From Cellvibrio sp. OA-2007 (GTDB lineage Bacteria; Pseudomonadota; Gammaproteobacteria; Pseudomonadales; Cellvibrionaceae), in the NCBI RefSeq assembly GCF_000953825.1, contig NZ_BBUL01000089.1, positions 62,001 through 126,000 on the forward strand: a stretch of 64,000 nt of DNA, given 5' to 3'. Made by a program: the position numbers and the translations under genes. Shown piece by piece: positions 1-64,000 of this stretch (position 1 is the first letter of the stretch; each line of letters opens with the position of its first letter). The notes beneath the pieces are model-generated. The model worked only from the letters and a program-made list of their open reading frames with translations. It had not been told where the DNA came from and ran no database searches.

Positions 1-1344
1 GTTGATCAAGATCACCAACACCGCCACGGGGGAGATATAACGCAAAATCGGCCGCCAGACTTTTAACAGCAGCGAGGATTCAAATTTTAATTCATGCAGC
101 AAGTGTTCATCGCGCAGTTTCCAGCCGACAAACAGCGCGATCAACATGCCACCGAGGGGCAACATAATATTGGTGGCGATAAAATCCATGCTGTCGAAAT
201 AGGATTTGCCCCACAGGAATTGTTTATCGGACCAATCATTAAACGACCAGACCGAACCCAGCCCCAGCAGCCAAGCAATCACACCCAGCAGCACACTCGC
301 ACCTATCCGGCTCAGACCAAAACGCTCGTTGAGATAGGCTACCCCAGGCTCCAGCAGCGAAATCGTTGAGGTCCACGCGGCGAGCATTACCATCACAAAA
401 AATACCGAGCCAATCACCAAACCCGCGCTCATATTGCCAAAAGCAACTGGCAGGGTGACAAACATCAAACCCGGGCCACTGCCGACTGCGATGCCCGGAG
501 TGGCAAATACCAAGGCAAAAATCGCGACCCCCGCGACCAGTGCAACTAGAGTGTCGAGCAGCGCGACCAACATCACCGTCTTGCCCACCGATTGAGTACT
601 CGGCATATAAGCGCCGTAGGCCATGATCGCACCCATGCCCAAACTCAGGGTAAAAAACGAGTGCCCCATGGCGGTCAGCGCGGATTCCCAGGAGACATCC
701 TCAATGTTAAAACTGAACATAAAACGCAGCGAGGTTACGAACTCGCCCTCAACCATCGCATAACCGAGCAGTATCAACAGCAGCACAAACAACAGCGGCA
801 TCATCCAGCGCACCGAGGCCTCCAGCCCGCGTGTCACACCCAAGGCCAGAATGGTCACGGTCATCAAGGTGAAAATGGTGTGCCATTGCAGCATTTTGCT
901 ATTGTCGGCCAGCAGGCCATCAAACAGCGCTTGCGATGTCTCGCCGGTCAGCCCGGCAAATTTACCGCTCAGGGCAGATTGCACATACTCCAGCGTCCAA
1001 CCGGCGATCACGGTGTAGAACGACAAAATCACCAAACCGGCGAGTGCACCCATCCAGCCAATCACCGTCCAACCTTTGCTGGCGCCCGAGGTTTCGCACA
1101 ATTCAGCGGTCGCCATAATCGGATTGGCGCGGGCGCGGCGCCCCATCAAAATTTCCGCCATCATGATCGGAATACCAATCACCGCAATCCACAGCAGATA
1201 CATCAACACAAACGCACCGCCGCCGTTCTCGCCGGTGATGTAGGGAAACTTCCAAATATTGCCCAGCCCTACCGCCGAGCCGGTCGCGGCCAGAATAAAA
1301 CTGCCGCGCAATCCCCAAATAGTATGTTGCTTCAGTGGCTTCAC
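1..1344 (-). CDS. Sodium-dependent transporter, SNF/NSS family (3' end cut by window)
   Basis: This is a multi-spanning inner-membrane symporter of the neurotransmitter:sodium symporter (SNF) family, which in bacteria usually imports amino acids with Na+. The reading frame stays open from 1344 to base 1 (448 codons) and runs off the window. The N-terminus has the family's TM1 signature, with ATGSAVGLGNIWKFPY around residues 20-35 containing the unwound Na+/substrate-binding stretch. Later hydrophobic segments such as FFTLSLGMGAIMAYGAYM also fit. I place the start at a GTG (1342-1344) because an AGAGGAG ribosome-binding site lies just upstream in the mRNA and the family N-terminus begins right there; no in-frame ATG fits. 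The substrate cannot be told from sequence. It is transcribed divergently from smpB. Confidence 0.88.
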   Translation of the reverse strand, partial: MKPLKQHTIWGLRGSFILAATGSAVGLGNIWKFPYITGENGGGAFVLMYLLWIAVIGIPIMMAEILMGRRARANPIMATAELCETSGASKGWTVIGWMGALAGLVILSFYTVIAGWTLEYVQSALSGKFAGLTGETSQALFDGLLADNSKMLQWHTIFTLMTVTILALGVTRGLEASVRWMMPLLFVLLLILLGYAMVEGEFVTSLRFMFSFNIEDVSWESALTAMGHSFFTLSLGMGAIMAYGAYMPSTQSVGKTVMLVALLDTLVALVAGVAIFALVFATPGIAVGSGPGLMFVTLPVAFGNMSAGLVIGSVFFVMVMLAAWTSTISLLEPGVAYLNERFGLSRIGASVLLGVIAWLLGLGSVWSFNDWSDKQFLWGKSYFDSMDFIATNIMLPLGGMLIALFVGWKLRDEHLLHELKFESSLLLKVWRPILRYISPVAVLVILIN

Positions 1345-1525
1345 GCGCTGCTCCTCTGTTGAGCCTCAATAGCGAGGTAATTATTCTTAGCCAAGCACAG
1401 ATCGCACCAAACATAGCGCGCAACAATGACTTACAAAATGACGTTCAAGATTGACCAAATGGCCGTTGATATTGAATTGTACCTAGATTGCCCCAAGGGT
1501 ATAAGCCCACACACCACCCTATATC

Positions 1526-1555
1526 AAGACAGGGCGTGGACTTTGCCGATATAAT
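1526..1555 (+). promoter_or_regulatory. Candidate sigma70 promoter of smpB
   Basis: A perfect TATAAT -10 box at 1550-1555 is preceded, 18 bp upstream, by AAGACA (1526-1531), a partial match to TTGACA. Transcription would start about 35 nt before the smpB ATG. This is read by eye only. Confidence 0.5.
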
Positions 1556-1596
1556 GCCCGCCCGTTTGATGACACACCCTGAGTAGCTACAAGTTC

Positions 1597-2082
1597 ATGG
1601 CCAAAAAAGCGCAAAAAAACCAAGGCAATACCATTGCCCTCAATAAAAAAGCCAAATTCGATTACGAATTACACGATCGTTTTGAAGCGGGCGTAGCCTT
1701 TCTCGGCTGGGAAATTAAGAGCATGCGCGCCGGCAAAGCCAATATCACCGATTGCTACGTGATCTTCAAAAACAATGAAGCCTGGCTGCAAGCTGCACAG
1801 ATTCAACCGCTGGTGAGCGCTTCAACGCATTTTGTCACCGACCCTTTCCGCAACCGCAAATTGCTGCTCAACCGCCGCGAAATTAATCGCCTGCAAGAAG
1901 CAGTCAATCAAAAAGGCTACACCGTGGTGCCCACCGCACTCTATTGGAAAGATCATTTGATCAAATTAGAGATCGCCATCGCCAAGGGTAAGCAATTACA
2001 CGACAAACGCGAAACCGAAAAAGAGCGCGACTGGGCGCGGGACAAACAGCGCTTGTTTCAAACCGCAAGCAAACGCGATTAA
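1597..2082 (+). CDS. smpB: SsrA-binding protein SmpB
   Basis: SmpB binds the tRNA-like end of tmRNA and delivers it to stalled ribosomes for trans-translation. At 161 residues it has the usual length. The OB-fold core is clear: N-terminal NKKAKFDYE, then [20 protein letters not shown] (about residues 35-55) and [15 protein letters not shown]. The C-terminal tail is basic and helical ([23 protein letters not shown]), the part that enters the mRNA channel in known SmpBs. The gene stands alone between the divergent transporter and convergent pgk, and is followed by a bidirectional terminator. The ssrA gene itself is not seen in the window. Confidence 0.97.
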
Positions 2083-2103
2083 TATTTCGCCTTTCTTATC
2101 GAT

Positions 2104-2142
2104 AAAAAAAATGCCGGTACTTTTCAGCACCGGCATTTTTTT
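2104..2142. terminator. Bidirectional rho-independent terminator between smpB and pgk
   Basis: The hairpin ATGCCGGT / ACCGGCAT is flanked by an A-run on the left and a T-run on the right, so it can end both smpB (+) and pgk (-). Confidence 0.9.
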
Positions 2143-2163
2143 ATGCGGCAAGAAACTAACGAA

Positions 2164-3336
2164 TTAGCCTTTTGCGCGCTCTTCCAAAATCGCAACTGCA
2201 GGCAATACTTTGCCTTCTACGAATTCAAGGAAGGCACCACCGCCGGTAGATACGTAAGAAATTTGATCGGCCAAATTCCACTTGTCGATTGCGGCCAATG
2301 TATCGCCACCACCGGCAACCGAGAAAGCTTCGCTCGCAGCGATTGCGCGGGAAATCACTTCAGTGCCCTGTGCAAACGCATCAAATTCAAACACGCCACA
2401 TGGGCCGTTCCACAACACGGTTTTTGCGTTTTTGATGATCTCGGCAACACGCGCAGCCGTTTCCGGGCCGTAGTCGATAATTTCTTCGTCAGCCGCAATT
2501 TCGCTTGGCTTTTTCACCGTCGCAACGGAATTGTGACTCCACTCTTTGAAACCTTCTTTGGTCACACGTACATCGGTTGCGTAAACCACTTCAGTGGTTT
2601 TGCACAAGCGCTGCGCTTCGGGGATCAAATCTTTTTCGTACAGCGAGTTGCCTACTTCAAAACCGGCAGCAGCTACGAAAGTGTTGGAGATACCACCACC
2701 AACAACCAGAATATCAGCGATTTTTGACAATGCGTCCAACACGCTCAACTTGGTCGATACTTTTGAACCACCAACGATAGCCACCAGCGGGCGCGCTGGG
2801 TTATCCAATACTTTTGCCAAGGCATCCAACTCACCTGCCAGCAATGGGCCAGCGCAAGCGATAGGAGCAAATTTCGCAACACCGTGAGTCGATGCCTGCG
2901 CGCGGTGCGCGGTGCCAAATGCGTCCATTACAAACACATCGCACAAGGCTGCCATTTTTTTGCTCAGCTCATCAGAATTCTTGCCTTCGCCCACATTAAA
3001 GCGCACATTTTCCAGCAACACCAAATCGCCTTGGTCGGCAAAACCATCCACCCAATCTTTCACCAGCGGTACATTGCGACCCAATTTCTCGCTCAAGTAT
3101 TTTGCAACCGGCGCCAGCGAAGCCGCCTCGTCATAAACACCTTCATCAGGGCGACCAAGATGCGACATCACCATTACTTTTGCACCAGCAGCTAATGCCG
3201 CTTGAATGGTGGGAATAGATGCGTCGATACGCACCGCAGACGTGATGCGGCCATCCTCCAACGGCACGTTCAGATCCTGACGAATCAATACACGTTTGCC
3301 AGCGAGATCCTGGTCTTTCATTAATTTTACAGTCAT
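2164..3336 (-). CDS. pgk: Phosphoglycerate kinase
   Basis: This cytoplasmic glycolytic and gluconeogenic enzyme moves phosphate between 1,3-bisphosphoglycerate and ATP. At 390 residues it has normal bacterial length. The N-terminal [12 protein letters not shown] signature, MSHLGRP (about residue 57), [24 protein letters not shown] and the C-terminal GGGDTLAA nucleotide loop are all present. The gene lies downstream of tkt on the same strand. A terminator-like hairpin (3432-3460) between them suggests partly independent transcription. The epd/gapA gene that often sits between tkt and pgk in gammaproteobacteria is absent here. Confidence 0.98.
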
Positions 3337-3431
3337 GGCTTTACTCCGAATAAAAACCTAATGCCTTTAGTGAATTCTCCAGCTCTGCTTTTTGTCTTTT
3401 TAAAACCGATAAAAGTGCAAAGCGATAAAAC

Positions 3432-3460
3432 AAAACACCCGACTCGCGCCGGGTGTTTTT
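3432..3460 (-). terminator. Terminator after tkt
   Basis: A 10-bp stem (AAAACACCCG / CGGGTGTTTT) with an 8-nt loop lies just past the tkt stop codon, and on the minus strand it is followed by a T-rich stretch. It sits between tkt and pgk and could make the operon polar. Confidence 0.75.
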
Positions 3461-3467
3461 GCTGAAC

Positions 3468-5480
3468 TTAGTCTTCCAACAATTCTTCAACAGTGCTGAC
3501 GATGTTATCAACAGTGAAGCCGAAGTGTTCGAGCAGTTTGTTGCCTGGCGCTGATTCACCGAAGGTGGTCATGCCGATGATGCGGCCATCAAAGCCTACG
3601 TATTTGTACCAGTAATCAGCGTGTGCAGTTTCTACTGCAACGCGCGCGGTAACATTGCTTGGCAATACGGATTCTTTGTAGGCGGCGTCTTGTTGATCAA
3701 ACACAGAAGTAGAAGGCATAGATACAACACGCACGTTTTTACCTTTTGCTTTCAGCGCTTCAGCGGCTTTCACAGTCACGCCAACTTCTGAACCTGTGGC
3801 GATCAAAATTGCTTCTGGCTCGCCCACTGAATCAACCAACACATAACCACCTTTGGCGATGTCGGCGACTTGTGCTTCGCTACGCGCGAAGAAATCCAGA
3901 TTTTGACGGCTGAATACCAAGGCCGCAGGGCCATCTTTACGCTCAACCGCAGACTTCCACGCAACAACAGATTCGGTGCTGTCCGCCGGGCGCCAGGTTT
4001 CCAAGTTTGGAGTCAAACGCAGAGTGCCGAGCACTTCGATTGGTTGGTGAGTCGGGCCGTCTTCGCCTTGACCGATTGAGTCGTGGGTGTACACAAACAC
4101 GTTGCGCAATTTCATCAGCGCCGACATACGCACCGCGTTTGCCGCATATTGTTGGAACATCAGGAAGGTTGCACCGTAGGGGATGAAACCGCCGTGTGCC
4201 GATACACCGTTCATGATCGCGCTCATACCAAATTCGCGCACACCGTAGTACACATAGTTACCGCTTGCATCGCCCGCTTCAACGCCTTTGGATTTTTTCA
4301 CCAGCGTGAGGTTGGAACCAGCGAGGTCAGCGGAGCCGCCAAGAATTTCTGGCAACCACTCAACAAACGATGCGATGGTGTTTTGCGATGCTTTACGGCT
4401 CGCAATTTTTTCGCCTTTAGCTTGAGTCTCAGCAATCAAAGCTTCTGCTTTTGCAGCGAAGTCTGCAGGCAAATCGCCTTTCACTACGCGGCGATCAAAT
4501 TCAGCGGCGAGTTCTGGATAAGCAGCTTGATAAGCGGCAAATTTTTCGCCCCAGGATTTTTCTGCCGCAGCGCCTTTGGCTTTAGCATCCCAACCTTCGT
4601 ACACATCAGCTGGAACCACAAATGGCTCGTATTCCCAGTTCAGGGTTTTACGCACCAATGCCACTTCTTCCAGGCCGAGTGGTGAGCCGTGGCAATCGTG
4701 CGACGCTTGTTTGTTAGGTGAACCGAAACCAATGATGGTTTTGGTGATGATCAGCGTCGGTCTGCTGGTTTCAGCGCGTGCGGTTTCGATGGCAGTTTTG
4801 ATCTCTACTGCATCATGACCATCAACTGAACGAATCACTTGCCAGCCGTAGGCTTCAAAACGCTTAGCGGTGTCATCGGTAAACCAGCCTTCAACATGGC
4901 CGTCGATTGAAATGCCGTTGTCATCGTAGAAAGCAATCAGCTTGCCCAAGCCCAAGGTACCGGCCAGAGAACAAGCTTCGTGTGAAACACCTTCCATCAT
5001 GCAGCCATCACCGAGGAAGCAGTAAGTGAAGTGATCAACCAAATCATGGCCGTCGCGGTTGAATTGCGCCGCAAGAACTTTTTCTGCCAGCGCCATACCG
5101 ACGGCGTTAGCGATACCCTGGCCTAATGGGCCAGTGGTGGTTTCAACACCTGGGGTATAACCGCGCTCCGGGTGGCCCGGGGTGTTGGAATGCAATTGAC
5201 GGAATTGCTGCAGGTCTTCCATTGAAACCGCATAGCCGCTCAGGTGCAGCAAGGAGTAAATCAGCATGGAGCCGTGGCCGTTAGACAATACAAAACGGTC
5301 GCGGTCAGCCCAGTTGGGATTTTGTGGGTTGTGTTTTAAAAAGTCATTCCACAGAACTTCGGCGATATCCGCCATGCCCATAGGGGCGCCCGGGTGGCCT
5401 GAGTTAGCTTTTTGAACGGCGTCCATGGAGAGGACACGGATTGCATTGGCAAGATGTTGACGAGTTGGCATGAAACTCAA
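3468..5480 (-). CDS. tkt: Transketolase
   Basis: This thiamine-diphosphate enzyme of the pentose phosphate pathway moves two-carbon ketol units between sugar phosphates. It has 670 residues, as expected for bacterial TktA. Visible signatures include [17 protein letters not shown] near residue 27, the [14 protein letters not shown] loop (~115), the ThDP/metal motif [13 protein letters not shown] (~154) and the pyrimidine-domain segment [11 protein letters not shown] (~470). The C-terminal domain begins near [17 protein letters not shown]. The start ATG at 5480 gives the expected [28 protein letters not shown]-type N-terminus after four extra residues (MSFMPTRQ); the second Met, at 5471, is an alternative start. 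Confidence 0.97.
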
Positions 5481-5833
5481 GGCTCCTTACGTATAAGTTG
5501 ATTGCTGTTGTAGGTGGGCGCTTTCGCACCTGAACCGATTAAAGTCAGGGCGCCCTGGGGTTGCAAAGCACTAATGGGCAATTGCCACTTATTTACCGGC
5601 CTCTGATGGGCTTTTGTGTCGTTGGGTTCCAGCCGCCGTCGCTGGGAGTGAATACATTCACGATCACAATCAAATGCATCCACTGACAAAATGGGCAGGC
5701 ATTTTCGCCCAGCAGGCGCTGGCCGTAAAGAAATAACCGTCTGAATCGCCAGATTTAGCGAGATTTGATCAATAAAGCTGGCGCTACAGAGCGAAAAAAC
5801 ACCCATTCAGAACAAATCCTAACAAAAAAGCCT
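5481..5833. other. Intergenic region upstream of tkt, no supported gene
   Basis: About 350 bp lie between the divergent tkt and sahR-type genes. An open frame here on the minus strand has no recognisable family or good start and is left out. Apart from the operator beginning at 5834, I see no repeat or hairpin that I can assign. Confidence 0.5.
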
Positions 5834-5867
5834 AAAACCTATATCAAAATATTTTGATATAGGTTTT
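5834..5867. promoter_or_regulatory. 34-bp perfect palindrome, predicted SahR operator
   Basis: The sequence is perfectly self-complementary over 34 bp, centred between 5850 and 5851, with the core ATATCAAAATATTTTGATAT. This resembles the published type of SahR site (an ATATCAAG..CTTGATAT-like palindrome) that controls S-adenosylmethionine cycle genes. It overlaps the predicted -35 of the following gene, so binding should block transcription. It lacks the GC-rich stem of a terminator. Confidence 0.75.
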
Positions 5868-5882
5868 TTTGGCTGCTAGACT
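5854..5882 (+). promoter_or_regulatory. Predicted promoter of the methyl-cycle operon
   Basis: TTGATA (5854-5859) lies 17 bp from TAGACT (5877-5882), and the -35 element sits inside the right arm of the palindrome. Initiation would fall about 25 nt before the ATG at 5913. Confidence 0.55.
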
Positions 5883-5912
5883 GCACACCACTCACAGCCA
5901 ATTGATTAAACA

Positions 5913-6938
5913 ATGAACCAATCCCTGCAAGACCACTCCGATGCACTGCCAGTCCTGACCGATATGGTCGAACTGGAAACGCCGCTCAGCCCACTGGCCA
6001 ACCTGCTAAAAGCGGCTGGTGATCCGCTGCGGCTGGAGATATTGCGGGTGCTCAGCCAGGATTCGTTTGGCGTGCTGGAGCTGTGCCGCATCTTCAATGC
6101 CAAACAATCGGGCATGAGCCATCACCTGAAAGTGTTAACCAGCGCTGGCTTGTTGAGTTCACGCCGCGAAGCGAATTCGATTTTTTATCGCCGCGCCTAT
6201 TTAGCGCCCGATCATGCACTCGCCGCATTACAGCAACAATTATTTGCGACGGTGGATACATTGCCGATTGCCGAGCACTTGCGCGAGCCGATCCGCGAAT
6301 TGCAATTGGAGCGCAGCCAAGCCGCACAAGCATTTTTTAGCGAGAACGCCGATAAATTTCGCGCGCAGCAAGATTTAATCGCCAGCTATCCGGTGTACGC
6401 CGAGCAGATGACCCAACTACTCAACAACACAGTGCTGCGCGATAAAAATCTCGCGTTGGAAATCGGCCCAGGTGAAGGTGAATTTTTAGCAGTGCTTGCG
6501 CAGCAATTTAATCAAGTGATCGCACTCGATAACGCCGCCAATATGCTCGACAAAGCGCGCGCCTTTGCCAGCGAAAAAAGTCTGCGCAATATCGAATTTA
6601 TTTTGGGCGATACCCAAAGCCTGCCCGAACACAAAGTATTGGCCGATTGTATTTTGGTGAATATGGTGTTGCACCACACCCCCTCACCCGCCGATATTTT
6701 TCAGGATTTAAGCAATGCCTTAGCACCGGGCGGTGCGTTGCTGATCTGCGATCTCTGTCGCCACGAACAAGCTTGGGCACGCGAGGCTTGCGGCGATTTA
6801 TGGCAAGGCTTTGAACCACAGGATTTTTCCCGCTGGGCGCAAGCAGCAAAACTCGACGAAGGCCAGAGTGTGTATTTCGCTTTGCGCAACGGCTTCCAAA
6901 TTCAATTGCGACAATTTTTTAAACCAACGAATTTTTAA
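5913..6938 (+). CDS. sahR: ArsR-family regulator fused to a methyltransferase domain (SahR type)
   Basis: The protein has two domains and 341 residues. Residues ~20-105 form an ArsR winged helix ([18 protein letters not shown], then the recognition helix [19 protein letters not shown]). Residues ~165-330 form a class I SAM-dependent methyltransferase fold, with motif [19 protein letters not shown] and the acidic loop [15 protein letters not shown]. ArsR regulators that sense S-adenosylhomocysteine and control methyl-cycle genes are known as SahR, and such fusions are reported. Here it is the first gene before metK, ahcY and metF, and a perfect palindrome overlaps its promoter, so autorepression relieved by SAH is the natural inference. 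Whether the methyltransferase half is only a ligand sensor is not visible. Confidence 0.82.
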
Positions 6939-6961
6939 TTTTTATTTGCAAGGAAAAAACC

Positions 6962-8116
6962 ATGTCTGAATATTCCGTTTTTACCTCTGAGTCGGTTTCC
7001 GAAGGTCACCCGGATAAACTCGCCGATCAGATTTCTGATGCCGTGCTCGATGCAATTATAAAAGATGACCCCAACGCACGTGTTGCGGTTGAGACGCTAG
7101 TAAAAACCGGCATGGCAATTGTCGCCGGTGAAGTGCGCACCTCTACTTATGTTGATCTGGAAGATTTGATCCGCCAGGTTATTCTCGACATTGGTTATGA
7201 CTCAAGTGATGTCGGTTTTGATGGCGCTAGCTGCGCAGTATTAAATGCAATCGGCAAACAATCGTCCGACATCGCCATGGGTGTGGATGAAGGTGATGAA
7301 AAAGATTTAGGCGCGGGCGACCAAGGTTTGATGTTTGGTTTTGCTACTAACGAAACCTCCGTATTAATGCCCGCTCCGATTTTTTATGCACACCGTTTGG
7401 TAGAAAAACAAGCTGAGCTGCGCAAAAACGGCGCTCTGCCCTGGTTGCGCCCTGATGCAAAAAGCCAAGTCACTCTGCGCTACGAAAACGGCAAGCCAGT
7501 GGCGGTAGATGCGGTGGTACTCTCAACCCAACACAGCCCTAGCGTTCACCAAAGTGAAATTCACGATGCAGTGCGCGAGCTGATTATTAAACAAGTTTTA
7601 CCAGCGGAGTGGCTGCACAAAGACACCAAGTACCACATCAACCCCACCGGCCAATTTATTATCGGCGGCCCAGTGGGCGATTGCGGCTTAACCGGCCGCA
7701 AAATTATCGTGGACACCTACGGCGGTATGGCGCGTCACGGCGGCGGCGCCTTCTCTGGTAAAGATCCATCTAAAGTAGACCGCTCTGCCGCTTACGCTGG
7801 CCGTTACGTTGCCAAAAATATTGTCGCAGCGGGTTTGGCGGACAAATGTGAAATTCAAGTGAGCTACGCGATTGGCGTTGCTGAACCCACATCAATTTCA
7901 ATCAACACTTTTGGCACCGGCAAAATTTCTGACGATGCGATCATTAATTTAGTGCGCGAGAATTTTGATTTGCGCCCACGCGGCCTGATTCAAATGCTGG
8001 ATTTGAAACGCCCGATCTATCGCCAAACTGCGGCCTACGGTCACTTTGGTCGCGAGCTTCCCGATTTCACTTGGGAAAAAACCGATAAGGCTGATGCGCT
8101 GAAAAAAGTGCTTTAA
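6962..8116 (+). CDS. metK: S-adenosylmethionine synthetase
   Basis: MetK makes S-adenosylmethionine from methionine and ATP. It has 384 residues, the E. coli length. Key segments are [18 protein letters not shown] (residues ~13-30, ATP/metal site), [15 protein letters not shown] (~115), the P-loop-like [19 protein letters not shown] (~259) and the C-terminal [18 protein letters not shown]. It begins 23 bp after the regulator gene with an AAGGA site, so the two should be cotranscribed. It supplies the methyl donor whose product SAH is cleared by the next gene, ahcY. Confidence 0.98.
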
Positions 8117-8152
8117 TTTTTATACACTGATTAAAATTAGTTACATATCCGT

Positions 8153-8230
8153 CGTCATCCTCGCGTAGCGGGGATCCAGCAGTTGATTAGATTTTTATAA
8201 GAGCTGGATTCCCGCTGCGCGAGAATGACG
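8153..8230. repeat. Palindromic dispersed repeat, family A copy 1
   Basis: This 78-bp imperfect inverted repeat starts CGTCATCCTCGCG and ends CGCGAGAATGACG, with GGATCCAGC / GCTGGATTCC inside. Related copies lie at 28673-28766 and 60514-60580. It belongs to the widespread GTCATCC..GGATGAC type of small intergenic palindromes. It sits between metK and ahcY and could fold in the mRNA, tuning the downstream gene. Confidence 0.8.
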
Positions 8231-8275
8231 TAAATAAAAACAACGAAAAATTTCGTTGAATGAAAGGAAAAAATT

Positions 8276-9646
8276 ATGAGCTTCACCGACTATAAAGTTG
8301 CCGATATGTCCCTCGCTAACTGGGGCCGCAAAGAAATTGAAATCGCCGAAGGTGAAATGCCTGCACTCATGGCGCTGCGTCGCAAATATGCCGCGAGTAA
8401 ACCACTGGCCGATGCAAAAATTATCGGTTGCATTCACATGACCATTCAAACTGCGGTATTGATTGAAACGCTGGTGGATTTGGGCGCAGAAGTGCGCTGG
8501 TCATCGTGCAATATTTTCTCTACGCAAGATCACGCCGCTGCCGCTATCGCCGCTGCGGGCATTCCAGTTTTTGCCTGGAAAGGTGAAACCGAAGAAGAAT
8601 TCTGGTGGTGTATCGAGCAGACCATCAATAAAGATGGCAAGCCTTGGGATGCCAATATGATTCTCGATGACGGCGGCGATGTAACCCAAATCGTGCACGA
8701 AAAATATCCACAGATGCTCGACAAAATTCACGGCATCTCTGAAGAAACCACCACCGGTGTGCATCGCCTGCTCGACATGTTGAAAAAAGGCCAATTAAAA
8801 GTGCCAGCAATCAACGTAAACGATGCGGTAACCAAAAGTAAAAACGACAACAAATACGGTTGCCGTCACAGCCTGAGCGATGCGATCAAGCGCGGTACTG
8901 ACCATTTGTTAATGGGCAAAAAAGCCTTGGTTGTCGGTTACGGTGATGTGGGTAAAGGCTCCGCAGCATCACTGCGCCAAGAGGGTATGATTGTAAAAAT
9001 TACCGAGATAGATCCAATCTGCGCCATGCAAGCCTGTATGGATGGTTTTGAAGTAGTGTCGCCTTACAATGACGGCATCAACACCGGCAAATACGAAGAC
9101 ATCAATCACATCGTATTGGGCACTACTGATTTGGTGGTCACCACCACCGGTAACGTCAACGTGTGTGACTCCGCTATGTTGCGCGCATTAAAGAAAAGCG
9201 CCGTGGTATGTAACATCGGCCACTTCGATAGCGAAATCGACACTGCATTTATGCGCAAAAATTGGGAGTGGGAAGAAGTTAAACCACAAGTGCATAAAAT
9301 CTATCGCGACAAAGCGACCAATGATCATTTGATTCTGTTGTCAGAAGGTCGCCTGGTAAACCTCGGCAATGCAACTGGTCACCCATCACGCATTATGGAT
9401 GGCTCCTTCGCCAACCAAGTACTGGCACAAATGTATTTGTACGAACGCAAATTTGCCGATTTGCCTGCGGAACAAAAAGCCGAGCATTTGTATGTGCGTG
9501 TACTGCCGAAAAAACTCGACGAAGAAGTCGCTAAAGATATGGTGGAAGGTTTTGGTGGTGTAATCACCAAACTCACCGCGCAACAGGCAGAATATATTGG
9601 TGTGGAAGTAGAAGGCCCATTTAAACCAGAATCTTACAAGTATTAA
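8276..9646 (+). CDS. ahcY: Adenosylhomocysteinase (S-adenosylhomocysteine hydrolase)
   Basis: AhcY splits S-adenosylhomocysteine into adenosine and homocysteine using tightly bound NAD. At 456 residues it belongs to the longer form with an insertion of about 40 residues. The NAD-binding loop is [16 protein letters not shown] (~220-235). The substrate region has [21 protein letters not shown] (~181-201), and the C-terminus ends in the usual KPESYKY. It follows metK after a 159-bp gap filled by a palindromic repeat and has an AAAGGAA ribosome-binding site. Together with the regulator, metK and metF it forms a compact methyl cycle; no methionine synthase is present in the window. Confidence 0.98.
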
Positions 9647-9670
9647 TTGATGCGGATTGTGGCAGCTCAT

Positions 9671-9814
9671 GTAGGTTGGGGTGAGGAACGAACCCCAACA
9701 TGCCAAACTCTCCACACACGATAAAGTCAATTCAAATAACCGAATCGACCTTATCGTTTTAACCGTATTTATTCTCGTTAATTGTGTTGGGGTTCGTTCC
9801 TCACCCCAACCTAC
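9671..9814. repeat. Perfect 30-bp inverted repeat flanking 84 bp (MITE/REP-like, family B)
   Basis: The arms at 9671-9700 and 9785-9814 are exact reverse complements over 30 bp. Each arm is itself a hairpin (GTTGGGGT ... ACCCCAAC). The structure fills the gap between ahcY and metF. It looks like a paired REP/MITE element, and its transcript would form a very stable fold just before metF. Confidence 0.85.
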
Positions 9815-9840
9815 TAGAGCACTTTTTTTGAGATAAAAAG

Positions 9841-10689
9841 ATGAACGACTCACAACCGCGTTTAAGTTTTGAATTCTTTCCGCCTAAAACGCCGGAAGGA
9901 AAAGAAAAACTCATCAAAGTACGCAACGAATTAAATCAGTTTGCGCCGGACTTTTTTTCGGTCACCTATGGCGCTGGCGGCTCAACTCGCGACAACACCA
10001 AAGGCATAGTCACCCAATTTAAAAACGATGGCATCAGCATAGCGCCGCACCTGTCTTTTGGTGGTGATGATGAAGACACCATCAAAACCTTAATTCAGGA
10101 ATACAAAGATGCGGGCGTCGATCGCATTGTTGCATTGCGCGGCGATATGCCCTCTGGTGTGGGCGGCTCTTATCAATTGGTGTACGCCAATGAGCTAGTG
10201 GCGTTTATTCGCAAACATTTTGGCGAGCATTTTCATTTGGAAGTAGCAGCCTATCCGGAAATTCATCCGCAAGCAAAAAGCTACAGCGATGATATTCGCT
10301 ATTTGAAAGGCAAGTTTGATGCGGGCGCTAACAGCGCGATCACGCAATACTTTTTCAATCCGGATTCGTATTTTTATTTTGTCGATCAATGCCAAAAAGC
10401 GGGCATCACCCAACCGATTTACCCCGGCATTATGCCGATCATTAACTACAAAAATTTAACCCGTTTTTCCGATGCCTGCGGCGCCGAAATTCCGCGCTGG
10501 TTGCGCAAAGCGCTGGAAAATTACGGCGATGATGAAGCCAGCTTAAAAGCCTTCGGCGTAGAGTTGGTGACAGAACTGTGTGAAGTCATGCTGGATAATG
10601 AAGCGCCCGGTTTGCATTTTTACACCATGAACCAAACCGAGCCGACCGCACAGATTGTGAAAAATTTGGGGTTGATTCCAAACGAATAA
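9841..10689 (+). CDS. metF: 5,10-methylenetetrahydrofolate reductase
   Basis: This FAD enzyme reduces methylene-THF to methyl-THF, the methyl donor for homocysteine remethylation. It has 282 residues in a TIM barrel. The N-terminal PRLSFEFFPPKTPEGKEKL contains the catalytic Glu (SFEFFPP). Further marks are SVTYGAGGSTRDNTKG (~43-58), RIVALRGDMP (~95-105), EVAAYPEIHPQA (~134) and PIYPGIMPI (~197). It is the last gene of the predicted SahR-controlled group. A 194-bp gap holding a paired hairpin repeat separates it from ahcY, so coupling to the operon may be reduced. Confidence 0.97.
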   Translation: MNDSQPRLSFEFFPPKTPEGKEKLIKVRNELNQFAPDFFSVTYGAGGSTRDNTKGIVTQFKNDGISIAPHLSFGGDDEDTIKTLIQEYKDAGVDRIVALRGDMPSGVGGSYQLVYANELVAFIRKHFGEHFHLEVAAYPEIHPQAKSYSDDIRYLKGKFDAGANSAITQYFFNPDSYFYFVDQCQKAGITQPIYPGIMPIINYKNLTRFSDACGAEIPRWLRKALENYGDDEASLKAFGVELVTELCEVMLDNEAPGLHFYTMNQTEPTAQIVKNLGLIPNE

Positions 10690-10700
10690 ATTCCGTTTTG

Positions 10701-10809
10701 AATCCCTCCCCAGCCCTCCCTTTTTCAAAGGGAGGGAGTTGAAATTCACTCCGCAAATAGTTCTGGGTGAATTTAATTCCCCCCTTTGAAAAAGGGGGCC
10801 AGGGGGATT
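10701..10809. repeat. Imperfect inverted repeat between convergent metF and rph (family C)
   Basis: The left half (AATCCCTCCCCAGCCC...TTTTTCAAAGGG) and the right half (CCCTTTGAAAAAGGG...AGGGGGATT) are imperfect reverse complements, each with its own internal hairpin. This is a common kind of intergenic palindrome in proteobacteria. Lying between convergent genes, it may act as a transcription stop for both. Confidence 0.7.
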
Positions 10810-10814
10810 AAAAA

Positions 10815-11534
10815 TTATTCAGCCAACGCCTGCTGCTGCAATTCATTCAACTGGACAATACCCTTCTTCGCCAAACTCAACATGGCTGCAAATTCTGCTT
10901 CGGTAAATGGCTCAGCTTCGGCAGTGCCTTGAATTTCGATAATGCCGCCGTCATTGCCCATCACCACATTCATATCGGTATCGGCAGAAGAGTCTTCGGG
11001 ATAATCCAAATCCAATACCGGTACGCCTTGATAAATGCCCACCGAGATAGACGCAATCGCACGCTTAAGCGGTTCACCCGTAACCTTACCTTGCGCCTTC
11101 AAAAAGCTAATCGCATCCGCCAGCGCAACCCATGCACCGGTGATAGATGCGGTGCGAGTGCCGCCATCGGCCTGAATAACGTCACAATCGATATGTATGG
11201 TGTTTTCGCCTAACGCGGTCAAATCAACCGCGGCGCGCAGTGAGCGGCCAATTAAACGCTGAATCTCCACCGTGCGACCTTGCTGTTTGCCGCGCGCGGC
11301 TTCACGATCCATACGGGTGCCCGTGGAGCGCGGTAGCATGCCGTATTCGGCGGTGAGCCAGCCCTGCCCTTGGCCACGCAAAAAAGGTGGAACAGAATTG
11401 ACCACACTCGCGGTGCAGATGACTTTGGTGTCGCCAAACTCTACCAACACCGAACCTTCGGCGTGTTTGGTATAGCGACGAGTGATACGAATAGGACGTA
11501 ATTGATCGGGGTTGCGACCGCTGGGACGTTGCAT
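10815..11534 (-). CDS. rph: Ribonuclease PH
   Basis: RNase PH is a phosphate-dependent 3'-5' exoribonuclease that trims tRNA precursors. The chosen start at 11534 gives 239 residues beginning [17 protein letters not shown], the classic N-terminus, with an AAGGA site upstream. The frame is open further upstream, but those 17 residues match nothing in the family. Seen motifs are [18 protein letters not shown], the [23 protein letters not shown] block (~residues 60-80) with the arginines that bind RNA and phosphate, and [19 protein letters not shown]. It is divergent from yicC, an arrangement also seen in other gammaproteobacteria. Confidence 0.97.
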
Positions 11535-11670
11535 AAAAGGAATCCTTACTGCTGGAAATGGATCTGCGGGAAGGTGTGATACCATCCCAATCTATTGATA
11601 AATGTTAATTTGCGAGGGAACTCTACCAGCTCTAGCGCGTAGACGTAACCGCCAATATTGAGGAGTATTT

Positions 11671-12540
11671 ATGCCACGTAGTATGACTGGATTTGCCCGT
11701 CGTGAAGCCAAACTCCCCTGGGGGACACTGGTGTGGGAAATCCGCAGTGTGAACCATCGCTACCTCGAACCCAGTTTCCGCCTGCCGGAAGACTTCCGCG
11801 AAATTGAACCCCACCTGCGCGACGCCATGCGCAAAGCCCTGCAGCGCGGCAAAGTAGAAGCCAGCCTGAGCGTGCAATGGGAGCAAGAAGGCGAAGCAGA
11901 AATGGGCGTTAACCTCGCCAAAGTCGCCCAGCTCACCAAAGCCACGCAACAAATTAACGGATTGCTCGGCACTGCCGCCGCACCGGTGAATGCGTTGGAT
12001 ATTTTGCGCTGGCCGGGTGTGTTGCAAAAACAAGAATTGGATCGTGAAGCTCTACACAAAGCCGCTCTGGAATTATTTGATCTCGCCATTGAAGGATTAA
12101 TTGAACACCGCTCGCGCGAAGGCGCAGAGTTAGAACAACTGATCATTAATCGTTTAGATAACGTTTCAGTGCAAGTCGCCGATGTACGCGCCCGCATGCC
12201 GGAAATCCTCGCTGCACAACGCGAAAAACTGCACGTCAAACTCGCCGCATTACAAATCGATCTTGACCCGGAACGCCTAGAACAAGAAATCGTCCTGCTC
12301 GCACACAAAGCCGATGTCGATGAAGAATTAGATCGTTTGGACACGCACGTGATCGAAGTAAAACGCAGCCTGAAACAAACCGATTCCCTCGGCCGCCGGT
12401 TAGATTTTTTAATGCAGGAATTAAATCGCGAAGCCAATACCCTCTCATCAAAATCGATAGTGAGTGAAACGACACAAGCAGCGGTTGAATTGAAGGTGTT
12501 GATTGAGCAGATGAGAGAACAGATTCAGAATATTGAGTAG
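11671..12540 (+). CDS. yicC: YicC family endoribonuclease
   Basis: The protein has 289 residues, typical for YicC, a family reported as endoribonucleases acting on RNA. The N-terminal domain starts MPRSMTGFARREAK and continues VWEIRSVNHRYLEPSFRLPE. The conserved C-terminal DUF1732 region runs from DVDEELDRLDTHV through LGRRLDFLMQELNREANTLSSKS to the end. The extreme C-terminus QIQNIE matters for genome structure, because a synonymous copy of its last 21 nt recurs at 16050-16070, past a small island. The 3' end of yicC is a known integration site for mobilisable genomic islands in Vibrio relatives (the MGIVflInd1 type). Confidence 0.95.
   Translation: MPRSMTGFARREAKLPWGTLVWEIRSVNHRYLEPSFRLPEDFREIEPHLRDAMRKALQRGKVEASLSVQWEQEGEAEMGVNLAKVAQLTKATQQINGLLGTAAAPVNALDILRWPGVLQKQELDREALHKAALELFDLAIEGLIEHRSREGAELEQLIINRLDNVSVQVADVRARMPEILAAQREKLHVKLAALQIDLDPERLEQEIVLLAHKADVDEELDRLDTHVIEVKRSLKQTDSLGRRLDFLMQELNREANTLSSKSIVSETTQAAVELKVLIEQMREQIQNIE
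12520..12540 (+). other. Left boundary repeat (attL-like) = 3' end of yicC
   Basis: CAGATTCAGAATATTGAGTAG encodes the YicC end QIQNIE-stop. It matches 16050-16070 at 16 of 21 positions, and all five differences are third-codon-position changes that keep the same amino acids or a stop codon. Confidence 0.65.
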
Positions 12541-12601
12541 CACCTTCGGGTTGATTCCTCCTCTACGCTTTTCACTGTGTAATTAATTAGAATGGAAATT
12601 C

Positions 12602-14377
12602 TTGATGACGATCAAAAAATTATACATTGAGAATGTTCGCGGTATTCGTCAACTAACGATTGAAGATCCAATTCTTAAAAACCGGCCAACGATACTAGTC
12701 GCACCAAATGGATTTGGTAAAACTTCAATTGCAACAGCATTTAAATCGGCTATCGAAAAAACATCAATACAGATCAGAGATGAGGATCGCTACAAACACA
12801 ATCCATTAGCTAAAGCAAAAATTGAACTGACTCACGAAGAGAATCAAGTCGCATCAGTTTTTAAAGTGGAAGAAAAAGCCCATTCCAATGATATCCGCAA
12901 ACACTTCGATATAAACGTCATATGTGACTTAAGAATAATAAAAGCTACCACACCATGGACACCGACTGGTCAAGCAAAGCCCAAAGGTAAATCGGCTATC
13001 GAACCAATAACTATATGCCCCATCACAAGAAAAAAGCCAAGCCCATTTACAAAAACAATGTTTCATGCGGAGATGGGAAAGCACAAAGGCGTATTACCAG
13101 ATATTAATGCTGAAATTTTTGGGTGTCGTGACTTTGTTATGAGAGCTGTTGATTTTATCGAACATGCCAATGCTATTTTGGCGCAAAATAAGTATAAAAA
13201 GATTGAAAATATTAAAAATCAACTAACATCCCATACTGGTACAACTGAAGACGCAGTATCGAGCATTTCAAGCCAAATTGAAGCATTGGCTGGTGAGGAT
13301 GGCTATCGTCAGTTATTTGAAATCATTCAAAAAACAACCCTCATCCGAAGCGCTCATTCTTTCCTTGCAATTTGGCAGATATTGACGCTACTTAAAACCT
13401 CATCAGAATCATTGATAGATCATTTGCAATGGCGTCGTTACTCAGAAATAAAGAAATCTCTAGAAGACGGTCTTAAAAAGCTATCTTTAAGTTCATGGAA
13501 AGCACCATCCACCAAAGAAACCAAGGGAAGTTTAGTTGTTGAGCTGCCCGATCCCACTTATATTTCAAATGGTCAACGTGATATTTTGGTACTGCTATCT
13601 CTGCTTCACATAGCTAGATACAACGCCACAAAATCAAAATCAATTCTGATCATAGATGAAGTTTTTGATTATCTGGATGATGCAAATATCACCGTAGCTC
13701 AATATTACCTATCGCAACTTATCGAGGACTACAATCAACAAGGAAGGTCAATTTATGTACTTCTACTTACTCATCTCAACCCGTCATTTTTCAGAAATTA
13801 TGTTTTTAGTACTCAAAAAGTTGTTTATCTCGATAATGGCGCCACATATAAAGCCACTAACGCCATGAAGAAGCTTCTAAATGCTCGTAAAGACGATAAA
13901 TACACGCAAGACTTAAAGAGTCAGATAGCTAAATATTTAGTCCATTATCATATCGATCAATATGATTTTTCGCAGGAGTTGGCAGTTGTTTCTGGAACAA
14001 AATCAAGCTGGGGGAAAGCTGGAAAATTTCAGGAGTTCATACATGATGAGTATAAAAAATATTACAACGATCAACCGTATGACCCGTTAGCGATTTGTGC
14101 AATCACAAGGCGCAGGATAGAAGAAAAAGCATTTACACAAATTTCCAAAACCTTGGATGCCAATAAATTTTTCACGACGCATATGACTGCACCGAAACTA
14201 GATTTTGCGACGCAACAAGGTGCAGTTGTCCCAGAAAGCCATTATCTATTGAGGGTGATTTTTGATGATGGGCTTCATTGGAATGAGGGCAGGGATAACA
14301 TGATTCCGATTGTTGCAAAACTGTCACACCCAATTATAAAAAGCATGATCACAGAAGCAGTAGGAGAGCCTAGTTAA
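12602..14377 (+). CDS. Orphan ABC/SMC-type ATPase, candidate defence protein
   Basis: I recognise the fold but not a named family. The protein has 591 residues, starting MMTIKKLYIENVRGIRQLTIEDP (the first or second Met could be the start). Walker A is APNGFGKTS (~33-41). A signature-like segment SNGQRDILVLLSLL lies near 335, Walker B SILIIDEVFDYLDD near 360, and the H-loop LLLTHLNPS near 405. This is the order of RecF/SMC/OLD-like ATPases. The hinge region between Walker A and the signature is short (about 290 residues) and contains a conserved-looking CPITRKKPSPF. The C-terminal ~180 residues (from about 415) are unassigned and include CAITRRRIEEKAF, which echoes the first motif. Codon use is AT-rich, unlike neighbours. 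It lies beside an AbiE system inside the yicC island, so a phage-defence role is an inference from context. Confidence 0.75.
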   Translation: MMTIKKLYIENVRGIRQLTIEDPILKNRPTILVAPNGFGKTSIATAFKSAIEKTSIQIRDEDRYKHNPLAKAKIELTHEENQVASVFKVEEKAHSNDIRKHFDINVICDLRIIKATTPWTPTGQAKPKGKSAIEPITICPITRKKPSPFTKTMFHAEMGKHKGVLPDINAEIFGCRDFVMRAVDFIEHANAILAQNKYKKIENIKNQLTSHTGTTEDAVSSISSQIEALAGEDGYRQLFEIIQKTTLIRSAHSFLAIWQILTLLKTSSESLIDHLQWRRYSEIKKSLEDGLKKLSLSSWKAPSTKETKGSLVVELPDPTYISNGQRDILVLLSLLHIARYNATKSKSILIIDEVFDYLDDANITVAQYYLSQLIEDYNQQGRSIYVLLLTHLNPSFFRNYVFSTQKVVYLDNGATYKATNAMKKLLNARKDDKYTQDLKSQIAKYLVHYHIDQYDFSQELAVVSGTKSSWGKAGKFQEFIHDEYKKYYNDQPYDPLAICAITRRRIEEKAFTQISKTLDANKFFTTHMTAPKLDFATQQGAVVPESHYLLRVIFDDGLHWNEGRDNMIPIVAKLSHPIIKSMITEAVGEPS

Positions 14378-14490
14378 TTCCGCAAGAGCCCTCCTAATCT
14401 CATCGCTGTACCCCTATAAATTCAGCTTTGATAATCGCACACATGAGAGTAACCTATGCATATTGCATTAATTACATAGACTTGTCTCAC

Positions 14491-15099
14491 ATGATACCCC
14501 TTCAGCCTCACGCCACCCTAGACAAAGGAAAGGTTCACCCGACTAGCGACCTTATTAGCCGCCTTGGGCTAAGCCATGCCCAAGCTTTTAGGGTGCTGCA
14601 ACGGTGGCAGCAAGAGGGGGTTGTGGTGAAGGTTGGACGTGGGCTCTACCAGTTGGCGGAAGACAACCAGCACCAGAACCCTTGGCTCGCTGCGCAGTAT
14701 CTGGTGCCTAATGGGGTGATCTGCCTTGTATCGGCGCTGGCTTTTCACGAGTTGGGCACTCAATCACCACCAGCGGTATGGATGGCGGTTGCAAGCAATG
14801 CCTGGCGCAAGCAAAGCGATTATCCGCCCCTTGAGTGGGTTCATATGGGAGAAGAGGCGCTAAACAATGGAGTGGAGGTGCATGCGGTTGAAGGCGGTGA
14901 GTTGCGCGTGTTCTCCATAGAAAAAACCATCGCGGATTGCTTTAAGTTCCGTAACCGTGTTGGGCTGGATGTCGCGCTGGAAGCTTTGAGAGATGCTTGG
15001 GCCAGCAACCGACTGGATCTTACCGAGCTGGACGCAATGGCCAAAATTTGCAGGGTGCAGAAGGTGCTAAAGCCTTATGTTGAGGCATTGATCGTATGA
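14491..15099 (+). CDS. abiEi: AbiEi-family antitoxin (type IV toxin-antitoxin)
   Basis: This is the antitoxin and autoregulator of an AbiE system. The winged-helix domain is at the N-terminus (DLISRLGLSHAQAFRVLQRWQQEGVV, followed by VGRGLYQL as the wing). The C-terminal AbiEi domain contains NPWLAAQYLVPNGVICLVSALAFHELG and, later, FSIEKTIADCFKFRNRVGLDVALEAL. I chose the ATG at 14491 (MIPLQPHATLDKG, 203 residues). In-frame ATG 14443 and TTG 14428 would add 16-21 residues that do not look like family sequence, and no start has a clear ribosome-binding site. The stop overlaps the toxin start (ATGA), as is usual for this pair. Confidence 0.85.
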   Translation: MIPLQPHATLDKGKVHPTSDLISRLGLSHAQAFRVLQRWQQEGVVVKVGRGLYQLAEDNQHQNPWLAAQYLVPNGVICLVSALAFHELGTQSPPAVWMAVASNAWRKQSDYPPLEWVHMGEEALNNGVEVHAVEGGELRVFSIEKTIADCFKFRNRVGLDVALEALRDAWASNRLDLTELDAMAKICRVQKVLKPYVEALIV

Positions 15100-15953
15100 C
15101 GAAAAATATTGGCAATCTGGCTGCTTCCATTCGGCAAAAGCTACTCAATTTTTCCAAGGCGCACAACGAACCCTTTCAACAGGTGTTAGTCAATTTTGCA
15201 CTTGAACGGTTGCTCTACCGACTCTCCATTTCCAGCTATTCTGATCGATTCGTGCTTAAAGGTGCGTTGCTGTTCAGGCTCTGGTTTGATTTGCCACAGC
15301 GTCCTACGCGGGATATAGATTTCCTTGGTTTCGGTGACGCCGACCCAGAACAAATCAAAATTATTTTTGCGCAACTGATAGAGATCGATGTCCAAGACGG
15401 TCTGATTTTTTCAGCTGATTCCATCACCGCAGAACCGATTAGAAAAGCTGCGGGCTATCCAGGTATTCGCGTTCAATTACAAGCGAGCGTGGATAACGCT
15501 CGGATACCCATCCAATGCGATATTGGGTTTGGTGATGCGATAACGCCCTCAGCTGTCTCCAGCGAATTTCCAACACTATTGGATCTACCTGCGCCTGTAT
15601 TGCGCGTCTATCCATTAGAGACAGTGGTAGCAGAAAAGCTGGAAGCGATGGTTAAATTGGCCAGTTTCAATACCCGCTTGAAAGATTATTTTGATTTGTG
15701 GGTGTTATCGACCGCGGAACAAATCGACCATGCTGTTTTACCGAAGGCAATTGCCGCTACCTTCGAGCGACGGCAAACATCCTTACCCGCTACAATCCCG
15801 GTCGGGCTCACGGGAAGTTACGCAACCGAAAAGGCTCACCAGTGGAATGCGTTTTTAAAGCGAAGTCATCTTCACGCGCCGCCTCTAGCTGAAGTCGTTA
15901 AAGAATTGGCAGCTATTTATTTGCCGTTGTTGGAAAAATCTAATCGCCATTAA
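15096..15953 (+). CDS. abiEii: AbiEii/AbiGii-family nucleotidyltransferase toxin
   Basis: This is the toxin of the AbiE pair, a DNA-polymerase-beta-like nucleotidyltransferase of 285 residues. The catalytic G-S-like motif appears as FVLKGALLFRLWF (~residue 52), followed by PTRDIDFLGFGD (~70-80) with the metal-binding Asp pair. The helical C-terminal part carries VVAEKLEAMVKLASFNTRLKDYFDLWVL (~180-205), typical of the family. It starts inside the antitoxin stop codon (4-bp overlap), so the two are translationally coupled. Homologues give abortive phage resistance through a bacteriostatic toxin; the activity of this one is inferred from family. Confidence 0.9.
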   Translation: MTKNIGNLAASIRQKLLNFSKAHNEPFQQVLVNFALERLLYRLSISSYSDRFVLKGALLFRLWFDLPQRPTRDIDFLGFGDADPEQIKIIFAQLIEIDVQDGLIFSADSITAEPIRKAAGYPGIRVQLQASVDNARIPIQCDIGFGDAITPSAVSSEFPTLLDLPAPVLRVYPLETVVAEKLEAMVKLASFNTRLKDYFDLWVLSTAEQIDHAVLPKAIAATFERRQTSLPATIPVGLTGSYATEKAHQWNAFLKRSHLHAPPLAEVVKELAAIYLPLLEKSNRH

Positions 15954-16049
15954 TTTGGTGGCAGAAGTGGTGGCAGGAAGACCATATTCGGGCAATTAAC
16001 CTTACTTAATTAATTGATTTATATGAATTTATTAAATACACACAACAAA

Positions 16050-16070
16050 CAAATTCAGAACATCGAATAA
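16050..16070 (+). other. Right boundary repeat (attR-like), relict yicC 3' end
   Basis: CAAATTCAGAACATCGAATAA reads QIQNIE-stop in frame, matching the last seven codons of yicC with only synonymous differences. It is followed within 20 bp by a strong terminator, which probably was the original yicC terminator before insertion. Confidence 0.65.
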
Positions 16071-16078
16071 ATTCCCAA

Positions 16079-16107
16079 TAAAAAAGGAGGCAATCGCCTC
16101 CTTTTTT
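16079..16107. terminator. Bidirectional terminator (yceI and former yicC end)
   Basis: The stem GGAGGC-AATC-GCCTCC is flanked by an A-run and a T-run. It ends the minus-strand YceI gene and any plus-strand transcript from the island. Confidence 0.88.
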
Positions 16108-16124
16108 ATCACTTTAAAAAAATA

Positions 16125-16721
16125 TTACTTCTTAATACCTTCTACTTCCAGCGCCAACTCCACGGTTTGCGATGCTGGGCCCAGATCCATTTTTACGTTG
16201 AAGTCTTTCAGGTTGATGGTGGTTTCGCCGGAGAAGCCAGCGCGGTAGCCGCCCCATGGGTCTTTGCCTTCACCTACTTTATCGACTGCGATAGTCACGC
16301 TTTTGGTAACACCATTCAGGGTGAGATCACCAACAATATCGAACTCGTCTTTACTCTCACCCACTAGAATTTTAGTACTGGTAAACGTGGCTTTAGGAAA
16401 TTTTTCTACGTTTAAAAAATCTGGGCTGCGCAAATGTTTGTCGCGCTCAGCATGGTTGGAATTTACGCTGCCGGTGTCGATAGATACGTTAACCGTGCTC
16501 GCTTCAGGCTTGGCGGGATCGTAAGTAAAATCGCCAGAGAAGGTGTCAAAGCGGCCGGTCAATACACTGTAGCCCAAATGTTTTATAGCAAAATTAATGG
16601 AGGCGTGTGCGCCCTTGGTATCAATAACATAAGTATCAGCCAAGGTTGGCAAACTCATGAAACCAATACTACTCAGCGTTACCGCGAGCAAAGATTTTTT
16701 AAGTAGGGATTGTTTTAACAT
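16125..16721 (-). CDS. YceI family periplasmic protein
   Basis: The protein has 198 residues with a clear signal peptide (SLLAVTLSSIGFMSLPTLADT, cleavage near residue 29). It continues as the YceI lipocalin-like barrel: YVIDTKGAHASINFAIKHLGYSVLTGRFDTFSGDFTYD, then FPKATFTSTKI and LTLNGVTKSV. Members bind polyisoprenoid or other amphiphilic molecules; the cellular role is uncertain. It is followed 58 bp upstream by a cytochrome b561 on the same strand, a recurrent YceI partner, suggesting a two-gene unit with the cytochrome first. Confidence 0.93.
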   Translation of the reverse strand: MLKQSLLKKSLLAVTLSSIGFMSLPTLADTYVIDTKGAHASINFAIKHLGYSVLTGRFDTFSGDFTYDPAKPEASTVNVSIDTGSVNSNHAERDKHLRSPDFLNVEKFPKATFTSTKILVGESKDEFDIVGDLTLNGVTKSVTIAVDKVGEGKDPWGGYRAGFSGETTINLKDFNVKMDLGPASQTVELALEVEGIKK

Positions 16722-16779
16722 AAATGAACTCCTTTGAGATTAACCAGCGTGGTGAAAAATAAATATTCATTTTTTTGCA

Positions 16780-17334
16780 TCAATCAGATTTTTTTACCGG
16801 TTTTAGCATTCGCACCAAGGTGCGATCGCGAATAATAAAATGATGGAACAAGGCGCCTAGCACATGCAATGCAACCAGTAGGACAATGCCCCAGGCAAAA
16901 TATTCATGTAGCTCGCCAGCGAGATCGACATTTTGTGAACTCAATTCAATCAATACCGGAAAATGAATGAGATTAAACATACTGGCCGGTTGGCCTTCGG
17001 CGGTAGTAATTAAATAGCCGCTAATTAATACCACAAAGATAAAACCGTAAAGCCCGAGTTTAACCAGTTTTGCCGCGAGGTTCTGTACTCGTTTGGCAGA
17101 AAGCTCAACCGGTGTTGGATTAACTATGCGCCAAACAACACGCAGCAACATTAACAGCAGCACAACCAAACCTAAGCTGATATGTAATTCAGGGCCTTTG
17201 TGATACCAGTCATCGTAGTAGCCCAAATCCACCATGTAGATGCCAAGGCCAAACAAAAATAAAATTAATATCGCACTGATCCAATGAATCGCGATAGACA
17301 CTAAACCGTAGCCGCTGCGGGAATCCTTCAACAT
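16780..17334 (-). CDS. Cytochrome b561 (di-heme, four-helix)
   Basis: This inner-membrane di-heme electron carrier has 184 residues from the ATG at 17334, preceded by AGAGGCG. The frame is open for 23 more residues upstream, but these are arginine-rich and unlike the family. Four transmembrane helices are visible, with histidines positioned as heme ligands: SIAIHWISAILILFLF, LHISLGLVVLLLMLLRVVW, the ELHEYFAWGIVLLVALHVLGALFHHF pair and the helix LVKLGLYGFIFVVLISGYLI. It probably passes electrons from the quinone pool to a periplasmic acceptor, and it is linked to the YceI gene. Confidence 0.92.
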   Translation of the reverse strand: MLKDSRSGYGLVSIAIHWISAILILFLFGLGIYMVDLGYYDDWYHKGPELHISLGLVVLLLMLLRVVWRIVNPTPVELSAKRVQNLAAKLVKLGLYGFIFVVLISGYLITTAEGQPASMFNLIHFPVLIELSSQNVDLAGELHEYFAWGIVLLVALHVLGALFHHFIIRDRTLVRMLKPVKKSD

Positions 17335-17618
17335 GCATCGCCTCTGAATTAAAAATATAAATGAACGCAATCGACTGCGCTCTGGACAAGGTGAACGAAC
17401 CATAGCAGCAATGCGTATAAATTACAGTAGCGCTCAAGTCTAACGCGACGGAGATGAAAAAACCGAACACCGGAAGTAAAGAAAGGTTTAATAGAATATT
17501 TTTTTATTTTTCAGCGGCTTATAAAAAATAATGGCGTTTCTGTGCCAGCCGCACAAAACCAACCAATCTACTTTTTCGTTGCTTATGATCAATTTTTCAG
17601 TCGCTTTAACAGGCGACA

Positions 17619-18023
17619 TTAAACAGAGATGGAGGGGTTATTTAATACAGGTCGCTTGTGCCCCTGCTCATCCAGCGCGACGTAAACATACTCGCCCTGG
17701 GTGACTTGAATGATTTGATGGGTGAGAAAATCTTTAATCCACACTTCGACTTTGACGCGTATCGATGTATTGCCGATACGCAAGGTACTGGTGTAACAAC
17801 TGATAATGGCGCCTACCGGCACCGGCCGCATAAACACCATGCTCCCTACCGCTACTGTAGTCACCCTCCCTTGCGACACTTCATTGGCATGGATCGCGCC
17901 AGCGAGATCCATCTGTGCCATGACCCAGCCGCCGAAAATATCACCAAAGGGATTGGTATCGGCGGGCATGGTGATGGTTTGCAGGGCGATAGTGCCGGTG
18001 GGGGTAGCGTTAAACGTTTGCAT
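17619..18023 (-). CDS. yciA: Acyl-CoA thioesterase, YciA type
   Basis: This hotdog-fold thioesterase hydrolyses acyl-CoA esters in the cytoplasm. It has 134 residues, the normal YciA length. Typical segments are TMPADTNPFGDIFGGWVMAQMDLAGAI (residues ~19-44), which carries the catalytic Asp and the helix over the CoA site, and VAVGSMVFMRPVPVGAIISCY (~58-78). It stands 40 bp downstream of the TRAP permease gene on the same strand, with no terminator in between, so it may be read through from that transcript. Confidence 0.92.
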   Translation of the reverse strand: MQTFNATPTGTIALQTITMPADTNPFGDIFGGWVMAQMDLAGAIHANEVSQGRVTTVAVGSMVFMRPVPVGAIISCYTSTLRIGNTSIRVKVEVWIKDFLTHQIIQVTQGEYVYVALDEQGHKRPVLNNPSISV

Positions 18024-18063
18024 AAGCTAATTCCAAAAGGCGGATTAAGCTCAGAGTATAGAC

Positions 18064-19437
18064 CTACATCTGCTCCGGCAACCAAGTCACCAACCCCGGC
18101 CACAGGGCCATAGCGCAGAGCACCAATAATTGCAGGGCGATAAAGGGAATCACGCCGCGATATATCTCACTGGTTTTAATGCTCGCGGGCGCTACGCCGC
18201 GCAAATAAAACAGGGCAAAACCAAACGGAGGGGTGAGGAATGAGGTTTGTAAATTGACGGCGATCATAATGCCCAGCCAGATTGGATCCACCCCCATGGC
18301 GAGCAATACTGGGCCGACAATGGGCACCACTACAAAAATAATTTCGATAAAATCGAGAATAAAACCCAGCACAAACATCACCAGCATAACGAGCAATACA
18401 GCAGTGAAAACACCACCGGGCAACTGACTGAAAAAGCTGTGCACTAACTCTTCACCGCCGAAGCCGCGAAACACTAATGAGAACAGTGATGCGCCGATTA
18501 ATATCATAAAAATCATGGCGCTAATTTGCAGGGTTGAGCGAGAGACTTCACGCAAGCGTTTAAGACAAAATTGTTTTTTGCTGATAGCTAATAAACAAGC
18601 ACCCAAAGCGCCGACACCGGCGGCCTCTGTTGGTGTTGCCGCACCAATTAAAATGGAACCAAGCACCAAGCCAATTAATAACAAAACCGGCAGCAAGCTC
18701 AGCAATACTTTTACAAAAGATACTTGTTGCTCGTCATCGTTGATCACCACACGCGGAATAATATGCGGGCGGAAAAACGCGGTGAAAAAAACATAGAGCA
18801 TATAGAGTGCAACCAGCAACAAACCGGGCACTAAGGCGGCAACAAATAAATCGCCAACGGAAATCGTTTTTGGGTTAAACACACCGAGTTTTAATTGCGC
18901 TTGTTGATACGCACTCGACAACACATCGCCCAGCAATACCAATGCAATTGAGGGCGGAATAATTTGCCCGAGAGTTCCGGTTGCACAAATAGTGCCGCAA
19001 GCAAAACTGGGCGCGTAGCCGCGTTTGATCATCAGCGGCAGCGACATCAAACCCATAGTCACCACGGTTGCGCCAACAATGCCGGTGCTCGCTGCCAACA
19101 TGGCGCCAACGGCAATCACTGAAATACCCAAACCGCCCGGCAAACGCCCACAGGCTTTGGCCATATTTTCTAACAGATCTTCTGCAAGGCGCGATTTTTC
19201 CAACACCGTACCCATAAATACAAACAGCGGCACGGCAACTAGCGTGTAGTTGTTCATGATGCCGTACAGGCGCGAGGGAAAACTTTTTAATAAATTTGGA
19301 TCAAAAACACCGCCAACAATGCCCATACCGGCACATGCCAGAGCAACGCCACCGAGGGTAAACGCAACGGGATAACCCAGCATTAGAAAAATACAAATGG
19401 CGGCAAACATAAACAGCGGAATCAATTCAATTAGCAT
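18064..19437 (-). CDS. dctM: TRAP transporter large permease, DctM type
   Basis: The 457-residue protein has about 12 hydrophobic helices and family marks: the N-terminal LGYPVAFTLGGVAL, PSRLYGIMNNYTLVAVPLFVFMG and a C-terminal LQTSFLTPPFGFALFYLRGVAP. It forms the ion-driven channel of a tripartite ATP-independent periplasmic transporter for organic acids or similar. The start overlaps the last 7 bp of the DctQ gene, so the two are translationally coupled. No DctP substrate-binding protein gene lies next to them, so the substrate is unknown and the binding partner must be encoded elsewhere. Confidence 0.93.
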   Translation of the reverse strand: MLIELIPLFMFAAICIFLMLGYPVAFTLGGVALACAGMGIVGGVFDPNLLKSFPSRLYGIMNNYTLVAVPLFVFMGTVLEKSRLAEDLLENMAKACGRLPGGLGISVIAVGAMLAASTGIVGATVVTMGLMSLPLMIKRGYAPSFACGTICATGTLGQIIPPSIALVLLGDVLSSAYQQAQLKLGVFNPKTISVGDLFVAALVPGLLLVALYMLYVFFTAFFRPHIIPRVVINDDEQQVSFVKVLLSLLPVLLLIGLVLGSILIGAATPTEAAGVGALGACLLAISKKQFCLKRLREVSRSTLQISAMIFMILIGASLFSLVFRGFGGEELVHSFFSQLPGGVFTAVLLVMLVMFVLGFILDFIEIIFVVVPIVGPVLLAMGVDPIWLGIMIAVNLQTSFLTPPFGFALFYLRGVAPASIKTSEIYRGVIPFIALQLLVLCAMALWPGLVTWLPEQM

Positions 19438-19997
19438 GATGATTCCTCCTGCGCAACAAACTCACTCTCAGGAATTATATTCATCAATAGCAACAAACTG
19501 CGCAGCAATTCGGCGATGGCTTGCAAACTCACACTCAGCGCCATCAGTGGCAGTAAACTTTTTAACAAATACACACCGCCCATGCCCCCGGAATTTGCCG
19601 AGCCTTCGTTTATTCGCCAACTTTCCTGCACAAATTCCCAGCTGCCCCAGCCGATAAAAATCATTAGCGGCAAGGTAAACAACAAACTGCCCAATACATC
19701 CACCCAGGCGCGTTTACGCACTGACATGCGGCGATAAACAATATCGACCCGCACATGTCCGCCGCGCTTTAGGGTGTAAGCCGCGCCCAGCATAAACACC
19801 AGCGCATGCATATAAGTGACTGACTCTTGCAGGGCGATGGAGCCTATGCCCAACAGATGACGCAAGCCAACCACTATGCAGGCGATGATCACCATAATGC
19901 CGGTGAGCCAAGCCGTGGTATTGCCAGTGAATTCGGCGATGGCATCGAGCCAGCGAAGCAGAAAAAATGAGGACGCAGGTGCTGAGGTGTGATTCAT
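19431..19997 (-). CDS. dctQ: TRAP transporter small permease, DctQ type
   Basis: The 188-residue membrane protein has four predicted helices. The central segment LHALVFMLGAAYTLKRGGHVRVD (written here with the native Met as MHALVF) is the DctQ hallmark GAAYTLKRGGHVRVDI, followed by VDVLGSLLFTLPLMIFIGWGSW. It associates with DctM, whose start it overlaps by 7 bp (ATGCTAA). It is the first gene of the pair. Upstream lies the C-terminal side of the M48 protease gene on the same strand, about 100 bp away. Confidence 0.92.
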   Translation of the reverse strand: MNHTSAPASSFFLLRWLDAIAEFTGNTTAWLTGIMVIIACIVVGLRHLLGIGSIALQESVTYMHALVFMLGAAYTLKRGGHVRVDIVYRRMSVRKRAWVDVLGSLLFTLPLMIFIGWGSWEFVQESWRINEGSANSGGMGGVYLLKSLLPLMALSVSLQAIAELLRSLLLLMNIIPESEFVAQEESSC

Positions 19998-20097
19998 GAG
20001 TTAGATTTTTTATCAGAATGGTGTGGCGGCGATTATACGTAACGCCATAATCGCCGCCGTGTTTTTATTGTTGTGTTACAGGTTGCCAGGCAAAAAC

Positions 20098-21369
20098 TTA
20101 CTGCAATTTACCCAACTTGCCCTTCGCCGCTTCGCCAATATCACCACCGCCTTGCGCAGCTTGCTGGTAATACTGTGCCGCTTGCGCGCGGTTGCCTTTG
20201 GCCATGTTGACCTCACCTAAATAGTAAGCCGCAATTTGAGTGGGCAAATAACGCTGGCTCACCAGCAGATCTTTTTCTGCCATGTCGTTTTTACCCAACT
20301 GGCTATAGGCGATTCCGCGAAACACATAGGGTTTAAAATACTGCGGATTGGCTTGCACGGCGCGATCCAGCGCGGCTACTGCGTCGCTGGTTTTATCCTG
20401 CTGCAATAACAACTGACCTTTCATCTCCCAGAATAAATTTTCTTTCGGCTGTTGGGCGATAGATTGTTCGACATAACTCATCGCATCAATATATTTTTTC
20501 TCTCCCGCCAGTTTTTGCGCTTTTTGATAATTGGCGTAGGCTTTCTTGTCTTTGCTCACTTGCGCCATAGCACGCTGAAACGCTTCTTTGTTGCGCACAC
20601 CACCGGGATATTTAACTGCATTAGCGCGGTTGCGTGCGACACGCTCCTGTGAGGGGGGATGGCTGGCAAACAGGCCTTCGATAAACCCGGAATTACGCCC
20701 TTCCGATAACTTCACAAAGATTTCCTGCAATTCAACGGCGGCTTGTGCATCGTAACCGGCTTTGGCCATGTACTTCATACCCACTTCGTCGGATTGCAAC
20801 TCGTGGTCGCGACCGTATTTGGCTTGCCATGCCTGTGAGCCCACCGCCAAAGCGCCCACTCCCAAAGCACCGTACTCGGGTTTTTTCTCGGCAATCGCCA
20901 CACCGGCAATCAACACACCCGCACCCATCAATACATTTTGGGTTTGCTGTTGCGCACCGTGGCGCGCGGCGGCGTGCACAATTTCGTGCCCCATCACTGC
21001 CGCCAGCTGGGCCTCATCTTGCAGGTACACCAATAGGCCACGGTTGATGGCGAGTTTGCCGCCGGGCATCGCCCAAGCATTGGGCACATCGTTATTGAGC
21101 ACCACAAATTCGTAAGGCAGATCGGGGCGATCACTCACTGCGGCGAGTTTTTTGCCCACCCGCTGTACATAGGCGGTTAGGCCTGGGTCAACTACATATT
21201 GGCCGCCCTGGGATTGCTGCGCGGGCACATAGTTTTGCGCGCCGGTCGCCACCTCTTGCTCGGGCGACATCAGTGAGATCTGGCTTTTGCCAGTCACCGG
21301 GTTAACCACACAGCCAGTCAGCGACCATGCCAGCACACTGACGGCGAGAATCGGGGAAAGTATTTTCAT
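20098..21369 (-). CDS. M48-family metalloprotease lipoprotein with TPR region (BepA/LoiP-like)
   Basis: The 423-residue protein has a lipoprotein signal (VSVLAWSLTGC, lipid on Cys19). The M48 zinc protease domain occupies residues ~45-260, with the metal motif MGHEIVHAAARH near 125 and the third ligand region HELQSDEVGMKYM near 193. From ~280 to the end are tetratricopeptide-like helices (MSYVEQSIAQQPKENLFWEMKG, DAVAALDRAVQANPQYFKPYVFRGIAYSQLG). This layout is that of periplasmic quality-control proteases acting on outer-membrane proteins. It is divergent from the gene at 21451 with 81 bp between. Confidence 0.92.
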   Translation of the reverse strand: MKILSPILAVSVLAWSLTGCVVNPVTGKSQISLMSPEQEVATGAQNYVPAQQSQGGQYVVDPGLTAYVQRVGKKLAAVSDRPDLPYEFVVLNNDVPNAWAMPGGKLAINRGLLVYLQDEAQLAAVMGHEIVHAAARHGAQQQTQNVLMGAGVLIAGVAIAEKKPEYGALGVGALAVGSQAWQAKYGRDHELQSDEVGMKYMAKAGYDAQAAVELQEIFVKLSEGRNSGFIEGLFASHPPSQERVARNRANAVKYPGGVRNKEAFQRAMAQVSKDKKAYANYQKAQKLAGEKKYIDAMSYVEQSIAQQPKENLFWEMKGQLLLQQDKTSDAVAALDRAVQANPQYFKPYVFRGIAYSQLGKNDMAEKDLLVSQRYLPTQIAAYYLGEVNMAKGNRAQAAQYYQQAAQGGGDIGEAAKGKLGKLQ

Positions 21370-21450
21370 AGTAAGACTCCTTGAGACAGAGGCGGGTATA
21401 ATGCCACATCTTTTACCACACGATTTTTAATACAAGGTGAATCCCTGCCA

Positions 21451-21933
21451 ATGAAATCCCTGCAAGTGATCGAACTCTTTGCCGGTATCGGCGCCGATGG
21501 CAAGCCGATTGTCGAACAACTCCATGTGCGCGAGCTGGAAGATGGCAACTTCCAACTGGTGCAATCGCCCGCCTTTGCCAAGGGTTTAGCCAGTGGCGAT
21601 GTGGTCAAAATGCTGCCCGATACCCGCGAGTTTGATTTGGTTCAGCGCAGCGGCAATCTGAGTGTGCGTGTCTTCAGCCGCAACGATATTCAAGCGCTGG
21701 GCGATGTGCTCACCGCCGAATTGGAAAAACTCGGCGGTGAACTGGACCGCGAGACACCGCGTATGTTGGTTTACTCCATCCACGTGAGCTGCGGCTTCAG
21801 TGCGATTGAAAACATACTCAACGAATTTGTCGGCCGCGACGGCCAAAGCGCCTGGATGTACGGCAATGTCTACGACCCAACCGACGGCGAAACACCGCTC
21901 AACTGGTGGCTGGATCTGCTTAAACCTGAATAA
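21451..21933 (+). CDS. Conserved hypothetical protein (DUF4265-like)
   Basis: This small soluble protein has 160 residues and no signal or membrane segment. The pattern [29 protein letters not shown] near the N-terminus and the conserved-looking ending [16 protein letters not shown] resemble the uncharacterised DUF4265 proteins, an assignment from memory rather than a search. It lies 35 bp upstream of yaaA on the same strand, so the two are probably cotranscribed. Function unknown. Confidence 0.75.
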
Positions 21934-21968
21934 TCTTTTCACTCCGCTGCTGGTATCGACTCTCGCTT

Positions 21969-22745
21969 ATGTTGCATCTCATTTCGCCTGCAAAAACCCT
22001 GGATTTTGAAACGCCACCCAAAACCGCCGAATTCACCCAGCCGCAATTCCTCGACCATTCGCAGGAATTGATTAACGACCTGCGCCAGCTCACGCCGCCG
22101 CAGGTGTCCAAGCTGATGTCGATCAGCGAAAAACTGGGTGAACTAAATGCCCAGCGTTTTCTGGAATGGCAATTACCCTTTACGCCAAGCAATGCCAAAC
22201 AAGCCGTACTAGCCTTTAAAGGCGATGTGTATACCGGTATGGAGGCTGACAAATTCTCCAAAGCCAATTTCACCTTTGCGCAACAACACTTACGTATTCT
22301 CTCGGGTTTATACGGTTTATTGCGTCCGCTCGATTTAATCCAACCTTATCGATTAGAAATGGGCACCAGCTTCGCCAATGCGCGCGGCAAAAACCTGTAT
22401 CACTTCTGGGGCGATATCATCACCGAGCAACTCAATAAGGAGTTGGATACGCAACAAGAGCGGGTAGTGGTGAACCTCGCGTCTAACGAATACTGGAGTG
22501 CAGTGAACACTAAAAAGCTACACGCCGAAGTAATTACGCCGGTGTTCAAAGATTGCAAAAACGGTCAGTACAAGATCATCAGCTTTTTTGCCAAAAAAGC
22601 GCGCGGCATGATGAGTGCCTTCATCATCCACAACAAGCTGAAAAAAGCCGAGCAGATCAAAGGCTTTGATACGGCGGGCTACCGCTACGACGAGGCCAGC
22701 TCATCGCCAAAAGAGTGGGTGTTTTTACGGGATGAAATGCACTGA
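21969..22745 (+). CDS. yaaA: Peroxide stress protein YaaA
   Basis: YaaA limits intracellular free iron during peroxide stress in E. coli and binds DNA. The 258-residue length and sequence are standard: [16 protein letters not shown] at the start, [12 protein letters not shown] (~78), [23 protein letters not shown] (~101-123), [11 protein letters not shown] and the C-terminal [22 protein letters not shown]. It follows the DUF4265-like gene closely. A small hairpin (ACGGTCT / AGACCGT at about 22838) follows, but without a T-run. Confidence 0.95.
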
Positions 22746-22928
22746 GCAGCAGCCTAATCGCAATATAAATAAAAATTTTCAGCAGCAACCTTCATATAGT
22801 TAAAAACTCAACTATCCTCATTTTGGCATCGAAAACGGTCTTAACAGACCGTTGCAAATGGATGCGCAGCTCCCTACAGTTTTGGGGGTTTTGAAGAACA
22901 AATAATAGCCACGATAGGAAATCGCCCG

Positions 22929-23318
22929 ATGAACCTCAGCCATGCGTATCTCGATCGCATTATCGCCCGCTTGTCGCAAGTGGCCGAGGTTTCCTACCGC
23001 CGGATTTTTAACGGTGTCGGGCTCTATTATCGCGGCGTACAGTTCGCCATTATCATCAACGATCACCTCTACCTTCGTGCCGACGAACACTCGCGCCCGC
23101 TCTACCAACAAAAAGGTATGACCGCCTTCCAACCGCGCGCCGCCGTCAATGTTGAATCCTGCTTTTTTGAATTGCCCAATGAAGTGCTCGATCACCCCGC
23201 CGAACTCCGCTATTGGCTACGCATTGCGGTAGAAGCCGCACAAATTGGCGATTTCCGCGACGACGAAACTACCCTCGACACCCCCATCCGCCATCTGCAG
23301 GCTCGCGCAAATTATTAA
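22929..23318 (+). CDS. TfoX N-terminal domain protein
   Basis: The 129-residue protein spans a TfoX-N domain: LSQVAEVSYRRIFNGVGLYYRGVQFAIIINDHLYLRAD (~15-50), then FFELPNEVLDHPAELRYWLRIAVEAA (~78-105). TfoX/Sxy proteins promote competence gene expression in some gammaproteobacteria, but single-domain versions such as this have no defined role. It lacks the C-terminal TfoX-C domain. An AGGA site precedes the ATG. It lies 42 bp before a response-regulator gene on the same strand. Confidence 0.85.
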   Translation: MNLSHAYLDRIIARLSQVAEVSYRRIFNGVGLYYRGVQFAIIINDHLYLRADEHSRPLYQQKGMTAFQPRAAVNVESCFFELPNEVLDHPAELRYWLRIAVEAAQIGDFRDDETTLDTPIRHLQARANY

Positions 23319-23360
23319 AGCTGGTCTAGGCTAAAAGGATAATTGTTAGAGGGATGACCT

Positions 23361-24251
23361 ATGGGCATTCGTATTCTGGTGGTGGACGATGCCACATTTA
23401 TTCGCGATATGATCAAAAAACAGCTGCGCGATAAGATTCCCGGCGTAGAAGTATTTGATGCCCCCGATGGCGCACGGGCGCTGGCACAACTCAAAGGCCA
23501 AGCGGTGGATCTAATTCTCTCTGACTGGGAAATGCCCAATATGACCGGCGCCGAATTGCTCACCGCAGTGCGCGCCATGCCCAACGCGGGCGCTATTCCC
23601 TTTGTAATGATCTCCAGCCGCGGCGACCGCAACCACATAGTCAAAGCCATTGAGCTGGGGGTATCGGATTATTTAACCAAGCCCTTTTCCGCCGAAGAAC
23701 TACTAAAAAAAGTCTTCAAACAGCTCAAGCTCGCGGGCAAAACGCCCGTACAACAGGTGCGCACCGCCTCTACCCAAGGGATCGCCTTTGCCTCGGTTGA
23801 TGTACTGACGGGAGGCGCCGCACCCATCTCTACCGCCCCCAAAGCCCCTAACCCGTTTGCCAATAACAGCGCTGGTGTTCTGGGAGCCAGCCCCAGTGCG
23901 CCCACAACACCGGCAGTAAAAGCAGTTGCGGCAAACAAATCCGCCAAAGGCAAAGCACAATTGCGCTTCTCTAACAACCGCACCTTTGGTTGCGTGATCC
24001 GTGAAATGTCACTGCAAATGATGAGCTGTTTAATGCAGCGGGCAGATGATTTACCCACGATTTTCGAACAGGCAGTAGTGGATATAGAAACGGGCGACGG
24101 CGATAGCCTCGCCCGCGTCAACGGCTATGTTCATAGCATTCAAGCCGGTGAAAGCCGCCCCGATACCAACGTGGTCAAAATTGTTATCCGCTTTGTTGAT
24201 AACGATGCCGACAAGTTTGAAACCCTCTCCAAATACATCGCCCAGATGTAG
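23361..24251 (+). CDS. Response regulator: CheY-like receiver plus C-terminal PilZ-like domain
   Basis: This is a 296-residue protein without a DNA-binding domain. The receiver covers residues 1-125, with the acidic pocket VVDDATFIRD, the phospho-acceptor in LILSDWEMPNMTG, the VMISSRG switch residue and the YLTKPF lysine. A proline/alanine-rich linker (~135-200) follows. The last ~95 residues (AQLRFSNNRTFGCVIREMS ... VKIVIRFVDNDAD) look like a degenerate PilZ-type barrel, but I see no canonical RxxxR and D/NxSxxG c-di-GMP motifs, so nucleotide binding is doubtful. It probably acts through protein contacts, perhaps in motility or surface behaviour. No histidine kinase is adjacent. Confidence 0.8.
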   Translation: MGIRILVVDDATFIRDMIKKQLRDKIPGVEVFDAPDGARALAQLKGQAVDLILSDWEMPNMTGAELLTAVRAMPNAGAIPFVMISSRGDRNHIVKAIELGVSDYLTKPFSAEELLKKVFKQLKLAGKTPVQQVRTASTQGIAFASVDVLTGGAAPISTAPKAPNPFANNSAGVLGASPSAPTTPAVKAVAANKSAKGKAQLRFSNNRTFGCVIREMSLQMMSCLMQRADDLPTIFEQAVVDIETGDGDSLARVNGYVHSIQAGESRPDTNVVKIVIRFVDNDADKFETLSKYIAQM

Positions 24252-24347
24252 CTTTTTTAACGTCGCGGCAGCAATCCAACACTCAATGACTATACTCAGT
24301 CCATATTGATCGACTGATCGCTGCCCGATTCGCAGGTACCTCTATTT

Positions 24348-25610
24348 ATGTTTTGTATCACGCGCTATTGCCAATCAATTCCCCTTCTGGCGCTGCTGAC
24401 TATTGCCGCTGTTGCACAGGCGGATGTTGAGCATCGCTTTTCAGGATTTGCCACGCTTGGGCTAGTTACTAGCGACAACCCTAAACTCGCCTTTCGCCGC
24501 GATATTTCCCAGGGCGATGGCTCTTATGATGACTCCCTTGAATGGCGCACCGATAGCTTGATTGGCGGCCAGTGGGACAGCAGTTGGTCATCCAACTTCG
24601 ACACCACTGTGCAGCTGGTCGCCAAAGATCGCCACGAGAACAACCTCAATAATTCCGTCGAATGGGCCTTTGTCCGCTATCGCCCGGTCGATGGTTTTGA
24701 CCTGCGCTTGGGGCGTTTGGGTACCGATATTTTTATGTTGTCGGATTACCGTCAGGTCGGTTATGCCTTCCCCTGGGTGCGCCCGCCCCACGACTATTAC
24801 ACCCTGCTGTCGCTCTACCATTTTGATGGCATTGATCTGAATAAACGCCTCAATTTGCGCCAGGGTACACTCAACCTGAAAGTGTTTTATGGCAACTCCG
24901 ATCAAAAGTTCCCTACCGGTTTGCGCTCCAGCGATACAACTCGCCTGGATTTTGATGTGAGTGGTGCAAGTGTGGTGTGGGAGCAAAATGATTGGAAGCT
25001 GCGCTATAGCTACGCCAACGTAGCCATCAATAACAATGTGGCTCAACCACTGATTGATGCACTTGATGCAGCTGTTCCGCTCTGGCCCGAAGCGGCAGAT
25101 TGGGCTGGAATGACGGCCACCAAGGGGCGTAACTTTAGCTATCACGAAGTGGGCTTTGGCTACGACAACAATCACTGGTGGGCACAGGCAGAGGCGACAC
25201 AATTGCGCAGTGCAACGGCCATAGTGCCCCAAAGTGACCACGCCTATCTCAGTATTGGCCGCCGCTTCGAACAATTCTCGCTCTATGCCCTCGGCGGTGT
25301 GGCTCGCCCCACACGCGAGGCAACTATTGTTACTGCACCAGCGGGCTACCCCAGCCCCATTGCTGAACAGTTGACGCAACTGGCAGCCGCCACCGCGCGC
25401 AATCTCAATGGTGTGCGCATCCATCAAAAAAGCCTAGGCCTGGGCGTGCGCTGGGATTTTGCCGCCAAAATGGCACTTAAAGTGCAACTTGAAGAATTTA
25501 GAATCGACCGACAAGGCACCAACTTATGGCTGCGAACCCAATCCGGGCAAGCCATTACCGAGAATCAAAAATCACAGGTAACAAGCGTTTCACTGGATGT
25601 ATTGTTCTAA
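24348..25610 (+). CDS. Putative outer-membrane beta-barrel (porin-like) protein
   Basis: The 420-residue protein has a signal peptide (LLALLTIAAVAQA, cleavage near residue 26). The mature protein begins VEHRFSGFATLGLVTSDNP and then alternates short amphipathic strands rich in aromatic residues (FVRYRPVDGFDLRLGRLG, WKLRYSYANVAI, YLSIGRRFEQFSLYALGG). It ends in a typical barrel terminus, SQVTSVSLDVLF, with a final Phe. I cannot name a substrate. Its stop overlaps the ATG of the next gene (TAATG), so it heads a three-gene operon with a PstS-like protein and a diguanylate cyclase. Confidence 0.8.
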   Translation: MFCITRYCQSIPLLALLTIAAVAQADVEHRFSGFATLGLVTSDNPKLAFRRDISQGDGSYDDSLEWRTDSLIGGQWDSSWSSNFDTTVQLVAKDRHENNLNNSVEWAFVRYRPVDGFDLRLGRLGTDIFMLSDYRQVGYAFPWVRPPHDYYTLLSLYHFDGIDLNKRLNLRQGTLNLKVFYGNSDQKFPTGLRSSDTTRLDFDVSGASVVWEQNDWKLRYSYANVAINNNVAQPLIDALDAAVPLWPEAADWAGMTATKGRNFSYHEVGFGYDNNHWWAQAEATQLRSATAIVPQSDHAYLSIGRRFEQFSLYALGGVARPTREATIVTAPAGYPSPIAEQLTQLAAATARNLNGVRIHQKSLGLGVRWDFAAKMALKVQLEEFRIDRQGTNLWLRTQSGQAITENQKSQVTSVSLDVLF

Positions 25611-26035
25611 TGATGAAACTGTTGATATCGATCATTTTGCTGGGTTTTAGCAACTTGCTCCAAGCTGACACCTTGGTAATCGTCAATGCGCAAAACCCCA
25701 TCAGCCGCATGGAACACAAACAAGTGGTCGATCTATTCATGGGGCGCAGCTCGGTTTTTCCCGATCGACAACCTGCCCAAACTCTGGATTTGAAGGCCGG
25801 TACACCGGTGCGTGCCAGCTTCTACAAAACCCTGACCGGCAAAAGCGAGGCGCAGGTGGATGCCTATTGGGCAACATTGGTCTTTGCCGGGCGTATGTCG
25901 CCCCCCAAACAATTAACCGATGAACAACAAGTGATTGCGGAAGTCGCCGCCAACCCCAGTGCGATCGCCTATGTCAATCGCCAGCCGCTGCCCGCTAGTG
26001 TAAAAATTGTGATGGAGCTAAACACCCCCGAATGA
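25610..26035 (+). CDS. Short PstS-like periplasmic substrate-binding protein
   Basis: The 141-residue protein starts from an ATG that overlaps the porin-like stop. It has a signal peptide, MMKLLISIILLGFSNLLQA. The mature part (LVIVNAQNPISRMEHKQVVDLFMGRSSVFPDR ... SFYKTLTGKSEAQVDAYWATLVFAGR ... NPSAIAYVN) matches one lobe of PstS-type phosphate-binding proteins. At this size it cannot form the full two-lobe binder, so a sensory or accessory role is more likely than transport. The last 4 bp overlap the start of the diguanylate cyclase gene, which points to a shared pathway. Confidence 0.82.
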   Translation: MMKLLISIILLGFSNLLQADTLVIVNAQNPISRMEHKQVVDLFMGRSSVFPDRQPAQTLDLKAGTPVRASFYKTLTGKSEAQVDAYWATLVFAGRMSPPKQLTDEQQVIAEVAANPSAIAYVNRQPLPASVKIVMELNTPE

Positions 26036-27627
26036 ATATCAAAAGCCTTCACATCAAAGTATCCCTGAGCGTTGCCGCCGCCGCGCTTTTTGTGGTGATG
26101 CTGTCATCGCAGTTTTTTTACAAAAGCAGCTATGAAAGCTCGTTTAGCGATAGTGAGCGCTCAGTGCAGCAGCTATTGGAAACTGTGCAGACCACGGCAG
26201 CGATTGCCGCCTATGTCGGCAATCGTGAACTCGCCCAGCAAGTGGTCACCGGTTTGACGCAAAACGATATTGTGGTGGGCGCACAAATTATCGCCAATAA
26301 CGAAATCATCGGGCAGGACGGCAAAACCAGCAGTGATGCCAAGCAAACACTCATCTCCATCCCGTTGATTGCCCCCTTTGACGACAAAGAAAAAGTAGGG
26401 CAACTGGCAGTCACTCCCAACATTGCACTCATTGCCCTACGCGCCCGCGACTCCGCCATGGCCACCACCATTGGCCTCGCCGCCCAAGGTGCGGTAGTAG
26501 CACTACTGGTGTTGATATTGGTTTACTGGATGATGACGCGGCCACTCTCCTATTTATCTGGCAACCTGCACCGCATCACCCCGGGCGATGGCAAACGACT
26601 CGATGTTAATAGCCTGCACCGCGGCGACGAAATTGGCCTGCTTGCCGGCGACATCAACGCATTGCTACACACAGTTGAAAAGATGCTTGAAGAGGAGCGG
26701 CAGTTACGCCACCGGGTAGAGCTATTGGAGACACGCTTTCGCGGTATTTTTGAAGACAGCAGCGCGGGCATTTTTTTAGTGCGGGAGTTGGGCGCACTGG
26801 TTACCGCCAACCCAGCCTTTTTCCGCCTGACCGGTTTAGCGGAACAGCAGAGCGCCAACGTCGCCAACAACGATATTATTGCGCGGGTATTTCTCGATCA
26901 CGAACAGGCCCGAGCGCTGATTCAGCTCGCCTTGGCCAGCCAGTTGCCGCAAGCTGCTGATCTGCGCATCCGCACCGGCAGCGAAGTCAATCTGCGCTGG
27001 GTGCACTGCATTTTTTCACCGGCCGACAACGAACAGCAAGGCACCACCGTAGAAGGCGTGATGTACGACGTCACCCAGCGCAAATTTTCCGAGGAGCGCA
27101 TTCGCGAACTCGCCGAAAAAGACAGCCTCACCGGTTTGAGTAATCGCCAAGCCGCGGAAAGCGCGCTGGTGGAATTAATTCACCAAACCCCGATCAACAG
27201 CAGCGAATTTGCGGTGATGATGATCGACCTCGATCGCTTCAAGTTCATCAACGATACCTACGGCCACGATGCAGGCGATAAGGTATTAGTCACGGTCGCC
27301 ACCCGTTTACGCAAAATGGTACGCGACTCGGATATTGTCGCGCGCTTGGGCGGCGACGAATTTTTATTGATCCTCAACCATGCAGGCAACATCGGCATGA
27401 TTGAACGCATCGCGCAAAAAATACTGGACGCGCAGCAAGCCCCAATTGAAGTACAGCCGGGGTTGATGGAAAAAATCGGTATGAGTATCGGCATCGCCCT
27501 CTACCCGCAGCACGGTGACAACTCCCTCAGCCTGCGCAAACATGCCGATCAGGCGATGTATTCGGTCAAACGCGAAAGTAAAAATAACTACGCCATTTAT
27601 AACCCAGACGAAAAAGCCACAACCTAA
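26032..27627 (+). CDS. Membrane diguanylate cyclase (periplasmic sensor-HAMP-PAS-GGDEF)
   Basis: This enzyme makes cyclic di-GMP from two GTP. It has 531 residues. TM1 is at ~12-30, followed by a periplasmic segment ~31-140 (GQDGKTSSDAKQTLISIPLIAP), TM2 ~145-168, HAMP ~170-222, PAS ~240-350 (RFRGIFEDSSAGIFLVREL) and GGDEF ~360-525. The active site reads ARLGGDEFLLIL and is intact. An RxxD inhibitory site (RDSD) lies five residues before it, so product feedback is expected. It overlaps the PstS-like gene by 4 bp. The operon order porin / small binder / cyclase suggests that the periplasmic protein reports to this sensor. Confidence 0.93.
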   Translation: MNIKSLHIKVSLSVAAAALFVVMLSSQFFYKSSYESSFSDSERSVQQLLETVQTTAAIAAYVGNRELAQQVVTGLTQNDIVVGAQIIANNEIIGQDGKTSSDAKQTLISIPLIAPFDDKEKVGQLAVTPNIALIALRARDSAMATTIGLAAQGAVVALLVLILVYWMMTRPLSYLSGNLHRITPGDGKRLDVNSLHRGDEIGLLAGDINALLHTVEKMLEEERQLRHRVELLETRFRGIFEDSSAGIFLVRELGALVTANPAFFRLTGLAEQQSANVANNDIIARVFLDHEQARALIQLALASQLPQAADLRIRTGSEVNLRWVHCIFSPADNEQQGTTVEGVMYDVTQRKFSEERIRELAEKDSLTGLSNRQAAESALVELIHQTPINSSEFAVMMIDLDRFKFINDTYGHDAGDKVLVTVATRLRKMVRDSDIVARLGGDEFLLILNHAGNIGMIERIAQKILDAQQAPIEVQPGLMEKIGMSIGIALYPQHGDNSLSLRKHADQAMYSVKRESKNNYAIYNPDEKATT

Positions 27628-27651
27628 ACAGGACTCAATGACACCCAATAA

Positions 27652-27699
27652 ATGTATACGGTTACATTTTTAATAACCGCAAAAATGAAACGTTTACAC
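27652..27699. promoter_or_regulatory. Two LacI-family-like operators upstream of tpiA
   Basis: ATGTATACGGTTACAT (27652-27667) and ATGAAACGTTTACAC (27685-27699) are both imperfect palindromes with a central CG, the hallmark of LacI/GalR-family sites. Their centres are 32 bp apart, about three helical turns. The second resembles a Cra/FruR-type TGAAACGTTTCA site. The regulator is not encoded in the window. Confidence 0.5.
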
Positions 27700-27890
27700 A
27701 TCATTTTCAGCATTAATTAGGATTTATTTTCTACAAAAAACCATTTTTAAGCAAAATAAAACCACTCAGCTATTGCCCGATTTCATTCCCCTGTGTAGCA
27801 TTTTCACTATCAAAGGTCGCGTTTACTGGCGTGTCGCGGCTAGTCCATGGCGCCGCCTAATCCGCGCCAATTCTTTTTTGAGCCAACACC

Positions 27891-28661
27891 ATGAAACAGC
27901 GTAAACCTATAGTCATCGCCAACTGGAAACTGAACGGCGGTCTGGATCTAATCTGCACCTCCGTGGCGTCGTTTATCGGCAAACACTTCGCTGCACAAAT
28001 CGCCATCTGCCCGCCCTATTTGTACATGCGCGACATGATGACCTTTTTGCAGTATTCAGAATTGCAGATTGGCAGTCAGAACGTCAGCCGCTATGAATCC
28101 GGCGCCTACACCGGCGAGACCTCCGCGCAGATGCTTAAACAAGCGGGCTGCTCGCTGTGTTTGATCGGCCACTCGGAACGCCGCGCCATGTTTGCGGAGA
28201 ATAACGAGGGCTGCCAGATCAAAGTACGCACCGCATTGAATCAAGGTTTACTGCCCGTGCTCTGTGTTGGCGAAAACAAGCAGCAGCGCGAGAGCAATAT
28301 CACCGAGGAAATTCTGCGCGAACAATTGCGCGGCGGCCTTACCGGCATTGACCTTTCCGGCAAAGATCTGTGTGTAGCCTATGAACCGGTATGGGCCATT
28401 GGCACCGGCCTTGCAGCAACACCGGCAATTGCACAGCAAGTCCACCAATTTATTCGCGCCGAACTCACGCAGATTTTTGACGCAGACACAGCAAACCGCG
28501 TGCGTATTCTTTACGGCGGCAGCGTGACCAAAAGCAACGCGCGGGATTTATTGCAGCAAACCGATATCGACGGCCTACTCGTTGGCGGCGCCAGTCTGGA
28601 CCCGGGCCATTTCCGCGCGATTTGCGAACAGGCATCCGAACTTGCAGAGATTGATGATTAA
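27891..28661 (+). CDS. tpiA: Triosephosphate isomerase
   Basis: TpiA interconverts dihydroxyacetone phosphate and glyceraldehyde-3-phosphate. The 256-residue TIM barrel has all catalytic parts: Asn/Lys in VIANWKLNGG, His in LCLIGHSERR (~97), Glu in CVAYEPVWAIGTG (~170) with the mobile loop, and GGSVTKSN plus LVGGASL for phosphate binding. The segment QNVSRYESGAYTGETS is family-typical. It begins a tpiA-fba-fbp set, which together would turn triose phosphate into fructose-6-phosphate, fitting growth on uronates or other gluconeogenic substrates. Confidence 0.95.
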   Translation: MKQRKPIVIANWKLNGGLDLICTSVASFIGKHFAAQIAICPPYLYMRDMMTFLQYSELQIGSQNVSRYESGAYTGETSAQMLKQAGCSLCLIGHSERRAMFAENNEGCQIKVRTALNQGLLPVLCVGENKQQRESNITEEILREQLRGGLTGIDLSGKDLCVAYEPVWAIGTGLAATPAIAQQVHQFIRAELTQIFDADTANRVRILYGGSVTKSNARDLLQQTDIDGLLVGGASLDPGHFRAICEQASELAEIDD

Positions 28662-28672
28662 TTTATGTTGTT

Positions 28673-28766
28673 GTCGTCACTCCCGCACGCGGGAGTCCAG
28701 CTTTTGATGTTACGTTAAAACCTATGGATCCCCGCTAAGTGGGGGCGCCTAGCTGAGGATGACGAC
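28673..28766. repeat. Palindromic dispersed repeat, family A copy 2
   Basis: This is an imperfect inverted repeat beginning GTCGTCACTCCCGC and ending GAGGATGACGAC, with GGGAGTCCAGC and GGATCCCCGC inside. It is related to 8153-8230 and 60514-60580. It lies between tpiA and fba. Confidence 0.75.
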
Positions 28767-28881
28767 TCCCTTTTAAAAGACGAGTTGCTACTCCAATAAA
28801 ACAATCAAAAAGAAAAACTAAAAAAACTAATCGGCGAACAACACGGTCATCACAAAAAAATCAACCACAGCTCAGGATTTG

Positions 28882-29964
28882 ATGATGAACAGTCTCGCTA
28901 ACCTTGTTGCCCCCGGCGTTGCCACTGGCGATGCCGTAAAAACCCTATTCAATGCTGCCAAAGCCGGCGGTTTTGCCTACCCAGCCGTAAACGCAGCCAA
29001 CACCAATACGATTAATGCCACGCTCGAAGCAGCTAGCAAAGTCAATTCACCGGTGATTGTGCAATTGTCGCAGGGCGGCTCTGCTTTTTTTCTCGGTAAA
29101 AGCATCAAACTCGAAGGCCAGGGCAGTTCTATACTCGGCTCCATTGCCGCCGCGCACTATGTACATACAGTTGCCGAAGCCTATGGCGTACCGGTGATTT
29201 TGCACACTGACCACGCCGCGAAAAAATTATTGCCCTGGATCGATGGCCTGCTCGATGCCAGCGAAAAACATTTTGCCGCAACCGGTGCGCCGCTGTTCAG
29301 CTCACACATGATCGATTTGTCGGAAGAGTCGCTGCAAGAAAATATCGAAATTTCTGCCGCCTATTTGGCGCGTATGCACAAAATGGGCATCACGCTGGAA
29401 ATCGAACTGGGTTGCACTGGTGGTGAAGAAGATGGCGTAGACAATAGCCATCTGGATAATTCCGCGCTCTACACCCAACCAGAAGATGTCGCCTACGCAT
29501 ACGAAAAATTGCGCCCGATCAGCGACAAATTTTCCATCGCCGCCTCCTTCGGCAATGTGCACGGTGTTTACAAACCCGGCAATGTAAAACTCACCCCGGA
29601 AATTTTGCGCAATTCACAAGCCTATGTGAGCGAAAAATTTGGTGTACCCTATAACAGTTTGGATTTTGTGTTTCACGGCGGTTCAGGTTCGGAAGCAGCC
29701 GATATCACTCAGGCAATCCAATACGGTGTGGTGAAAATGAATATAGACACCGACACCCAATGGGCGTTTTGGGAGGGCACTATGAGCTTCTACAAAAACA
29801 ATGCCGATTATTTACAAGGCCAGATCGGCAACCCCGATGGCGATGAAAAACCCAATAAAAAATATTACGACCCCCGCGTTTGGTTGCGCCAAAGTGAAGA
29901 GCATATGGTGAAGCGCCTTGAGCAATCCTTTGCGGATTTAAATTGCCTTAACCGTTACGTCTAA
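28882..29964 (+). CDS. fba: Class II fructose-1,6-bisphosphate aldolase
   Basis: This zinc-dependent aldolase condenses dihydroxyacetone phosphate with glyceraldehyde-3-phosphate. I choose the ATG at 28882 after an AGGA site, giving 360 residues, the E. coli FbaA length. The core includes [19 protein letters not shown] (~33-50), the zinc-site [11 protein letters not shown] (~108), [16 protein letters not shown] (~180-195), [15 protein letters not shown] and VFHGGSGSE. This is the long FbaA-like class IIA type. It stands apart from pgk, to which fba is often linked, and is instead followed 11 bp later by fbp. Confidence 0.96.
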
Positions 29965-29975
29965 ATAATGCAGGT

Positions 29976-30947
29976 ATGTGCATGAAAAAATTATTGAATG
30001 TGTTGCGCAGCGATGAAATTGATACAGATTTAATTCAAGTCATTGAAACACTGATTGATGCCAGCAAAGAAATAGCGTTTCGCGTGCGCCAGGGAGCGCT
30101 CGCGGGCGTGCTCGGCTCCTCACAAGAGGAAAATGTTCAAGGCGAAACCCAAAAGTATTTGGATATTATTTCCAATCAACTGATGAAAGATCTATTGCTC
30201 GCCTGTGAACCGGTTGCCGCACTCGCGTCAGAAGAAGAGGACACAGTCGTCGCTGCGAATGCAACAGGGAAATACCTGGTTGCATTCGACCCATTAGACG
30301 GCTCTTCCAATATCGACATCAATGGCCAGATCGGAACTATTTTCAGTATTTATCGCGCGCTCGATTCAATACCCCATCACAGCGAATTGCAATTTAGTCA
30401 AAAAGGTTCACAACAAGTCTGCGCCGGTTACGTGCTCTATGGCCCGTCGACACTCTTGGCCATTACGACCGGCAATGGCACGCGCTGTTTTACGCTCGAT
30501 TCACGGCAGGGCGATTTTTTACTGACCAGCGACAAGATTCAAATCGCCAAAGACACGCAGGAATTTGCCATCAACATGAGCAACTCGCGTTTTTGGAATG
30601 AGGCAATGAAAAGCTACATTAATGATCTTGTTCTAGGCGAAACCGGCCCGCGCGCAAAACGGTTTAACATGCGCTGGAATGCCGCGATGGTGGGCGATGT
30701 ACATAGAGTATTAACCCGCGGTGGAATATTTTTGTACCCATCCGACAGTCGCAATGCCAAACAACCAGCCAAATTGCGTTTACTCTATGAAGCGAATCCA
30801 ATGGCGATGCTAATTGAAAATGCCGGCGGCAAAGCACACAGCGAAACCCAGCGTATTTTGGACATTCAACCGCAGCAATTGCATGAAAGGGTAGCGGTGA
30901 TTTTGGGCTCGGCGAATGAGGTTAGTGAGTGTTTGGCTTATTTATAA
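29976..30947 (+). CDS. fbp: Fructose-1,6-bisphosphatase class I
   Basis: This committed gluconeogenic phosphatase makes fructose-6-phosphate. It has 323 residues, or 321 if translation starts at the second ATG (29982), which has better spacing from an AGGT site. The active-site signature is [20 protein letters not shown] (~100-119), with the metal-binding ASEEED just before (~82) and the substrate region [39 protein letters not shown] near 250-285. It begins 11 bp after fba, so they form one transcript. Confidence 0.96.
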
Positions 30948-30976
30948 ACACGAGTGTCACGATGGTGCTGTTACTG

Positions 30977-33205
30977 CTATTTACGCGCAAACTTCAACAC
31001 CTTGGCTGCCGACATCACTTTGTTGGCCAAAGCATTTTGTTGCTCGGCACCTTCCGCTAAACGCGCAATCGCAATATCCGTTTCATTAATGCCGGTAACA
31101 AGATTGATTAAACGGCCGCGCATAGCCAATGCGCGGCTGCTTTCATCCTGCGCTCTGCTATTAATTTGTTGCGCAAGTTCACTCGCATCTGCTACTGATT
31201 GCTGCACGCTGCTCAGTGAATTCTGGGTGGCTTGAGTTTCTTGCAAACAGGTCTGCGCGGTTTTTTGCTCCGCATCCAAACCTTCGGAGATTTGCTGCAC
31301 AGTCGTGCGCAAATGAGCAATCATGGTATTGATTTCACCGGTCGCTTTTTGTGTATCAAACGACAGGCGGCGCACTTCTTCGGCGACTACGGCAAAACCA
31401 CGCCCGTGTTCTCCCGCACGTGCCGCTTCAATCGCTGCATTTAGTGCGAGCAAATTAGTTTGCTCGGCGACGCTGTGAATCGTATCCAATACCGAGCCGA
31501 TATTATCGGTTGCGGTGCGCAGCTCCCCCAGAGTTGAACAGGAATGGCCAACCTGTTCGGCCAATGTTTGCATTTGCGCAACGACTGTAAGTACACGGGA
31601 TTTTCCATCGCTCGCGGCAATCATGGCCTGATTCACTTTATGACTCACTGCATCCAAACGATCAGTCATATCCGCCATGGATTTCACTACCGCTTCCGTC
31701 TCCGCACCAACCTGATTCATCTCGTGTCGCTGGCGTGCAGTTTCATCGCGACACTGGCGAGTCGTGGTGACATTCTCCAGCGCGCCCAGCAAACTCTGTT
31801 CACTGGATTGATTCACTTGGGTTAACACGCTATTTAATTCTGAAAATAAAAAATTCAACGACCGACTCATCTCGCCAATTTCATCCTGACCCTGCGCAGG
31901 GAATTGGCTGGCAAGATTTTTTTCTTGCGCAGCCTGTTTAATGGTCTGCGCCAAACGCGCCAGTGGATTGCCAATATATTGCGCAAAAATATAGGCAACA
32001 CCGGCGGCAATCAGCGACAACAACACACAGGCGATTATCACGCTGCGCCACACGGTTTGCTCCAGATTATTAAGCGAGGCAAATACTTCTTTGGGTGACT
32101 GCTGTGCGACCAAAGCAAAGCGTTGATTGTGAATTTGCAACGGCTGCCAACTCATCAATACTGTATGTTGCGTAATATCCTGCTGCTCGCCCAGACCACT
32201 TTTACCCGCCAACGCTTGCGCGACAGCATCGATATTGATAGGCAACTGCGTATCGGATAATTCCTCTTGTGCGCGCAACCCGGTAATCAGTGAGCGATTC
32301 GAATCCACCAAATAAATATCACCGGTTTCACCCAACCCCAACGTGCGCCACTGTTGATTGGCGCTAATAATATTACTCAAGCGTGCCGCCGGAATTTCCG
32401 CAATTAAAAAACCAATCGCTTTGGTGGGGCTTTGCACATCGTGAAAAACCGGCACACCTAAATACACCAGATGTTCGCCAAACCGCCACTCACTGTGATG
32501 GAATTCCGACAAGAGCAATTGATCGGCCTGCGCATTTTGCAATTGTGTGGCGAGCGCAGCTAAAGCAGATTTGGCAAAGGGGCCATCTTTTAAAGAGCTA
32601 CCCAGCACCGGCGTTTTAGCGACTGAATAAATCACCGCAAGGCTTTGGCTATCCACCATCAATAAATCCGTAAAACCAAAACGTTTCACCAAATCGCGAA
32701 AACTACTTTGGTAGCGGCGATGCTGCTGCCCATAAATAGTCGCATCGGCGGCATCATCCATTAACGCCAATTGCGCGATAGGCTGTGAATTTTTTTGCAG
32801 ATAGTGATGCTGAATTAACAGCGCCTCCAGCGACAACTGCTGCACCCAGTGTTTAACATCCGGCGCCGCCGCGCGATTGATAAGGCGGTCGTGCGGCAAA
32901 TAGGTTTGTTCATACCAATCGTTCAATTGCGCGGGCAATTCTTCAACCGGTGCCGCGCTCACTTCATAGCGATAAGAGGCAAACGGGCGCACCAAAGCGT
33001 ACACCGCCTCCTGCGTCATACGCCCGTGTGAGAGCGATAACAACAAATCGGAATAACTGGAGAACTGGGAATTAATCGCCTGCGCGCGACTTTGCGCCAA
33101 GGCTTGGAATTGCTGCTCCAAATTGTGCGACAAAGCTTGTTTGGACTCTTTAAGAGCCAACCAACCAGTTGCACCCGCCGCCAATACCACGGCAATGCCA
33201 GTCAT
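30977..33205 (-). CDS. Methyl-accepting chemotaxis protein, apparent N-terminal frameshift
   Basis: This chemoreceptor has 742 residues. A first transmembrane helix opens the frame ([16 protein letters not shown]), and a large periplasmic dCache-like sensor spans ~20-370. A second helix is at [19 protein letters not shown] (~390), then HAMP, and the signalling hairpin has the invariant tip [20 protein letters not shown] (~590). No CheR-docking pentapeptide is seen at the C-terminus. The predicted start is oddly inside the first helix. Just upstream, in another frame, ATG at 33241-33243 encodes [13 protein letters not shown], which would join perfectly onto TGIAVV if one C were added in the CCC at 33206-33208. 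A one-base deletion or sequencing error is likely. Confidence 0.88.
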
Positions 33206-33474
33206 GGGATGGCACCTAACATTAAACGCGCTGAGATTTTCATAGACGCACTAAATTGAAAGAATAAGGACTCTTCAATCTAGGCAGATAAGATGACATT
33301 TTAATGACAAAAAAATCTACGCGAAAATTAATACACAAAAAAACAAATAGAAGAAATTATAGTTTTAAGGATTTTAATAAAATTGCAAAAATGTTATCAA
33401 TAAAGACTGCGACAATCTTGCACAGCCTTTCCCGCTAAATATCTTCAATTATTTGCCTATGGATAGCCTAAGAC

Positions 33475-35970
33475 TCAAGGAATAATAGTTAAATAAACCC
33501 CCTTAACATTTTGCGTTCTCACCTCAACAGTGCTCGCATGTTGGCCGGGTTTAAATTCGATGGCGGCGTAGCCGTTTGCCATTTCAATAATACTGCTGCC
33601 GGTGGGTGTTCCTTGATTTTCAAGTAGCTGGCCGTTTTCATCTAAGGTAGAAAAATAAGCGCGCTCGGAAAAATCCAAGACGCGATTGCCGTTGACATCC
33701 ACTGCTTCTGCTTCAATTAATACTCGCTGCTTATCAATTGCTGTTGAGCTTAATTTTAATGTTGCAAACGGCCCATGATGCCCAATCAGATAGGTGACAT
33801 TTAACGTGTCTTCTACTTGCACCTGATCGCTGCGGCCAGTAACTCTCAATTCGTTAACACCGGCAATAAAGGGCACTTGCCACACCAGTCCGCCCGCCGG
33901 AAATTCTGCTGGTTTTCGCTCTTTCGCCCCCAAACTTTTTCCGTTTAAAAATAATTCAGCACTGTTGGTGTTGCAAAACGCTTTTACCGGGCGCCCTTCT
34001 TTTGGCCCTTCGCGATGAGTCCAACTTTTAGATTCTATATAGCAGAATGGTTTTTTTGACCAATAGCTGGCAAAAACATAATAGGCATCTTTTGGTTTTC
34101 CGTTGCGATCTACCAACCCTTTTTGATTCATATAGGGCAGCGGATTTTCCGGGCGCAAGGGCGTAGCAAAATCTTTAAACGCCCACTGGGCATTACCGGA
34201 AAAATTGGGTGTTGACTCAGAAATATGTAAATGCCAATCAAATAAATTAACGATGTAATTTTCATTCCAGTCGCTATTTTTCGCCGGGTTGGCCACTACT
34301 GCCTGATTCATAGCCTCCTCCACTGAAACCTGCGCGCCTTCAATGCCTTTAATGCCAATTGGATTTTCCGAGTGGCGCCCGACATGGCTGGAGCCGCCGT
34401 ATTCCATATGCAAAAACGCGGGATAATCCTTCATGGCCATAGTGATGGCCTCTTCATATTGCCCATAAGCGCCGCCATACCAGCCTGCCCAAATCGAAGG
34501 CGAAAACGCATCGACAATAGTTGCCGCAGGATAAAATTTTCGCAGCGTGGTTAAACGCGAAGTATCCTGCTGTTTAACCAATGCATTTAATTTTTTTATA
34601 TAATTGGCAACCACTTGATCATCGCCACCGCCGGGAAAATCTTCTTCCCAATACATTTCGTTGCCGAGCGACCAGAAGGCGATGCTGGGGTGATTATAAT
34701 TTTGCGCAATTTGCCGAGTGAGATAAGACTCGGTATTTTGTTCCCAAACTTCGCCGCCTTTGCCGCCGCGACACCAAGGCAGCTCGTCCCACAGAATTAA
34801 ACCCAACTCATCCGCGGCGCGATAGACTTCCGGGTCTTGCGGGTAGTGCGCCAAGCGCACAAAATTTGCGCCCATATCTTTAATCATTTGCATATCGCGA
34901 CGGTGCATTTCATTTGGAAGCGCCGCTCCCACTCCCGCCGACTCTTCATGGCGATGGGTGCCGCGAATTAACATGCGTTCACCATTTACAAAAAAACCTT
35001 GATGCGGACGCATTTCAAACCAGCGATAGCCAAAGCGATCACTCAGTTCATGCTGCACTGCGCCGGATTTATCCAATAACTGCACATTGATGGCATAGAG
35101 ATTAGGTGTATCCACTGACCACAATTCGGGTTGCGCTAATTCATCAAAAATAATTTTTGCGGCTGTGTTGTCGCCATTTACGGGCACTAGTTTTTCTTGC
35201 AGCACATCACCTTGGGGCGATAGCAATTTCGCTCGCAATTGCAATTCATTTGCAGCGCCCGCTGGCAGTTGTTTAGCTAATTGATTGAGCTGCACATCAA
35301 CAAACGTTTGTGCAGCTTCATGGCTGACAATGGGAGTATTAATCGCCAGCCGCTCGATAAAAGTATCTGGCAGTGTTTTTAACCAGACATCACGAATAAT
35401 GCCGCCATGAATAAAAAAGTCAGCTTTTTGCGAGGGAATTAAATTGGGATTATAGGCATTACTCACGCGCACCAATAATTCATTTAATTGGCCACGCTTG
35501 AGGTGAGGAGTTAAATCAATCGTAAAACCGATATAGCCACCCACATTTTTTCCCGCCAGTTCACCATTGAGATAAACCTCGGTTTCCATATTGGCGCCTT
35601 CAAAATACAACAACTGACGCAATTGCTGTGCACCGGTAAATTGTTTTTTATACCAGCTGGCACTGCGCCGGTAACCCGGTGCAGCATCAACCGTATCGGT
35701 TGCGTTCCAGGTATGGGGCAATTGCACAGTTTGCCATTCTGGTTCAGCGGCAACCGCCTTGACATCGGTCAGGGCTTTTTCAAGGTACAACCAATTATCA
35801 TTAAATAATTGCGTCTGCACTTGTTCCGGCGGCAATTGATTTTTGTTTTGCGGGGTTTCTGCTTGCTCGGGTGAGCAAGCGCTTAACAATATAACCAAGC
35901 TGATTAACCTAGCTATAACAAGAGTTTTAACGGTTGTTAAACAAAGAGATGAGTGATTGTATCTGGTCAT
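33475..35970 (-). CDS. Glycoside hydrolase family 2 lipoprotein (beta-galactosidase/glucuronidase-like)
   Basis: This 831-residue enzyme has a lipoprotein signal (VILLSAC, lipid on Cys32). The GH2 sugar-binding jelly roll (~60-200), Ig-like domain (~205-320) and TIM barrel (~325-640) are in order. The acid/base Glu438 is in SLGNEMYWEED and the nucleophile Glu523 in LHMEYGGSSH. Two C-terminal beta-domains follow (DUF4982-like and Ig-like). Specificity (beta-galactoside, beta-glucuronide or other) cannot be read from sequence. It is outer-membrane or periplasm anchored and lies beside uronic-acid lyase genes, so it probably trims side chains or lyase products. Confidence 0.9.
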   Translation of the reverse strand: MTRYNHSSLCLTTVKTLVIARLISLVILLSACSPEQAETPQNKNQLPPEQVQTQLFNDNWLYLEKALTDVKAVAAEPEWQTVQLPHTWNATDTVDAAPGYRRSASWYKKQFTGAQQLRQLLYFEGANMETEVYLNGELAGKNVGGYIGFTIDLTPHLKRGQLNELLVRVSNAYNPNLIPSQKADFFIHGGIIRDVWLKTLPDTFIERLAINTPIVSHEAAQTFVDVQLNQLAKQLPAGAANELQLRAKLLSPQGDVLQEKLVPVNGDNTAAKIIFDELAQPELWSVDTPNLYAINVQLLDKSGAVQHELSDRFGYRWFEMRPHQGFFVNGERMLIRGTHRHEESAGVGAALPNEMHRRDMQMIKDMGANFVRLAHYPQDPEVYRAADELGLILWDELPWCRGGKGGEVWEQNTESYLTRQIAQNYNHPSIAFWSLGNEMYWEEDFPGGGDDQVVANYIKKLNALVKQQDTSRLTTLRKFYPAATIVDAFSPSIWAGWYGGAYGQYEEAITMAMKDYPAFLHMEYGGSSHVGRHSENPIGIKGIEGAQVSVEEAMNQAVVANPAKNSDWNENYIVNLFDWHLHISESTPNFSGNAQWAFKDFATPLRPENPLPYMNQKGLVDRNGKPKDAYYVFASYWSKKPFCYIESKSWTHREGPKEGRPVKAFCNTNSAELFLNGKSLGAKERKPAEFPAGGLVWQVPFIAGVNELRVTGRSDQVQVEDTLNVTYLIGHHGPFATLKLSSTAIDKQRVLIEAEAVDVNGNRVLDFSERAYFSTLDENGQLLENQGTPTGSSIIEMANGYAAIEFKPGQHASTVEVRTQNVKGVYLTIIP

Positions 35971-36086
35971 GACAAAACCTGAGCAATAAGCGCCGCAAAA
36001 AACAAACCCGTTTTAAATGAGATAGGGTTTATTTTTGGCTGGCACTGTAATTGAAATACATGAGTTAAATTATGTTGTGCACTGTA

Positions 36087-37403
36087 TCAATAGGCACAGA
36101 ATGAGAATTTTTTCGCGTTATTATCACTTGGTTTTTTATTGGGCGAGGGAAAACTTGAGCCCAGCAATAAATTGCATTGTGACCACTGCGAACTCGCAGG
36201 CGCTATATCAGCATAAGCGCTAGGAGATAGTTTATAGCGGCGGATATACTCGGGTAACAAAGGCACGATAATATCGGCTTCAATTTCCAGCTCTTCAGTT
36301 CCGCCCCAATTTTTTTCCTGCCGCATCCGTGTCAACAAATAATCCATACCCTGTTTGATATTGGATTGTTTGGTGGAAGGGTATTGCCATAAATCTACAC
36401 CAATACTTTCTGCTATATGGGCGACACCAAAAAACGCCTGTAGATTAAATACGCTGTAATGGAAAGGGCGTGTGCGCGCCAATTCAAGTTTTTGTTTCCC
36501 CTGGTGGTCAAAATGCGCTTTCATGCGAGACTGGGTGCGAGCAATGGTTTCGCGCACCACATCATCACGCCCCACATAGCGGGCAATAGCCGCAACTTGA
36601 AAATCATAAAAAGTACCGTGATTGTTGAGCGTGTTTCGCTCCTCAATACCCAGTGGACTTTCCAGTAACCAATCGAGATAAGTATTAAACCACTGTTGTA
36701 ACCCAGCCGATTCTTTAGCGCTGATTTGGCCTGAAGGCTGCACCAACAAAATGCTATCTAATACGCGATAAAATAATCGGGTGTCGATAATACCTATGCC
36801 GCGCCCAGTAAATTTTCCCGGAATTGCCTGAGCGTATTGCAAATGCGGATTCATTTTTGTGGCTTCATCCAAAAACCAAACCCGCACCAGCTCCGCGGTT
36901 TTTTGTGCATAGGCTTTATTGCCGGTAAAAAAATACGCAGTACTTAGAATATGAGTGGCATCTACAAGGCCGTTAAAGGAAACTTTATCGGAAAATTTAT
37001 CGCGTGATGCCGGATTTATTTTTCCATCCAATTGAATCCAGGGCATGCCGTCTTTAGTTTCAGGATTGGGCCACCAGTAGGGAGCAAAACTAAAATAATC
37101 ATGGGCGTTGCCGCTGGCAGGTAATACTTTTTTATTCACCACACTAAAAGGTTTTATCTTCAGTAACTTTTTTGCCTCCGCATCCAACTGCGCAACGGCT
37201 GCACCTACAGCAGTATCACCCGCTTGCAAACGAGCCCGTGCTGCCACCAATTGTTCATAGGGTAAACGTACCGTTTCTGTTATGACTACTTTCGCGGAAG
37301 CATCTGCTGGGGCAGCAAGGCTATGCCCCACAATACTATTGCCAACAACCAGAACACATAACAGTGCCCATGCACCCAGTGAACAGCGCGGTTTCGTTTT
37401 CAT
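36087..37403 (-). CDS. Alginate-lyase-fold polysaccharide lyase (PF05426 type, PL38-like)
   Basis: This secreted 438-residue protein has a signal peptide (WALLCVLVVGNSIVGHSLA, cleavage ~31). The (alpha/alpha) toroid of the alginate_lyase family is shown by YFSFAPYWWPNPETKDGMPWIQLDGKINP (~105-133), the conserved NNHGTFYDFQVAAIARYVG (~268-286) with the catalytic Asn-His, and PFHYSVFNLQAFFGVA (~320). Family members cleave polyuronates; PL38 members are reported on glucuronan or mannuronan, and I cannot decide between these. The final ~40 residues (SSQWSQCNLLLGSSFPSPNKK) are low in conservation. An RBS (GGTGAGAG) precedes the ATG. Confidence 0.82.
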   Translation of the reverse strand: MKTKPRCSLGAWALLCVLVVGNSIVGHSLAAPADASAKVVITETVRLPYEQLVAARARLQAGDTAVGAAVAQLDAEAKKLLKIKPFSVVNKKVLPASGNAHDYFSFAPYWWPNPETKDGMPWIQLDGKINPASRDKFSDKVSFNGLVDATHILSTAYFFTGNKAYAQKTAELVRVWFLDEATKMNPHLQYAQAIPGKFTGRGIGIIDTRLFYRVLDSILLVQPSGQISAKESAGLQQWFNTYLDWLLESPLGIEERNTLNNHGTFYDFQVAAIARYVGRDDVVRETIARTQSRMKAHFDHQGKQKLELARTRPFHYSVFNLQAFFGVAHIAESIGVDLWQYPSTKQSNIKQGMDYLLTRMRQEKNWGGTEELEIEADIIVPLLPEYIRRYKLSPSAYADIAPASSQWSQCNLLLGSSFPSPNKKPSDNNAKKFSFCAY

Positions 37404-37468
37404 TTTTCTCTCACCTTTTGTGCTAATTATTTTTTATGTTTTTTTACAGTATCGTTATCAATGCCAGA

Positions 37469-38719
37469 TTATTGCTGCCCGGCTAATTTGTAGACTTCTG
37501 TCGCCGCTAACAGAAAAGCACCGGCGCCATAGAGCTCGGTATCTTTTTTGGTAGCGCTGCCCGGTGCAAACCCAACTTGTTGCACCCAACCCATGCGGCC
37601 GTTTTTATCCACACTGCGCACCAGTGATTGCCAGCCTTTTTCAATTACCGGCATATAAGTCGCGTGATCCAGATAACCATTATTTACGCCCCAGGCCAAT
37701 CCAAATACCAACAAGCCGGTGCCGCTCGATTCAGGTGTTGCTTTGGCAGATGTGTCCAACAGTGATGAAGGCCAGCTGCCATCGGCATTTTGCGCCGCGC
37801 GAATATGCTTGCTCATATTCGAAAATAATTCGATGTAATCAGCACGCTTGGCAAAATCTTTAGGCAAATGCGGAATAGTGCGCGCTATACCTGCCAGTAC
37901 CCAGCCATTGCCGCGCCCCCAATATATCGCTTTGCCATTTTTGTCGCGCTGAGTGAAGAAGCGACTGTCGCGCAGAAAAAGGTGCTCTTCTTTGTTGTAG
38001 AGATAGTCGGTGGCGAACCAAAACTCTTTATCCATAAATTCCAAATAACGTTTATCACCGGTGATTTGACTAAGCTCTGCCCAGACTGGCGGCGCCATAA
38101 AAAGTGCGTCAGCCCAACACCAGCGCTGTGTACACCAGGGGTCTTCAAAGCGGCGATTAGCCGTATTCATTACTTCCATTTCCGGCGCTTCGAACTCAAG
38201 TGTGCGCTCACTCGGATGTGCCAACACCCAATTAAAGGTTTGCTGTAAATTGGCAATCATGTGTTTGTCGCCGTAACGTTGATACAAGTCCATGTAGACC
38301 TGCCCCATGGCATGATCGTCGGCGTGATAAAAACGCGGGCCAAGTTTCCATTCATTGACAGCGGAGATATTGCGGATCGCTTGAATGTAAGCCTGATCAT
38401 TGCGGGTTTCACCCCACATCAACAGGCCGATGTTAAAGGTGGCGTAAATCCAGCCCTGCGGAATGGCACTGGCGCGCTCTTCCGGGCGCATTTGATTGGA
38501 GCGGATGTCGTAGCGGCTGAGTTGCCAATCGGCCACTTGGTTAGCGATGGCGGCGATGCTGTCTTGCTGCAACTGCGCACTGAAACGCTGCGCTTGAGTA
38601 CCGGGCGCCTGATAGGGAACTGGCTCCAGCCATTTTTCAGTGGAGTAGGCAGGCTCTTCGGCCAACGCATTAACCACCGAACAACCCACCAGCGCCAAGA
38701 TTAAATGTGCAGACTTCAT
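37469..38719 (-). CDS. GH105 unsaturated glucuronyl/rhamnogalacturonyl hydrolase
   Basis: This 416-residue enzyme has a signal peptide (LILALVGCSVVNALAEE). It removes the 4,5-unsaturated uronic acid left at chain ends by polysaccharide lyases. The (alpha/alpha)6 barrel has WIYATFNIGLLMWGE (~90), the catalytic Asp-containing segment HADDHAMGQVYMDLYQRYG (~134), RWCWADALFMAPPVWAEL (~205-222) and WGRGNGWVLAGIAR (~270), all GH105 hallmarks. I use the ATG at 38719 because the upstream in-frame start is a TTG. It is divergent from the DUF4861 gene, and a 19-bp operator lies over its predicted promoter. Confidence 0.93.
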   Translation of the reverse strand: MKSAHLILALVGCSVVNALAEEPAYSTEKWLEPVPYQAPGTQAQRFSAQLQQDSIAAIANQVADWQLSRYDIRSNQMRPEERASAIPQGWIYATFNIGLLMWGETRNDQAYIQAIRNISAVNEWKLGPRFYHADDHAMGQVYMDLYQRYGDKHMIANLQQTFNWVLAHPSERTLEFEAPEMEVMNTANRRFEDPWCTQRWCWADALFMAPPVWAELSQITGDKRYLEFMDKEFWFATDYLYNKEEHLFLRDSRFFTQRDKNGKAIYWGRGNGWVLAGIARTIPHLPKDFAKRADYIELFSNMSKHIRAAQNADGSWPSSLLDTSAKATPESSGTGLLVFGLAWGVNNGYLDHATYMPVIEKGWQSLVRSVDKNGRMGWVQQVGFAPGSATKKDTELYGAGAFLLAATEVYKLAGQQ

Positions 38720-38736
38720 ACTCAACCCTCTCTTAT

Positions 38737-38765
38737 CTTTTAAAGTGGTAATGTGGCATTACCAA
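38737..38765 (-). promoter_or_regulatory. Predicted promoter of the GH105 gene
   Basis: On the minus strand TTGGTA (38760-38765) lies 17 bp from TAAAAG (38737-38742). The operator at 38746-38764 covers the spacer and most of the -35. Confidence 0.4.
38746..38764. promoter_or_regulatory. Operator a: 19-bp box between GH105 and DUF4861 genes
   Basis: TGGTAATGTGGCATTACCA is a perfect inverted repeat (8-bp arms, 3-bp centre). It is related to boxes at 40241, 44614, 44796, 57299 and 58431. A plus-strand promoter (TGGCAT at 38754, TATATT at 38777, 17-bp spacer) and a minus-strand promoter both overlap it, so one bound dimer could control both directions. It is the predicted target of the GntR regulator at 57534-58229. 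Confidence 0.65.
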
Positions 38766-38836
38766 TTATCCTATAGTATATTGCCTTAAATACAAACTTA
38801 TTTGCATCTTTTTACCTTCAACAATAAGGCGCGGTA

Positions 38837-40096
38837 ATGATGAACAATATCGGTTATAGCTTGATCCTAACTGGCCTATGCCTGAGCCAATTAACGCTTG
38901 GCGATACACTGCAAACTAGCGACAGAGTTGCCCGCAGCCTATGGCTGGAGGCGCACAACCCGCTGCCGAGCGAGCGCAACAATGCCGCCACACTGATCCC
39001 GCTGAGCCTGCTCAAACCGCTGCTGGGCGATAAACCAAATGCCCCATTGCTTACCGAGATCAATCATCAGGCAGTCGCCAACCAGTGGCTCGACACTGAT
39101 CACAACGGCAAGCCAGACACCCTATTAGTCATAGCGGACTATCGCGCAAATGCCAGCATTCGCATTCAGATCAGCCTTCCTCTGCACGGCCAATTGGCGC
39201 TGCAATACCCCCAACTCACCCAAGCGGAAATGGGCTTACGGCTTGGTGGCACGGCCAATGCGGAAGGTGTTTACAGCGGCGGCAACTATTACCCTGTGCA
39301 GCAAATGACACTGCCGCCAGCGCATAAAATTGGCGACAAACTGTTTAAATATGAAGGCTTTGGCTGGGAGTCAGACCGCATCGCTTACCGTTTTTATTTT
39401 GATCAGCGCGGTTTGGTCGATATTTTTGGCAAGCGCATTCCGGAGTTGGTACTAGGCCGCGTCGGACTGGACAAGGGTGATTATCACACCCTTAGCGATT
39501 GGGGCATGGATGTACTCAAAGTCGGCCCCTCACTCGGTTTAGGCGGGGTGGCGGGGTGGCGCAATGGCGAGGCACAACACCCAGCGCCCGCAACCCAGCA
39601 AGTGCACCTCAAGAGCGGCCCACTAGCATCATCAGCGCACCTGACCCAAGCAGGCTGGAAACTGGGCAAAGATACTGTGGCTCTAACCCGCAATTTCAGT
39701 ATTCAAGCTCACTCCTACCTAACGCACACCCAAGTCAACAGCAGCAAGCCCTTGAAGCAAGTGGCGATTGGCATAGTGAAGCACAACGTCAGCAAGCTGG
39801 AATATCTTAAGGCTGACAGCGAATGGAATTATCTGGCGACCTTTGGTCAACAAAGTTTGGGCAATGATGGCTTGGGCATGATGCTGTTCTTTCGCCATAA
39901 TGACCTGCAACAAACCAGCAGCGATGAGTTTAATGAACTGGTCATTCTTAAGATGGATAAAAGCCAGGATTATTATTTTGGCGCCCGCTGGGAGGGCGAA
40001 GCCCCTACGGCTCTCACCGCCACCGCCTTTTCAGCATTTTTAGAGCAAACCCGCGCTGAACTTAACAATCCCATCACGATAAGCCCATTACAGTAA
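38837..40096 (+). CDS. DUF4861 domain protein, secreted
   Basis: The 419-residue protein has a signal peptide (YSLILTGLCLSQLTLG). The body matches the DUF4861 family, which is often encoded beside lyases and GH88/GH105 genes for uronic-acid polymers; its biochemical role is not known to me. Visible blocks are DHNGKPDTLLVIADYRA (~75-92), YEGFGWESDRIAYRFYFDQRGLVDIFGKR (~172-200) and YFGARWEGE near the C-terminus. The fold looks beta-rich, like a galactose-mutarotase type sandwich, but that is a guess. It is expressed divergently from the GH105 gene under the shared operator. Confidence 0.8.
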   Translation: MMNNIGYSLILTGLCLSQLTLGDTLQTSDRVARSLWLEAHNPLPSERNNAATLIPLSLLKPLLGDKPNAPLLTEINHQAVANQWLDTDHNGKPDTLLVIADYRANASIRIQISLPLHGQLALQYPQLTQAEMGLRLGGTANAEGVYSGGNYYPVQQMTLPPAHKIGDKLFKYEGFGWESDRIAYRFYFDQRGLVDIFGKRIPELVLGRVGLDKGDYHTLSDWGMDVLKVGPSLGLGGVAGWRNGEAQHPAPATQQVHLKSGPLASSAHLTQAGWKLGKDTVALTRNFSIQAHSYLTHTQVNSSKPLKQVAIGIVKHNVSKLEYLKADSEWNYLATFGQQSLGNDGLGMMLFFRHNDLQQTSSDEFNELVILKMDKSQDYYFGARWEGEAPTALTATAFSAFLEQTRAELNNPITISPLQ

Positions 40097-40140
40097 GCCC
40101 ATTGCAACAGCCCATCAAACCAAGCCTATCAAACTGGGGC

Positions 40141-40178
40141 CGCGCACTGGCCCCATCAACGCGCACTGGCCCCATCAA
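40141..40178 (+). repeat. Perfect 19-bp tandem duplication
   Basis: The unit CGCGCACTGGCCCCATCAA occurs twice head to tail (40141-40159 and 40160-40178). A looser AGCCCAT-rich stretch begins just upstream, at the end of the DUF4861 gene. It looks like slippage in the intergenic region before the TonB receptor gene. Confidence 0.85.
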
Positions 40179-40240
40179 AACAAACCTTACCAAGTAGACA
40201 TAGACGCGAATTTTTATGCCAATTTGATTACATCTCAAAC

Positions 40241-40259
40241 CGGTAAGGCCACTTGACAG
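40241..40259 (+). promoter_or_regulatory. Operator b: half-conserved 19-bp box before the TonB receptor
   Basis: CGGTAAGGCCACTTGACAG shares the left half GGTAAGGC of the operator family, but its right half is weak. It overlaps a TTGACA -35-like element (40253-40258). A further half-site CCTTACCAA lies at 40185-40193. Confidence is lower than for the other boxes. Confidence 0.4.
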
Positions 40260-40387
40260 CAAGATATTAATACCTGAGTATAGTAAAACACTCGTCGAGT
40301 TTGTTTTCTGAGCACAGCGACGATGGATGAAAAACCAGAGCAAGCAATAATCAATAACTAGAACCTGTAATCTCCAAGGGTAATCAC

Positions 40388-43300
40388 ATGAAACAAAACA
40401 CGTCACACCTGACTACACCCCTGTTTACCAAAACCCTGTTAAGCGCGCTTATCGCCCTAAGCGCTAGCGGTGCTTACGCGCAAGACAACACTGCGCCAGG
40501 TGCCGTCGAAGAGGTATTGGTCACCGGGCAATTCCAGCGCAACTTGCAAAACGCGCTGGATATCAAACGCAACTCAACCACGATTGTCGACGGTGTTTCT
40601 GCCGATGATATCGGCAGCTTGCCCGCTCTCGATATGGGTGAAGCCCTGCAAGCAGTAGCCGGTGTACAACTCAACCGCGAAGGTGAGCGCCGCGAATCCA
40701 GTGTGAACTTGCGCGGCCTGCCTGCAGGCTTTGTGTTGACTACCGTTAACGGTCAGCAAATGGCAACGCCGACCCGCGTGAACAACCTCGAGTCCAGCCC
40801 CTTTGGCGCCGCCTCACCACTGGGCGCATTTGACCCGGCTGTATTCAGCGGCATTCAAGTGATCAAGACCACTACCGCAAACATGATTGAAGGCGGTATT
40901 TCCGGCACCATCAATCAAGCCGTAGGTGGTGCGCTCAAACAGCGCGATGGCAAATATGTAGTCTCCATCGCCAACCGCTACGAAGATTTGGAAGAATCAA
41001 ACGATCCGGAAATTGTACTGAGCGCGTCCAAACACCTAATTGCAGATACCTTGGCAGCCACAGCTACCTTTGCCACCTCTGACCAAACCTTCCGTCGCGA
41101 CACCATTAAAATCAACCAATACAACGATTTAACCACTGGCAATTTCCGCGGTGCCAACGGTGAAACACTGGCGGCCTGGAAAACTGCAAATGGCTTAAAC
41201 GCCAATGACACAGTGCAAATTCCCGGCGAATTGCGCCAGGGTTCAGAAATCAGCGAAGGTAGCCGCACCTCTTTCTCTGGTGGCCTCGAGTGGCAAACCA
41301 CTGACGCCCTGAAGCTGGGCTACAACCTGATGTATACCAATCGCGATATGGATCAGAACACCCAGCAAGAACTGGATCTGCGCCCGCGCACTTCTGGCAC
41401 TCGCATCACCCCCCTGTCAGCGCCATTTGCGACCGGTAAAGATGCTACTTCAGGCGGTAAACTCTACAGTGTCAGCGACATCGCTTTTACTAATGTGCAG
41501 TACGGCGCAACCTCGCGCATTTATGATCTTCAGGAGGAATCCGTCGCTCATATTTTTGATGCTGTCTGGGAGCTTGACCGTTGGACATTGGATGCAAAAG
41601 CGACACTTTCCAACTCGGAAAGTGTGCAAAGTGAAGTTTTCTTTTCGCCCACCTACCGTGTAGCAAGCGGCGCCAATGGCAACAATGGCATTAGCGGCAC
41701 GCTGATGACCGGACGCGGCGAAATAGGCAATTTTGATGTGTCACTTACCGGTGCCGGCAAGAGTGCCAGCGACTCGCTCAGCCTGGATCAAGCCTGGGTA
41801 AACAGCAATGCACTCTCAACCGGTGCGGACGTGGCATCTGCTGCCCCCAACTTAATCAGAACCACCCTCACTGGTTCCTATCGCAAGCTGGAACTGGAAA
41901 ACAATGCCGCCGAAGCCAATGCCAAATACATGATTGAAATGGGTCCATTGGAAAGCGTTCAATTTGGCGGCCGCTACTCAACCGAGTCGCAAGACTTTGT
42001 TAACTTGAGAAACTCACCTGCGGGCATTAATTTCAGTGGTATTTACAACAACTCGGTAAAAACCAATCCGCACTACTACAGCAATGGCGCCAGCAGCTTT
42101 TTTGGCGGCGAAGCACCCGGTTTTGCCGGCCCGGATCAAGGCTGGTTTGCAATTGATGTCGATAAATTACTGCCGCAATTGACGGCGACTATCGATATCA
42201 GCAAGGTCGCCCCACTGAATGGTGAACAACCTGTGATAGTACCTGGCACCGGTTTGGTACAACGCGCCGGTCAGCAAACTGCATTCCCCGCTTACCAAGC
42301 GGATATAGACACAGTTGCGCTCTACGCCATGTCTGATTTTAAATTCGAGATGGGTAATATTCCGGTTGCATTGAATGTTGGTGCGCGCTGGTTGACCTCC
42401 GATGTAAGCTCACGCGGATTGCTGTTTAAAGTCGGTCAGCCAATAGATCAATCAACAGAAGTTGAAAACAAAGACGACTACAACTTCTTATTGCCTAGCC
42501 TGAACGCCGGTTTCGATTTAACCGACGATTTAAAACTGCGTTTAGCTTACAACCAAACCATCGTGCGCCCGAACATCGCCACCGTAAGCCCGTTGACCAC
42601 TGTACGTGAACTCGACGGCGCCACCGGTTCAATTGATGTGCGTCTGTCCGGTGCGCAACTCGAACCACTGCAAGCAGAGTCGTTTGATTTGTCATTAGAG
42701 TGGTACAACCGCGAAGGCAGCTCCGTTAGCCTTGCACTGTTCCGCAAAGATATCGATGGCTACTTTGCCAATGTGAATTTCTGTAACGAACCTATCTTGC
42801 GTAAATACGGCATAGATTCAGAAACCGTGGGTGCATTGACCTACTCTAACGGCGAATGTACCACCCCGGAACTAACCCCCGGCTTGCCAACAACAGGTCA
42901 ACCAAAGCCAGTTACCATTAATCAGCTGCAAAACTCTGATGAAACCTCTGTGCTGACCGGCGCTGAATTGTCGATCCAACAAAACCTGAGCTTCCTGCCT
43001 TATCCATGGGATGGTTTGGGTGGTGTGATTAACTACTCGCGTATTAATCAGGACGACGACGAACTGACCACCAATAAAATTGTGGGCATTTCTGAAGGCA
43101 CTACCAACCTGATTGTTTACTTCGAACAGGGTGATGCAGGTGTGCGCCTCTCCTACAACTACAGAACCGAATACGATCTGGAAAGCACCAACGCAATTGC
43201 CGGTGTTGGCACAGGCTTTAACGGTGCAGGCGATAAAAGTGTGAAAGCAGCAGGCCGTTTGGATTTGTCTGCCTACTACAAAATCACCGATGACTTAACC

Positions 43301-43426
43301 ATCAACTTTAAAGCCTACAACCTGACCGATACGTTGTATGAAGAGTATCAAGATACTGAATACCAACCACGCGCAACCCACTACGATGGCAAAACCTACG
43401 TATTGCAAGCGAAGTATCAGTTCTAA
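40388..43426 (+). CDS. TonB-dependent receptor (carbohydrate uptake type)
   Basis: This large outer-membrane transporter has 1012 residues. The signal peptide ends ALSASGAYAQ (~32). The TonB box region is EEVLVTG, and the plug domain (~45-180) has DIGSLPALDMGEALQAVAGVQ and REGERRESSVNLRGLP. The rest is a 22-strand-type barrel ending in YVLQAKYQF with a terminal Phe. The length and the plug style (VDGVSADDIG) are those of the large receptors that import oligosaccharides in marine and soil polysaccharide degraders. Its neighbours (lyases, GH105, UxuA) suggest uronate-containing oligomers as substrate. A terminator follows. Confidence 0.93.
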   Translation: MKQNTSHLTTPLFTKTLLSALIALSASGAYAQDNTAPGAVEEVLVTGQFQRNLQNALDIKRNSTTIVDGVSADDIGSLPALDMGEALQAVAGVQLNREGERRESSVNLRGLPAGFVLTTVNGQQMATPTRVNNLESSPFGAASPLGAFDPAVFSGIQVIKTTTANMIEGGISGTINQAVGGALKQRDGKYVVSIANRYEDLEESNDPEIVLSASKHLIADTLAATATFATSDQTFRRDTIKINQYNDLTTGNFRGANGETLAAWKTANGLNANDTVQIPGELRQGSEISEGSRTSFSGGLEWQTTDALKLGYNLMYTNRDMDQNTQQELDLRPRTSGTRITPLSAPFATGKDATSGGKLYSVSDIAFTNVQYGATSRIYDLQEESVAHIFDAVWELDRWTLDAKATLSNSESVQSEVFFSPTYRVASGANGNNGISGTLMTGRGEIGNFDVSLTGAGKSASDSLSLDQAWVNSNALSTGADVASAAPNLIRTTLTGSYRKLELENNAAEANAKYMIEMGPLESVQFGGRYSTESQDFVNLRNSPAGINFSGIYNNSVKTNPHYYSNGASSFFGGEAPGFAGPDQGWFAIDVDKLLPQLTATIDISKVAPLNGEQPVIVPGTGLVQRAGQQTAFPAYQADIDTVALYAMSDFKFEMGNIPVALNVGARWLTSDVSSRGLLFKVGQPIDQSTEVENKDDYNFLLPSLNAGFDLTDDLKLRLAYNQTIVRPNIATVSPLTTVRELDGATGSIDVRLSGAQLEPLQAESFDLSLEWYNREGSSVSLALFRKDIDGYFANVNFCNEPILRKYGIDSETVGALTYSNGECTTPELTPGLPTTGQPKPVTINQLQNSDETSVLTGAELSIQQNLSFLPYPWDGLGGVINYSRINQDDDELTTNKIVGISEGTTNLIVYFEQGDAGVRLSYNYRTEYDLESTNAIAGVGTGFNGAGDKSVKAAGRLDLSAYYKITDDLTINFKAYNLTDTLYEEYQDTEYQPRATHYDGKTYVLQAKYQF

Positions 43427-43444
43427 TTAGTAAGTTATAAAAGC

Positions 43445-43482
43445 AAAAGCCCCATAGTATTTACGTACTATGGGGCTTTTTG
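43445..43482. terminator. Bidirectional terminator after the TonB receptor
   Basis: A 12-bp stem (AGCCCCATAGTA / TACTATGGGGCT) has an A-run on the left and a T-run on the right. It serves the TonB receptor (+) and the convergent binding-protein gene (-). Confidence 0.92.
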
Positions 43483-43504
43483 TTATCTATTAAAAAATGG
43501 GCAA

Positions 43505-44377
43505 CTAAGGTGCAGGGGTAAACCACAATTTTTTATTCTTCAGTAACGAATAATCATTAAACGATGGATTATTAATTTCAATAATCGTGCGCCCACTCAA
43601 CTTTGCCTTAGCGATATCATCGGCGTAATGGCGATTAAATAGCGCTTCCAAATCACCATTCTCCACCATTTTTGTTAAGCCAGCCTCAAGCCGACGCGCC
43701 AAGCGCGGTTCAGCAGGCGATACATAAGTGTAAGTAGGCATGATCATATACAACGCCAAATTCGGCTCCACTACAACATCTGGAGCCACCGCCTTGCGCA
43801 CTGCCAACTCATCATAAATTTCATGAATACCGCGCGGAATATAATGAAAGCGGCGATTTTCCAACATCAGAAACAAACCATCGTAAGTTTGCGCACGCCG
43901 TATTTTAAAACCAGCATCGGCCATTATTGCCGTGGTTATCCATTCATTTTGCAAACCCGCCGTCAGCTTTTTTAAATCTTCGGCAGTTTTTACCTTGGCA
44001 AACAGCGGAATATCGGCCTGATGAATTAACAGCAGGCGATAACTAAGAATGCCGCGGCGAATAGGTATTTTAATCGGGATAGTATTTTTATTGAGATTTT
44101 CGCTGGCTGGAGAAAAATACACATTAATCAAAGTGCCAGTGTGCAGAGCGGCCTGTGCGCGATTGCGCATCATAGGCGTGCCAATCATCTGAATCTCAAA
44201 CTCACCATACTCCTCAACCGTCAGCGTTAAGGCGCGCTCCAGTAATTCATTTTTATAATTAAAACGTACATCCAGCTCGGATTGAGTTTGTGGCAATTTT
44301 ACGACATCAAGCGCAAAACTGGCCGCAGACTCAATCAAAGTAGCGATTATTAAACCGAAACACAAAAACTGGCGCAT
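43505..44377 (-). CDS. Orphan family-3-like periplasmic binding protein (paralogue of 58477-59343)
   Basis: The 290-residue protein has a signal peptide (FGLIIATLIESAASFA). It resembles SBP_bac_3 solute-binding proteins: KNELLERALTLTVEEYGEFEIQMIG near the N-terminus, a hinge around RRGILSYRLLLIHQADIPLFA (~102-122), the domain-2 start DLKKLTAGLQNEWITTAIMADAGF, then LENRRFHYIPRGIHEIYDEL and ARRLEAGLTKMVENGDLEALFNRHY. It parallels the protein at 58477-59343 block by block. No ABC permease or ATPase is adjacent, and no kinase partner is obvious. A role as a periplasmic ligand sensor or TonB-system accessory is inferred, not shown. Confidence 0.82.
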   Translation of the reverse strand: MRQFLCFGLIIATLIESAASFALDVVKLPQTQSELDVRFNYKNELLERALTLTVEEYGEFEIQMIGTPMMRNRAQAALHTGTLINVYFSPASENLNKNTIPIKIPIRRGILSYRLLLIHQADIPLFAKVKTAEDLKKLTAGLQNEWITTAIMADAGFKIRRAQTYDGLFLMLENRRFHYIPRGIHEIYDELAVRKAVAPDVVVEPNLALYMIMPTYTYVSPAEPRLARRLEAGLTKMVENGDLEALFNRHYADDIAKAKLSGRTIIEINNPSFNDYSLLKNKKLWFTPAP

Positions 44378-44458
44378 AAATTTATTGGCCGCAAGAAATC
44401 AAAAGCATCACCTCGAATACTTGATTATATACAGAAGCAGCCCGCGCAACGCAAAATG

Positions 44459-44489
44459 AAAAAACCCGCGACAGCATGCTGTGGCGGGT
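44459..44489 (-). terminator. Minus-strand terminator upstream of the binding-protein gene
   Basis: ACCCGC / GCGGGT enclose the self-complementary ACAGCATGCTGT, with a single C-C mismatch, and six T residues follow on the minus strand only. It lies 80 bp upstream of the gene at 43505-44377, so it ends a separate short transcript or acts as an attenuator. Confidence 0.8.
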
Positions 44490-44590
44490 GAAAATTAAGA
44501 GCTACGGTCATTACTCTTAATATAGATGGGAACATCTATGCTACTAATGCGCTCGAAACCTAACTAAGCCCGAACAAACCAGCACCATAG
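44459..44590 (-). ncRNA. Candidate ~130-nt small RNA or attenuated leader
   Basis: On the minus strand a promoter (TTGCCT at 44619-44624, 17-bp spacer, TATCTT at 44596-44601) is followed ~100 nt later by a strong intrinsic terminator. Between them is a perfect 7-bp hairpin (ATAGATG / CATCTAT, 44522-44539). No convincing reading frame lies inside. Operator c1 covers the -35. The same promoter-operator layout drives the lyase gene at 55745-57229. It could be a regulated sRNA or the leader of the binding-protein gene. Confidence 0.35.
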
Positions 44591-44613
44591 AAGCCAAGAT
44601 ACAGCAATATAAT

Positions 44614-44632
44614 TGGTAAGGCAACCCTACCA
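44614..44632. promoter_or_regulatory. Operator c1: 19-bp box
   Basis: TGGTAAGGCAACCCTACCA is an imperfect inverted repeat sharing ATAATTGGTAAGGCAACC with box d at 57299. It overlaps the -35 of a minus-strand promoter pointing at the binding-protein gene (43505-44377). It is 318 bp upstream of uxuA on the other side. Confidence 0.65.
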
Positions 44633-44766
44633 CTTATATTTATTTACTTTTTCGCCAAAAAAGAGGTTTTTTAGTGAATGCAGCCGATTTTAGGGAAAAA
44701 AATTGAATGAAACCCGTTCCAACACCTAACAATTTCACTTGCATACAAGTATATTTGACTTATCAC

Positions 44767-44795
44767 TTGAAAAAATTAAGCCGATGAGTTTTAAT
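44767..44795 (+). promoter_or_regulatory. Predicted uxuA promoter
   Basis: TTGAAA (44767-44772), a 17-bp spacer and TTTAAT (44790-44795) lie immediately before operator c2. The leader to the uxuA ATG would be about 145 nt. Confidence 0.45.
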
Positions 44796-44814
44796 TGGCT
44801 AAGTGGTAATGCCA
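44796..44814. promoter_or_regulatory. Operator c2: 19-bp box at the uxuA start site
   Basis: TGGCTAAGTGGTAATGCCA has 4-bp outer arms (TGGC / GCCA) and a right half resembling box a. It begins directly after the -10 of the predicted uxuA promoter, the same position box e has at the binding-protein gene 58477. This placement suits a repressor. Confidence 0.5.
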
Positions 44815-44949
44815 GTTTTGCTCTAGTTGAATTGGCAAGCTACCGCCGGGCAAAAGCCGCTGCGCAATAGACGCTATAACCGCTACTCCAGCCCAGGCAG
44901 ATACAATGCGTTATATTTATTGAATTCCACTTTAGGGTAGGTAATAGCC

Positions 44950-46149
44950 ATGCAAGAAACCTGGCGCTGGTTTGGCCCCAACGACTCCATCTCGTTAGAG
45001 AAAATTATTCAAGCCGGTGCGTCCGGCATTGTCAGCTCATTGCATGAGATTCCAACTGGCGAAGCTTGGCCATTGGACGCTATTCAAGCGCGCAAAAAAA
45101 TCATTGAAGATGCGGGTCTTGAGTGGTCAGTGATCGAAAGTATTCCGATGCACAATGACATCAAAACCCGCACCCGCAATTTCCAGCGCTATATCGACAA
45201 TTACAAAGAATCGATTCTCAATGCGGGCAAAGCGGGCGTTAAAGTGGTGTGCTACAACTTTATGCCAGTGGTGGATTGGACGCGCACCAACCTCATGTAT
45301 TTGCTGCCCAATGCCAGCCACGCACTGCGTTTTGAGATGACTGACTTTGCCGCTTACGATGTCTACCTGCTACAACGCGCAGGTGCAGAGGCAGATTATT
45401 CGCCACAGGTTATGGCGCGCGCTAAAGAGCGCTTTGATGCCATGAGCGATGAAGAAAAAATCTTGCTGGAAAAAAATATTATTGCCGGTTTGCCCGGCGG
45501 TGAAGGTTCTTACACGCGCGATACTATACGCGCCGCCATCCAACAATTTATCGACCTCGGTACCGAGGGCATGCGCGAACACCTGTTCCAATTTTTACGC
45601 GAAATTATTCCGGTGGCCGAAAGTGTCGGCGTGAAAATGTGTATTCACCCGGATGATCCGCCGTTCTCTCTCTTCGGCTTGCCACGCGTAGTCTCTACCG
45701 CTGATGACGCGCGTAAAATTTTGCAAGCAGTGCCCAGTGAGTCCAACGGTTTAACCCTCTGCGCTGGCTCCTATGGAGCACGTGGTGATAATGACCTAGT
45801 TGCTATGGCCAATGAATTTGGCCCGCGCATTTACTTCGTGCACTTGCGCAATGTCACTCGTGAAGAAGATGGTTCGTTTTTCGAAGCGGAACATTTGAAT
45901 GGCGATAACGATATGGTTGGTCTAGTGAATGCTTTGCTGTGTGAAGAACGCCGTCGTAACAAAGCAGGTGAAAGTAATTTTTGCATTCCCATGCGCCCCG
46001 ATCATGGCCATTTAATGGGTGATGAAATAGGCAAAGCCGATGTTAAACCAGGTTACTCCTATGCAGGCCGCATGAAAGGTTTGGCAGAGTTGCGCGGTGT
46101 TATCCACACACTGGAAACCTTGCAAAAAAGAAACTCTCTGGCCCTGTAA
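44950..46149 (+). CDS. uxuA: Mannonate dehydratase
   Basis: UxuA dehydrates D-mannonate to 2-keto-3-deoxygluconate in glucuronate breakdown. It has 399 residues, close to the E. coli enzyme. The N-terminus MQETWRWFGPNDSISLEKIIQAGASGIVSSLHEIP is diagnostic. The metal-site region follows: MCIHPDDPPFSLFGLPRVVST (~234-254), NGLTLCAGSYGARGDNDL (~270), YFVHLRNV and MRPDHGHLMGDE near the C-terminus. It acts after a UxuB-type reductase (60592-62079) and before KdgK (62326-63267), all in this window. An AGGGTAGG site precedes the ATG. Confidence 0.97.
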   Translation: MQETWRWFGPNDSISLEKIIQAGASGIVSSLHEIPTGEAWPLDAIQARKKIIEDAGLEWSVIESIPMHNDIKTRTRNFQRYIDNYKESILNAGKAGVKVVCYNFMPVVDWTRTNLMYLLPNASHALRFEMTDFAAYDVYLLQRAGAEADYSPQVMARAKERFDAMSDEEKILLEKNIIAGLPGGEGSYTRDTIRAAIQQFIDLGTEGMREHLFQFLREIIPVAESVGVKMCIHPDDPPFSLFGLPRVVSTADDARKILQAVPSESNGLTLCAGSYGARGDNDLVAMANEFGPRIYFVHLRNVTREEDGSFFEAEHLNGDNDMVGLVNALLCEERRRNKAGESNFCIPMRPDHGHLMGDEIGKADVKPGYSYAGRMKGLAELRGVIHTLETLQKRNSLAL

Positions 46150-46179
46150 CGGTAAAAGCGGTCTTGTTCCACCAATAGA

Positions 46180-46207
46180 AAGCCCCGCCATTGCGCGGGG
46201 TTTTTTT
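46180..46207 (+). terminator. Terminator after uxuA
   Basis: The stem CCCCGC-CATTGC-GCGGGG is followed by seven T residues on the plus strand. Confidence 0.92.
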
Positions 46208-46233
46208 GTTACATTTTCAATTGCAAATCAAAT

Positions 46234-47397
46234 TTATTGCGCGCGAATTTTTAGAAACTTACAACCATTCGATGGCTCAATTTTTACTTTAGTGCCGGTG
46301 ATATTGGTTGCCGCCTCATAGTTATCCGGCACATTCAACACACCACTACCATCGATAGAAATGACATTCCCTCTGAAATCACATGCACTATTAGCATCGC
46401 TATCCCACACCGCCAGAGTTTTTCCGGCAAGGCTTGCATCAAATTGCACGCAGTTGGTATTGGTGATATTAACTTCGTGAGCTGTACCCGTCGTTAAGGC
46501 CAAACACTGGCTACTGGTCGCACTTGAGCTGGAACTCGAACTACTCGTTGAACCTACTTGCCCGCTCATGCCGATGGATTTAGTGGAGACAATAAAATCA
46601 TCAAAGCTGGCGTATACATCTTTTTTCGGTTGCCATTGAGCCTGTGGTGCACTTGAACCGCCAAAGAAAGTAGAGAAAAACAAGTGATTAATTTTGGTAG
46701 CGCTTTGGCCTGCAGCACGCACACCAGAGTTATCGGAATCGTCACACACCAATTGACCGTCCAACCAACCTTGTAAAACTCCGTCACGCTTGCCAGGTGA
46801 GTTTAATTTTTGCCGAATTTCAATGTGATGCCATTTACCGGTAGTCACACTCGCGTGGTAGCCTGCGGTGTCCCAAAATACACGATAAGGTTCAGCACCA
46901 CTGCTGTTGTTGATTTGGTAACCGTGTAGATAAAATTCCAACTTGCCGTTTTCACGCCACATCAAACGAGTACTAAACCCGCTGCTGCCATAGGGAAAAT
47001 CGGTACTACCACCCAAGCCAGGTAATTTACCGCCTTTAACAAAATCAAAACCGTTTTCAAATTTAACCCAATAAGACATATAAAGCTCATCGCCACGGTA
47101 GCCAATATCGGTTTCCCAGGTGGCACCGCTCGGTGTAGATTGATTACCAAAGGCAGGGTATTTGATTGTCGCCGCCTTGCCTGTGTGGCCACCGGCAATT
47201 ATTTTTACTCGCCCATCATCTGGGCCCTTGGCGTAGCGTGTACTCCAGCTTGTTTTTATATCTTGATCACTAGCATTACCGAGCGCCAAACCTTCAAACC
47301 CATTGGAATAAATAACCTGCGCGCTTACCAGACTTGCAGTAGAAAATAACACGCCAAGCATGACGGAAATACTGTTGCTGAAATAGCTATTTTTCAT
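46234..47397 (-). CDS. Secreted PL14-like polysaccharide lyase with shared C-terminal module
   Basis: The 387-residue protein starts at ATG 47397, which has a GAGAGGG site; the frame is open 17 codons further upstream without family sequence. A signal peptide ends at ASLVSAQ. The catalytic jelly roll (~30-260) has YRGDELYMSYWVKFENGFDF, KGGKLPGLGG, LMWRENGKLEFYLHGYQ and GKWHHIEIRQKLN, typical of the PL14 domain (alginate or glucuronan lyases). A serine run (~270-290) links to the C-terminal module (residues 298-387), which has Cys at TNCVQF, WDSD and CDFRG. This copy is the most diverged of five and ends in KIRAQ. It is the last of six co-directional secreted-enzyme genes. Confidence 0.85.
   Translation of the reverse strand: MKNSYFSNSISVMLGVLFSTASLVSAQVIYSNGFEGLALGNASDQDIKTSWSTRYAKGPDDGRVKIIAGGHTGKAATIKYPAFGNQSTPSGATWETDIGYRGDELYMSYWVKFENGFDFVKGGKLPGLGGSTDFPYGSSGFSTRLMWRENGKLEFYLHGYQINNSSGAEPYRVFWDTAGYHASVTTGKWHHIEIRQKLNSPGKRDGVLQGWLDGQLVCDDSDNSGVRAAGQSATKINHLFFSTFFGGSSAPQAQWQPKKDVYASFDDFIVSTKSIGMSGQVGSTSSSSSSSSATSSQCLALTTGTAHEVNITNTNCVQFDASLAGKTLAVWDSDANSACDFRGNVISIDGSGVLNVPDNYEAATNITGTKVKIEPSNGCKFLKIRAQ
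46237..46506 (-). other. C-terminal four-Cys module, copy 1 (PL14-like protein)
   Basis: This ~90-residue domain is shared with four other enzymes in the cluster. Key residues are C...NCVQF...LAVWDSD...CDFRG...GSG...GCKFLKIRAQ. The first Cys context (CLALTTG) differs from the usual CASYI. Confidence 0.75.
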
Positions 47398-47464
47398 TGT
47401 TACCCTCTCAGAATAGATTAGAACTACCTGACCACAGCCGAGATTCAAGTAGTTCTATTTATGA

Positions 47465-50056
47465 TTAATAGATTCTAACTTTAATGAATTTGCATGAGTT
47501 ACCAGTTGCGTTAATCAATTTTATATCCGTTCCCTTCAATGAATTAGTCGAAACATAGTTCTCGGTAATGGTAATAAAACCTGAACCGGCAACCTCTGTA
47601 GCCGCGCCGCGAAAATCACAGTCATTTTGGTCGCTATCCCACAACTGCAATGTTTTACCTGACAAATTTTGAGCAAAACGCAAACATGAATCTTTTGTTA
47701 ATGCCACCTCGGTGCGCACATTAAATGGAATGTTAATAAATGATGCACAATGATTAGCGGATGGCGCAGAACTATTGCTAACACTAGACGCGGGAGCAGA
47801 TGACAAGGGGGCCTTAACATTGACTGAGCGCGTGTCGGATGTTACTTGGGTACCGTCCTGCGCAATCAACAGAGCATCAATGACATAGCTACCCGTTTGT
47901 GTCGGTATCCATTCAACAGAGTAAGGCGCATCACTGTCTTGTTTTAAAAATTGTCCGTTAACACGGAAAACAATTCTATTGATACCTATTAAGTTGGTAA
48001 AAGCATTTGCAGTTAAGGTTACCGGATTGTTTAATTGAAGCTGGCTGTTATTCACAGGCGTACTCATTGATACAGATAACTGCGGCGCAACCACACTCAC
48101 TGTACGTGAATCAGATATCAGCCGGGTGCCATCATTGGTAATTAACACTGAGTCAATCGTATAGCTACCAGCTTGCTCTGGACGCCATTGCGCACTGTAA
48201 GGCGCCGAACTATCTTGTGACAAATATTGTCCATTGATACGAAAGTTAACCTGAGCAATATTGTTTTTACTACTAGAGGCGTTTGCAGTCAAAGTAACAT
48301 CCTGCCCCAACACAAACTGACTATTGTTGCTTGGTGAACTTATGGCAATCGAAAGAATCGGGGCGGTGACTGCAACTGATTTTGTGTAACATTTTTTTGC
48401 TGTTTTGGGTGAAGGATCACCAAAGGTTATATTATTGCATGTGACGTCACTGGTCTGCTCATAGAGATAATTGAAAAGGCCTTTTGCACCATAGGCAACA
48501 TTCATAACACCAGAGACTTTTACTGTTTCATTTTCATTAGCCGCAAATGAATAGCCTTCTGGGGCTTGATCAATGTCGCCCAATCCTAAATCAATAATCT
48601 GTACATGCAAGGGTAATTTTGTGCTATCGCCTTTATCTTGCAAATAGTAGTACACCTTACCCTGATGAATTGTTAATACTCCATGATCAAATTGAGGCCC
48701 TTTGGTATCTTCATAAACAGTGTTGAAATTATTAGTGCCCCCCTTTCCTTTTTCGATAAAAGGTCTTCCGTTTTTTAGTCCGATCAGATAAACACTGTCT
48801 CCATAGGTATAAAGATTATGCCCGCCTGTAAATTCTGTAGTGTGGATAAAATCTGAAGCGCCTGCTGGCTTATAAGAATGTAAGTTTTTAGTTACATTAA
48901 ACTCTTTGTCTTTGACAGTGCTAACAATATGAACATCGCCATTTTCAGTCACTGTAAAATCAAAGCCGCCAACAATATAGACCTGATTAGGTTTTGTAGT
49001 TTTAACCAAATCACCTGGTTCATATATTTTTAATGGTTGAGGATTTGCAAACGGAATGGTAATCCCTTGGCCTTTATGGTTTTTCCATTGGGTCTTGCCT
49101 GATTGGTCATCAGAGTAAGCGTAATAAATTCCATTTTGATATTCGAATTTATCATTGTTATCTGCGCTGCGAACTTGAAATGCGGTACGTAATTTTCCAT
49201 TGACGTATTTCATTTCACCGTAAAGACCCCAGTTGTGCTCTGGTCCACCTGGTTTTTGGCTAGAATTAATATGGTTAAATTGGGTCATATTTGCCCATTT
49301 TCCGGTTGCCGAGTTGTAGCTGGTAAACACATAGCCACCATTATTATTTCCACCCGTTCGCATGAAAAATAATAAATCGTTATTTTCATTCAAAAAAAAT
49401 GTTGGATAGGTTAGATCTGAGAATTGACTGGGATCATTCTGACCATTCAAGTTATTGTGGCCATAATCATTGGGTTCATCTGCGACAAATATATCTAAGG
49501 TAAAATCTTTATCTGAAACTGTCGCCGCATTAGTTTTGGTATAAGCGTAACGGAAATAGTCATTATTAAACTGCGAATTACTGTATGAGTGCATATCATA
49601 CAGAATATGAATTTTTCCATCTTTTGGTGATATGCCCACCGCAGCAGTATTGTGCGATTCACCAATCCACGACTGACCGTTGTAACCGGTATGTCTATGG
49701 GGGAACTCAATAGTTTTTACTACACCAGTTTTAGTATTGTAGCGCGACAACATTAAGTTCCGCTCACCCTTACCGCCCTTATACCAAGTTGTAAAAATAA
49801 AATCCTCATGAACTTTAATCGCATCGCCATGCGCAGAAATAGACCTACCAAATGCATAATCCATGACATTGGGGTTGTTTTGATTGGGAGAATCGCTCTT
49901 GCGTTGAATACCATTAAAGTAAAGACCAACATCACTGACTTTGTATTGCTGCTCAAAAGTTACTGCAGCGTTTACCTCTGTCAATGAAAAAAACATCGCA
50001 ATCAATGTCAGCATAGAAAGCCATCGATTTGGAAAAATCTTCGTTTGTATTGTCAT
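47465..50056 (-). CDS. BNR-type beta-propeller lyase-like enzyme with two Ig domains and C-terminal module
   Basis: This 863-residue secreted protein has a signal peptide ending FSLTEVNAA (~31). Residues ~32-510 form a BNR_4-type propeller (SWIGESHNTAAVGISPKDGKIHILYDMHSY near 135, then GGNNNGGYVFTSYN, PGGPEHNWGLYGEMKYVNGKLRTAFQ), the fold seen in ulvan lyases of PL24/PL25. The conserved His and Tyr in these blocks suit a lyase, but family and substrate are uncertain. Two tandem Ig-like domains (~565-656 and ~657-748) share the motif NGQ(Y/F)L(S/K)QDS(S/D)APYS. A serine linker and the C-terminal four-Cys module (770-863) follow. An RBS, GAGGAAA, precedes the ATG. Confidence 0.8.
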   Translation of the reverse strand: MTIQTKIFPNRWLSMLTLIAMFFSLTEVNAAVTFEQQYKVSDVGLYFNGIQRKSDSPNQNNPNVMDYAFGRSISAHGDAIKVHEDFIFTTWYKGGKGERNLMLSRYNTKTGVVKTIEFPHRHTGYNGQSWIGESHNTAAVGISPKDGKIHILYDMHSYSNSQFNNDYFRYAYTKTNAATVSDKDFTLDIFVADEPNDYGHNNLNGQNDPSQFSDLTYPTFFLNENNDLLFFMRTGGNNNGGYVFTSYNSATGKWANMTQFNHINSSQKPGGPEHNWGLYGEMKYVNGKLRTAFQVRSADNNDKFEYQNGIYYAYSDDQSGKTQWKNHKGQGITIPFANPQPLKIYEPGDLVKTTKPNQVYIVGGFDFTVTENGDVHIVSTVKDKEFNVTKNLHSYKPAGASDFIHTTEFTGGHNLYTYGDSVYLIGLKNGRPFIEKGKGGTNNFNTVYEDTKGPQFDHGVLTIHQGKVYYYLQDKGDSTKLPLHVQIIDLGLGDIDQAPEGYSFAANENETVKVSGVMNVAYGAKGLFNYLYEQTSDVTCNNITFGDPSPKTAKKCYTKSVAVTAPILSIAISSPSNNSQFVLGQDVTLTANASSSKNNIAQVNFRINGQYLSQDSSAPYSAQWRPEQAGSYTIDSVLITNDGTRLISDSRTVSVVAPQLSVSMSTPVNNSQLQLNNPVTLTANAFTNLIGINRIVFRVNGQFLKQDSDAPYSVEWIPTQTGSYVIDALLIAQDGTQVTSDTRSVNVKAPLSSAPASSVSNSSAPSANHCASFINIPFNVRTEVALTKDSCLRFAQNLSGKTLQLWDSDQNDCDFRGAATEVAGSGFITITENYVSTNSLKGTDIKLINATGNSCKFIKVRIY
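47468..47749 (-). other. C-terminal four-Cys module, copy 2 (BNR protein)
   Basis: This 94-residue module starts CASFINIPFNVRTEV and contains SCLRF, LQLWDSDQNDCDFRG, GSGFITITENY and SCKFIKVRIY. It is clearly homologous to the copies at the ends of the GH5 and both beta-helix proteins. Confidence 0.85.
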
Positions 50057-50161
50057 AATTTCCTCTATTCATTTTAATAAGCTAACAAAACCCAAGTGAA
50101 CGGCAGAGTTCATCTACTAAGCAGCAGAAATTGCTAAAGGTTATTTTTTAAAATTGAAAAA

Positions 50162-50189
50162 TCTGGGGCGCTTAACGCCCCAGAAAAAA
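50162..50189 (-). terminator. Terminator after the CBM2 protein gene
   Basis: TCTGGGGCG-CTTAA-CGCCCCAGA is a 9-bp perfect stem just past the stop codon at 50202, with flanking A/T runs. It separates the three upstream enzyme genes plus this one from the BNR and PL14 genes. Confidence 0.85.
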
Positions 50190-50201
50190 CGCCACCACAA
50201 G

Positions 50202-51767
50202 TTAATTGAACTTTGCGCCAGTGACATACAGAGTAGTGGTACCGTCATGTTTATCGTCATCAGCTTCTTGACGATAAAGACCCCAGCGCCAACCATAAAC
50301 AGAAGCATTACTTTCTAATGTAGGTTGAGGATGATCTTCTGCAATAACTCGTGTGCAGTTGTACCACACCTCGAATTTAAACCCGTTTGATCTAACCCGT
50401 AAGTTAAAGGGCTTACGCATCATGCCGGTATCGAGCTCAATGGTTCCTTTTCCTCTACGAGCAATTTCAAGTGAACCATCTACAGCGATAAGCCCCTGAA
50501 TAATAAAGTTACTGGCATCATTGGTTTTTATTTGAAATATCGCGTATCGCTGCGCTTTATCCCAACCACTCAAATAATAATTTGCACTAAATTCATGCCA
50601 GGTAGACCCATTTGCACTGCGAGTCCAAGGCGTTGCATAAGCTTCTACCCGTGGGCGTAATATTGACGAGGTAGTATTTTGATTGCCTTCATGCAATTGA
50701 AAGCGCTGGGTATTTCCACTTTCGGTGTACCACTCAGCAAAATCAGGGAAATCAGGGCGCTCAATCGATTTATCTAAAATGGTGTGAATTTTAATGTTTT
50801 GCGGAATACCATTATCTGCATTGCTGCAGCTAGATGGAGGCTGAGGAACATCACTATTGCTTTTGGCTAGATCAATGTAATCAATGTTGGTTGCACCATC
50901 GACAAACTCGACCGTTAATCGCGTATTGGAAGCAATATTTATACTGCTAATTTTTAATAATTCCCAACTGCTCCAACCGCCGCCACTAGTCGTAACCGTG
51001 CCCAATAATTTTCCATCGGCCAGTAGTTTAATGCGTTTTCCGGCATCGCGACTGGCCACTCGTAAACTCACATCGTAGCGCCCATCAGCATTGCCGATTG
51101 CATAGTCCAAGGTTTCTCCAGCACTGGTCCAGCCAACCAAACAACCGTCCGCATTAGCGGCAACATCAACATCTAAACCGTAATAAGTACATGCAAAAGG
51201 ATCAGGATTGGAATTCCCTGGGCTTAAATCATAAGCGTTGTTGTATTTTTCTGCTTCAATACGACCAGGCAGATTAAACCGGCCGGTATAACCAGTGGGT
51301 GCAAGGCTTGATCGAGAGCTGCTCGATAGTGCCACACTGGATTTGGAACTACTGGAAGGTGCCACGCTGGATTTGGAACTGGAACTGGTAGCTGTTGCGC
51401 CGCACACGCCACCACTTAGAATTGGCGTTTCTACTGCACCACCATTTTTAAGACCTTTGTACCCAAAAGAAACTGAACCGCCTGCTGCAATATTGCTGTT
51501 GTAGCTGACATTTGTCGCGGTGTATGGATTACTGCCTGTAATTGTGGCGCTATAAAAACTCGCAATGGTGTTGGTTGCATACTTAATAGATAGCGACCAA
51601 CCATTAATATTTGTTGCGCCATTATTGGTAATAGTCACTGTCGCGTTGTAACCGCTCGACCATTCTTTATCAACTGTGTAGCTACAAATTGCCGCAGAAG
51701 CTTGCACAGATGAAAAACTCAAAAGAGATAACACAGAAAAAAATACTGCCTTGTATAGTTTAAGCAT
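50202..51767 (-). CDS. CBM2 - CBM6/35 - jelly-roll lyase-like enzyme
   Basis: This 521-residue secreted protein has a signal peptide to ~26 (SSVQASAA). Residues ~27-125 are a CBM2 (CSYTVDKEWSSGYNATVTITN ... GWSLSIKYA), usually cellulose-binding. A serine linker (~128-160) has two near-identical units. Residues ~163-305 are a CBM6/CBM35-type module (GRIEAEKYNNAYDLS ... GWTSAGETLDYAI ... DGATNIDYIDLAKS). Residues ~315-521 are a jelly-roll domain (FQLHEGNQNTTSSILRPRVEAY ... NLRVRSNGFKFEVWYNCTRV) resembling small lyases, perhaps PL20 glucuronan lyase, which is uncertain. It is the only one of the six clustered enzymes without the four-Cys C-terminal module, and the only one with known CBMs. Confidence 0.75.
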   Translation of the reverse strand: MLKLYKAVFFSVLSLLSFSSVQASAAICSYTVDKEWSSGYNATVTITNNGATNINGWSLSIKYATNTIASFYSATITGSNPYTATNVSYNSNIAAGGSVSFGYKGLKNGGAVETPILSGGVCGATATSSSSKSSVAPSSSSKSSVALSSSSRSSLAPTGYTGRFNLPGRIEAEKYNNAYDLSPGNSNPDPFACTYYGLDVDVAANADGCLVGWTSAGETLDYAIGNADGRYDVSLRVASRDAGKRIKLLADGKLLGTVTTSGGGWSSWELLKISSINIASNTRLTVEFVDGATNIDYIDLAKSNSDVPQPPSSCSNADNGIPQNIKIHTILDKSIERPDFPDFAEWYTESGNTQRFQLHEGNQNTTSSILRPRVEAYATPWTRSANGSTWHEFSANYYLSGWDKAQRYAIFQIKTNDASNFIIQGLIAVDGSLEIARRGKGTIELDTGMMRKPFNLRVRSNGFKFEVWYNCTRVIAEDHPQPTLESNASVYGWRWGLYRQEADDDKHDGTTTLYVTGAKFN

Positions 51768-51886
51768 AAAATTTTCCTCGCAACGTTATTGGGCATGTGA
51801 ATTGATCGCGCAATCTAACCAAGCACCCAACAAAAACAGCGCTGTCAAATACTTGGTTATTACTGACCAGCAGGAATTTTTTCGTA

Positions 51887-53275
51887 TTAATAGGCGCGTA
51901 CTTTTACATACTTGCAGGAATTTCCGGCCGCGTTAGTCAACTTAATATCAGTGCCAGTAAAACCAGTGCCCGATACATAGTTTGAAGTGATGCTCAAACT
52001 ACCTGATCCACCAACCGCAGTTGCGGTACCGCGATAATCGCAAGATGTATTGGTATCGCTATCCCAAACTTGTAAGGTTTTACCGCTCAGGTTTTGACTA
52101 AAGCGTAAGCAAGCACCAGCAGACAAAGTCACTTCAGTGCGCGTATCAAATGCAACAGGAATATAACTTGCACAGCTCCCTGTTGCTGGTGCTGAAGATG
52201 AGCTTGAACTGCGCACAGAGCTTTGTGCTGAACTAGGAGTCGAGCTGCGTACCGAGCTTGCAACAGAGGATGAACTACGCGAAGAAGTAGTTCCTGCCAC
52301 TGGCCAATTGCTGATGATATTTTTTGCTAATGCACCTGAAGCAGTTAATTGGTTAGATGGCCAACTGCCATTAGCACTTGCGCCGGGAACTAACGCAGAT
52401 GCGCCTTCAGATTTATCATTCAATGCCCAGTTTGCATTGCTGATTTTATTGTCTTTCATAAACTGCACCCAGGCATTGGTTTCGCTATTTGCGACACTGC
52501 CATTGCCATCGGCATTTACTGAACCCCATTCAGTCACAAATAATGCAATGCCATTATTTAATGCTGTCTGTGCTTTATCGCGTAAATATTGCGTGTGAGT
52601 ACCGGCGTAAAAATGCAAGGTGTAAGCAATATTGCTGTAGCCGGTAATCGGGTCACGGGATGCAACATCGACATCCTGAGACCAGGTTGGGCTGCCCACA
52701 ATAATTAAATTATCTGGATCAATACGGCGAATAGCGGCAATAACACGTTCAGCATAGGGCTTTACCTTTCCTGCCCAGGTCACATCATTTTTGGGCTCGT
52801 TAAATATCTCGTAAATCACGTGATTTTTATTGCCATAGGTGCGCGCCATATCTTCAAAAAAAGCAATAGCTTGCGCTTCATAGTTATGTGCGTAGTGCGA
52901 GTGCCAATCAATAATCACATACATGTCATTGGCGATAGCAGCATCCACCACGGTTTTTACTCGGGTTTTGTTCGACGCATCAGAAATATATCCGCCGTTT
53001 TCTTCAACCCCCATAGCGGCGCGAACCAGTGTGGCATTCCAGTCGTTTTTCAGCCACGCAATAGCATTAGCGTTGTAATACTTTTCGCCACCCCAGCCTG
53101 TGTTGCTCCAGAATAAACTCATCCCGGAAAAACTGGCGACCTGACCATTTGCCAAAATTTTTGTGCCGCTCACCGACAAGGGCGCAACATCAGCATTTAC
53201 CGAACCCACAAAACCACCGAATAACATCGCCGATACTAAACATGCACTGCGAGCTTTGCTCATAATTGTTTTCAT
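51887..53275 (-). CDS. GH5 endo-beta-1,4-glucanase (GH5_2-like) with shared C-terminal module
   Basis: The 462-residue secreted enzyme has a signal peptide ending FVGSVNA (~28). The GH5 TIM barrel covers ~35-330. The acid/base Glu is in [16 protein letters not shown] (~160) and the nucleophile in [15 protein letters not shown] (~248); the His/Trp in [12 protein letters not shown] also fits. This subgroup normally cuts cellulose or related beta-1,4-glucans. A serine linker ([21 protein letters not shown]) leads to the four-Cys module (~368-462). A cellulase amid lyases suggests attack on a composite cell wall rather than one purified polymer. Confidence 0.9.
51890..52174 (-). other. C-terminal four-Cys module, copy 3 (GH5)
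   Basis: This 95-residue module contains [52 protein letters not shown] and [10 protein letters not shown]. It is closest to copies 2, 4 and 5. Confidence 0.85.
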
Positions 53276-53336
53276 TTTTTACTCTCCTGCGAGAAAAATT
53301 ATTCTTAGTAACATTCATGACTCAACTAAGAGCCTA

Positions 53337-55661
53337 TTAATAGGCTCTAATTTTTAAATAGTTACAGTTAGATCCCGCTGCTGCGGTTAATTTAAAAATG
53401 CTGCCAGACAAATTATTGGCAGTAGCGTAGTTGCTAGTGATGCTCAGATTGCCGCTGCCATTGACTGACGTCATGGTGCCGCGATAATCGCAAGATGTAT
53501 TAATCGCACTATCCCACACCTGCACATTGGCTCCGGCGAGACTGCGATCAAAGCGAATACAGCTTGATGGTGTTAGCGTAATTTCTGCCCGTGTATTCCA
53601 TGGCACATCGATATAACTTGCGCACCCACTCACCACACTGGATGCAGCAGAAGACACCGAGCTAGAAGACCGACTTGAAGAACTAGTCGCTGGAACAGAA
53701 GAAGGCACAACTGAAGATGCGGCAACTGATGAAGGTGCAATCGATGATGCAGCAACTGATGAAGGCGCAACCGATGATGCAGCAACTGATGAAGGCGCAA
53801 CCGATGATGCAGCAATTGAAGAACTGGCAATGCTACAACTTATACTGGCGCCACCAGGCAATAGACTGGTGCCAGCGTAATTACAATTTGCATTAATACC
53901 TACATTTGGATTCGCAATATAATTTTGTGTTTCCTGGTGAGTCCAGGTTGATAGCGGAATCCCATTCAGCGCCAAATGCTCCCAACCATTACCAGCGCTA
54001 GTCGCACGATTCCAGCCGAATTGATAAATCGTATTGTTATTTGCACCATAGGGCGCGTAAGTAGTAAAGGCAGCACCAGCTGTTAATTGTTTTTTCATGG
54101 TATTGCGAAAGAAAACATTTTGCGGACCGGTTGCACCAGACCAACCACCAGCGTGCTCACCAGCAGCCCACCAAATTGGATACCAGGTGCCTGAATCATC
54201 ACCCACCACGCAATTTGGATTGCAATCGCGATGATAAAAAGAAATATTGGAAATATTATTTTCTATCAGGTTGTGACGTTCCCAACCACCGTGCAAATTA
54301 ATATCCGCATCGACATTATTACCGGTTACCACATTGCCCGATGCCGACCATTGCAGGGTCAAATGACGCAAACTGCGCAGCGTATTATTTTTAATGGTTG
54401 AATCCCACAACTTACTATTGCGGAAATAGCCATTGCCGCCCTTGCCCTTATTCCATGAACCTTCGAGATAATTATTTTCAAATTGTAGATTTTTCGCCAT
54501 TTCGGTCACAATCGGGTGCGAGCCAGTCATATAGGTGCGAATATTGCGCGCATAGCTATTCAACGCCCATTTAAAAACAAGCCCATTGATCGCGCCGTTA
54601 TAATCGAGATTGTTGTAATTATTTAACGCATCAGCCGCGGTGAGATTGCCCGGCGCTACTTGTGTTAGATAGAAATTTTCAAAGCCTACCCCCTCTACCA
54701 TAGTCAACACCGCCACCCGGCTATTGTAAGTACCGGAAATAGGCGCCGAACCGTCGGCTGTACTATTCATTGGCAAATCAAATTCGAGCGGCTTATCGAT
54801 AGTGATGGTTTTATTAGTTGTATCCACCGCAACAATTTTAAAAATTTGTTGCCGCATATGCATATTTAAACGATCAGCAGACAATACGCCTTGTTGATCG
54901 TACATCTTGTTAGTGTTGGCTGCGCCAACCCATGCATACTTACCTGCGCTAAAACCTGCAACAGAATTGATTTTTATTTTTGTATCACCTTGCGCCGCGT
55001 TTTGCGTTACGTTCTGATGCTTCCAGTGAACATTCACTGTGCCCTCGTAAATATCTTTACGATTTTCAGGCGCGTTGGCGTAAGCGGTGGCATAGCTTGA
55101 GTGGACATCGCGCGTTTGCACACGAAATGCGCCACGCCCTGGCCATATCCAACCGCCGTTGCCACCGCCTGCATCGGTCATTCCCGCAAGATCAAAATCG
55201 ATAATATTGTCATAGCGAGTATTACTGTCAGGGTTAAAAATTATTTTGGTTGCGGTACTCGATGCAGGATCACTGCCCTTGCCGCGAATGACTAAATAGT
55301 TGGCATCTACGTGAATCTCTTTGGAAATATTCAGACTACCTGAAGGCAACTCAATGAGGGATAAGTTGTTGTAGCTGCCCGCACAGTTAGCGCGAACAAA
55401 ATCAATCGCCTGCTGCAGACCTTGGCTGTCATCCACATTGTCATTAGCATACACAGCAAACTGTTGCCCTAATTCAGCAGAAGTAATTACACAGTTTGTA
55501 TTAGTGGTAATTTCACTTGTAGCAGGTAAGGGCAGACCTTCTCGGTAGCCAGCCTTACTCCAATCCGGTAAAAAATTGGCTTGCACGGGAACAGCGAACA
55601 CGCAGAATGCGGCCGCCACTAGAGGCAGCCATTGGCCGCCTCTAAGGTGGATATTACTCAT
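53337..55661 (-). CDS. Right-handed beta-helix secreted protein with shared C-terminal module
   Basis: This 774-residue secreted protein has a signal peptide ending AVPVQANF (~29). Its start (DSQGLQQAIDFVRANCAG, LIELPSGSLNISKEIHVDANYLVIRGKG) is like pectate-lyase-3/GH55-type beta-helix enzymes, in which rungs follow a small N-terminal motif. Later rungs are rich in Asn (FENNYLEGSWNKGKGGNGYFRNSKLWDSTIKNNTL ... NVVTGNNVDADINLHGGWERHNLIENN). I cannot assign a catalytic family. A long serine/alanine/valine linker (~610-680), built from a 30-bp nucleotide repeat, precedes the four-Cys module (680-774). Its role as a polysaccharide lyase or hydrolase is inferred from fold and neighbours. Confidence 0.8.
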   Translation of the reverse strand: MSNIHLRGGQWLPLVAAAFCVFAVPVQANFLPDWSKAGYREGLPLPATSEITTNTNCVITSAELGQQFAVYANDNVDDSQGLQQAIDFVRANCAGSYNNLSLIELPSGSLNISKEIHVDANYLVIRGKGSDPASSTATKIIFNPDSNTRYDNIIDFDLAGMTDAGGGNGGWIWPGRGAFRVQTRDVHSSYATAYANAPENRKDIYEGTVNVHWKHQNVTQNAAQGDTKIKINSVAGFSAGKYAWVGAANTNKMYDQQGVLSADRLNMHMRQQIFKIVAVDTTNKTITIDKPLEFDLPMNSTADGSAPISGTYNSRVAVLTMVEGVGFENFYLTQVAPGNLTAADALNNYNNLDYNGAINGLVFKWALNSYARNIRTYMTGSHPIVTEMAKNLQFENNYLEGSWNKGKGGNGYFRNSKLWDSTIKNNTLRSLRHLTLQWSASGNVVTGNNVDADINLHGGWERHNLIENNISNISFYHRDCNPNCVVGDDSGTWYPIWWAAGEHAGGWSGATGPQNVFFRNTMKKQLTAGAAFTTYAPYGANNNTIYQFGWNRATSAGNGWEHLALNGIPLSTWTHQETQNYIANPNVGINANCNYAGTSLLPGGASISCSIASSSIAASSVAPSSVAASSVAPSSVAASSIAPSSVAASSVVPSSVPATSSSSRSSSSVSSAASSVVSGCASYIDVPWNTRAEITLTPSSCIRFDRSLAGANVQVWDSAINTSCDYRGTMTSVNGSGNLSITSNYATANNLSGSIFKLTAAAGSNCNYLKIRAY
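53340..53624 (-). other. C-terminal four-Cys module, copy 4 (beta-helix protein)
   Basis: This 95-residue module contains [42 protein letters not shown] and NCNYLKIRAY. Confidence 0.85.
53691..53810. repeat. 30-bp tandem repeat encoding the Ser-Ala-Val linker
   Basis: Four 30-bp units run from 53691 to 53810 with a partial fifth. The units at 53751-53780 and 53781-53810 are identical. On the minus strand each codes ten residues of the type ASSVAPSSVA. This is a coding minisatellite whose copy number can vary without a frameshift. Confidence 0.9.
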
Positions 55662-55744
55662 AGAAACCTCGTTATTAATTATTGGTGTGGTAAAAAATAC
55701 TACTGAGCGGTTATCAATAACTCTATTTACAGAGTTATAGAAAA

Positions 55745-57229
55745 TTAATAAGCGCGCACTTTAATGTAATTACAACTGCTTCCAGCAGCATTGCTAAATT
55801 TCAAAATAGTTCCGCTTAACGAACTGGCTGCTAAATAGTTGCTATTAATTAGCACACTGCCTGAGCCATTAACCGATGCGGCAGTACCGCGATAATCGCA
55901 AGAGCTATTGGTGTCGCTATCCCAAAACTGCACAGTCGCGCCGCTGAGATTGCGATTAAAACGCACGCAGCTGGAGGAGGTTAAGGTTAATTCTGTACGT
56001 TGATCCCAGGCTACGTCGATGTAACTGGAGCATCCAGTTGTAGCAACTGATGAAGCAGCTGACGATTTTATTGAAGACTGCACAGAGGATTTTATCGATG
56101 ACGCAGTGGATGATTTTGGTGAAGACGCAACACTGGATGCTGTTGAAGACGTAGTTGCATTAGTAACGTAAACACCCGGCGCAGGAATGTTGGCAGGAAT
56201 ATTATTGTCGATAGATGCTGCCGACCAATTACCGGCTATGCGATCACTGCGGCCATCTAAACGTATATTATTGTTGGCAACATGATTGACACCTTCAGAC
56301 GCAAACAATAAATAATCGTTGCTGCCATCCAAATCAACCTGATTGCCGATAAATGTATTTTGATCCGCATCGCTGTGTGTCTCAAACGCATTTTTAACAT
56401 TGCTTTCGCCATTGCGATACGCTTTGTTGCCGCGAATAACTGCGTATTGGCCTTTGATATCGACAAAACTATCGGCAGAATTTTGACCGGTGATACCAAT
56501 ACCATTCATCACATTGTATTCAAAAATAGTACCGCGAGTTCCCTCTTTAATATCGATGTGTTCAGCCGCAATACCTGGGCCAATAGTATTGCCACCGATA
56601 ACATTATTATGGCAAGCCGCACCATAGACATAACCCTTGCCATCGGAAGACCCCGGATGTGAACCGACATAAAATGCTTCGCCAGTACCTGGGCTAACCA
56701 AACCCGTGTTATAAACCCGTGAATTTTTTACCAGATTATTCGAGCTGTTATCGCGCAGGTGAATCGCTTCTTCGCCTATATCGTGCACGACCACATTATC
56801 AATTACTGAATAATTGGAGTTATCCAACACTATGCCTTTGGCAGAGTTAGTGATTTCAATATCTTTTACAATCCAATAATCACCGGTGATATACAAACCG
56901 ATTTTTTTGCTGGTGGTGGTGCCGCGTAATATTTGACGATTAGTGCTGCTATAGCTGCGCAAGGTGATCGGTTTTTGCGCTGTGCCATTGGCGCTGCCAA
57001 AATAATGCGCGTTAGAAAAGCCGCTCAGTGTCGACGTAGCTTCACTTTCATAACCGCCGGGCTGCAGCACAATTTCATCACCGGCGACGGCCGCTTGAAT
57101 TGCCTGCTGCAATTCTTGCCCGCTGTATACATCAATGCGTGCCGCCTGCGACTGGGCAGCAGTTAGCAACAAAATAAAGGAGGCGCCCAGACCCAAAGTC
57201 CGGGATGAAAACGATAGGTTTGATTTCAT
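55745..57229 (-). CDS. Right-handed beta-helix polysaccharide-lyase-like protein with shared C-terminal module
   Basis: The 494-residue secreted protein has a signal peptide ending LTAAQSQAA (~29). The helix begins YSGQELQQAIQAAVAGDEIVLQPGGYE (~35-62) and runs through rungs such as YWIVKDIEITNSAKGIVLDNSNYSVIDNVVVHDIGEEAIHLRDNSSNN (~116-165) and AAEHIDIKEGTRGTIFEYNVMNG (~225). This is the pattern of chondroitinase-B/PL6/PL31-like and related lyases; the exact family is unclear. A linker of KSS repeats (~375-395) leads to the four-Cys module (400-494). It is the first gene of the six-gene minus-strand enzyme run and has operator d over its promoter. Confidence 0.82.
   Translation of the reverse strand: MKSNLSFSSRTLGLGASFILLLTAAQSQAARIDVYSGQELQQAIQAAVAGDEIVLQPGGYESEATSTLSGFSNAHYFGSANGTAQKPITLRSYSSTNRQILRGTTTSKKIGLYITGDYWIVKDIEITNSAKGIVLDNSNYSVIDNVVVHDIGEEAIHLRDNSSNNLVKNSRVYNTGLVSPGTGEAFYVGSHPGSSDGKGYVYGAACHNNVIGGNTIGPGIAAEHIDIKEGTRGTIFEYNVMNGIGITGQNSADSFVDIKGQYAVIRGNKAYRNGESNVKNAFETHSDADQNTFIGNQVDLDGSNDYLLFASEGVNHVANNNIRLDGRSDRIAGNWSAASIDNNIPANIPAPGVYVTNATTSSTASSVASSPKSSTASSIKSSVQSSIKSSAASSVATTGCSSYIDVAWDQRTELTLTSSSCVRFNRNLSGATVQFWDSDTNSSCDYRGTAASVNGSGSVLINSNYLAASSLSGTILKFSNAAGSSCNYIKVRAY
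55748..56032 (-). other. C-terminal four-Cys module, copy 5 (beta-helix lyase-like protein)
   Basis: This 95-residue module contains CSSYIDVAWDQRTEL, SCVRFNRNLSGATVQFWDSD, SCDYRG and SCNYIKVRAY. Confidence 0.85.
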
Positions 57230-57280
57230 GGTTGATTACCTGGCTATTATTGTCATTGGCTAGGCCGTAATGGCTAAATA

Positions 57281-57309
57281 ACAATACACCCCGATAATTG
57301 GTAAGGCAA
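57281..57309 (-). promoter_or_regulatory. Predicted promoter of the secreted-enzyme cluster
   Basis: On the minus strand TTGCCT (57304-57309), a 17-bp spacer beginning TACCAATTAT and TATTGT (57281-57286). The same -35 and spacer start occur at 44596-44624. The leader to the ATG at 57229 would be about 45 nt. Confidence 0.5.
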
Positions 57310-57317
57310 CCTTGCCG
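57299..57317. promoter_or_regulatory. Operator d: 19-bp box before the lyase cluster
   Basis: TGGTAAGGCAACCTTGCCG is an inverted repeat overlapping the -35 of the lyase-cluster promoter. It is nearly the reverse complement of box e at 58431 and shares 14 of 19 bases with box c1 aligned end to end. The rest of the 304-bp gap to the GntR gene (57230-57533) shows only a GATAGCGG / CCGCTATC hairpin near 57500. Confidence 0.65.
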
Positions 57318-57533
57318 CAAGACCAGAAATGAGTTTATTGCACAAAAAAAGCCCAGCAATAGCTCAAAAGGCCAAGCGCATCACGCTTTTAGCTTTATGG
57401 GTAAAAGCTGTTTTTTATATGAAGTCTGCCCGACAGTGTTAGCTATCAAGGCAAGAGAGCCAGGAAGGGGATAAAGGAACGAGCAACATGGAGGAGGATA
57501 GCGGCCCGCTAGAGAGACCGCTATCTGGGAGGA

Positions 57534-58229
57534 CTATATTTCTTTGCCGAAATGAGCGGCAGCGGCAGCGGTGGCATTTTCAATATGAACTTTCATTGCC
57601 ATACGCGCCTTTTCTGGATTGCGCTTTTCCAAAGCTTCCACAATACGGCGATGGTCATTAATAGACGGGTGAATACCCTCTTTGCGAATGCGCTCCAGGA
57701 ACGCGGTGCTCAATGCCGATTGATTGCGCAACTCCCAGAGCCAGTTAACTACCGAATAGATGGCGCTATTTTGCGCCGCTTCGGCAATAATCGTATGAAA
57801 TTTCCAATCGGCTTTTTCGGAGGCGTCTTCCTGCTTTTCCTCTTCTTCCATCTCGCGCAGCACTTCTTTGAGCTGGGCAATCTGCTCATCAGTTATACGT
57901 GTAGCGGCCAAGGCACAGGCTTCTGATTCGAGAATATAGCGAATTTCCAATATTTCGAATGGACCAACGCCTTTGTCGGCGCTGTCCAGTGTGGGCTTCT
58001 TTTTGGTGACATAAATGCCAGAGCCGGTGCGGATTTCAATAATGCCCGACAACTCAAGCGCAATCATTGCCTCGCGAATGGTTGGGCGACTAACACCCAA
58101 TTTTTCGGCCAAATCACGCTCTGCCGGGAAGCGCTCACCTGGTTTGATGGTGCCATCGTGAACCAGCTTGGATAGCTGCTCTGCCACCTTGATATAAAGC
58201 CTATCGGTTTTAACGGCTTGTAATTCCAC
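57534..58229 (-). CDS. GntR-family (FadR/FCD subfamily) transcriptional regulator
   Basis: The 231-residue regulator has an N-terminal winged helix (~5-75): RLYIKVAEQLSKLVHDGTIKPGERFPAERDLAEKLGVSRPTIREAM, then LSGIIEIRTGSGIYV as wing. The C-terminal all-helical FCD ligand domain (~90-225) has ILEIRYILESEACALAA and the metal-ligand-type HTIIAEAAQNSAIY and DHRRIVEALEKRNPEKARMAMKVHI. Relatives such as UxuR, ExuR and LldR sense uronates or other organic acids. The start is GTG at 58229 after GGTGAGGG; no ATG fits. Its position between a lyase gene and a binding-protein gene, both with the 19-bp box, makes it the best candidate for the operator-binding repressor. Confidence 0.9.
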   Translation of the reverse strand: MELQAVKTDRLYIKVAEQLSKLVHDGTIKPGERFPAERDLAEKLGVSRPTIREAMIALELSGIIEIRTGSGIYVTKKKPTLDSADKGVGPFEILEIRYILESEACALAATRITDEQIAQLKEVLREMEEEEKQEDASEKADWKFHTIIAEAAQNSAIYSVVNWLWELRNQSALSTAFLERIRKEGIHPSINDHRRIVEALEKRNPEKARMAMKVHIENATAAAAAHFGKEI

Positions 58230-58401
58230 GCTCTACGCCCTCACCAAGAATTATTCATTGAATAGTAACCATTGTGCTTGGCAGCCTACTGGCTATTTGA
58301 CCACTTGGATATGTACACCTTGTGCTTATCCGGATGCGGCATTGTATCCGAATTACTAGAGCGCTTCGAATGATTAACGCTATGAGCGGCATAGTCTAAA
58401 C

Positions 58402-58430
58402 TTGAATCTCAATCAGAAAAAACATTAATA
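58402..58430 (+). promoter_or_regulatory. Predicted promoter of the binding-protein gene 58477
   Basis: TTGAAT (58402-58407), a 17-bp spacer and TTAATA (58425-58430) lie directly before operator e. Confidence 0.45.
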
Positions 58431-58449
58431 TGGCAAGGTGGCTTTACCA
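58431..58449. promoter_or_regulatory. Operator e: 19-bp box at the binding-protein start site
   Basis: TGGCAAGGTGGCTTTACCA is an inverted repeat whose reverse complement, TGGTAAAGCCACCTTGCCA, closely matches box d. It lies between the -10 and the ATG at 58477, where a bound repressor would block initiation. Confidence 0.65.
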
Positions 58450-58476
58450 CAAAACACTATCACGGCGGGCATCTAT

Positions 58477-59343
58477 ATGCACAGATCAAAATGGTTGGCG
58501 ATTGGACTCATCTCCTTTATTGCGTCAGCTTATGCCGCTCAACTAGCCGCGCAAGAGAAGACCGTCAGGCTGAATGCCGCCAGCGGTGCCAAAGCTGACT
58601 ATGTGATTGATTTGCTCAACCTTGCATTTACCCACGTAGATACACCCTACCGCATTGAAAAAGACCTAACCCCATCCACCCAGTCGCGCCTTACTGAAGA
58701 AGTGCAAGCAGGCAATTTGGATCTGATGTGGGTGTCAACCAGCCAAGCCTATGAGACTGATTTTTTACCGATTCGCATTCCCTTACTGAAAGGTTTACTG
58801 GGTTATAGAATTTTATTAATTCGCGCCGGAGAACAACAAAAGTTTGATGCGATTTACACCAAAGATGATTTAGCCAAAATCACTTTCGGGCAGGGCAGAA
58901 CCTGGGCAGATGCGGGAATATTAGAGGCCAATGGTTTAAAGGTTATTAAAACCACCAAATCGCCAGGGCTATTTCACATGCTGGATGGCGGGCGCTTTGA
59001 TGCATTCCCGCGCGGTGCCAGCGAGCCTTTTGCAGAAATAAAAAAATACCCGGAATTAAACTTGGCAGTAGAAAAAAATCTTCTACTTGCCTACAAGATG
59101 CCGTTTTATATTTTTGTAAATAAAAACAATCCCGGCTTGGCAAAGGATATTGAACTCGGTTTAAACCGGGCAATTGCAGCGGGTGGATTCGATAAAGTAT
59201 TTTTACAAAATCCAACTGTTAAAGATGTACAGGAATTAGCAGCGTTATCACAGCGCCGAATTATTTATTTGGATAACCCAACTCTACCACCACAAACACC
59301 AATTGATCGGGCAGAGTTATGGATAGACCCGCAGACATTTTAA
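58477..59343 (+). CDS. Orphan family-3-like periplasmic binding protein (paralogue of 43505-44377)
   Basis: The 288-residue protein is taken from ATG 58477. The frame is open 13 codons upstream from a GTG, but that stretch overlaps the operator. The signal peptide ends ASAYAAQLAAQ (~27). The two-lobe binder pattern is visible: VIDLLNLAFTHVDTPYRIEKDL, IRIPLLKGLLGYRILLIRAGEQ, DDLAKITFGQGRTWADAGILEANG, MLDGGRFDAFPRGASEPFAEI and LAKDIELGLNRAIAAGGFDKVFLQ. It aligns block by block with the protein at 43505-44377. No permease is nearby. Its own predicted operator places it in the uronate regulon, perhaps as a ligand sensor. Confidence 0.85.
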   Translation: MHRSKWLAIGLISFIASAYAAQLAAQEKTVRLNAASGAKADYVIDLLNLAFTHVDTPYRIEKDLTPSTQSRLTEEVQAGNLDLMWVSTSQAYETDFLPIRIPLLKGLLGYRILLIRAGEQQKFDAIYTKDDLAKITFGQGRTWADAGILEANGLKVIKTTKSPGLFHMLDGGRFDAFPRGASEPFAEIKKYPELNLAVEKNLLLAYKMPFYIFVNKNNPGLAKDIELGLNRAIAAGGFDKVFLQNPTVKDVQELAALSQRRIIYLDNPTLPPQTPIDRAELWIDPQTF

Positions 59344-59364
59344 GGTAGATTCCACTCAGGAAAG

Positions 59365-60486
59365 TTATGGTGTTGGCCGCCAATCGCCAAGAATTTTTTC
59401 CTGTGTGTAAGCTTGCACCTCTACCTCCGTCAATTGCCGACGCTTCACATTCACCTGTGCACCTGGGCCGGTATTTTGATATTCAAAAAAACGCGCATCC
59501 TCTGGCATGAATGGAACTTTGGTGCCGTCTTTAGCTGTGCCATTCATTGCATACCAACCATCGCGAGTGATGTGCGCATCCATCCAACTACCAATAAACA
59601 CTGCCTTGCCTATTGCATTCGAGTCGGCGTAACGGCCATCGGCAAACTGGGTAGTGGGGTGCCAGGGGCGACCAAGCGGTACAGAATTATCCGGCACCGA
59701 CTCTGCACGGGTGAGCCTGCAATTGATAAACGTCAATCCATACTCATCCACAATTTGTGTGGATGGGGCAACCAGATATCCGTGTGGATAATTGGGTTTT
59801 CCGCGCCCTAGCGTATGAATCTCAGATTCGGTAAAGAGTGCATTGCCTTTACCGAAAATAAAATCCACATTGCCGGCAATAAAACTTCTATCGAACCAGC
59901 TGCGCCCCGCGTTAACAAACAAGGTATCTTGATAACCTAATAAACGAACATCGCGCGCTAAAAACCGGTCGCTACCATTATCCAGAAACAGCGCAACCGC
60001 CTGACTATTGGCGATGCGTTGATGATCGTCATTTGCCAGTGCATCGTTAGTTAAAAAATCAAAACTATTTTCGATAGTGAGCTGATGTAATTGCACATTC
60101 GCAGCGCGAACAATTACGGTCGCAGAACCGGGCGTTCCCCATATTTGTCCTTTACTGGCGGCGGTGTCAGTGGACTGCTGCCCAGCATAAGCGTCGTAAT
60201 AAATTCGCGTGTTCTGTTTATTTTCGCCGATCAAATAAATATTCGGTTTGGCGATAATGATTTTCTCATAATAGTTGCCCGCGGCGATCAATATCCTGTA
60301 TGGCTCTATGGCATTAGTCGGCGCAGCGTCGAGTGCGGACTGAATATTGGGGAATATCTTATCTGTAGATTCTGCAGCGGGGTCTACCCGCGCGTCATAA
60401 TGAACTCCAGACTGACTAATGCAGCCAGAGATAATAAATGCGTAGAGGACAATACAAAGTATTCTAAATAGCTGACGAGCAATCAT
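59365..60486 (-). CDS. Pectin methylesterase-like lipoprotein (CE8)
   Basis: The 373-residue protein starts at ATG 60486, with GGAG eight bases upstream; an in-frame GTG at 60498 is less likely. It has a lipoprotein signal (LYAFIISGC, lipid on the Cys near residue 22). The beta-helix esterase has both catalytic aspartates: VRLLGYQDTLF (~180) and AGNVDFIFGKGNALF (~203), plus LGRPWHPTTQF (~270) with the conserved Arg and Trp. It removes methyl esters from polygalacturonate or a similar polyuronate, making it accessible to lyases. It is convergent with the binding-protein gene, with 21 bp between them. Confidence 0.92.
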   Translation of the reverse strand: MIARQLFRILCIVLYAFIISGCISQSGVHYDARVDPAAESTDKIFPNIQSALDAAPTNAIEPYRILIAAGNYYEKIIIAKPNIYLIGENKQNTRIYYDAYAGQQSTDTAASKGQIWGTPGSATVIVRAANVQLHQLTIENSFDFLTNDALANDDHQRIANSQAVALFLDNGSDRFLARDVRLLGYQDTLFVNAGRSWFDRSFIAGNVDFIFGKGNALFTESEIHTLGRGKPNYPHGYLVAPSTQIVDEYGLTFINCRLTRAESVPDNSVPLGRPWHPTTQFADGRYADSNAIGKAVFIGSWMDAHITRDGWYAMNGTAKDGTKVPFMPEDARFFEYQNTGPGAQVNVKRRQLTEVEVQAYTQEKILGDWRPTP

Positions 60487-60513
60487 TACTATCTCCACTC
60501 AGTAAACCATTAG

Positions 60514-60580
60514 GTCGTCATCCTCGCTAAGCGGGGATCCATGTTTTAAAAGCTGGATACCCGCAAGCGGGCATGACGAC
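60514..60580. repeat. Palindromic dispersed repeat, family A copy 3
   Basis: This 67-bp inverted repeat runs from GTCGTCATCCTCGC to GGGCATGACGAC, with GGGGATCC and GGATACCCGC inside. It is the third copy of the family, between the esterase gene and the uxuB-like stop. Confidence 0.8.
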
Positions 60581-60591
60581 GGCAGGTATTT

Positions 60592-62079
60592 TTAGAATGT
60601 TTCTTGTATCGATGCCAAAACACCTTTTGCATAAAAGCGCTCGAGCCATTCAGTCGTGGTCGCAATAAATTTCGTTTCGTTAATTAAATCTGCACCAAAT
60701 ACTTTTTGAATGCCCACTACCGCACTCACCATACCTGCTGGATTACCTTGATTCGCATCGCACGCAGCGCGCAACTCTTTCGCCAATGGATCTGACACTT
60801 CAATGGGCGCGCCTTTTTCATCCACACCCGACACATAGCGAATCCAGGCTGCAACACCCAAACACAAAATATCGATATGGCCATTGCCTGCCAATTGTTC
60901 GCGCAAGGTTTCCAATAGACGCTGCGGTAATTTTTGTGAGCCATCCATCGCGATTTGCCAGGTTCGATGCTTCAACGCCTTGTTGGAAAAACGTTCGCGC
61001 AATTGCTGCTTATAAGCTTCTATATCAAAACCCGCAGGCGCAACCACGGTTTCACCAGCTTCGCGCGCCATATAGGTTTTCACCAAATTGACAAACGCGG
61101 GCTGCTCCATCACTTCACTGATGTATTCAAAACCGGAAAGATAACCGGTATAAGCCATGGTGGAGTGGGCACCATTTAATAGACGCAATTTAATTTTTTC
61201 AAAAACATGAACATCGTCAACTAACAGCGCACCCACTTTTTCCCATTCGGGGCGGCCATTAGCAAACTTATCTTCTACCACCCATTGCGAGAAGGGTTCA
61301 CACACCACCATACCTTCGTCGCGCAGACTTTCACCGTTTGCGCCCAACCGCGCTTCAATATCCTGCCGGTCTGCATCGGTGGTTGCAGGCACAATACGGT
61401 CGATCATAGTGCAGGGAAAGGTCGCGTTGGCTTTAATCCAATCGGCCAAGACTGGAGAGATTTTTTGCGCAAATTGCACAACAACTTTTTCCAATACTTC
61501 GCCATTGTTGGGCAGGTTGTCGCAACTTAGTGCGGTAAAAGCTTTTTGTTGATTGTCGCAACGCTGTTTTAATGCAGCCACCAGAAAACCAATGGCTGAA
61601 ACGGGTTTATCGAGATGTTGCAGATCATGAATAATATCGGGATGGGCTTCGTTTAAATTTCCGGTTGCGGGGTCGTGACAATAACCTTTTTCGGTAATAG
61701 TTAATGACACAATTTTAACATTGTCTGCCGCCATCTGTGCGACCAATGCCGCCGGATTTTCTGGCCCGACCAAGGTATCCAACACAGCGCCAATAATTTG
61801 TAATTTTTCGCCTTCGCCTGAACGTTCTACCAAGGTATATAAACCATCTTGCGGAACCAGTTGGTCGCGCACACTGGCGGAGCGCAAGCTACAACCAATA
61901 ATGCCCCAGTCACCACCAAATTTATTGAGCACCGCCTCAGTATAAAACGCCTGATGCGCACGATGAAACGCACCAATACCCAAATGTACAATACCGGCTT
62001 TAAGCTGTGTGCGATCATATGCAGGAAGAAGAATATCTTTTGGCAGATCACTTAATAATTTTTGATTTAAACGATTCAT
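60592..62079 (-). CDS. uxuB: Mannitol dehydrogenase-family reductase, probable fructuronate reductase UxuB
   Basis: This 495-residue NAD-dependent polyol/aldonate dehydrogenase is close in length to E. coli UxuB and mannitol 2-dehydrogenase. The Rossmann start is GIVHLGIGAFHRAHQAFYTE (~29-48). Also seen are VSLTITEKGYC (~125), SCDNLPNNGEVL (~180), FPCTMIDRIVPATTD (~221) and the catalytic KIKLRLLNGAHSTMAYTGYLSG (~294-315). It would reduce fructuronate to mannonate, feeding UxuA. The choice of UxuB over mannitol dehydrogenase rests mainly on the uxuA and kdgK neighbours. Together with kdgK it flanks a perfect 9-5-9 palindrome. Confidence 0.85.
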   Translation of the reverse strand: MNRLNQKLLSDLPKDILLPAYDRTQLKAGIVHLGIGAFHRAHQAFYTEAVLNKFGGDWGIIGCSLRSASVRDQLVPQDGLYTLVERSGEGEKLQIIGAVLDTLVGPENPAALVAQMAADNVKIVSLTITEKGYCHDPATGNLNEAHPDIIHDLQHLDKPVSAIGFLVAALKQRCDNQQKAFTALSCDNLPNNGEVLEKVVVQFAQKISPVLADWIKANATFPCTMIDRIVPATTDADRQDIEARLGANGESLRDEGMVVCEPFSQWVVEDKFANGRPEWEKVGALLVDDVHVFEKIKLRLLNGAHSTMAYTGYLSGFEYISEVMEQPAFVNLVKTYMAREAGETVVAPAGFDIEAYKQQLRERFSNKALKHRTWQIAMDGSQKLPQRLLETLREQLAGNGHIDILCLGVAAWIRYVSGVDEKGAPIEVSDPLAKELRAACDANQGNPAGMVSAVVGIQKVFGADLINETKFIATTTEWLERFYAKGVLASIQETF

Positions 62080-62113
62080 TAGAAAAATCCCGCAAAGTTA
62101 ATATAACAACACA

Positions 62114-62136
62114 TTTACAATGACCAGCATTGTAAA
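62114..62136. promoter_or_regulatory. Perfect palindrome between uxuB and kdgK
   Basis: TTTACAATG-ACCAG-CATTGTAAA has 9-bp perfect arms and a 5-bp centre. It lies 34 bp upstream of the uxuB start codon. It is unlike the 19-bp boxes and probably binds a different regulator. I found no second copy in the window. Confidence 0.5.
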
Positions 62137-62325
62137 CCTGCCTATAAATTCATGACATCTTATTCACAAGAAAAAGACAATTTTTAATGGATCAAATTCT
62201 TCTATAACTTATTTATTTCTACTTTTAACCTTGTAAGAGTGATATATTTTGCGCTGATTTTACTCATGCAAAATATTCAATCCCTAGATTAAACACATCG
62301 AACATTTTAATTCCGGAATACTCAA

Positions 62326-63267
62326 ATGGCACACATAGCAGCAATTGGCGAAGTTATGGTGGAGCTTGCTCCCTTTCCTACTGCCGACAACAATGGCCGC
62401 GAAATTATGGCCTTATCTTTTGCAGGCGACACCTATAACACTTCGGTGTATATGGCGCGACTGGGTTTAACAACTGACTACGTTACTCAACTGGGTGAAG
62501 ACCCTTATAGCGAACAAATTATGCAGCGCATGGCTAATGAAAATATTGGCACCGGCATGATTAAACAACTGCTAGGAAGATCACCTGGCTTATACATTAT
62601 TCGCAACACCCCCGATGGCGAGCGCGAATTTTTCTATTGGCGCAAAGAGGCGCCTGCACGTGAACTATTTGCCTCGCAAGAAGCTGCCGATCAACTCTGC
62701 CAACAGTTAGTAAACTGCAACTGTGTTTATTTAAGCGGTATCACGCTCGCGATTATCGGTGAGCAGTCGCGCGAATTTTTGTATAACAGTTTGCGCAAGC
62801 TGCGCGAACAAAAGGTGCTGGTGGCTTTCGATAGCAACTATCGCCCACGCCTATGGCGCGATAAGGACGAAGCGCAACAGGCGATGCTGGCAATTATGCA
62901 ACACACGGATATCGCATTGCTGACACTGGATGACGAGCAACTCTTATGGGGCGACGATAGCGTTGCAGGCTGCAAACAGCGCTACGCAAAATATAACCTG
63001 AGCGAACTGGTATTAAAACGCGGCGCTGAAGATGCAATTATCATTACCCCTGCCACAGAAATTCGCGTCCCCGTTCCACCAGTACAAGGCGTTATTGATA
63101 CCACGGGCGCAGGCGATACCTTTAATGCCGGTTATTTAGCAGGACGCCTGATGGGGAAATCATTAGAAGATTCCGCCAAACAAGGTATTCGCTGCGCGGG
63201 CATTATCATTCGTCATCGCGGTGCAATTATTGATAAGGCTATTTTTGATAAAGAACTTGGCGCATAG
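62326..63267 (+). CDS. kdgK: 2-keto-3-deoxygluconate kinase (PfkB family)
   Basis: KdgK phosphorylates 2-keto-3-deoxygluconate to KDPG for the Entner-Doudoroff aldolase. It has 313 residues. The N-terminus IAAIGEVMVELAP, FAGDTYNTSVYMARLG (~31-46), VAFDSNYRPRLWRDKDEA (~166-183) and the PfkB signature DTTGAGDTFNAGYLAGRL (~260-277, catalytic Asp in GAGD) are all typical. It is the last step of the uronate branch in this window (UxuB, UxuA, KdgK); the matching aldolase gene (eda) is not present. It is divergent from the uxuB-like gene. Confidence 0.94.
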   Translation: MAHIAAIGEVMVELAPFPTADNNGREIMALSFAGDTYNTSVYMARLGLTTDYVTQLGEDPYSEQIMQRMANENIGTGMIKQLLGRSPGLYIIRNTPDGEREFFYWRKEAPARELFASQEAADQLCQQLVNCNCVYLSGITLAIIGEQSREFLYNSLRKLREQKVLVAFDSNYRPRLWRDKDEAQQAMLAIMQHTDIALLTLDDEQLLWGDDSVAGCKQRYAKYNLSELVLKRGAEDAIIITPATEIRVPVPPVQGVIDTTGAGDTFNAGYLAGRLMGKSLEDSAKQGIRCAGIIIRHRGAIIDKAIFDKELGA

Positions 63268-63311
63268 GCCGTTTGGAATTGCGCGAGCAGGCTCGCGCAA
63301 TTCACTTTAAT

Positions 63312-63707
63312 TTACTGCTGACACTTCAACATTTTGTTGCCGCGCTTGCACAACTGAATCGCCAAGCCCCATGGATCGCGCATCATCACCAGATGTGAAC
63401 CATCTTTAATGTGCACCTCTTCCGCAAAACTCGCTCCCACCGCTTCTAATTCCGCACGTTTTCCTATCGGGTTCTCACACACAAATGCCAAATGCACCAG
63501 CAGCGGATTCATATTCGCGTAATCGGGCACTTGATCGGGTGGATTATTGTAAATTTCCAACATCACATCGCCGCTTTCATCAGCGAGAAAATGGGTGTTG
63601 GCGCCGCCGTCTTGTTTACGCACAATCGTTAACCCCATATGCGCCACATACCACGCGGCCATAGCAATAGGGTCTTTTACATTAATAGCAAAATGTTCAA
63701 TTTTCAT
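63312..63707 (-). CDS. VOC (glyoxalase/dioxygenase fold) family protein
   Basis: The 131-residue protein has the paired beta-alpha-beta-beta-beta motif of the vicinal oxygen chelate superfamily: MKIEHFAINVKDPIAMAAWYVAHMGL at the start (possible first metal His), VMLEIYNNP (~50) and LVHLAFVCENP (~70, second His), then LVMMRDPWGLAIQLCKR (~105). The enzymatic reaction cannot be told. It lies between kdgK (convergent) and pntB (same strand), with a terminator in the gap upstream, so it probably has its own promoter. Confidence 0.88.
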   Translation of the reverse strand: MKIEHFAINVKDPIAMAAWYVAHMGLTIVRKQDGGANTHFLADESGDVMLEIYNNPPDQVPDYANMNPLLVHLAFVCENPIGKRAELEAVGASFAEEVHIKDGSHLVMMRDPWGLAIQLCKRGNKMLKCQQ

Positions 63708-63750
63708 AATTGCATCTAGGTTAGTAAATTATTTCTACTGCCTTAAAAAC

Positions 63751-63792
63751 TAAAAAAGGAGTGTCTTTTCTTACACTTAAGAAAAGACACTC
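63751..63792 (-). terminator. Terminator after pntB (minus strand)
   Basis: Perfect 15-bp arms (GAGTGTCTTTTCTTA / TAAGAAAAGACACTC) with a 4-nt loop are followed on the minus strand by CCTTTTTTAG. They lie 38 bp past the pntB stop. Confidence 0.85.
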
Positions 63793-63829
63793 AGTAGGAG
63801 CCTCCACAGCTTTATTTCAAAACGTTAAA

Positions 63830-64000
63830 TCAGACAATATTTTTTACGATGGTTTCTACCATTTTTTTCGCGTCGCCAAATAGCATCATGGTGTTATCGC
63901 GATGAAACAATTCGTTTTCAACACCTGAATAACCCGATGCCATTGAACGCTTCACAAACAATACAGTACGTGCCTTTTCAACTTCCAAAATTGGCATACC
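63830..64000 (-). CDS. pntB: NAD(P) transhydrogenase subunit beta, C-terminal end (cut by window)
   Basis: The last 57 codons (including TGA at 63830-63832) of a gene running off the window are visible. They read [20 protein letters not shown] then [24 protein letters not shown] and end IVKNIV. This is the NADP-binding C-terminus of PntB, including the conserved KRSM..GY..V.N.LF and MLFGDAK segments. PntAB uses the proton gradient to make NADPH. The rest lies beyond the window. Confidence 0.9.

Follow-up and report, generated by a model that had tools for sequence, protein, structure and literature searches.

Herein we describe a 64,000-nucleotide stretch of DNA from Cellvibrio sp. OA-2007 (the window), in which a run of six enzyme genes lies among genes for glucuronate catabolism (Table 1), and five of the six encoded proteins, named by the first coordinate of their reading frames, end in the same small module. 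By eye, a signal-peptide-like start was found at an internal ATG of the 46234 frame, and its listed TTG start probably lies too far upstream. The 47465 protein, initially annotated as a BNR propeller, does match Pfam BNR_4 but is more exactly a relative of the PL24 ulvan lyase 6byp. The PL24 label of 6BYP is given in PMC6431674, which also describes one PL24 enzyme, alt76_04188, with a non-conserved C-terminal extension. The 53337 enzyme (type BH-A) had been described as a beta-helix protein, and this assignment was not confirmed: there was no Pfam or PDB match and a model from 3 sequences reached a pLDDT of 34.7. The 55745 enzyme (type BH-B) falls just short of the Pfam Beta_helix model (25.8 bits, cut-off 25.9) and matches the alginate lyase 6kfn, which we take to be a PL31 enzyme. 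The remaining protein, at 50202, lacks the module and carries CBM2 and CBM6/35, as first noted.

Table 1. Features of the window and module-less relatives from other loci (prefix L).
Feature	Position	Strand	Evidence
GH2, Alginate_lyase-family lyase, GH88, DUF4861, TonB-dependent receptor	33475..43426		annotation
UxuA, D-mannonate dehydratase (glucuronate catabolism)	44950..46149	+	Pfam UxuA E 2.2e-120
PL14-type polysaccharide lyase, Ser-rich linker, module	46234..47448	-	Pfam Polysacc_lyase_14 E 9.4e-33; PDB 5gmt E 4.8e-12
Module copy 1, 93 aa, end of PL14-type lyase	46237..46515	-	alignment, profiles
PL24-type ulvan lyase, small second module, two Big_7, module	47465..50056	-	PDB 6byp E 9e-157; Pfam BNR_4, Big_7
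Module copy 2, 97 aa, end of PL24-type lyase	47468..47758	-	alignment, profiles
Sixth enzyme: CBM2, CBM6/35, C-terminal ~210 aa; module absent	50202..51767	-	Pfam
GH5 cellulase, Ser-rich linker, module	51887..53275	-	Pfam Cellulase E 5.2e-66
Module copy 3, 98 aa, end of GH5 cellulase; used for modelling	51890..52183	-	alignment, profiles, model
BH-A large enzyme, long Ser/Ala/Val linker, module	53337..55661	-	partner count; no Pfam or PDB match
Module copy 4, 98 aa, end of 53337 enzyme	53340..53633	-	alignment, profiles
PL31-like lyase BH-B, Ser-rich linker, module	55745..57229	-	PDB 6kfn E 8.9e-68
Module copy 5, 98 aa, end of 55745 enzyme	55748..56041	-	alignment, profiles
GntR/FCD regulator	57534..58229	-	annotation
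Mannitol dehydrogenase-family (UxuB-like), PfkB-family sugar kinase (KdgK-like)	60592..63267		putative roles
PL24 relative, module absent, anchor-like tail	L053:11013-13718		by eye
PL24 relative, module absent, anchor-like tail	L056:10713-13367		by eye
BH-A relative, module absent, anchor-like tail	L063:11464-13557		by eye

The neighboring genes were annotated from position 28,879 of the window rightward, and on their basis we read this locus as serving a glucuronate-containing polymer. Two small proteins that flank the cluster (43505-44377 and 58438-59343) have no Pfam family, look alike by eye and may be periplasmic solute-binding-like proteins.

On translation of the window genes, the module copies were located at the C-termini of the minus-strand frames 46234, 47465, 51887, 53337 and 55745. 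They are 93-98 aa long and align over 98 columns, 25 of which are invariant, including four Cys, WDS, GSG, NY and K.R near the C-terminus. Pairs of copies are 42-64% identical across 80-97 residues (E 9e-23 to 4e-47). Among 312 window frames, each omitted copy was regained by leave-one-out profiles (E 1.1e-26 to 3.4e-45), and the same profiles gave no match at E 10 or better in 1,560 shuffled frames, which rules out chance or low-complexity similarity. Thus, the homology first noticed among these five proteins is confirmed by alignment, pairwise comparison and profiles alike. Between their catalytic parts, the best mutual match was at E 0.37. The motifs listed at that time were retained in part: WDS, CD(F/Y)RG, NY and the four Cys are present in 5/5 copies, but the 46234 copy has CLAL in place of CxSYI, NCVQF in place of SCxRF, and V instead of I in GSG..xIxxNY. 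With a five-row profile (E up to 1), exactly these five copies were recovered from the 97 contigs of the genome.

In a wider survey, 50 stretches of DNA (the window, 3 loci from a pattern scan and 46 fetched loci) yielded 57 frames with 58 module copies. Exactly four Cys were observed in 47/47 aligned copies. A wider count that takes in a few added upstream residues gave four Cys in 55/57 stretches, the exceptions being L113, a short stretch with three, and L107, with one more Cys among the added residues. Two disulfides are plausible from these residues, with a presumed pairing. In the numbering of the 51887 copy, W40 is conserved in 40 of the 47 copies, Y69 in 41, R51 in 46, K94 in 38 and R96 in 41; D41, S42 and N68 are further conserved polar residues. 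Judging from strand alternation, the conserved aromatic and basic residues would be exposed, and conservation together with this alternation marks W40, R51, Y69, K94 and R96 as a candidate binding surface.

The module region of the window proteins had no match in Pfam. In NCBIfam, compared with six window proteins, QH_gamma overlapped the module in two, at E 0.11 and 12.4 bits (cut-off 50). When the 47 copies alone were searched against Pfam, scattered weak matches were obtained, most commonly to DUF4156 (9/47, best E 0.00089; on one whole protein 20.2 bits, below the cut-off of 28.9) and below threshold to Cthe_2159 (2/47). Profiles of 5 and 47 copies found no convincing relative in PDB sequences, the best being a partial match to 5coz (E 0.022). 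No relative was confirmed in viral contigs, none was found by structural comparison with viral data at E 0.001 or better, and PADLOC gave no match to one module copy. Moreover, no description of the module was recognized among literature titles and the openings of abstracts. The statement that no named family matches the module therefore stands at the Pfam and NCBIfam cut-offs and for PDB sequences. By sequence, the module is without a family name in these three resources, and CBM families that have no Pfam model may still include it.

The distribution of the module is sparse. All genome counts are samples and include the genome of the window where it was searched. The module was found in 1/21 genomes of the genus, 17/144 genomes and 6/32 genera of the family, 2/390 genomes of the order (both from Cellvibrionaceae), 2/369 of the class and 3/398 of the phylum, the last comprising the genome of the window, G1086 and one weak match. 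The class count includes G260 (86 aa frame), which, together with G1068 (53 aa frame), was rejected as a carrier, both being weak matches that we attribute to chance. The family of the Glaciecola carrier gave 5/246 genomes and that of G1086 gave 5/197; two plasmid records of Vibrio pelagius also carry the module. A scan of 84,980 species with two short peptide patterns returned five loci, namely three from Vibrio, one from Glaciecola and one from Microbulbifer. Since the searches were samples and this pattern scan was insensitive, the module may also occur outside Gammaproteobacteria. In addition, eight divergent copies on six partner types were seen in genome G491, which is 84% complete (L073-L078, L081, L082).

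Partner types were assigned by BLASTP (E 1e-8, one reference each) and by Pfam searches of 19 representatives. The commonest partner among the 57 frames is BH-A (17), followed by BH-B (15), PL14 (6), PL24 (6), GH5 (4), BH-C (4), GH9 (1) and the alginate-lyase family (1). An enzyme is thus attached in 54/57 frames, representing eight types, of which all but BH-A and BH-C belong to known families. Three frames have no assigned partner: L016 and L113, which adjoin a BH-A piece in another frame, and L114, a frame of 157 aa. The BH-A gene is split across frames before the module in L016:4272-6291 and L113:6934-8750 (Vibrio maritimus, G1618).

The context of 49 loci, the window left out, was searched by TBLASTN (E 1e-15, 40% coverage) with 17 proteins of the window and a Vibrio pelagius plasmid, of which the kinase, KduD and the symporter belong to generic families. 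At least one queried gene was present in 23 loci, and 26 had none. KduD-like genes were counted in 15 loci, UxuB-like in 13, GH88 in 10, UxaC-like in 10 (several matches at 25-27% identity) and UxuA in 8. The full set of uxuA, uxuB, kdgK, GH88, GH2, DUF4861 and GntR was observed in 8 loci (L050-L053, L055-L057, L061), each surrounding a module-bearing BH-A gene, and loci of the Vibrio family have uxaC, kduD, a KdgM porin and a second lyase in varying sets. The 53337 enzyme itself, having no Pfam or PDB relative and a conserved glucuronate-type locus in eight other cases, is a candidate for a new polysaccharide lyase family.

According to PMC8307928, Ulva walls contain cellulose, ulvan, xyloglucan and a glucuronan. 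Each assigned partner type would fit one of these polymers or alginate. Herein, we propose that the module probably belongs to an undescribed family of carbohydrate-binding modules and would tether cellulases and lyases of uronic-acid polymers to the same insoluble wall. This is the best supported reading, in which glycan binding is putative. The guess that the module binds carbohydrate, made at the outset, is strengthened by its attachment through linkers, eight CAZyme-like partner types, one tandem occurrence, a predicted fold for which one aligner places CBM81 first in a tie, and replacement by a CBM81-like domain on a close GH5 relative; however, the strict C-terminal position would also suit sorting or retention. 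We hold this reading less firmly because a context gene was found in just 23 of the 49 loci and because the first Foldseek row for the module model was an unrelated chain.

A domain for export or surface retention, recognized by the secretion machinery or by a partner on the outer surface and binding no substrate, would explain why the stop codon lies at most 3 residues past the module in 57/58 copies, the exception being the inner member of the L059 tandem. The final strand of the module copies is of the K(V/I)R(A/V)Y type. By eye, module-less relatives of the PL24 and BH-A types end instead in a Gly-rich, hydrophobic and basic tail resembling a membrane anchor (Table 1). Nevertheless, behind the module itself, neither a hydrophobic stretch with a basic tail nor a sortase-like signal was found in the 58 copies surveyed, and the tandem arrangement in L059, the absence of the module from several related enzymes of the same loci as well as from the 50202 protein, and its presence in a single genome of the genus argue against such a function. 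The extreme C-terminal position is shared by CBM81-like domains, since 18/20 extracted copies from the same bacterial family have nothing behind them. Moreover, two GH5 genes and one BH-B gene are adjacent in genome G490, and the GH5 at L049 3426-5363, with a catalytic part 69% identical to that of the window GH5, terminates in a CBM81-like domain (5klc, E 3.6e-4, full length) instead of the module, which is carried by the BH-B enzyme and the second GH5. Enzymes of one kind can thus bear either of two similarly sized domains. We consider export or retention an unlikely function.

This alternation raises a second question, that is, whether the module might be a remote subfamily of CBM81 itself, for which the similar length, the same C-terminal place and the same GH5 partner speak. 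CBM_E1, represented by PDB 5klc, 5kle and 5klf, is presumably CBM81. The isolated module (51887 copy) gave a compact model with a pLDDT of 94.2 and a pTM of 0.84, and is predicted to fold independently. In fold comparisons of this model, CBM81 was among the best structural matches and was ranked first by one aligner, but in a tie with collagenase-type collagen-binding and pre-peptidase C-terminal domains (1nqj, 5sv5), which are borne by collagenases whereas the module is borne by CAZymes, and to whose family no Pfam match was listed for the 47 copies. At the sequence level, hhalign gave a weak probability of 22% between the module and CBM81 families, local to the surroundings of the second Cys and the Trp. 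A further profile comparison gave 7%, with 3/200 permuted controls equally good, and for a four-Cys subset of CBM81, 10/200 were equally good. No significant sequence relation was seen in these comparisons, and the CBM81-like copies do not have the WDSD, CD(F/Y)RG or KVRAY end of the module. CBM81-type domains were found in 14/144 genomes of the family, but the CBM81 profile had no match in the genome of the window, which contains five module copies. As the profile scores hardly exceed the permuted controls, the module was not filed in CBM81, and a divergent membership appears improbable. A passive domain, in which the Cys (four in every aligned copy), the compact fold and the Ser-rich linker would protect the enzyme from proteolysis while binding nothing, is very hard to reconcile with the conservation of D41, S42, R51, N68, Y69, K94 and R96, which in our judgement exceeds the needs of a spacer, with CAZyme types as the only assignable partners and with the exchange of modules between neighboring genes.

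This exchange is seen in a module tree of 57 rows and 96 columns, in which the columns are few and many forks unsure. The partner label changes at least 21 times on the tree, with a possible minimum of 8 and an average of 34.1 for shuffled labels. In the window, the module of GH5 pairs with that of PL24 as its sister (99/95), and the module of BH-A with that of BH-B (97/90), and these sisters sit on catalytic parts with no detectable relation; across genomes, the PL14 copies mostly group together (5/6). The module therefore generally descends together with the enzyme that carries it, yet has also moved between neighboring genes, through either duplication and fusion or conversion. The exchange of tails between unrelated neighboring enzymes offers a tractable case of module shuffling within one gene cluster.

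The best precedent, by analogy, is CBM113. According to its report, this family was founded on the UKD domain of the flavobacterial GH5-PL31 enzyme CelAly (PDB 9KVN), which binds insoluble cellulose through a plane of tyrosines and perhaps alginate through Arg/Lys, and its homologues sit on cellulases and lyases (PMC13235733). In both cases, one non-catalytic domain accompanies cellulases and lyases of uronans (alginate for CBM113): GH5 and PL31 are combined in the founding enzyme, and the module is found with GH5, GH9, PL14, PL24, PL31-like and alginate-lyase family enzymes. The UKD is reported there as nine-stranded and bounded by Cys884-Cys1010. Conserved aromatic and basic residues are a further feature that the module has in common with it. 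However, the UKD has about 127 residues, lies internally ahead of a Por sorting domain and, in the same text, is nearly confined to Bacteroidota (PMC13235733). The resemblance noted here concerns partners and not descent; 9KVN was not among the matches at E<=1 of the 47-row profile in a PDB copy that may not include it, nor among the best 50 rows of either fold comparison. By description, a Nonlabens ulvan lyase also has a non-catalytic polymer-binding domain behind the catalytic one, but with a Por secretion signal following (PMC5361163).

The CBM113-like pattern of partners and the conserved aromatic and basic residues led us to propose a wall-tethering carbohydrate-binding module, perhaps with two ligands. 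In this proposal, a small beta domain, probably stabilized by disulfides and forming the very C-terminus of secreted enzymes behind a flexible linker, would hold cellulases and uronic-acid-polymer lyases on one insoluble wall. The putative ligand would most likely be a beta-1,4-linked glucan, glucuronan or both, within a green-algal or plant-type matrix of cellulose and uronan. The oligomers set free would be imported and metabolized through the neighboring glucuronate pathway where its genes are present. A more specific version is tentative and rather doubtful, namely that the module constitutes a new CBM family with two specificities, which in Gammaproteobacteria would independently parallel the CBM113 of Bacteroidota, with copies passed between neighboring genes. 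Here, an aromatic face (W40, Y69) would bind cellulose-like beta-1,4-glucan and the basic residues (R51, K94, R96) a uronate polymer such as glucuronan, and passage between neighbors would equip the whole set of wall-degrading genes with the same hook. If the tethering proposal is true, a CBM family without a name in the searched libraries would link cellulases with uronate-polymer lyases, which bears on the bacterial breakdown of mixed cellulose/uronan walls, and the module, at 98 aa, would be a compact candidate for probing glucuronan or the walls of green algae.

Two further regions were noted in the run. For the last ~210 aa of the CBM2-CBM35 protein (50205-50834), no significant Pfam or PDB match was found, and a distant relative of this region shares the L111 stretch with a module-bearing gene. 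In the 47465 protein, residues about 499-565 form a second small module without a family name and with no Pfam match, of about 62 aa with two Cys and the motif AANENE...NVAYGA...FGDP, which is common to PL24, GH9 and BH-C enzymes of L070, L071, L053, L056 and L115.
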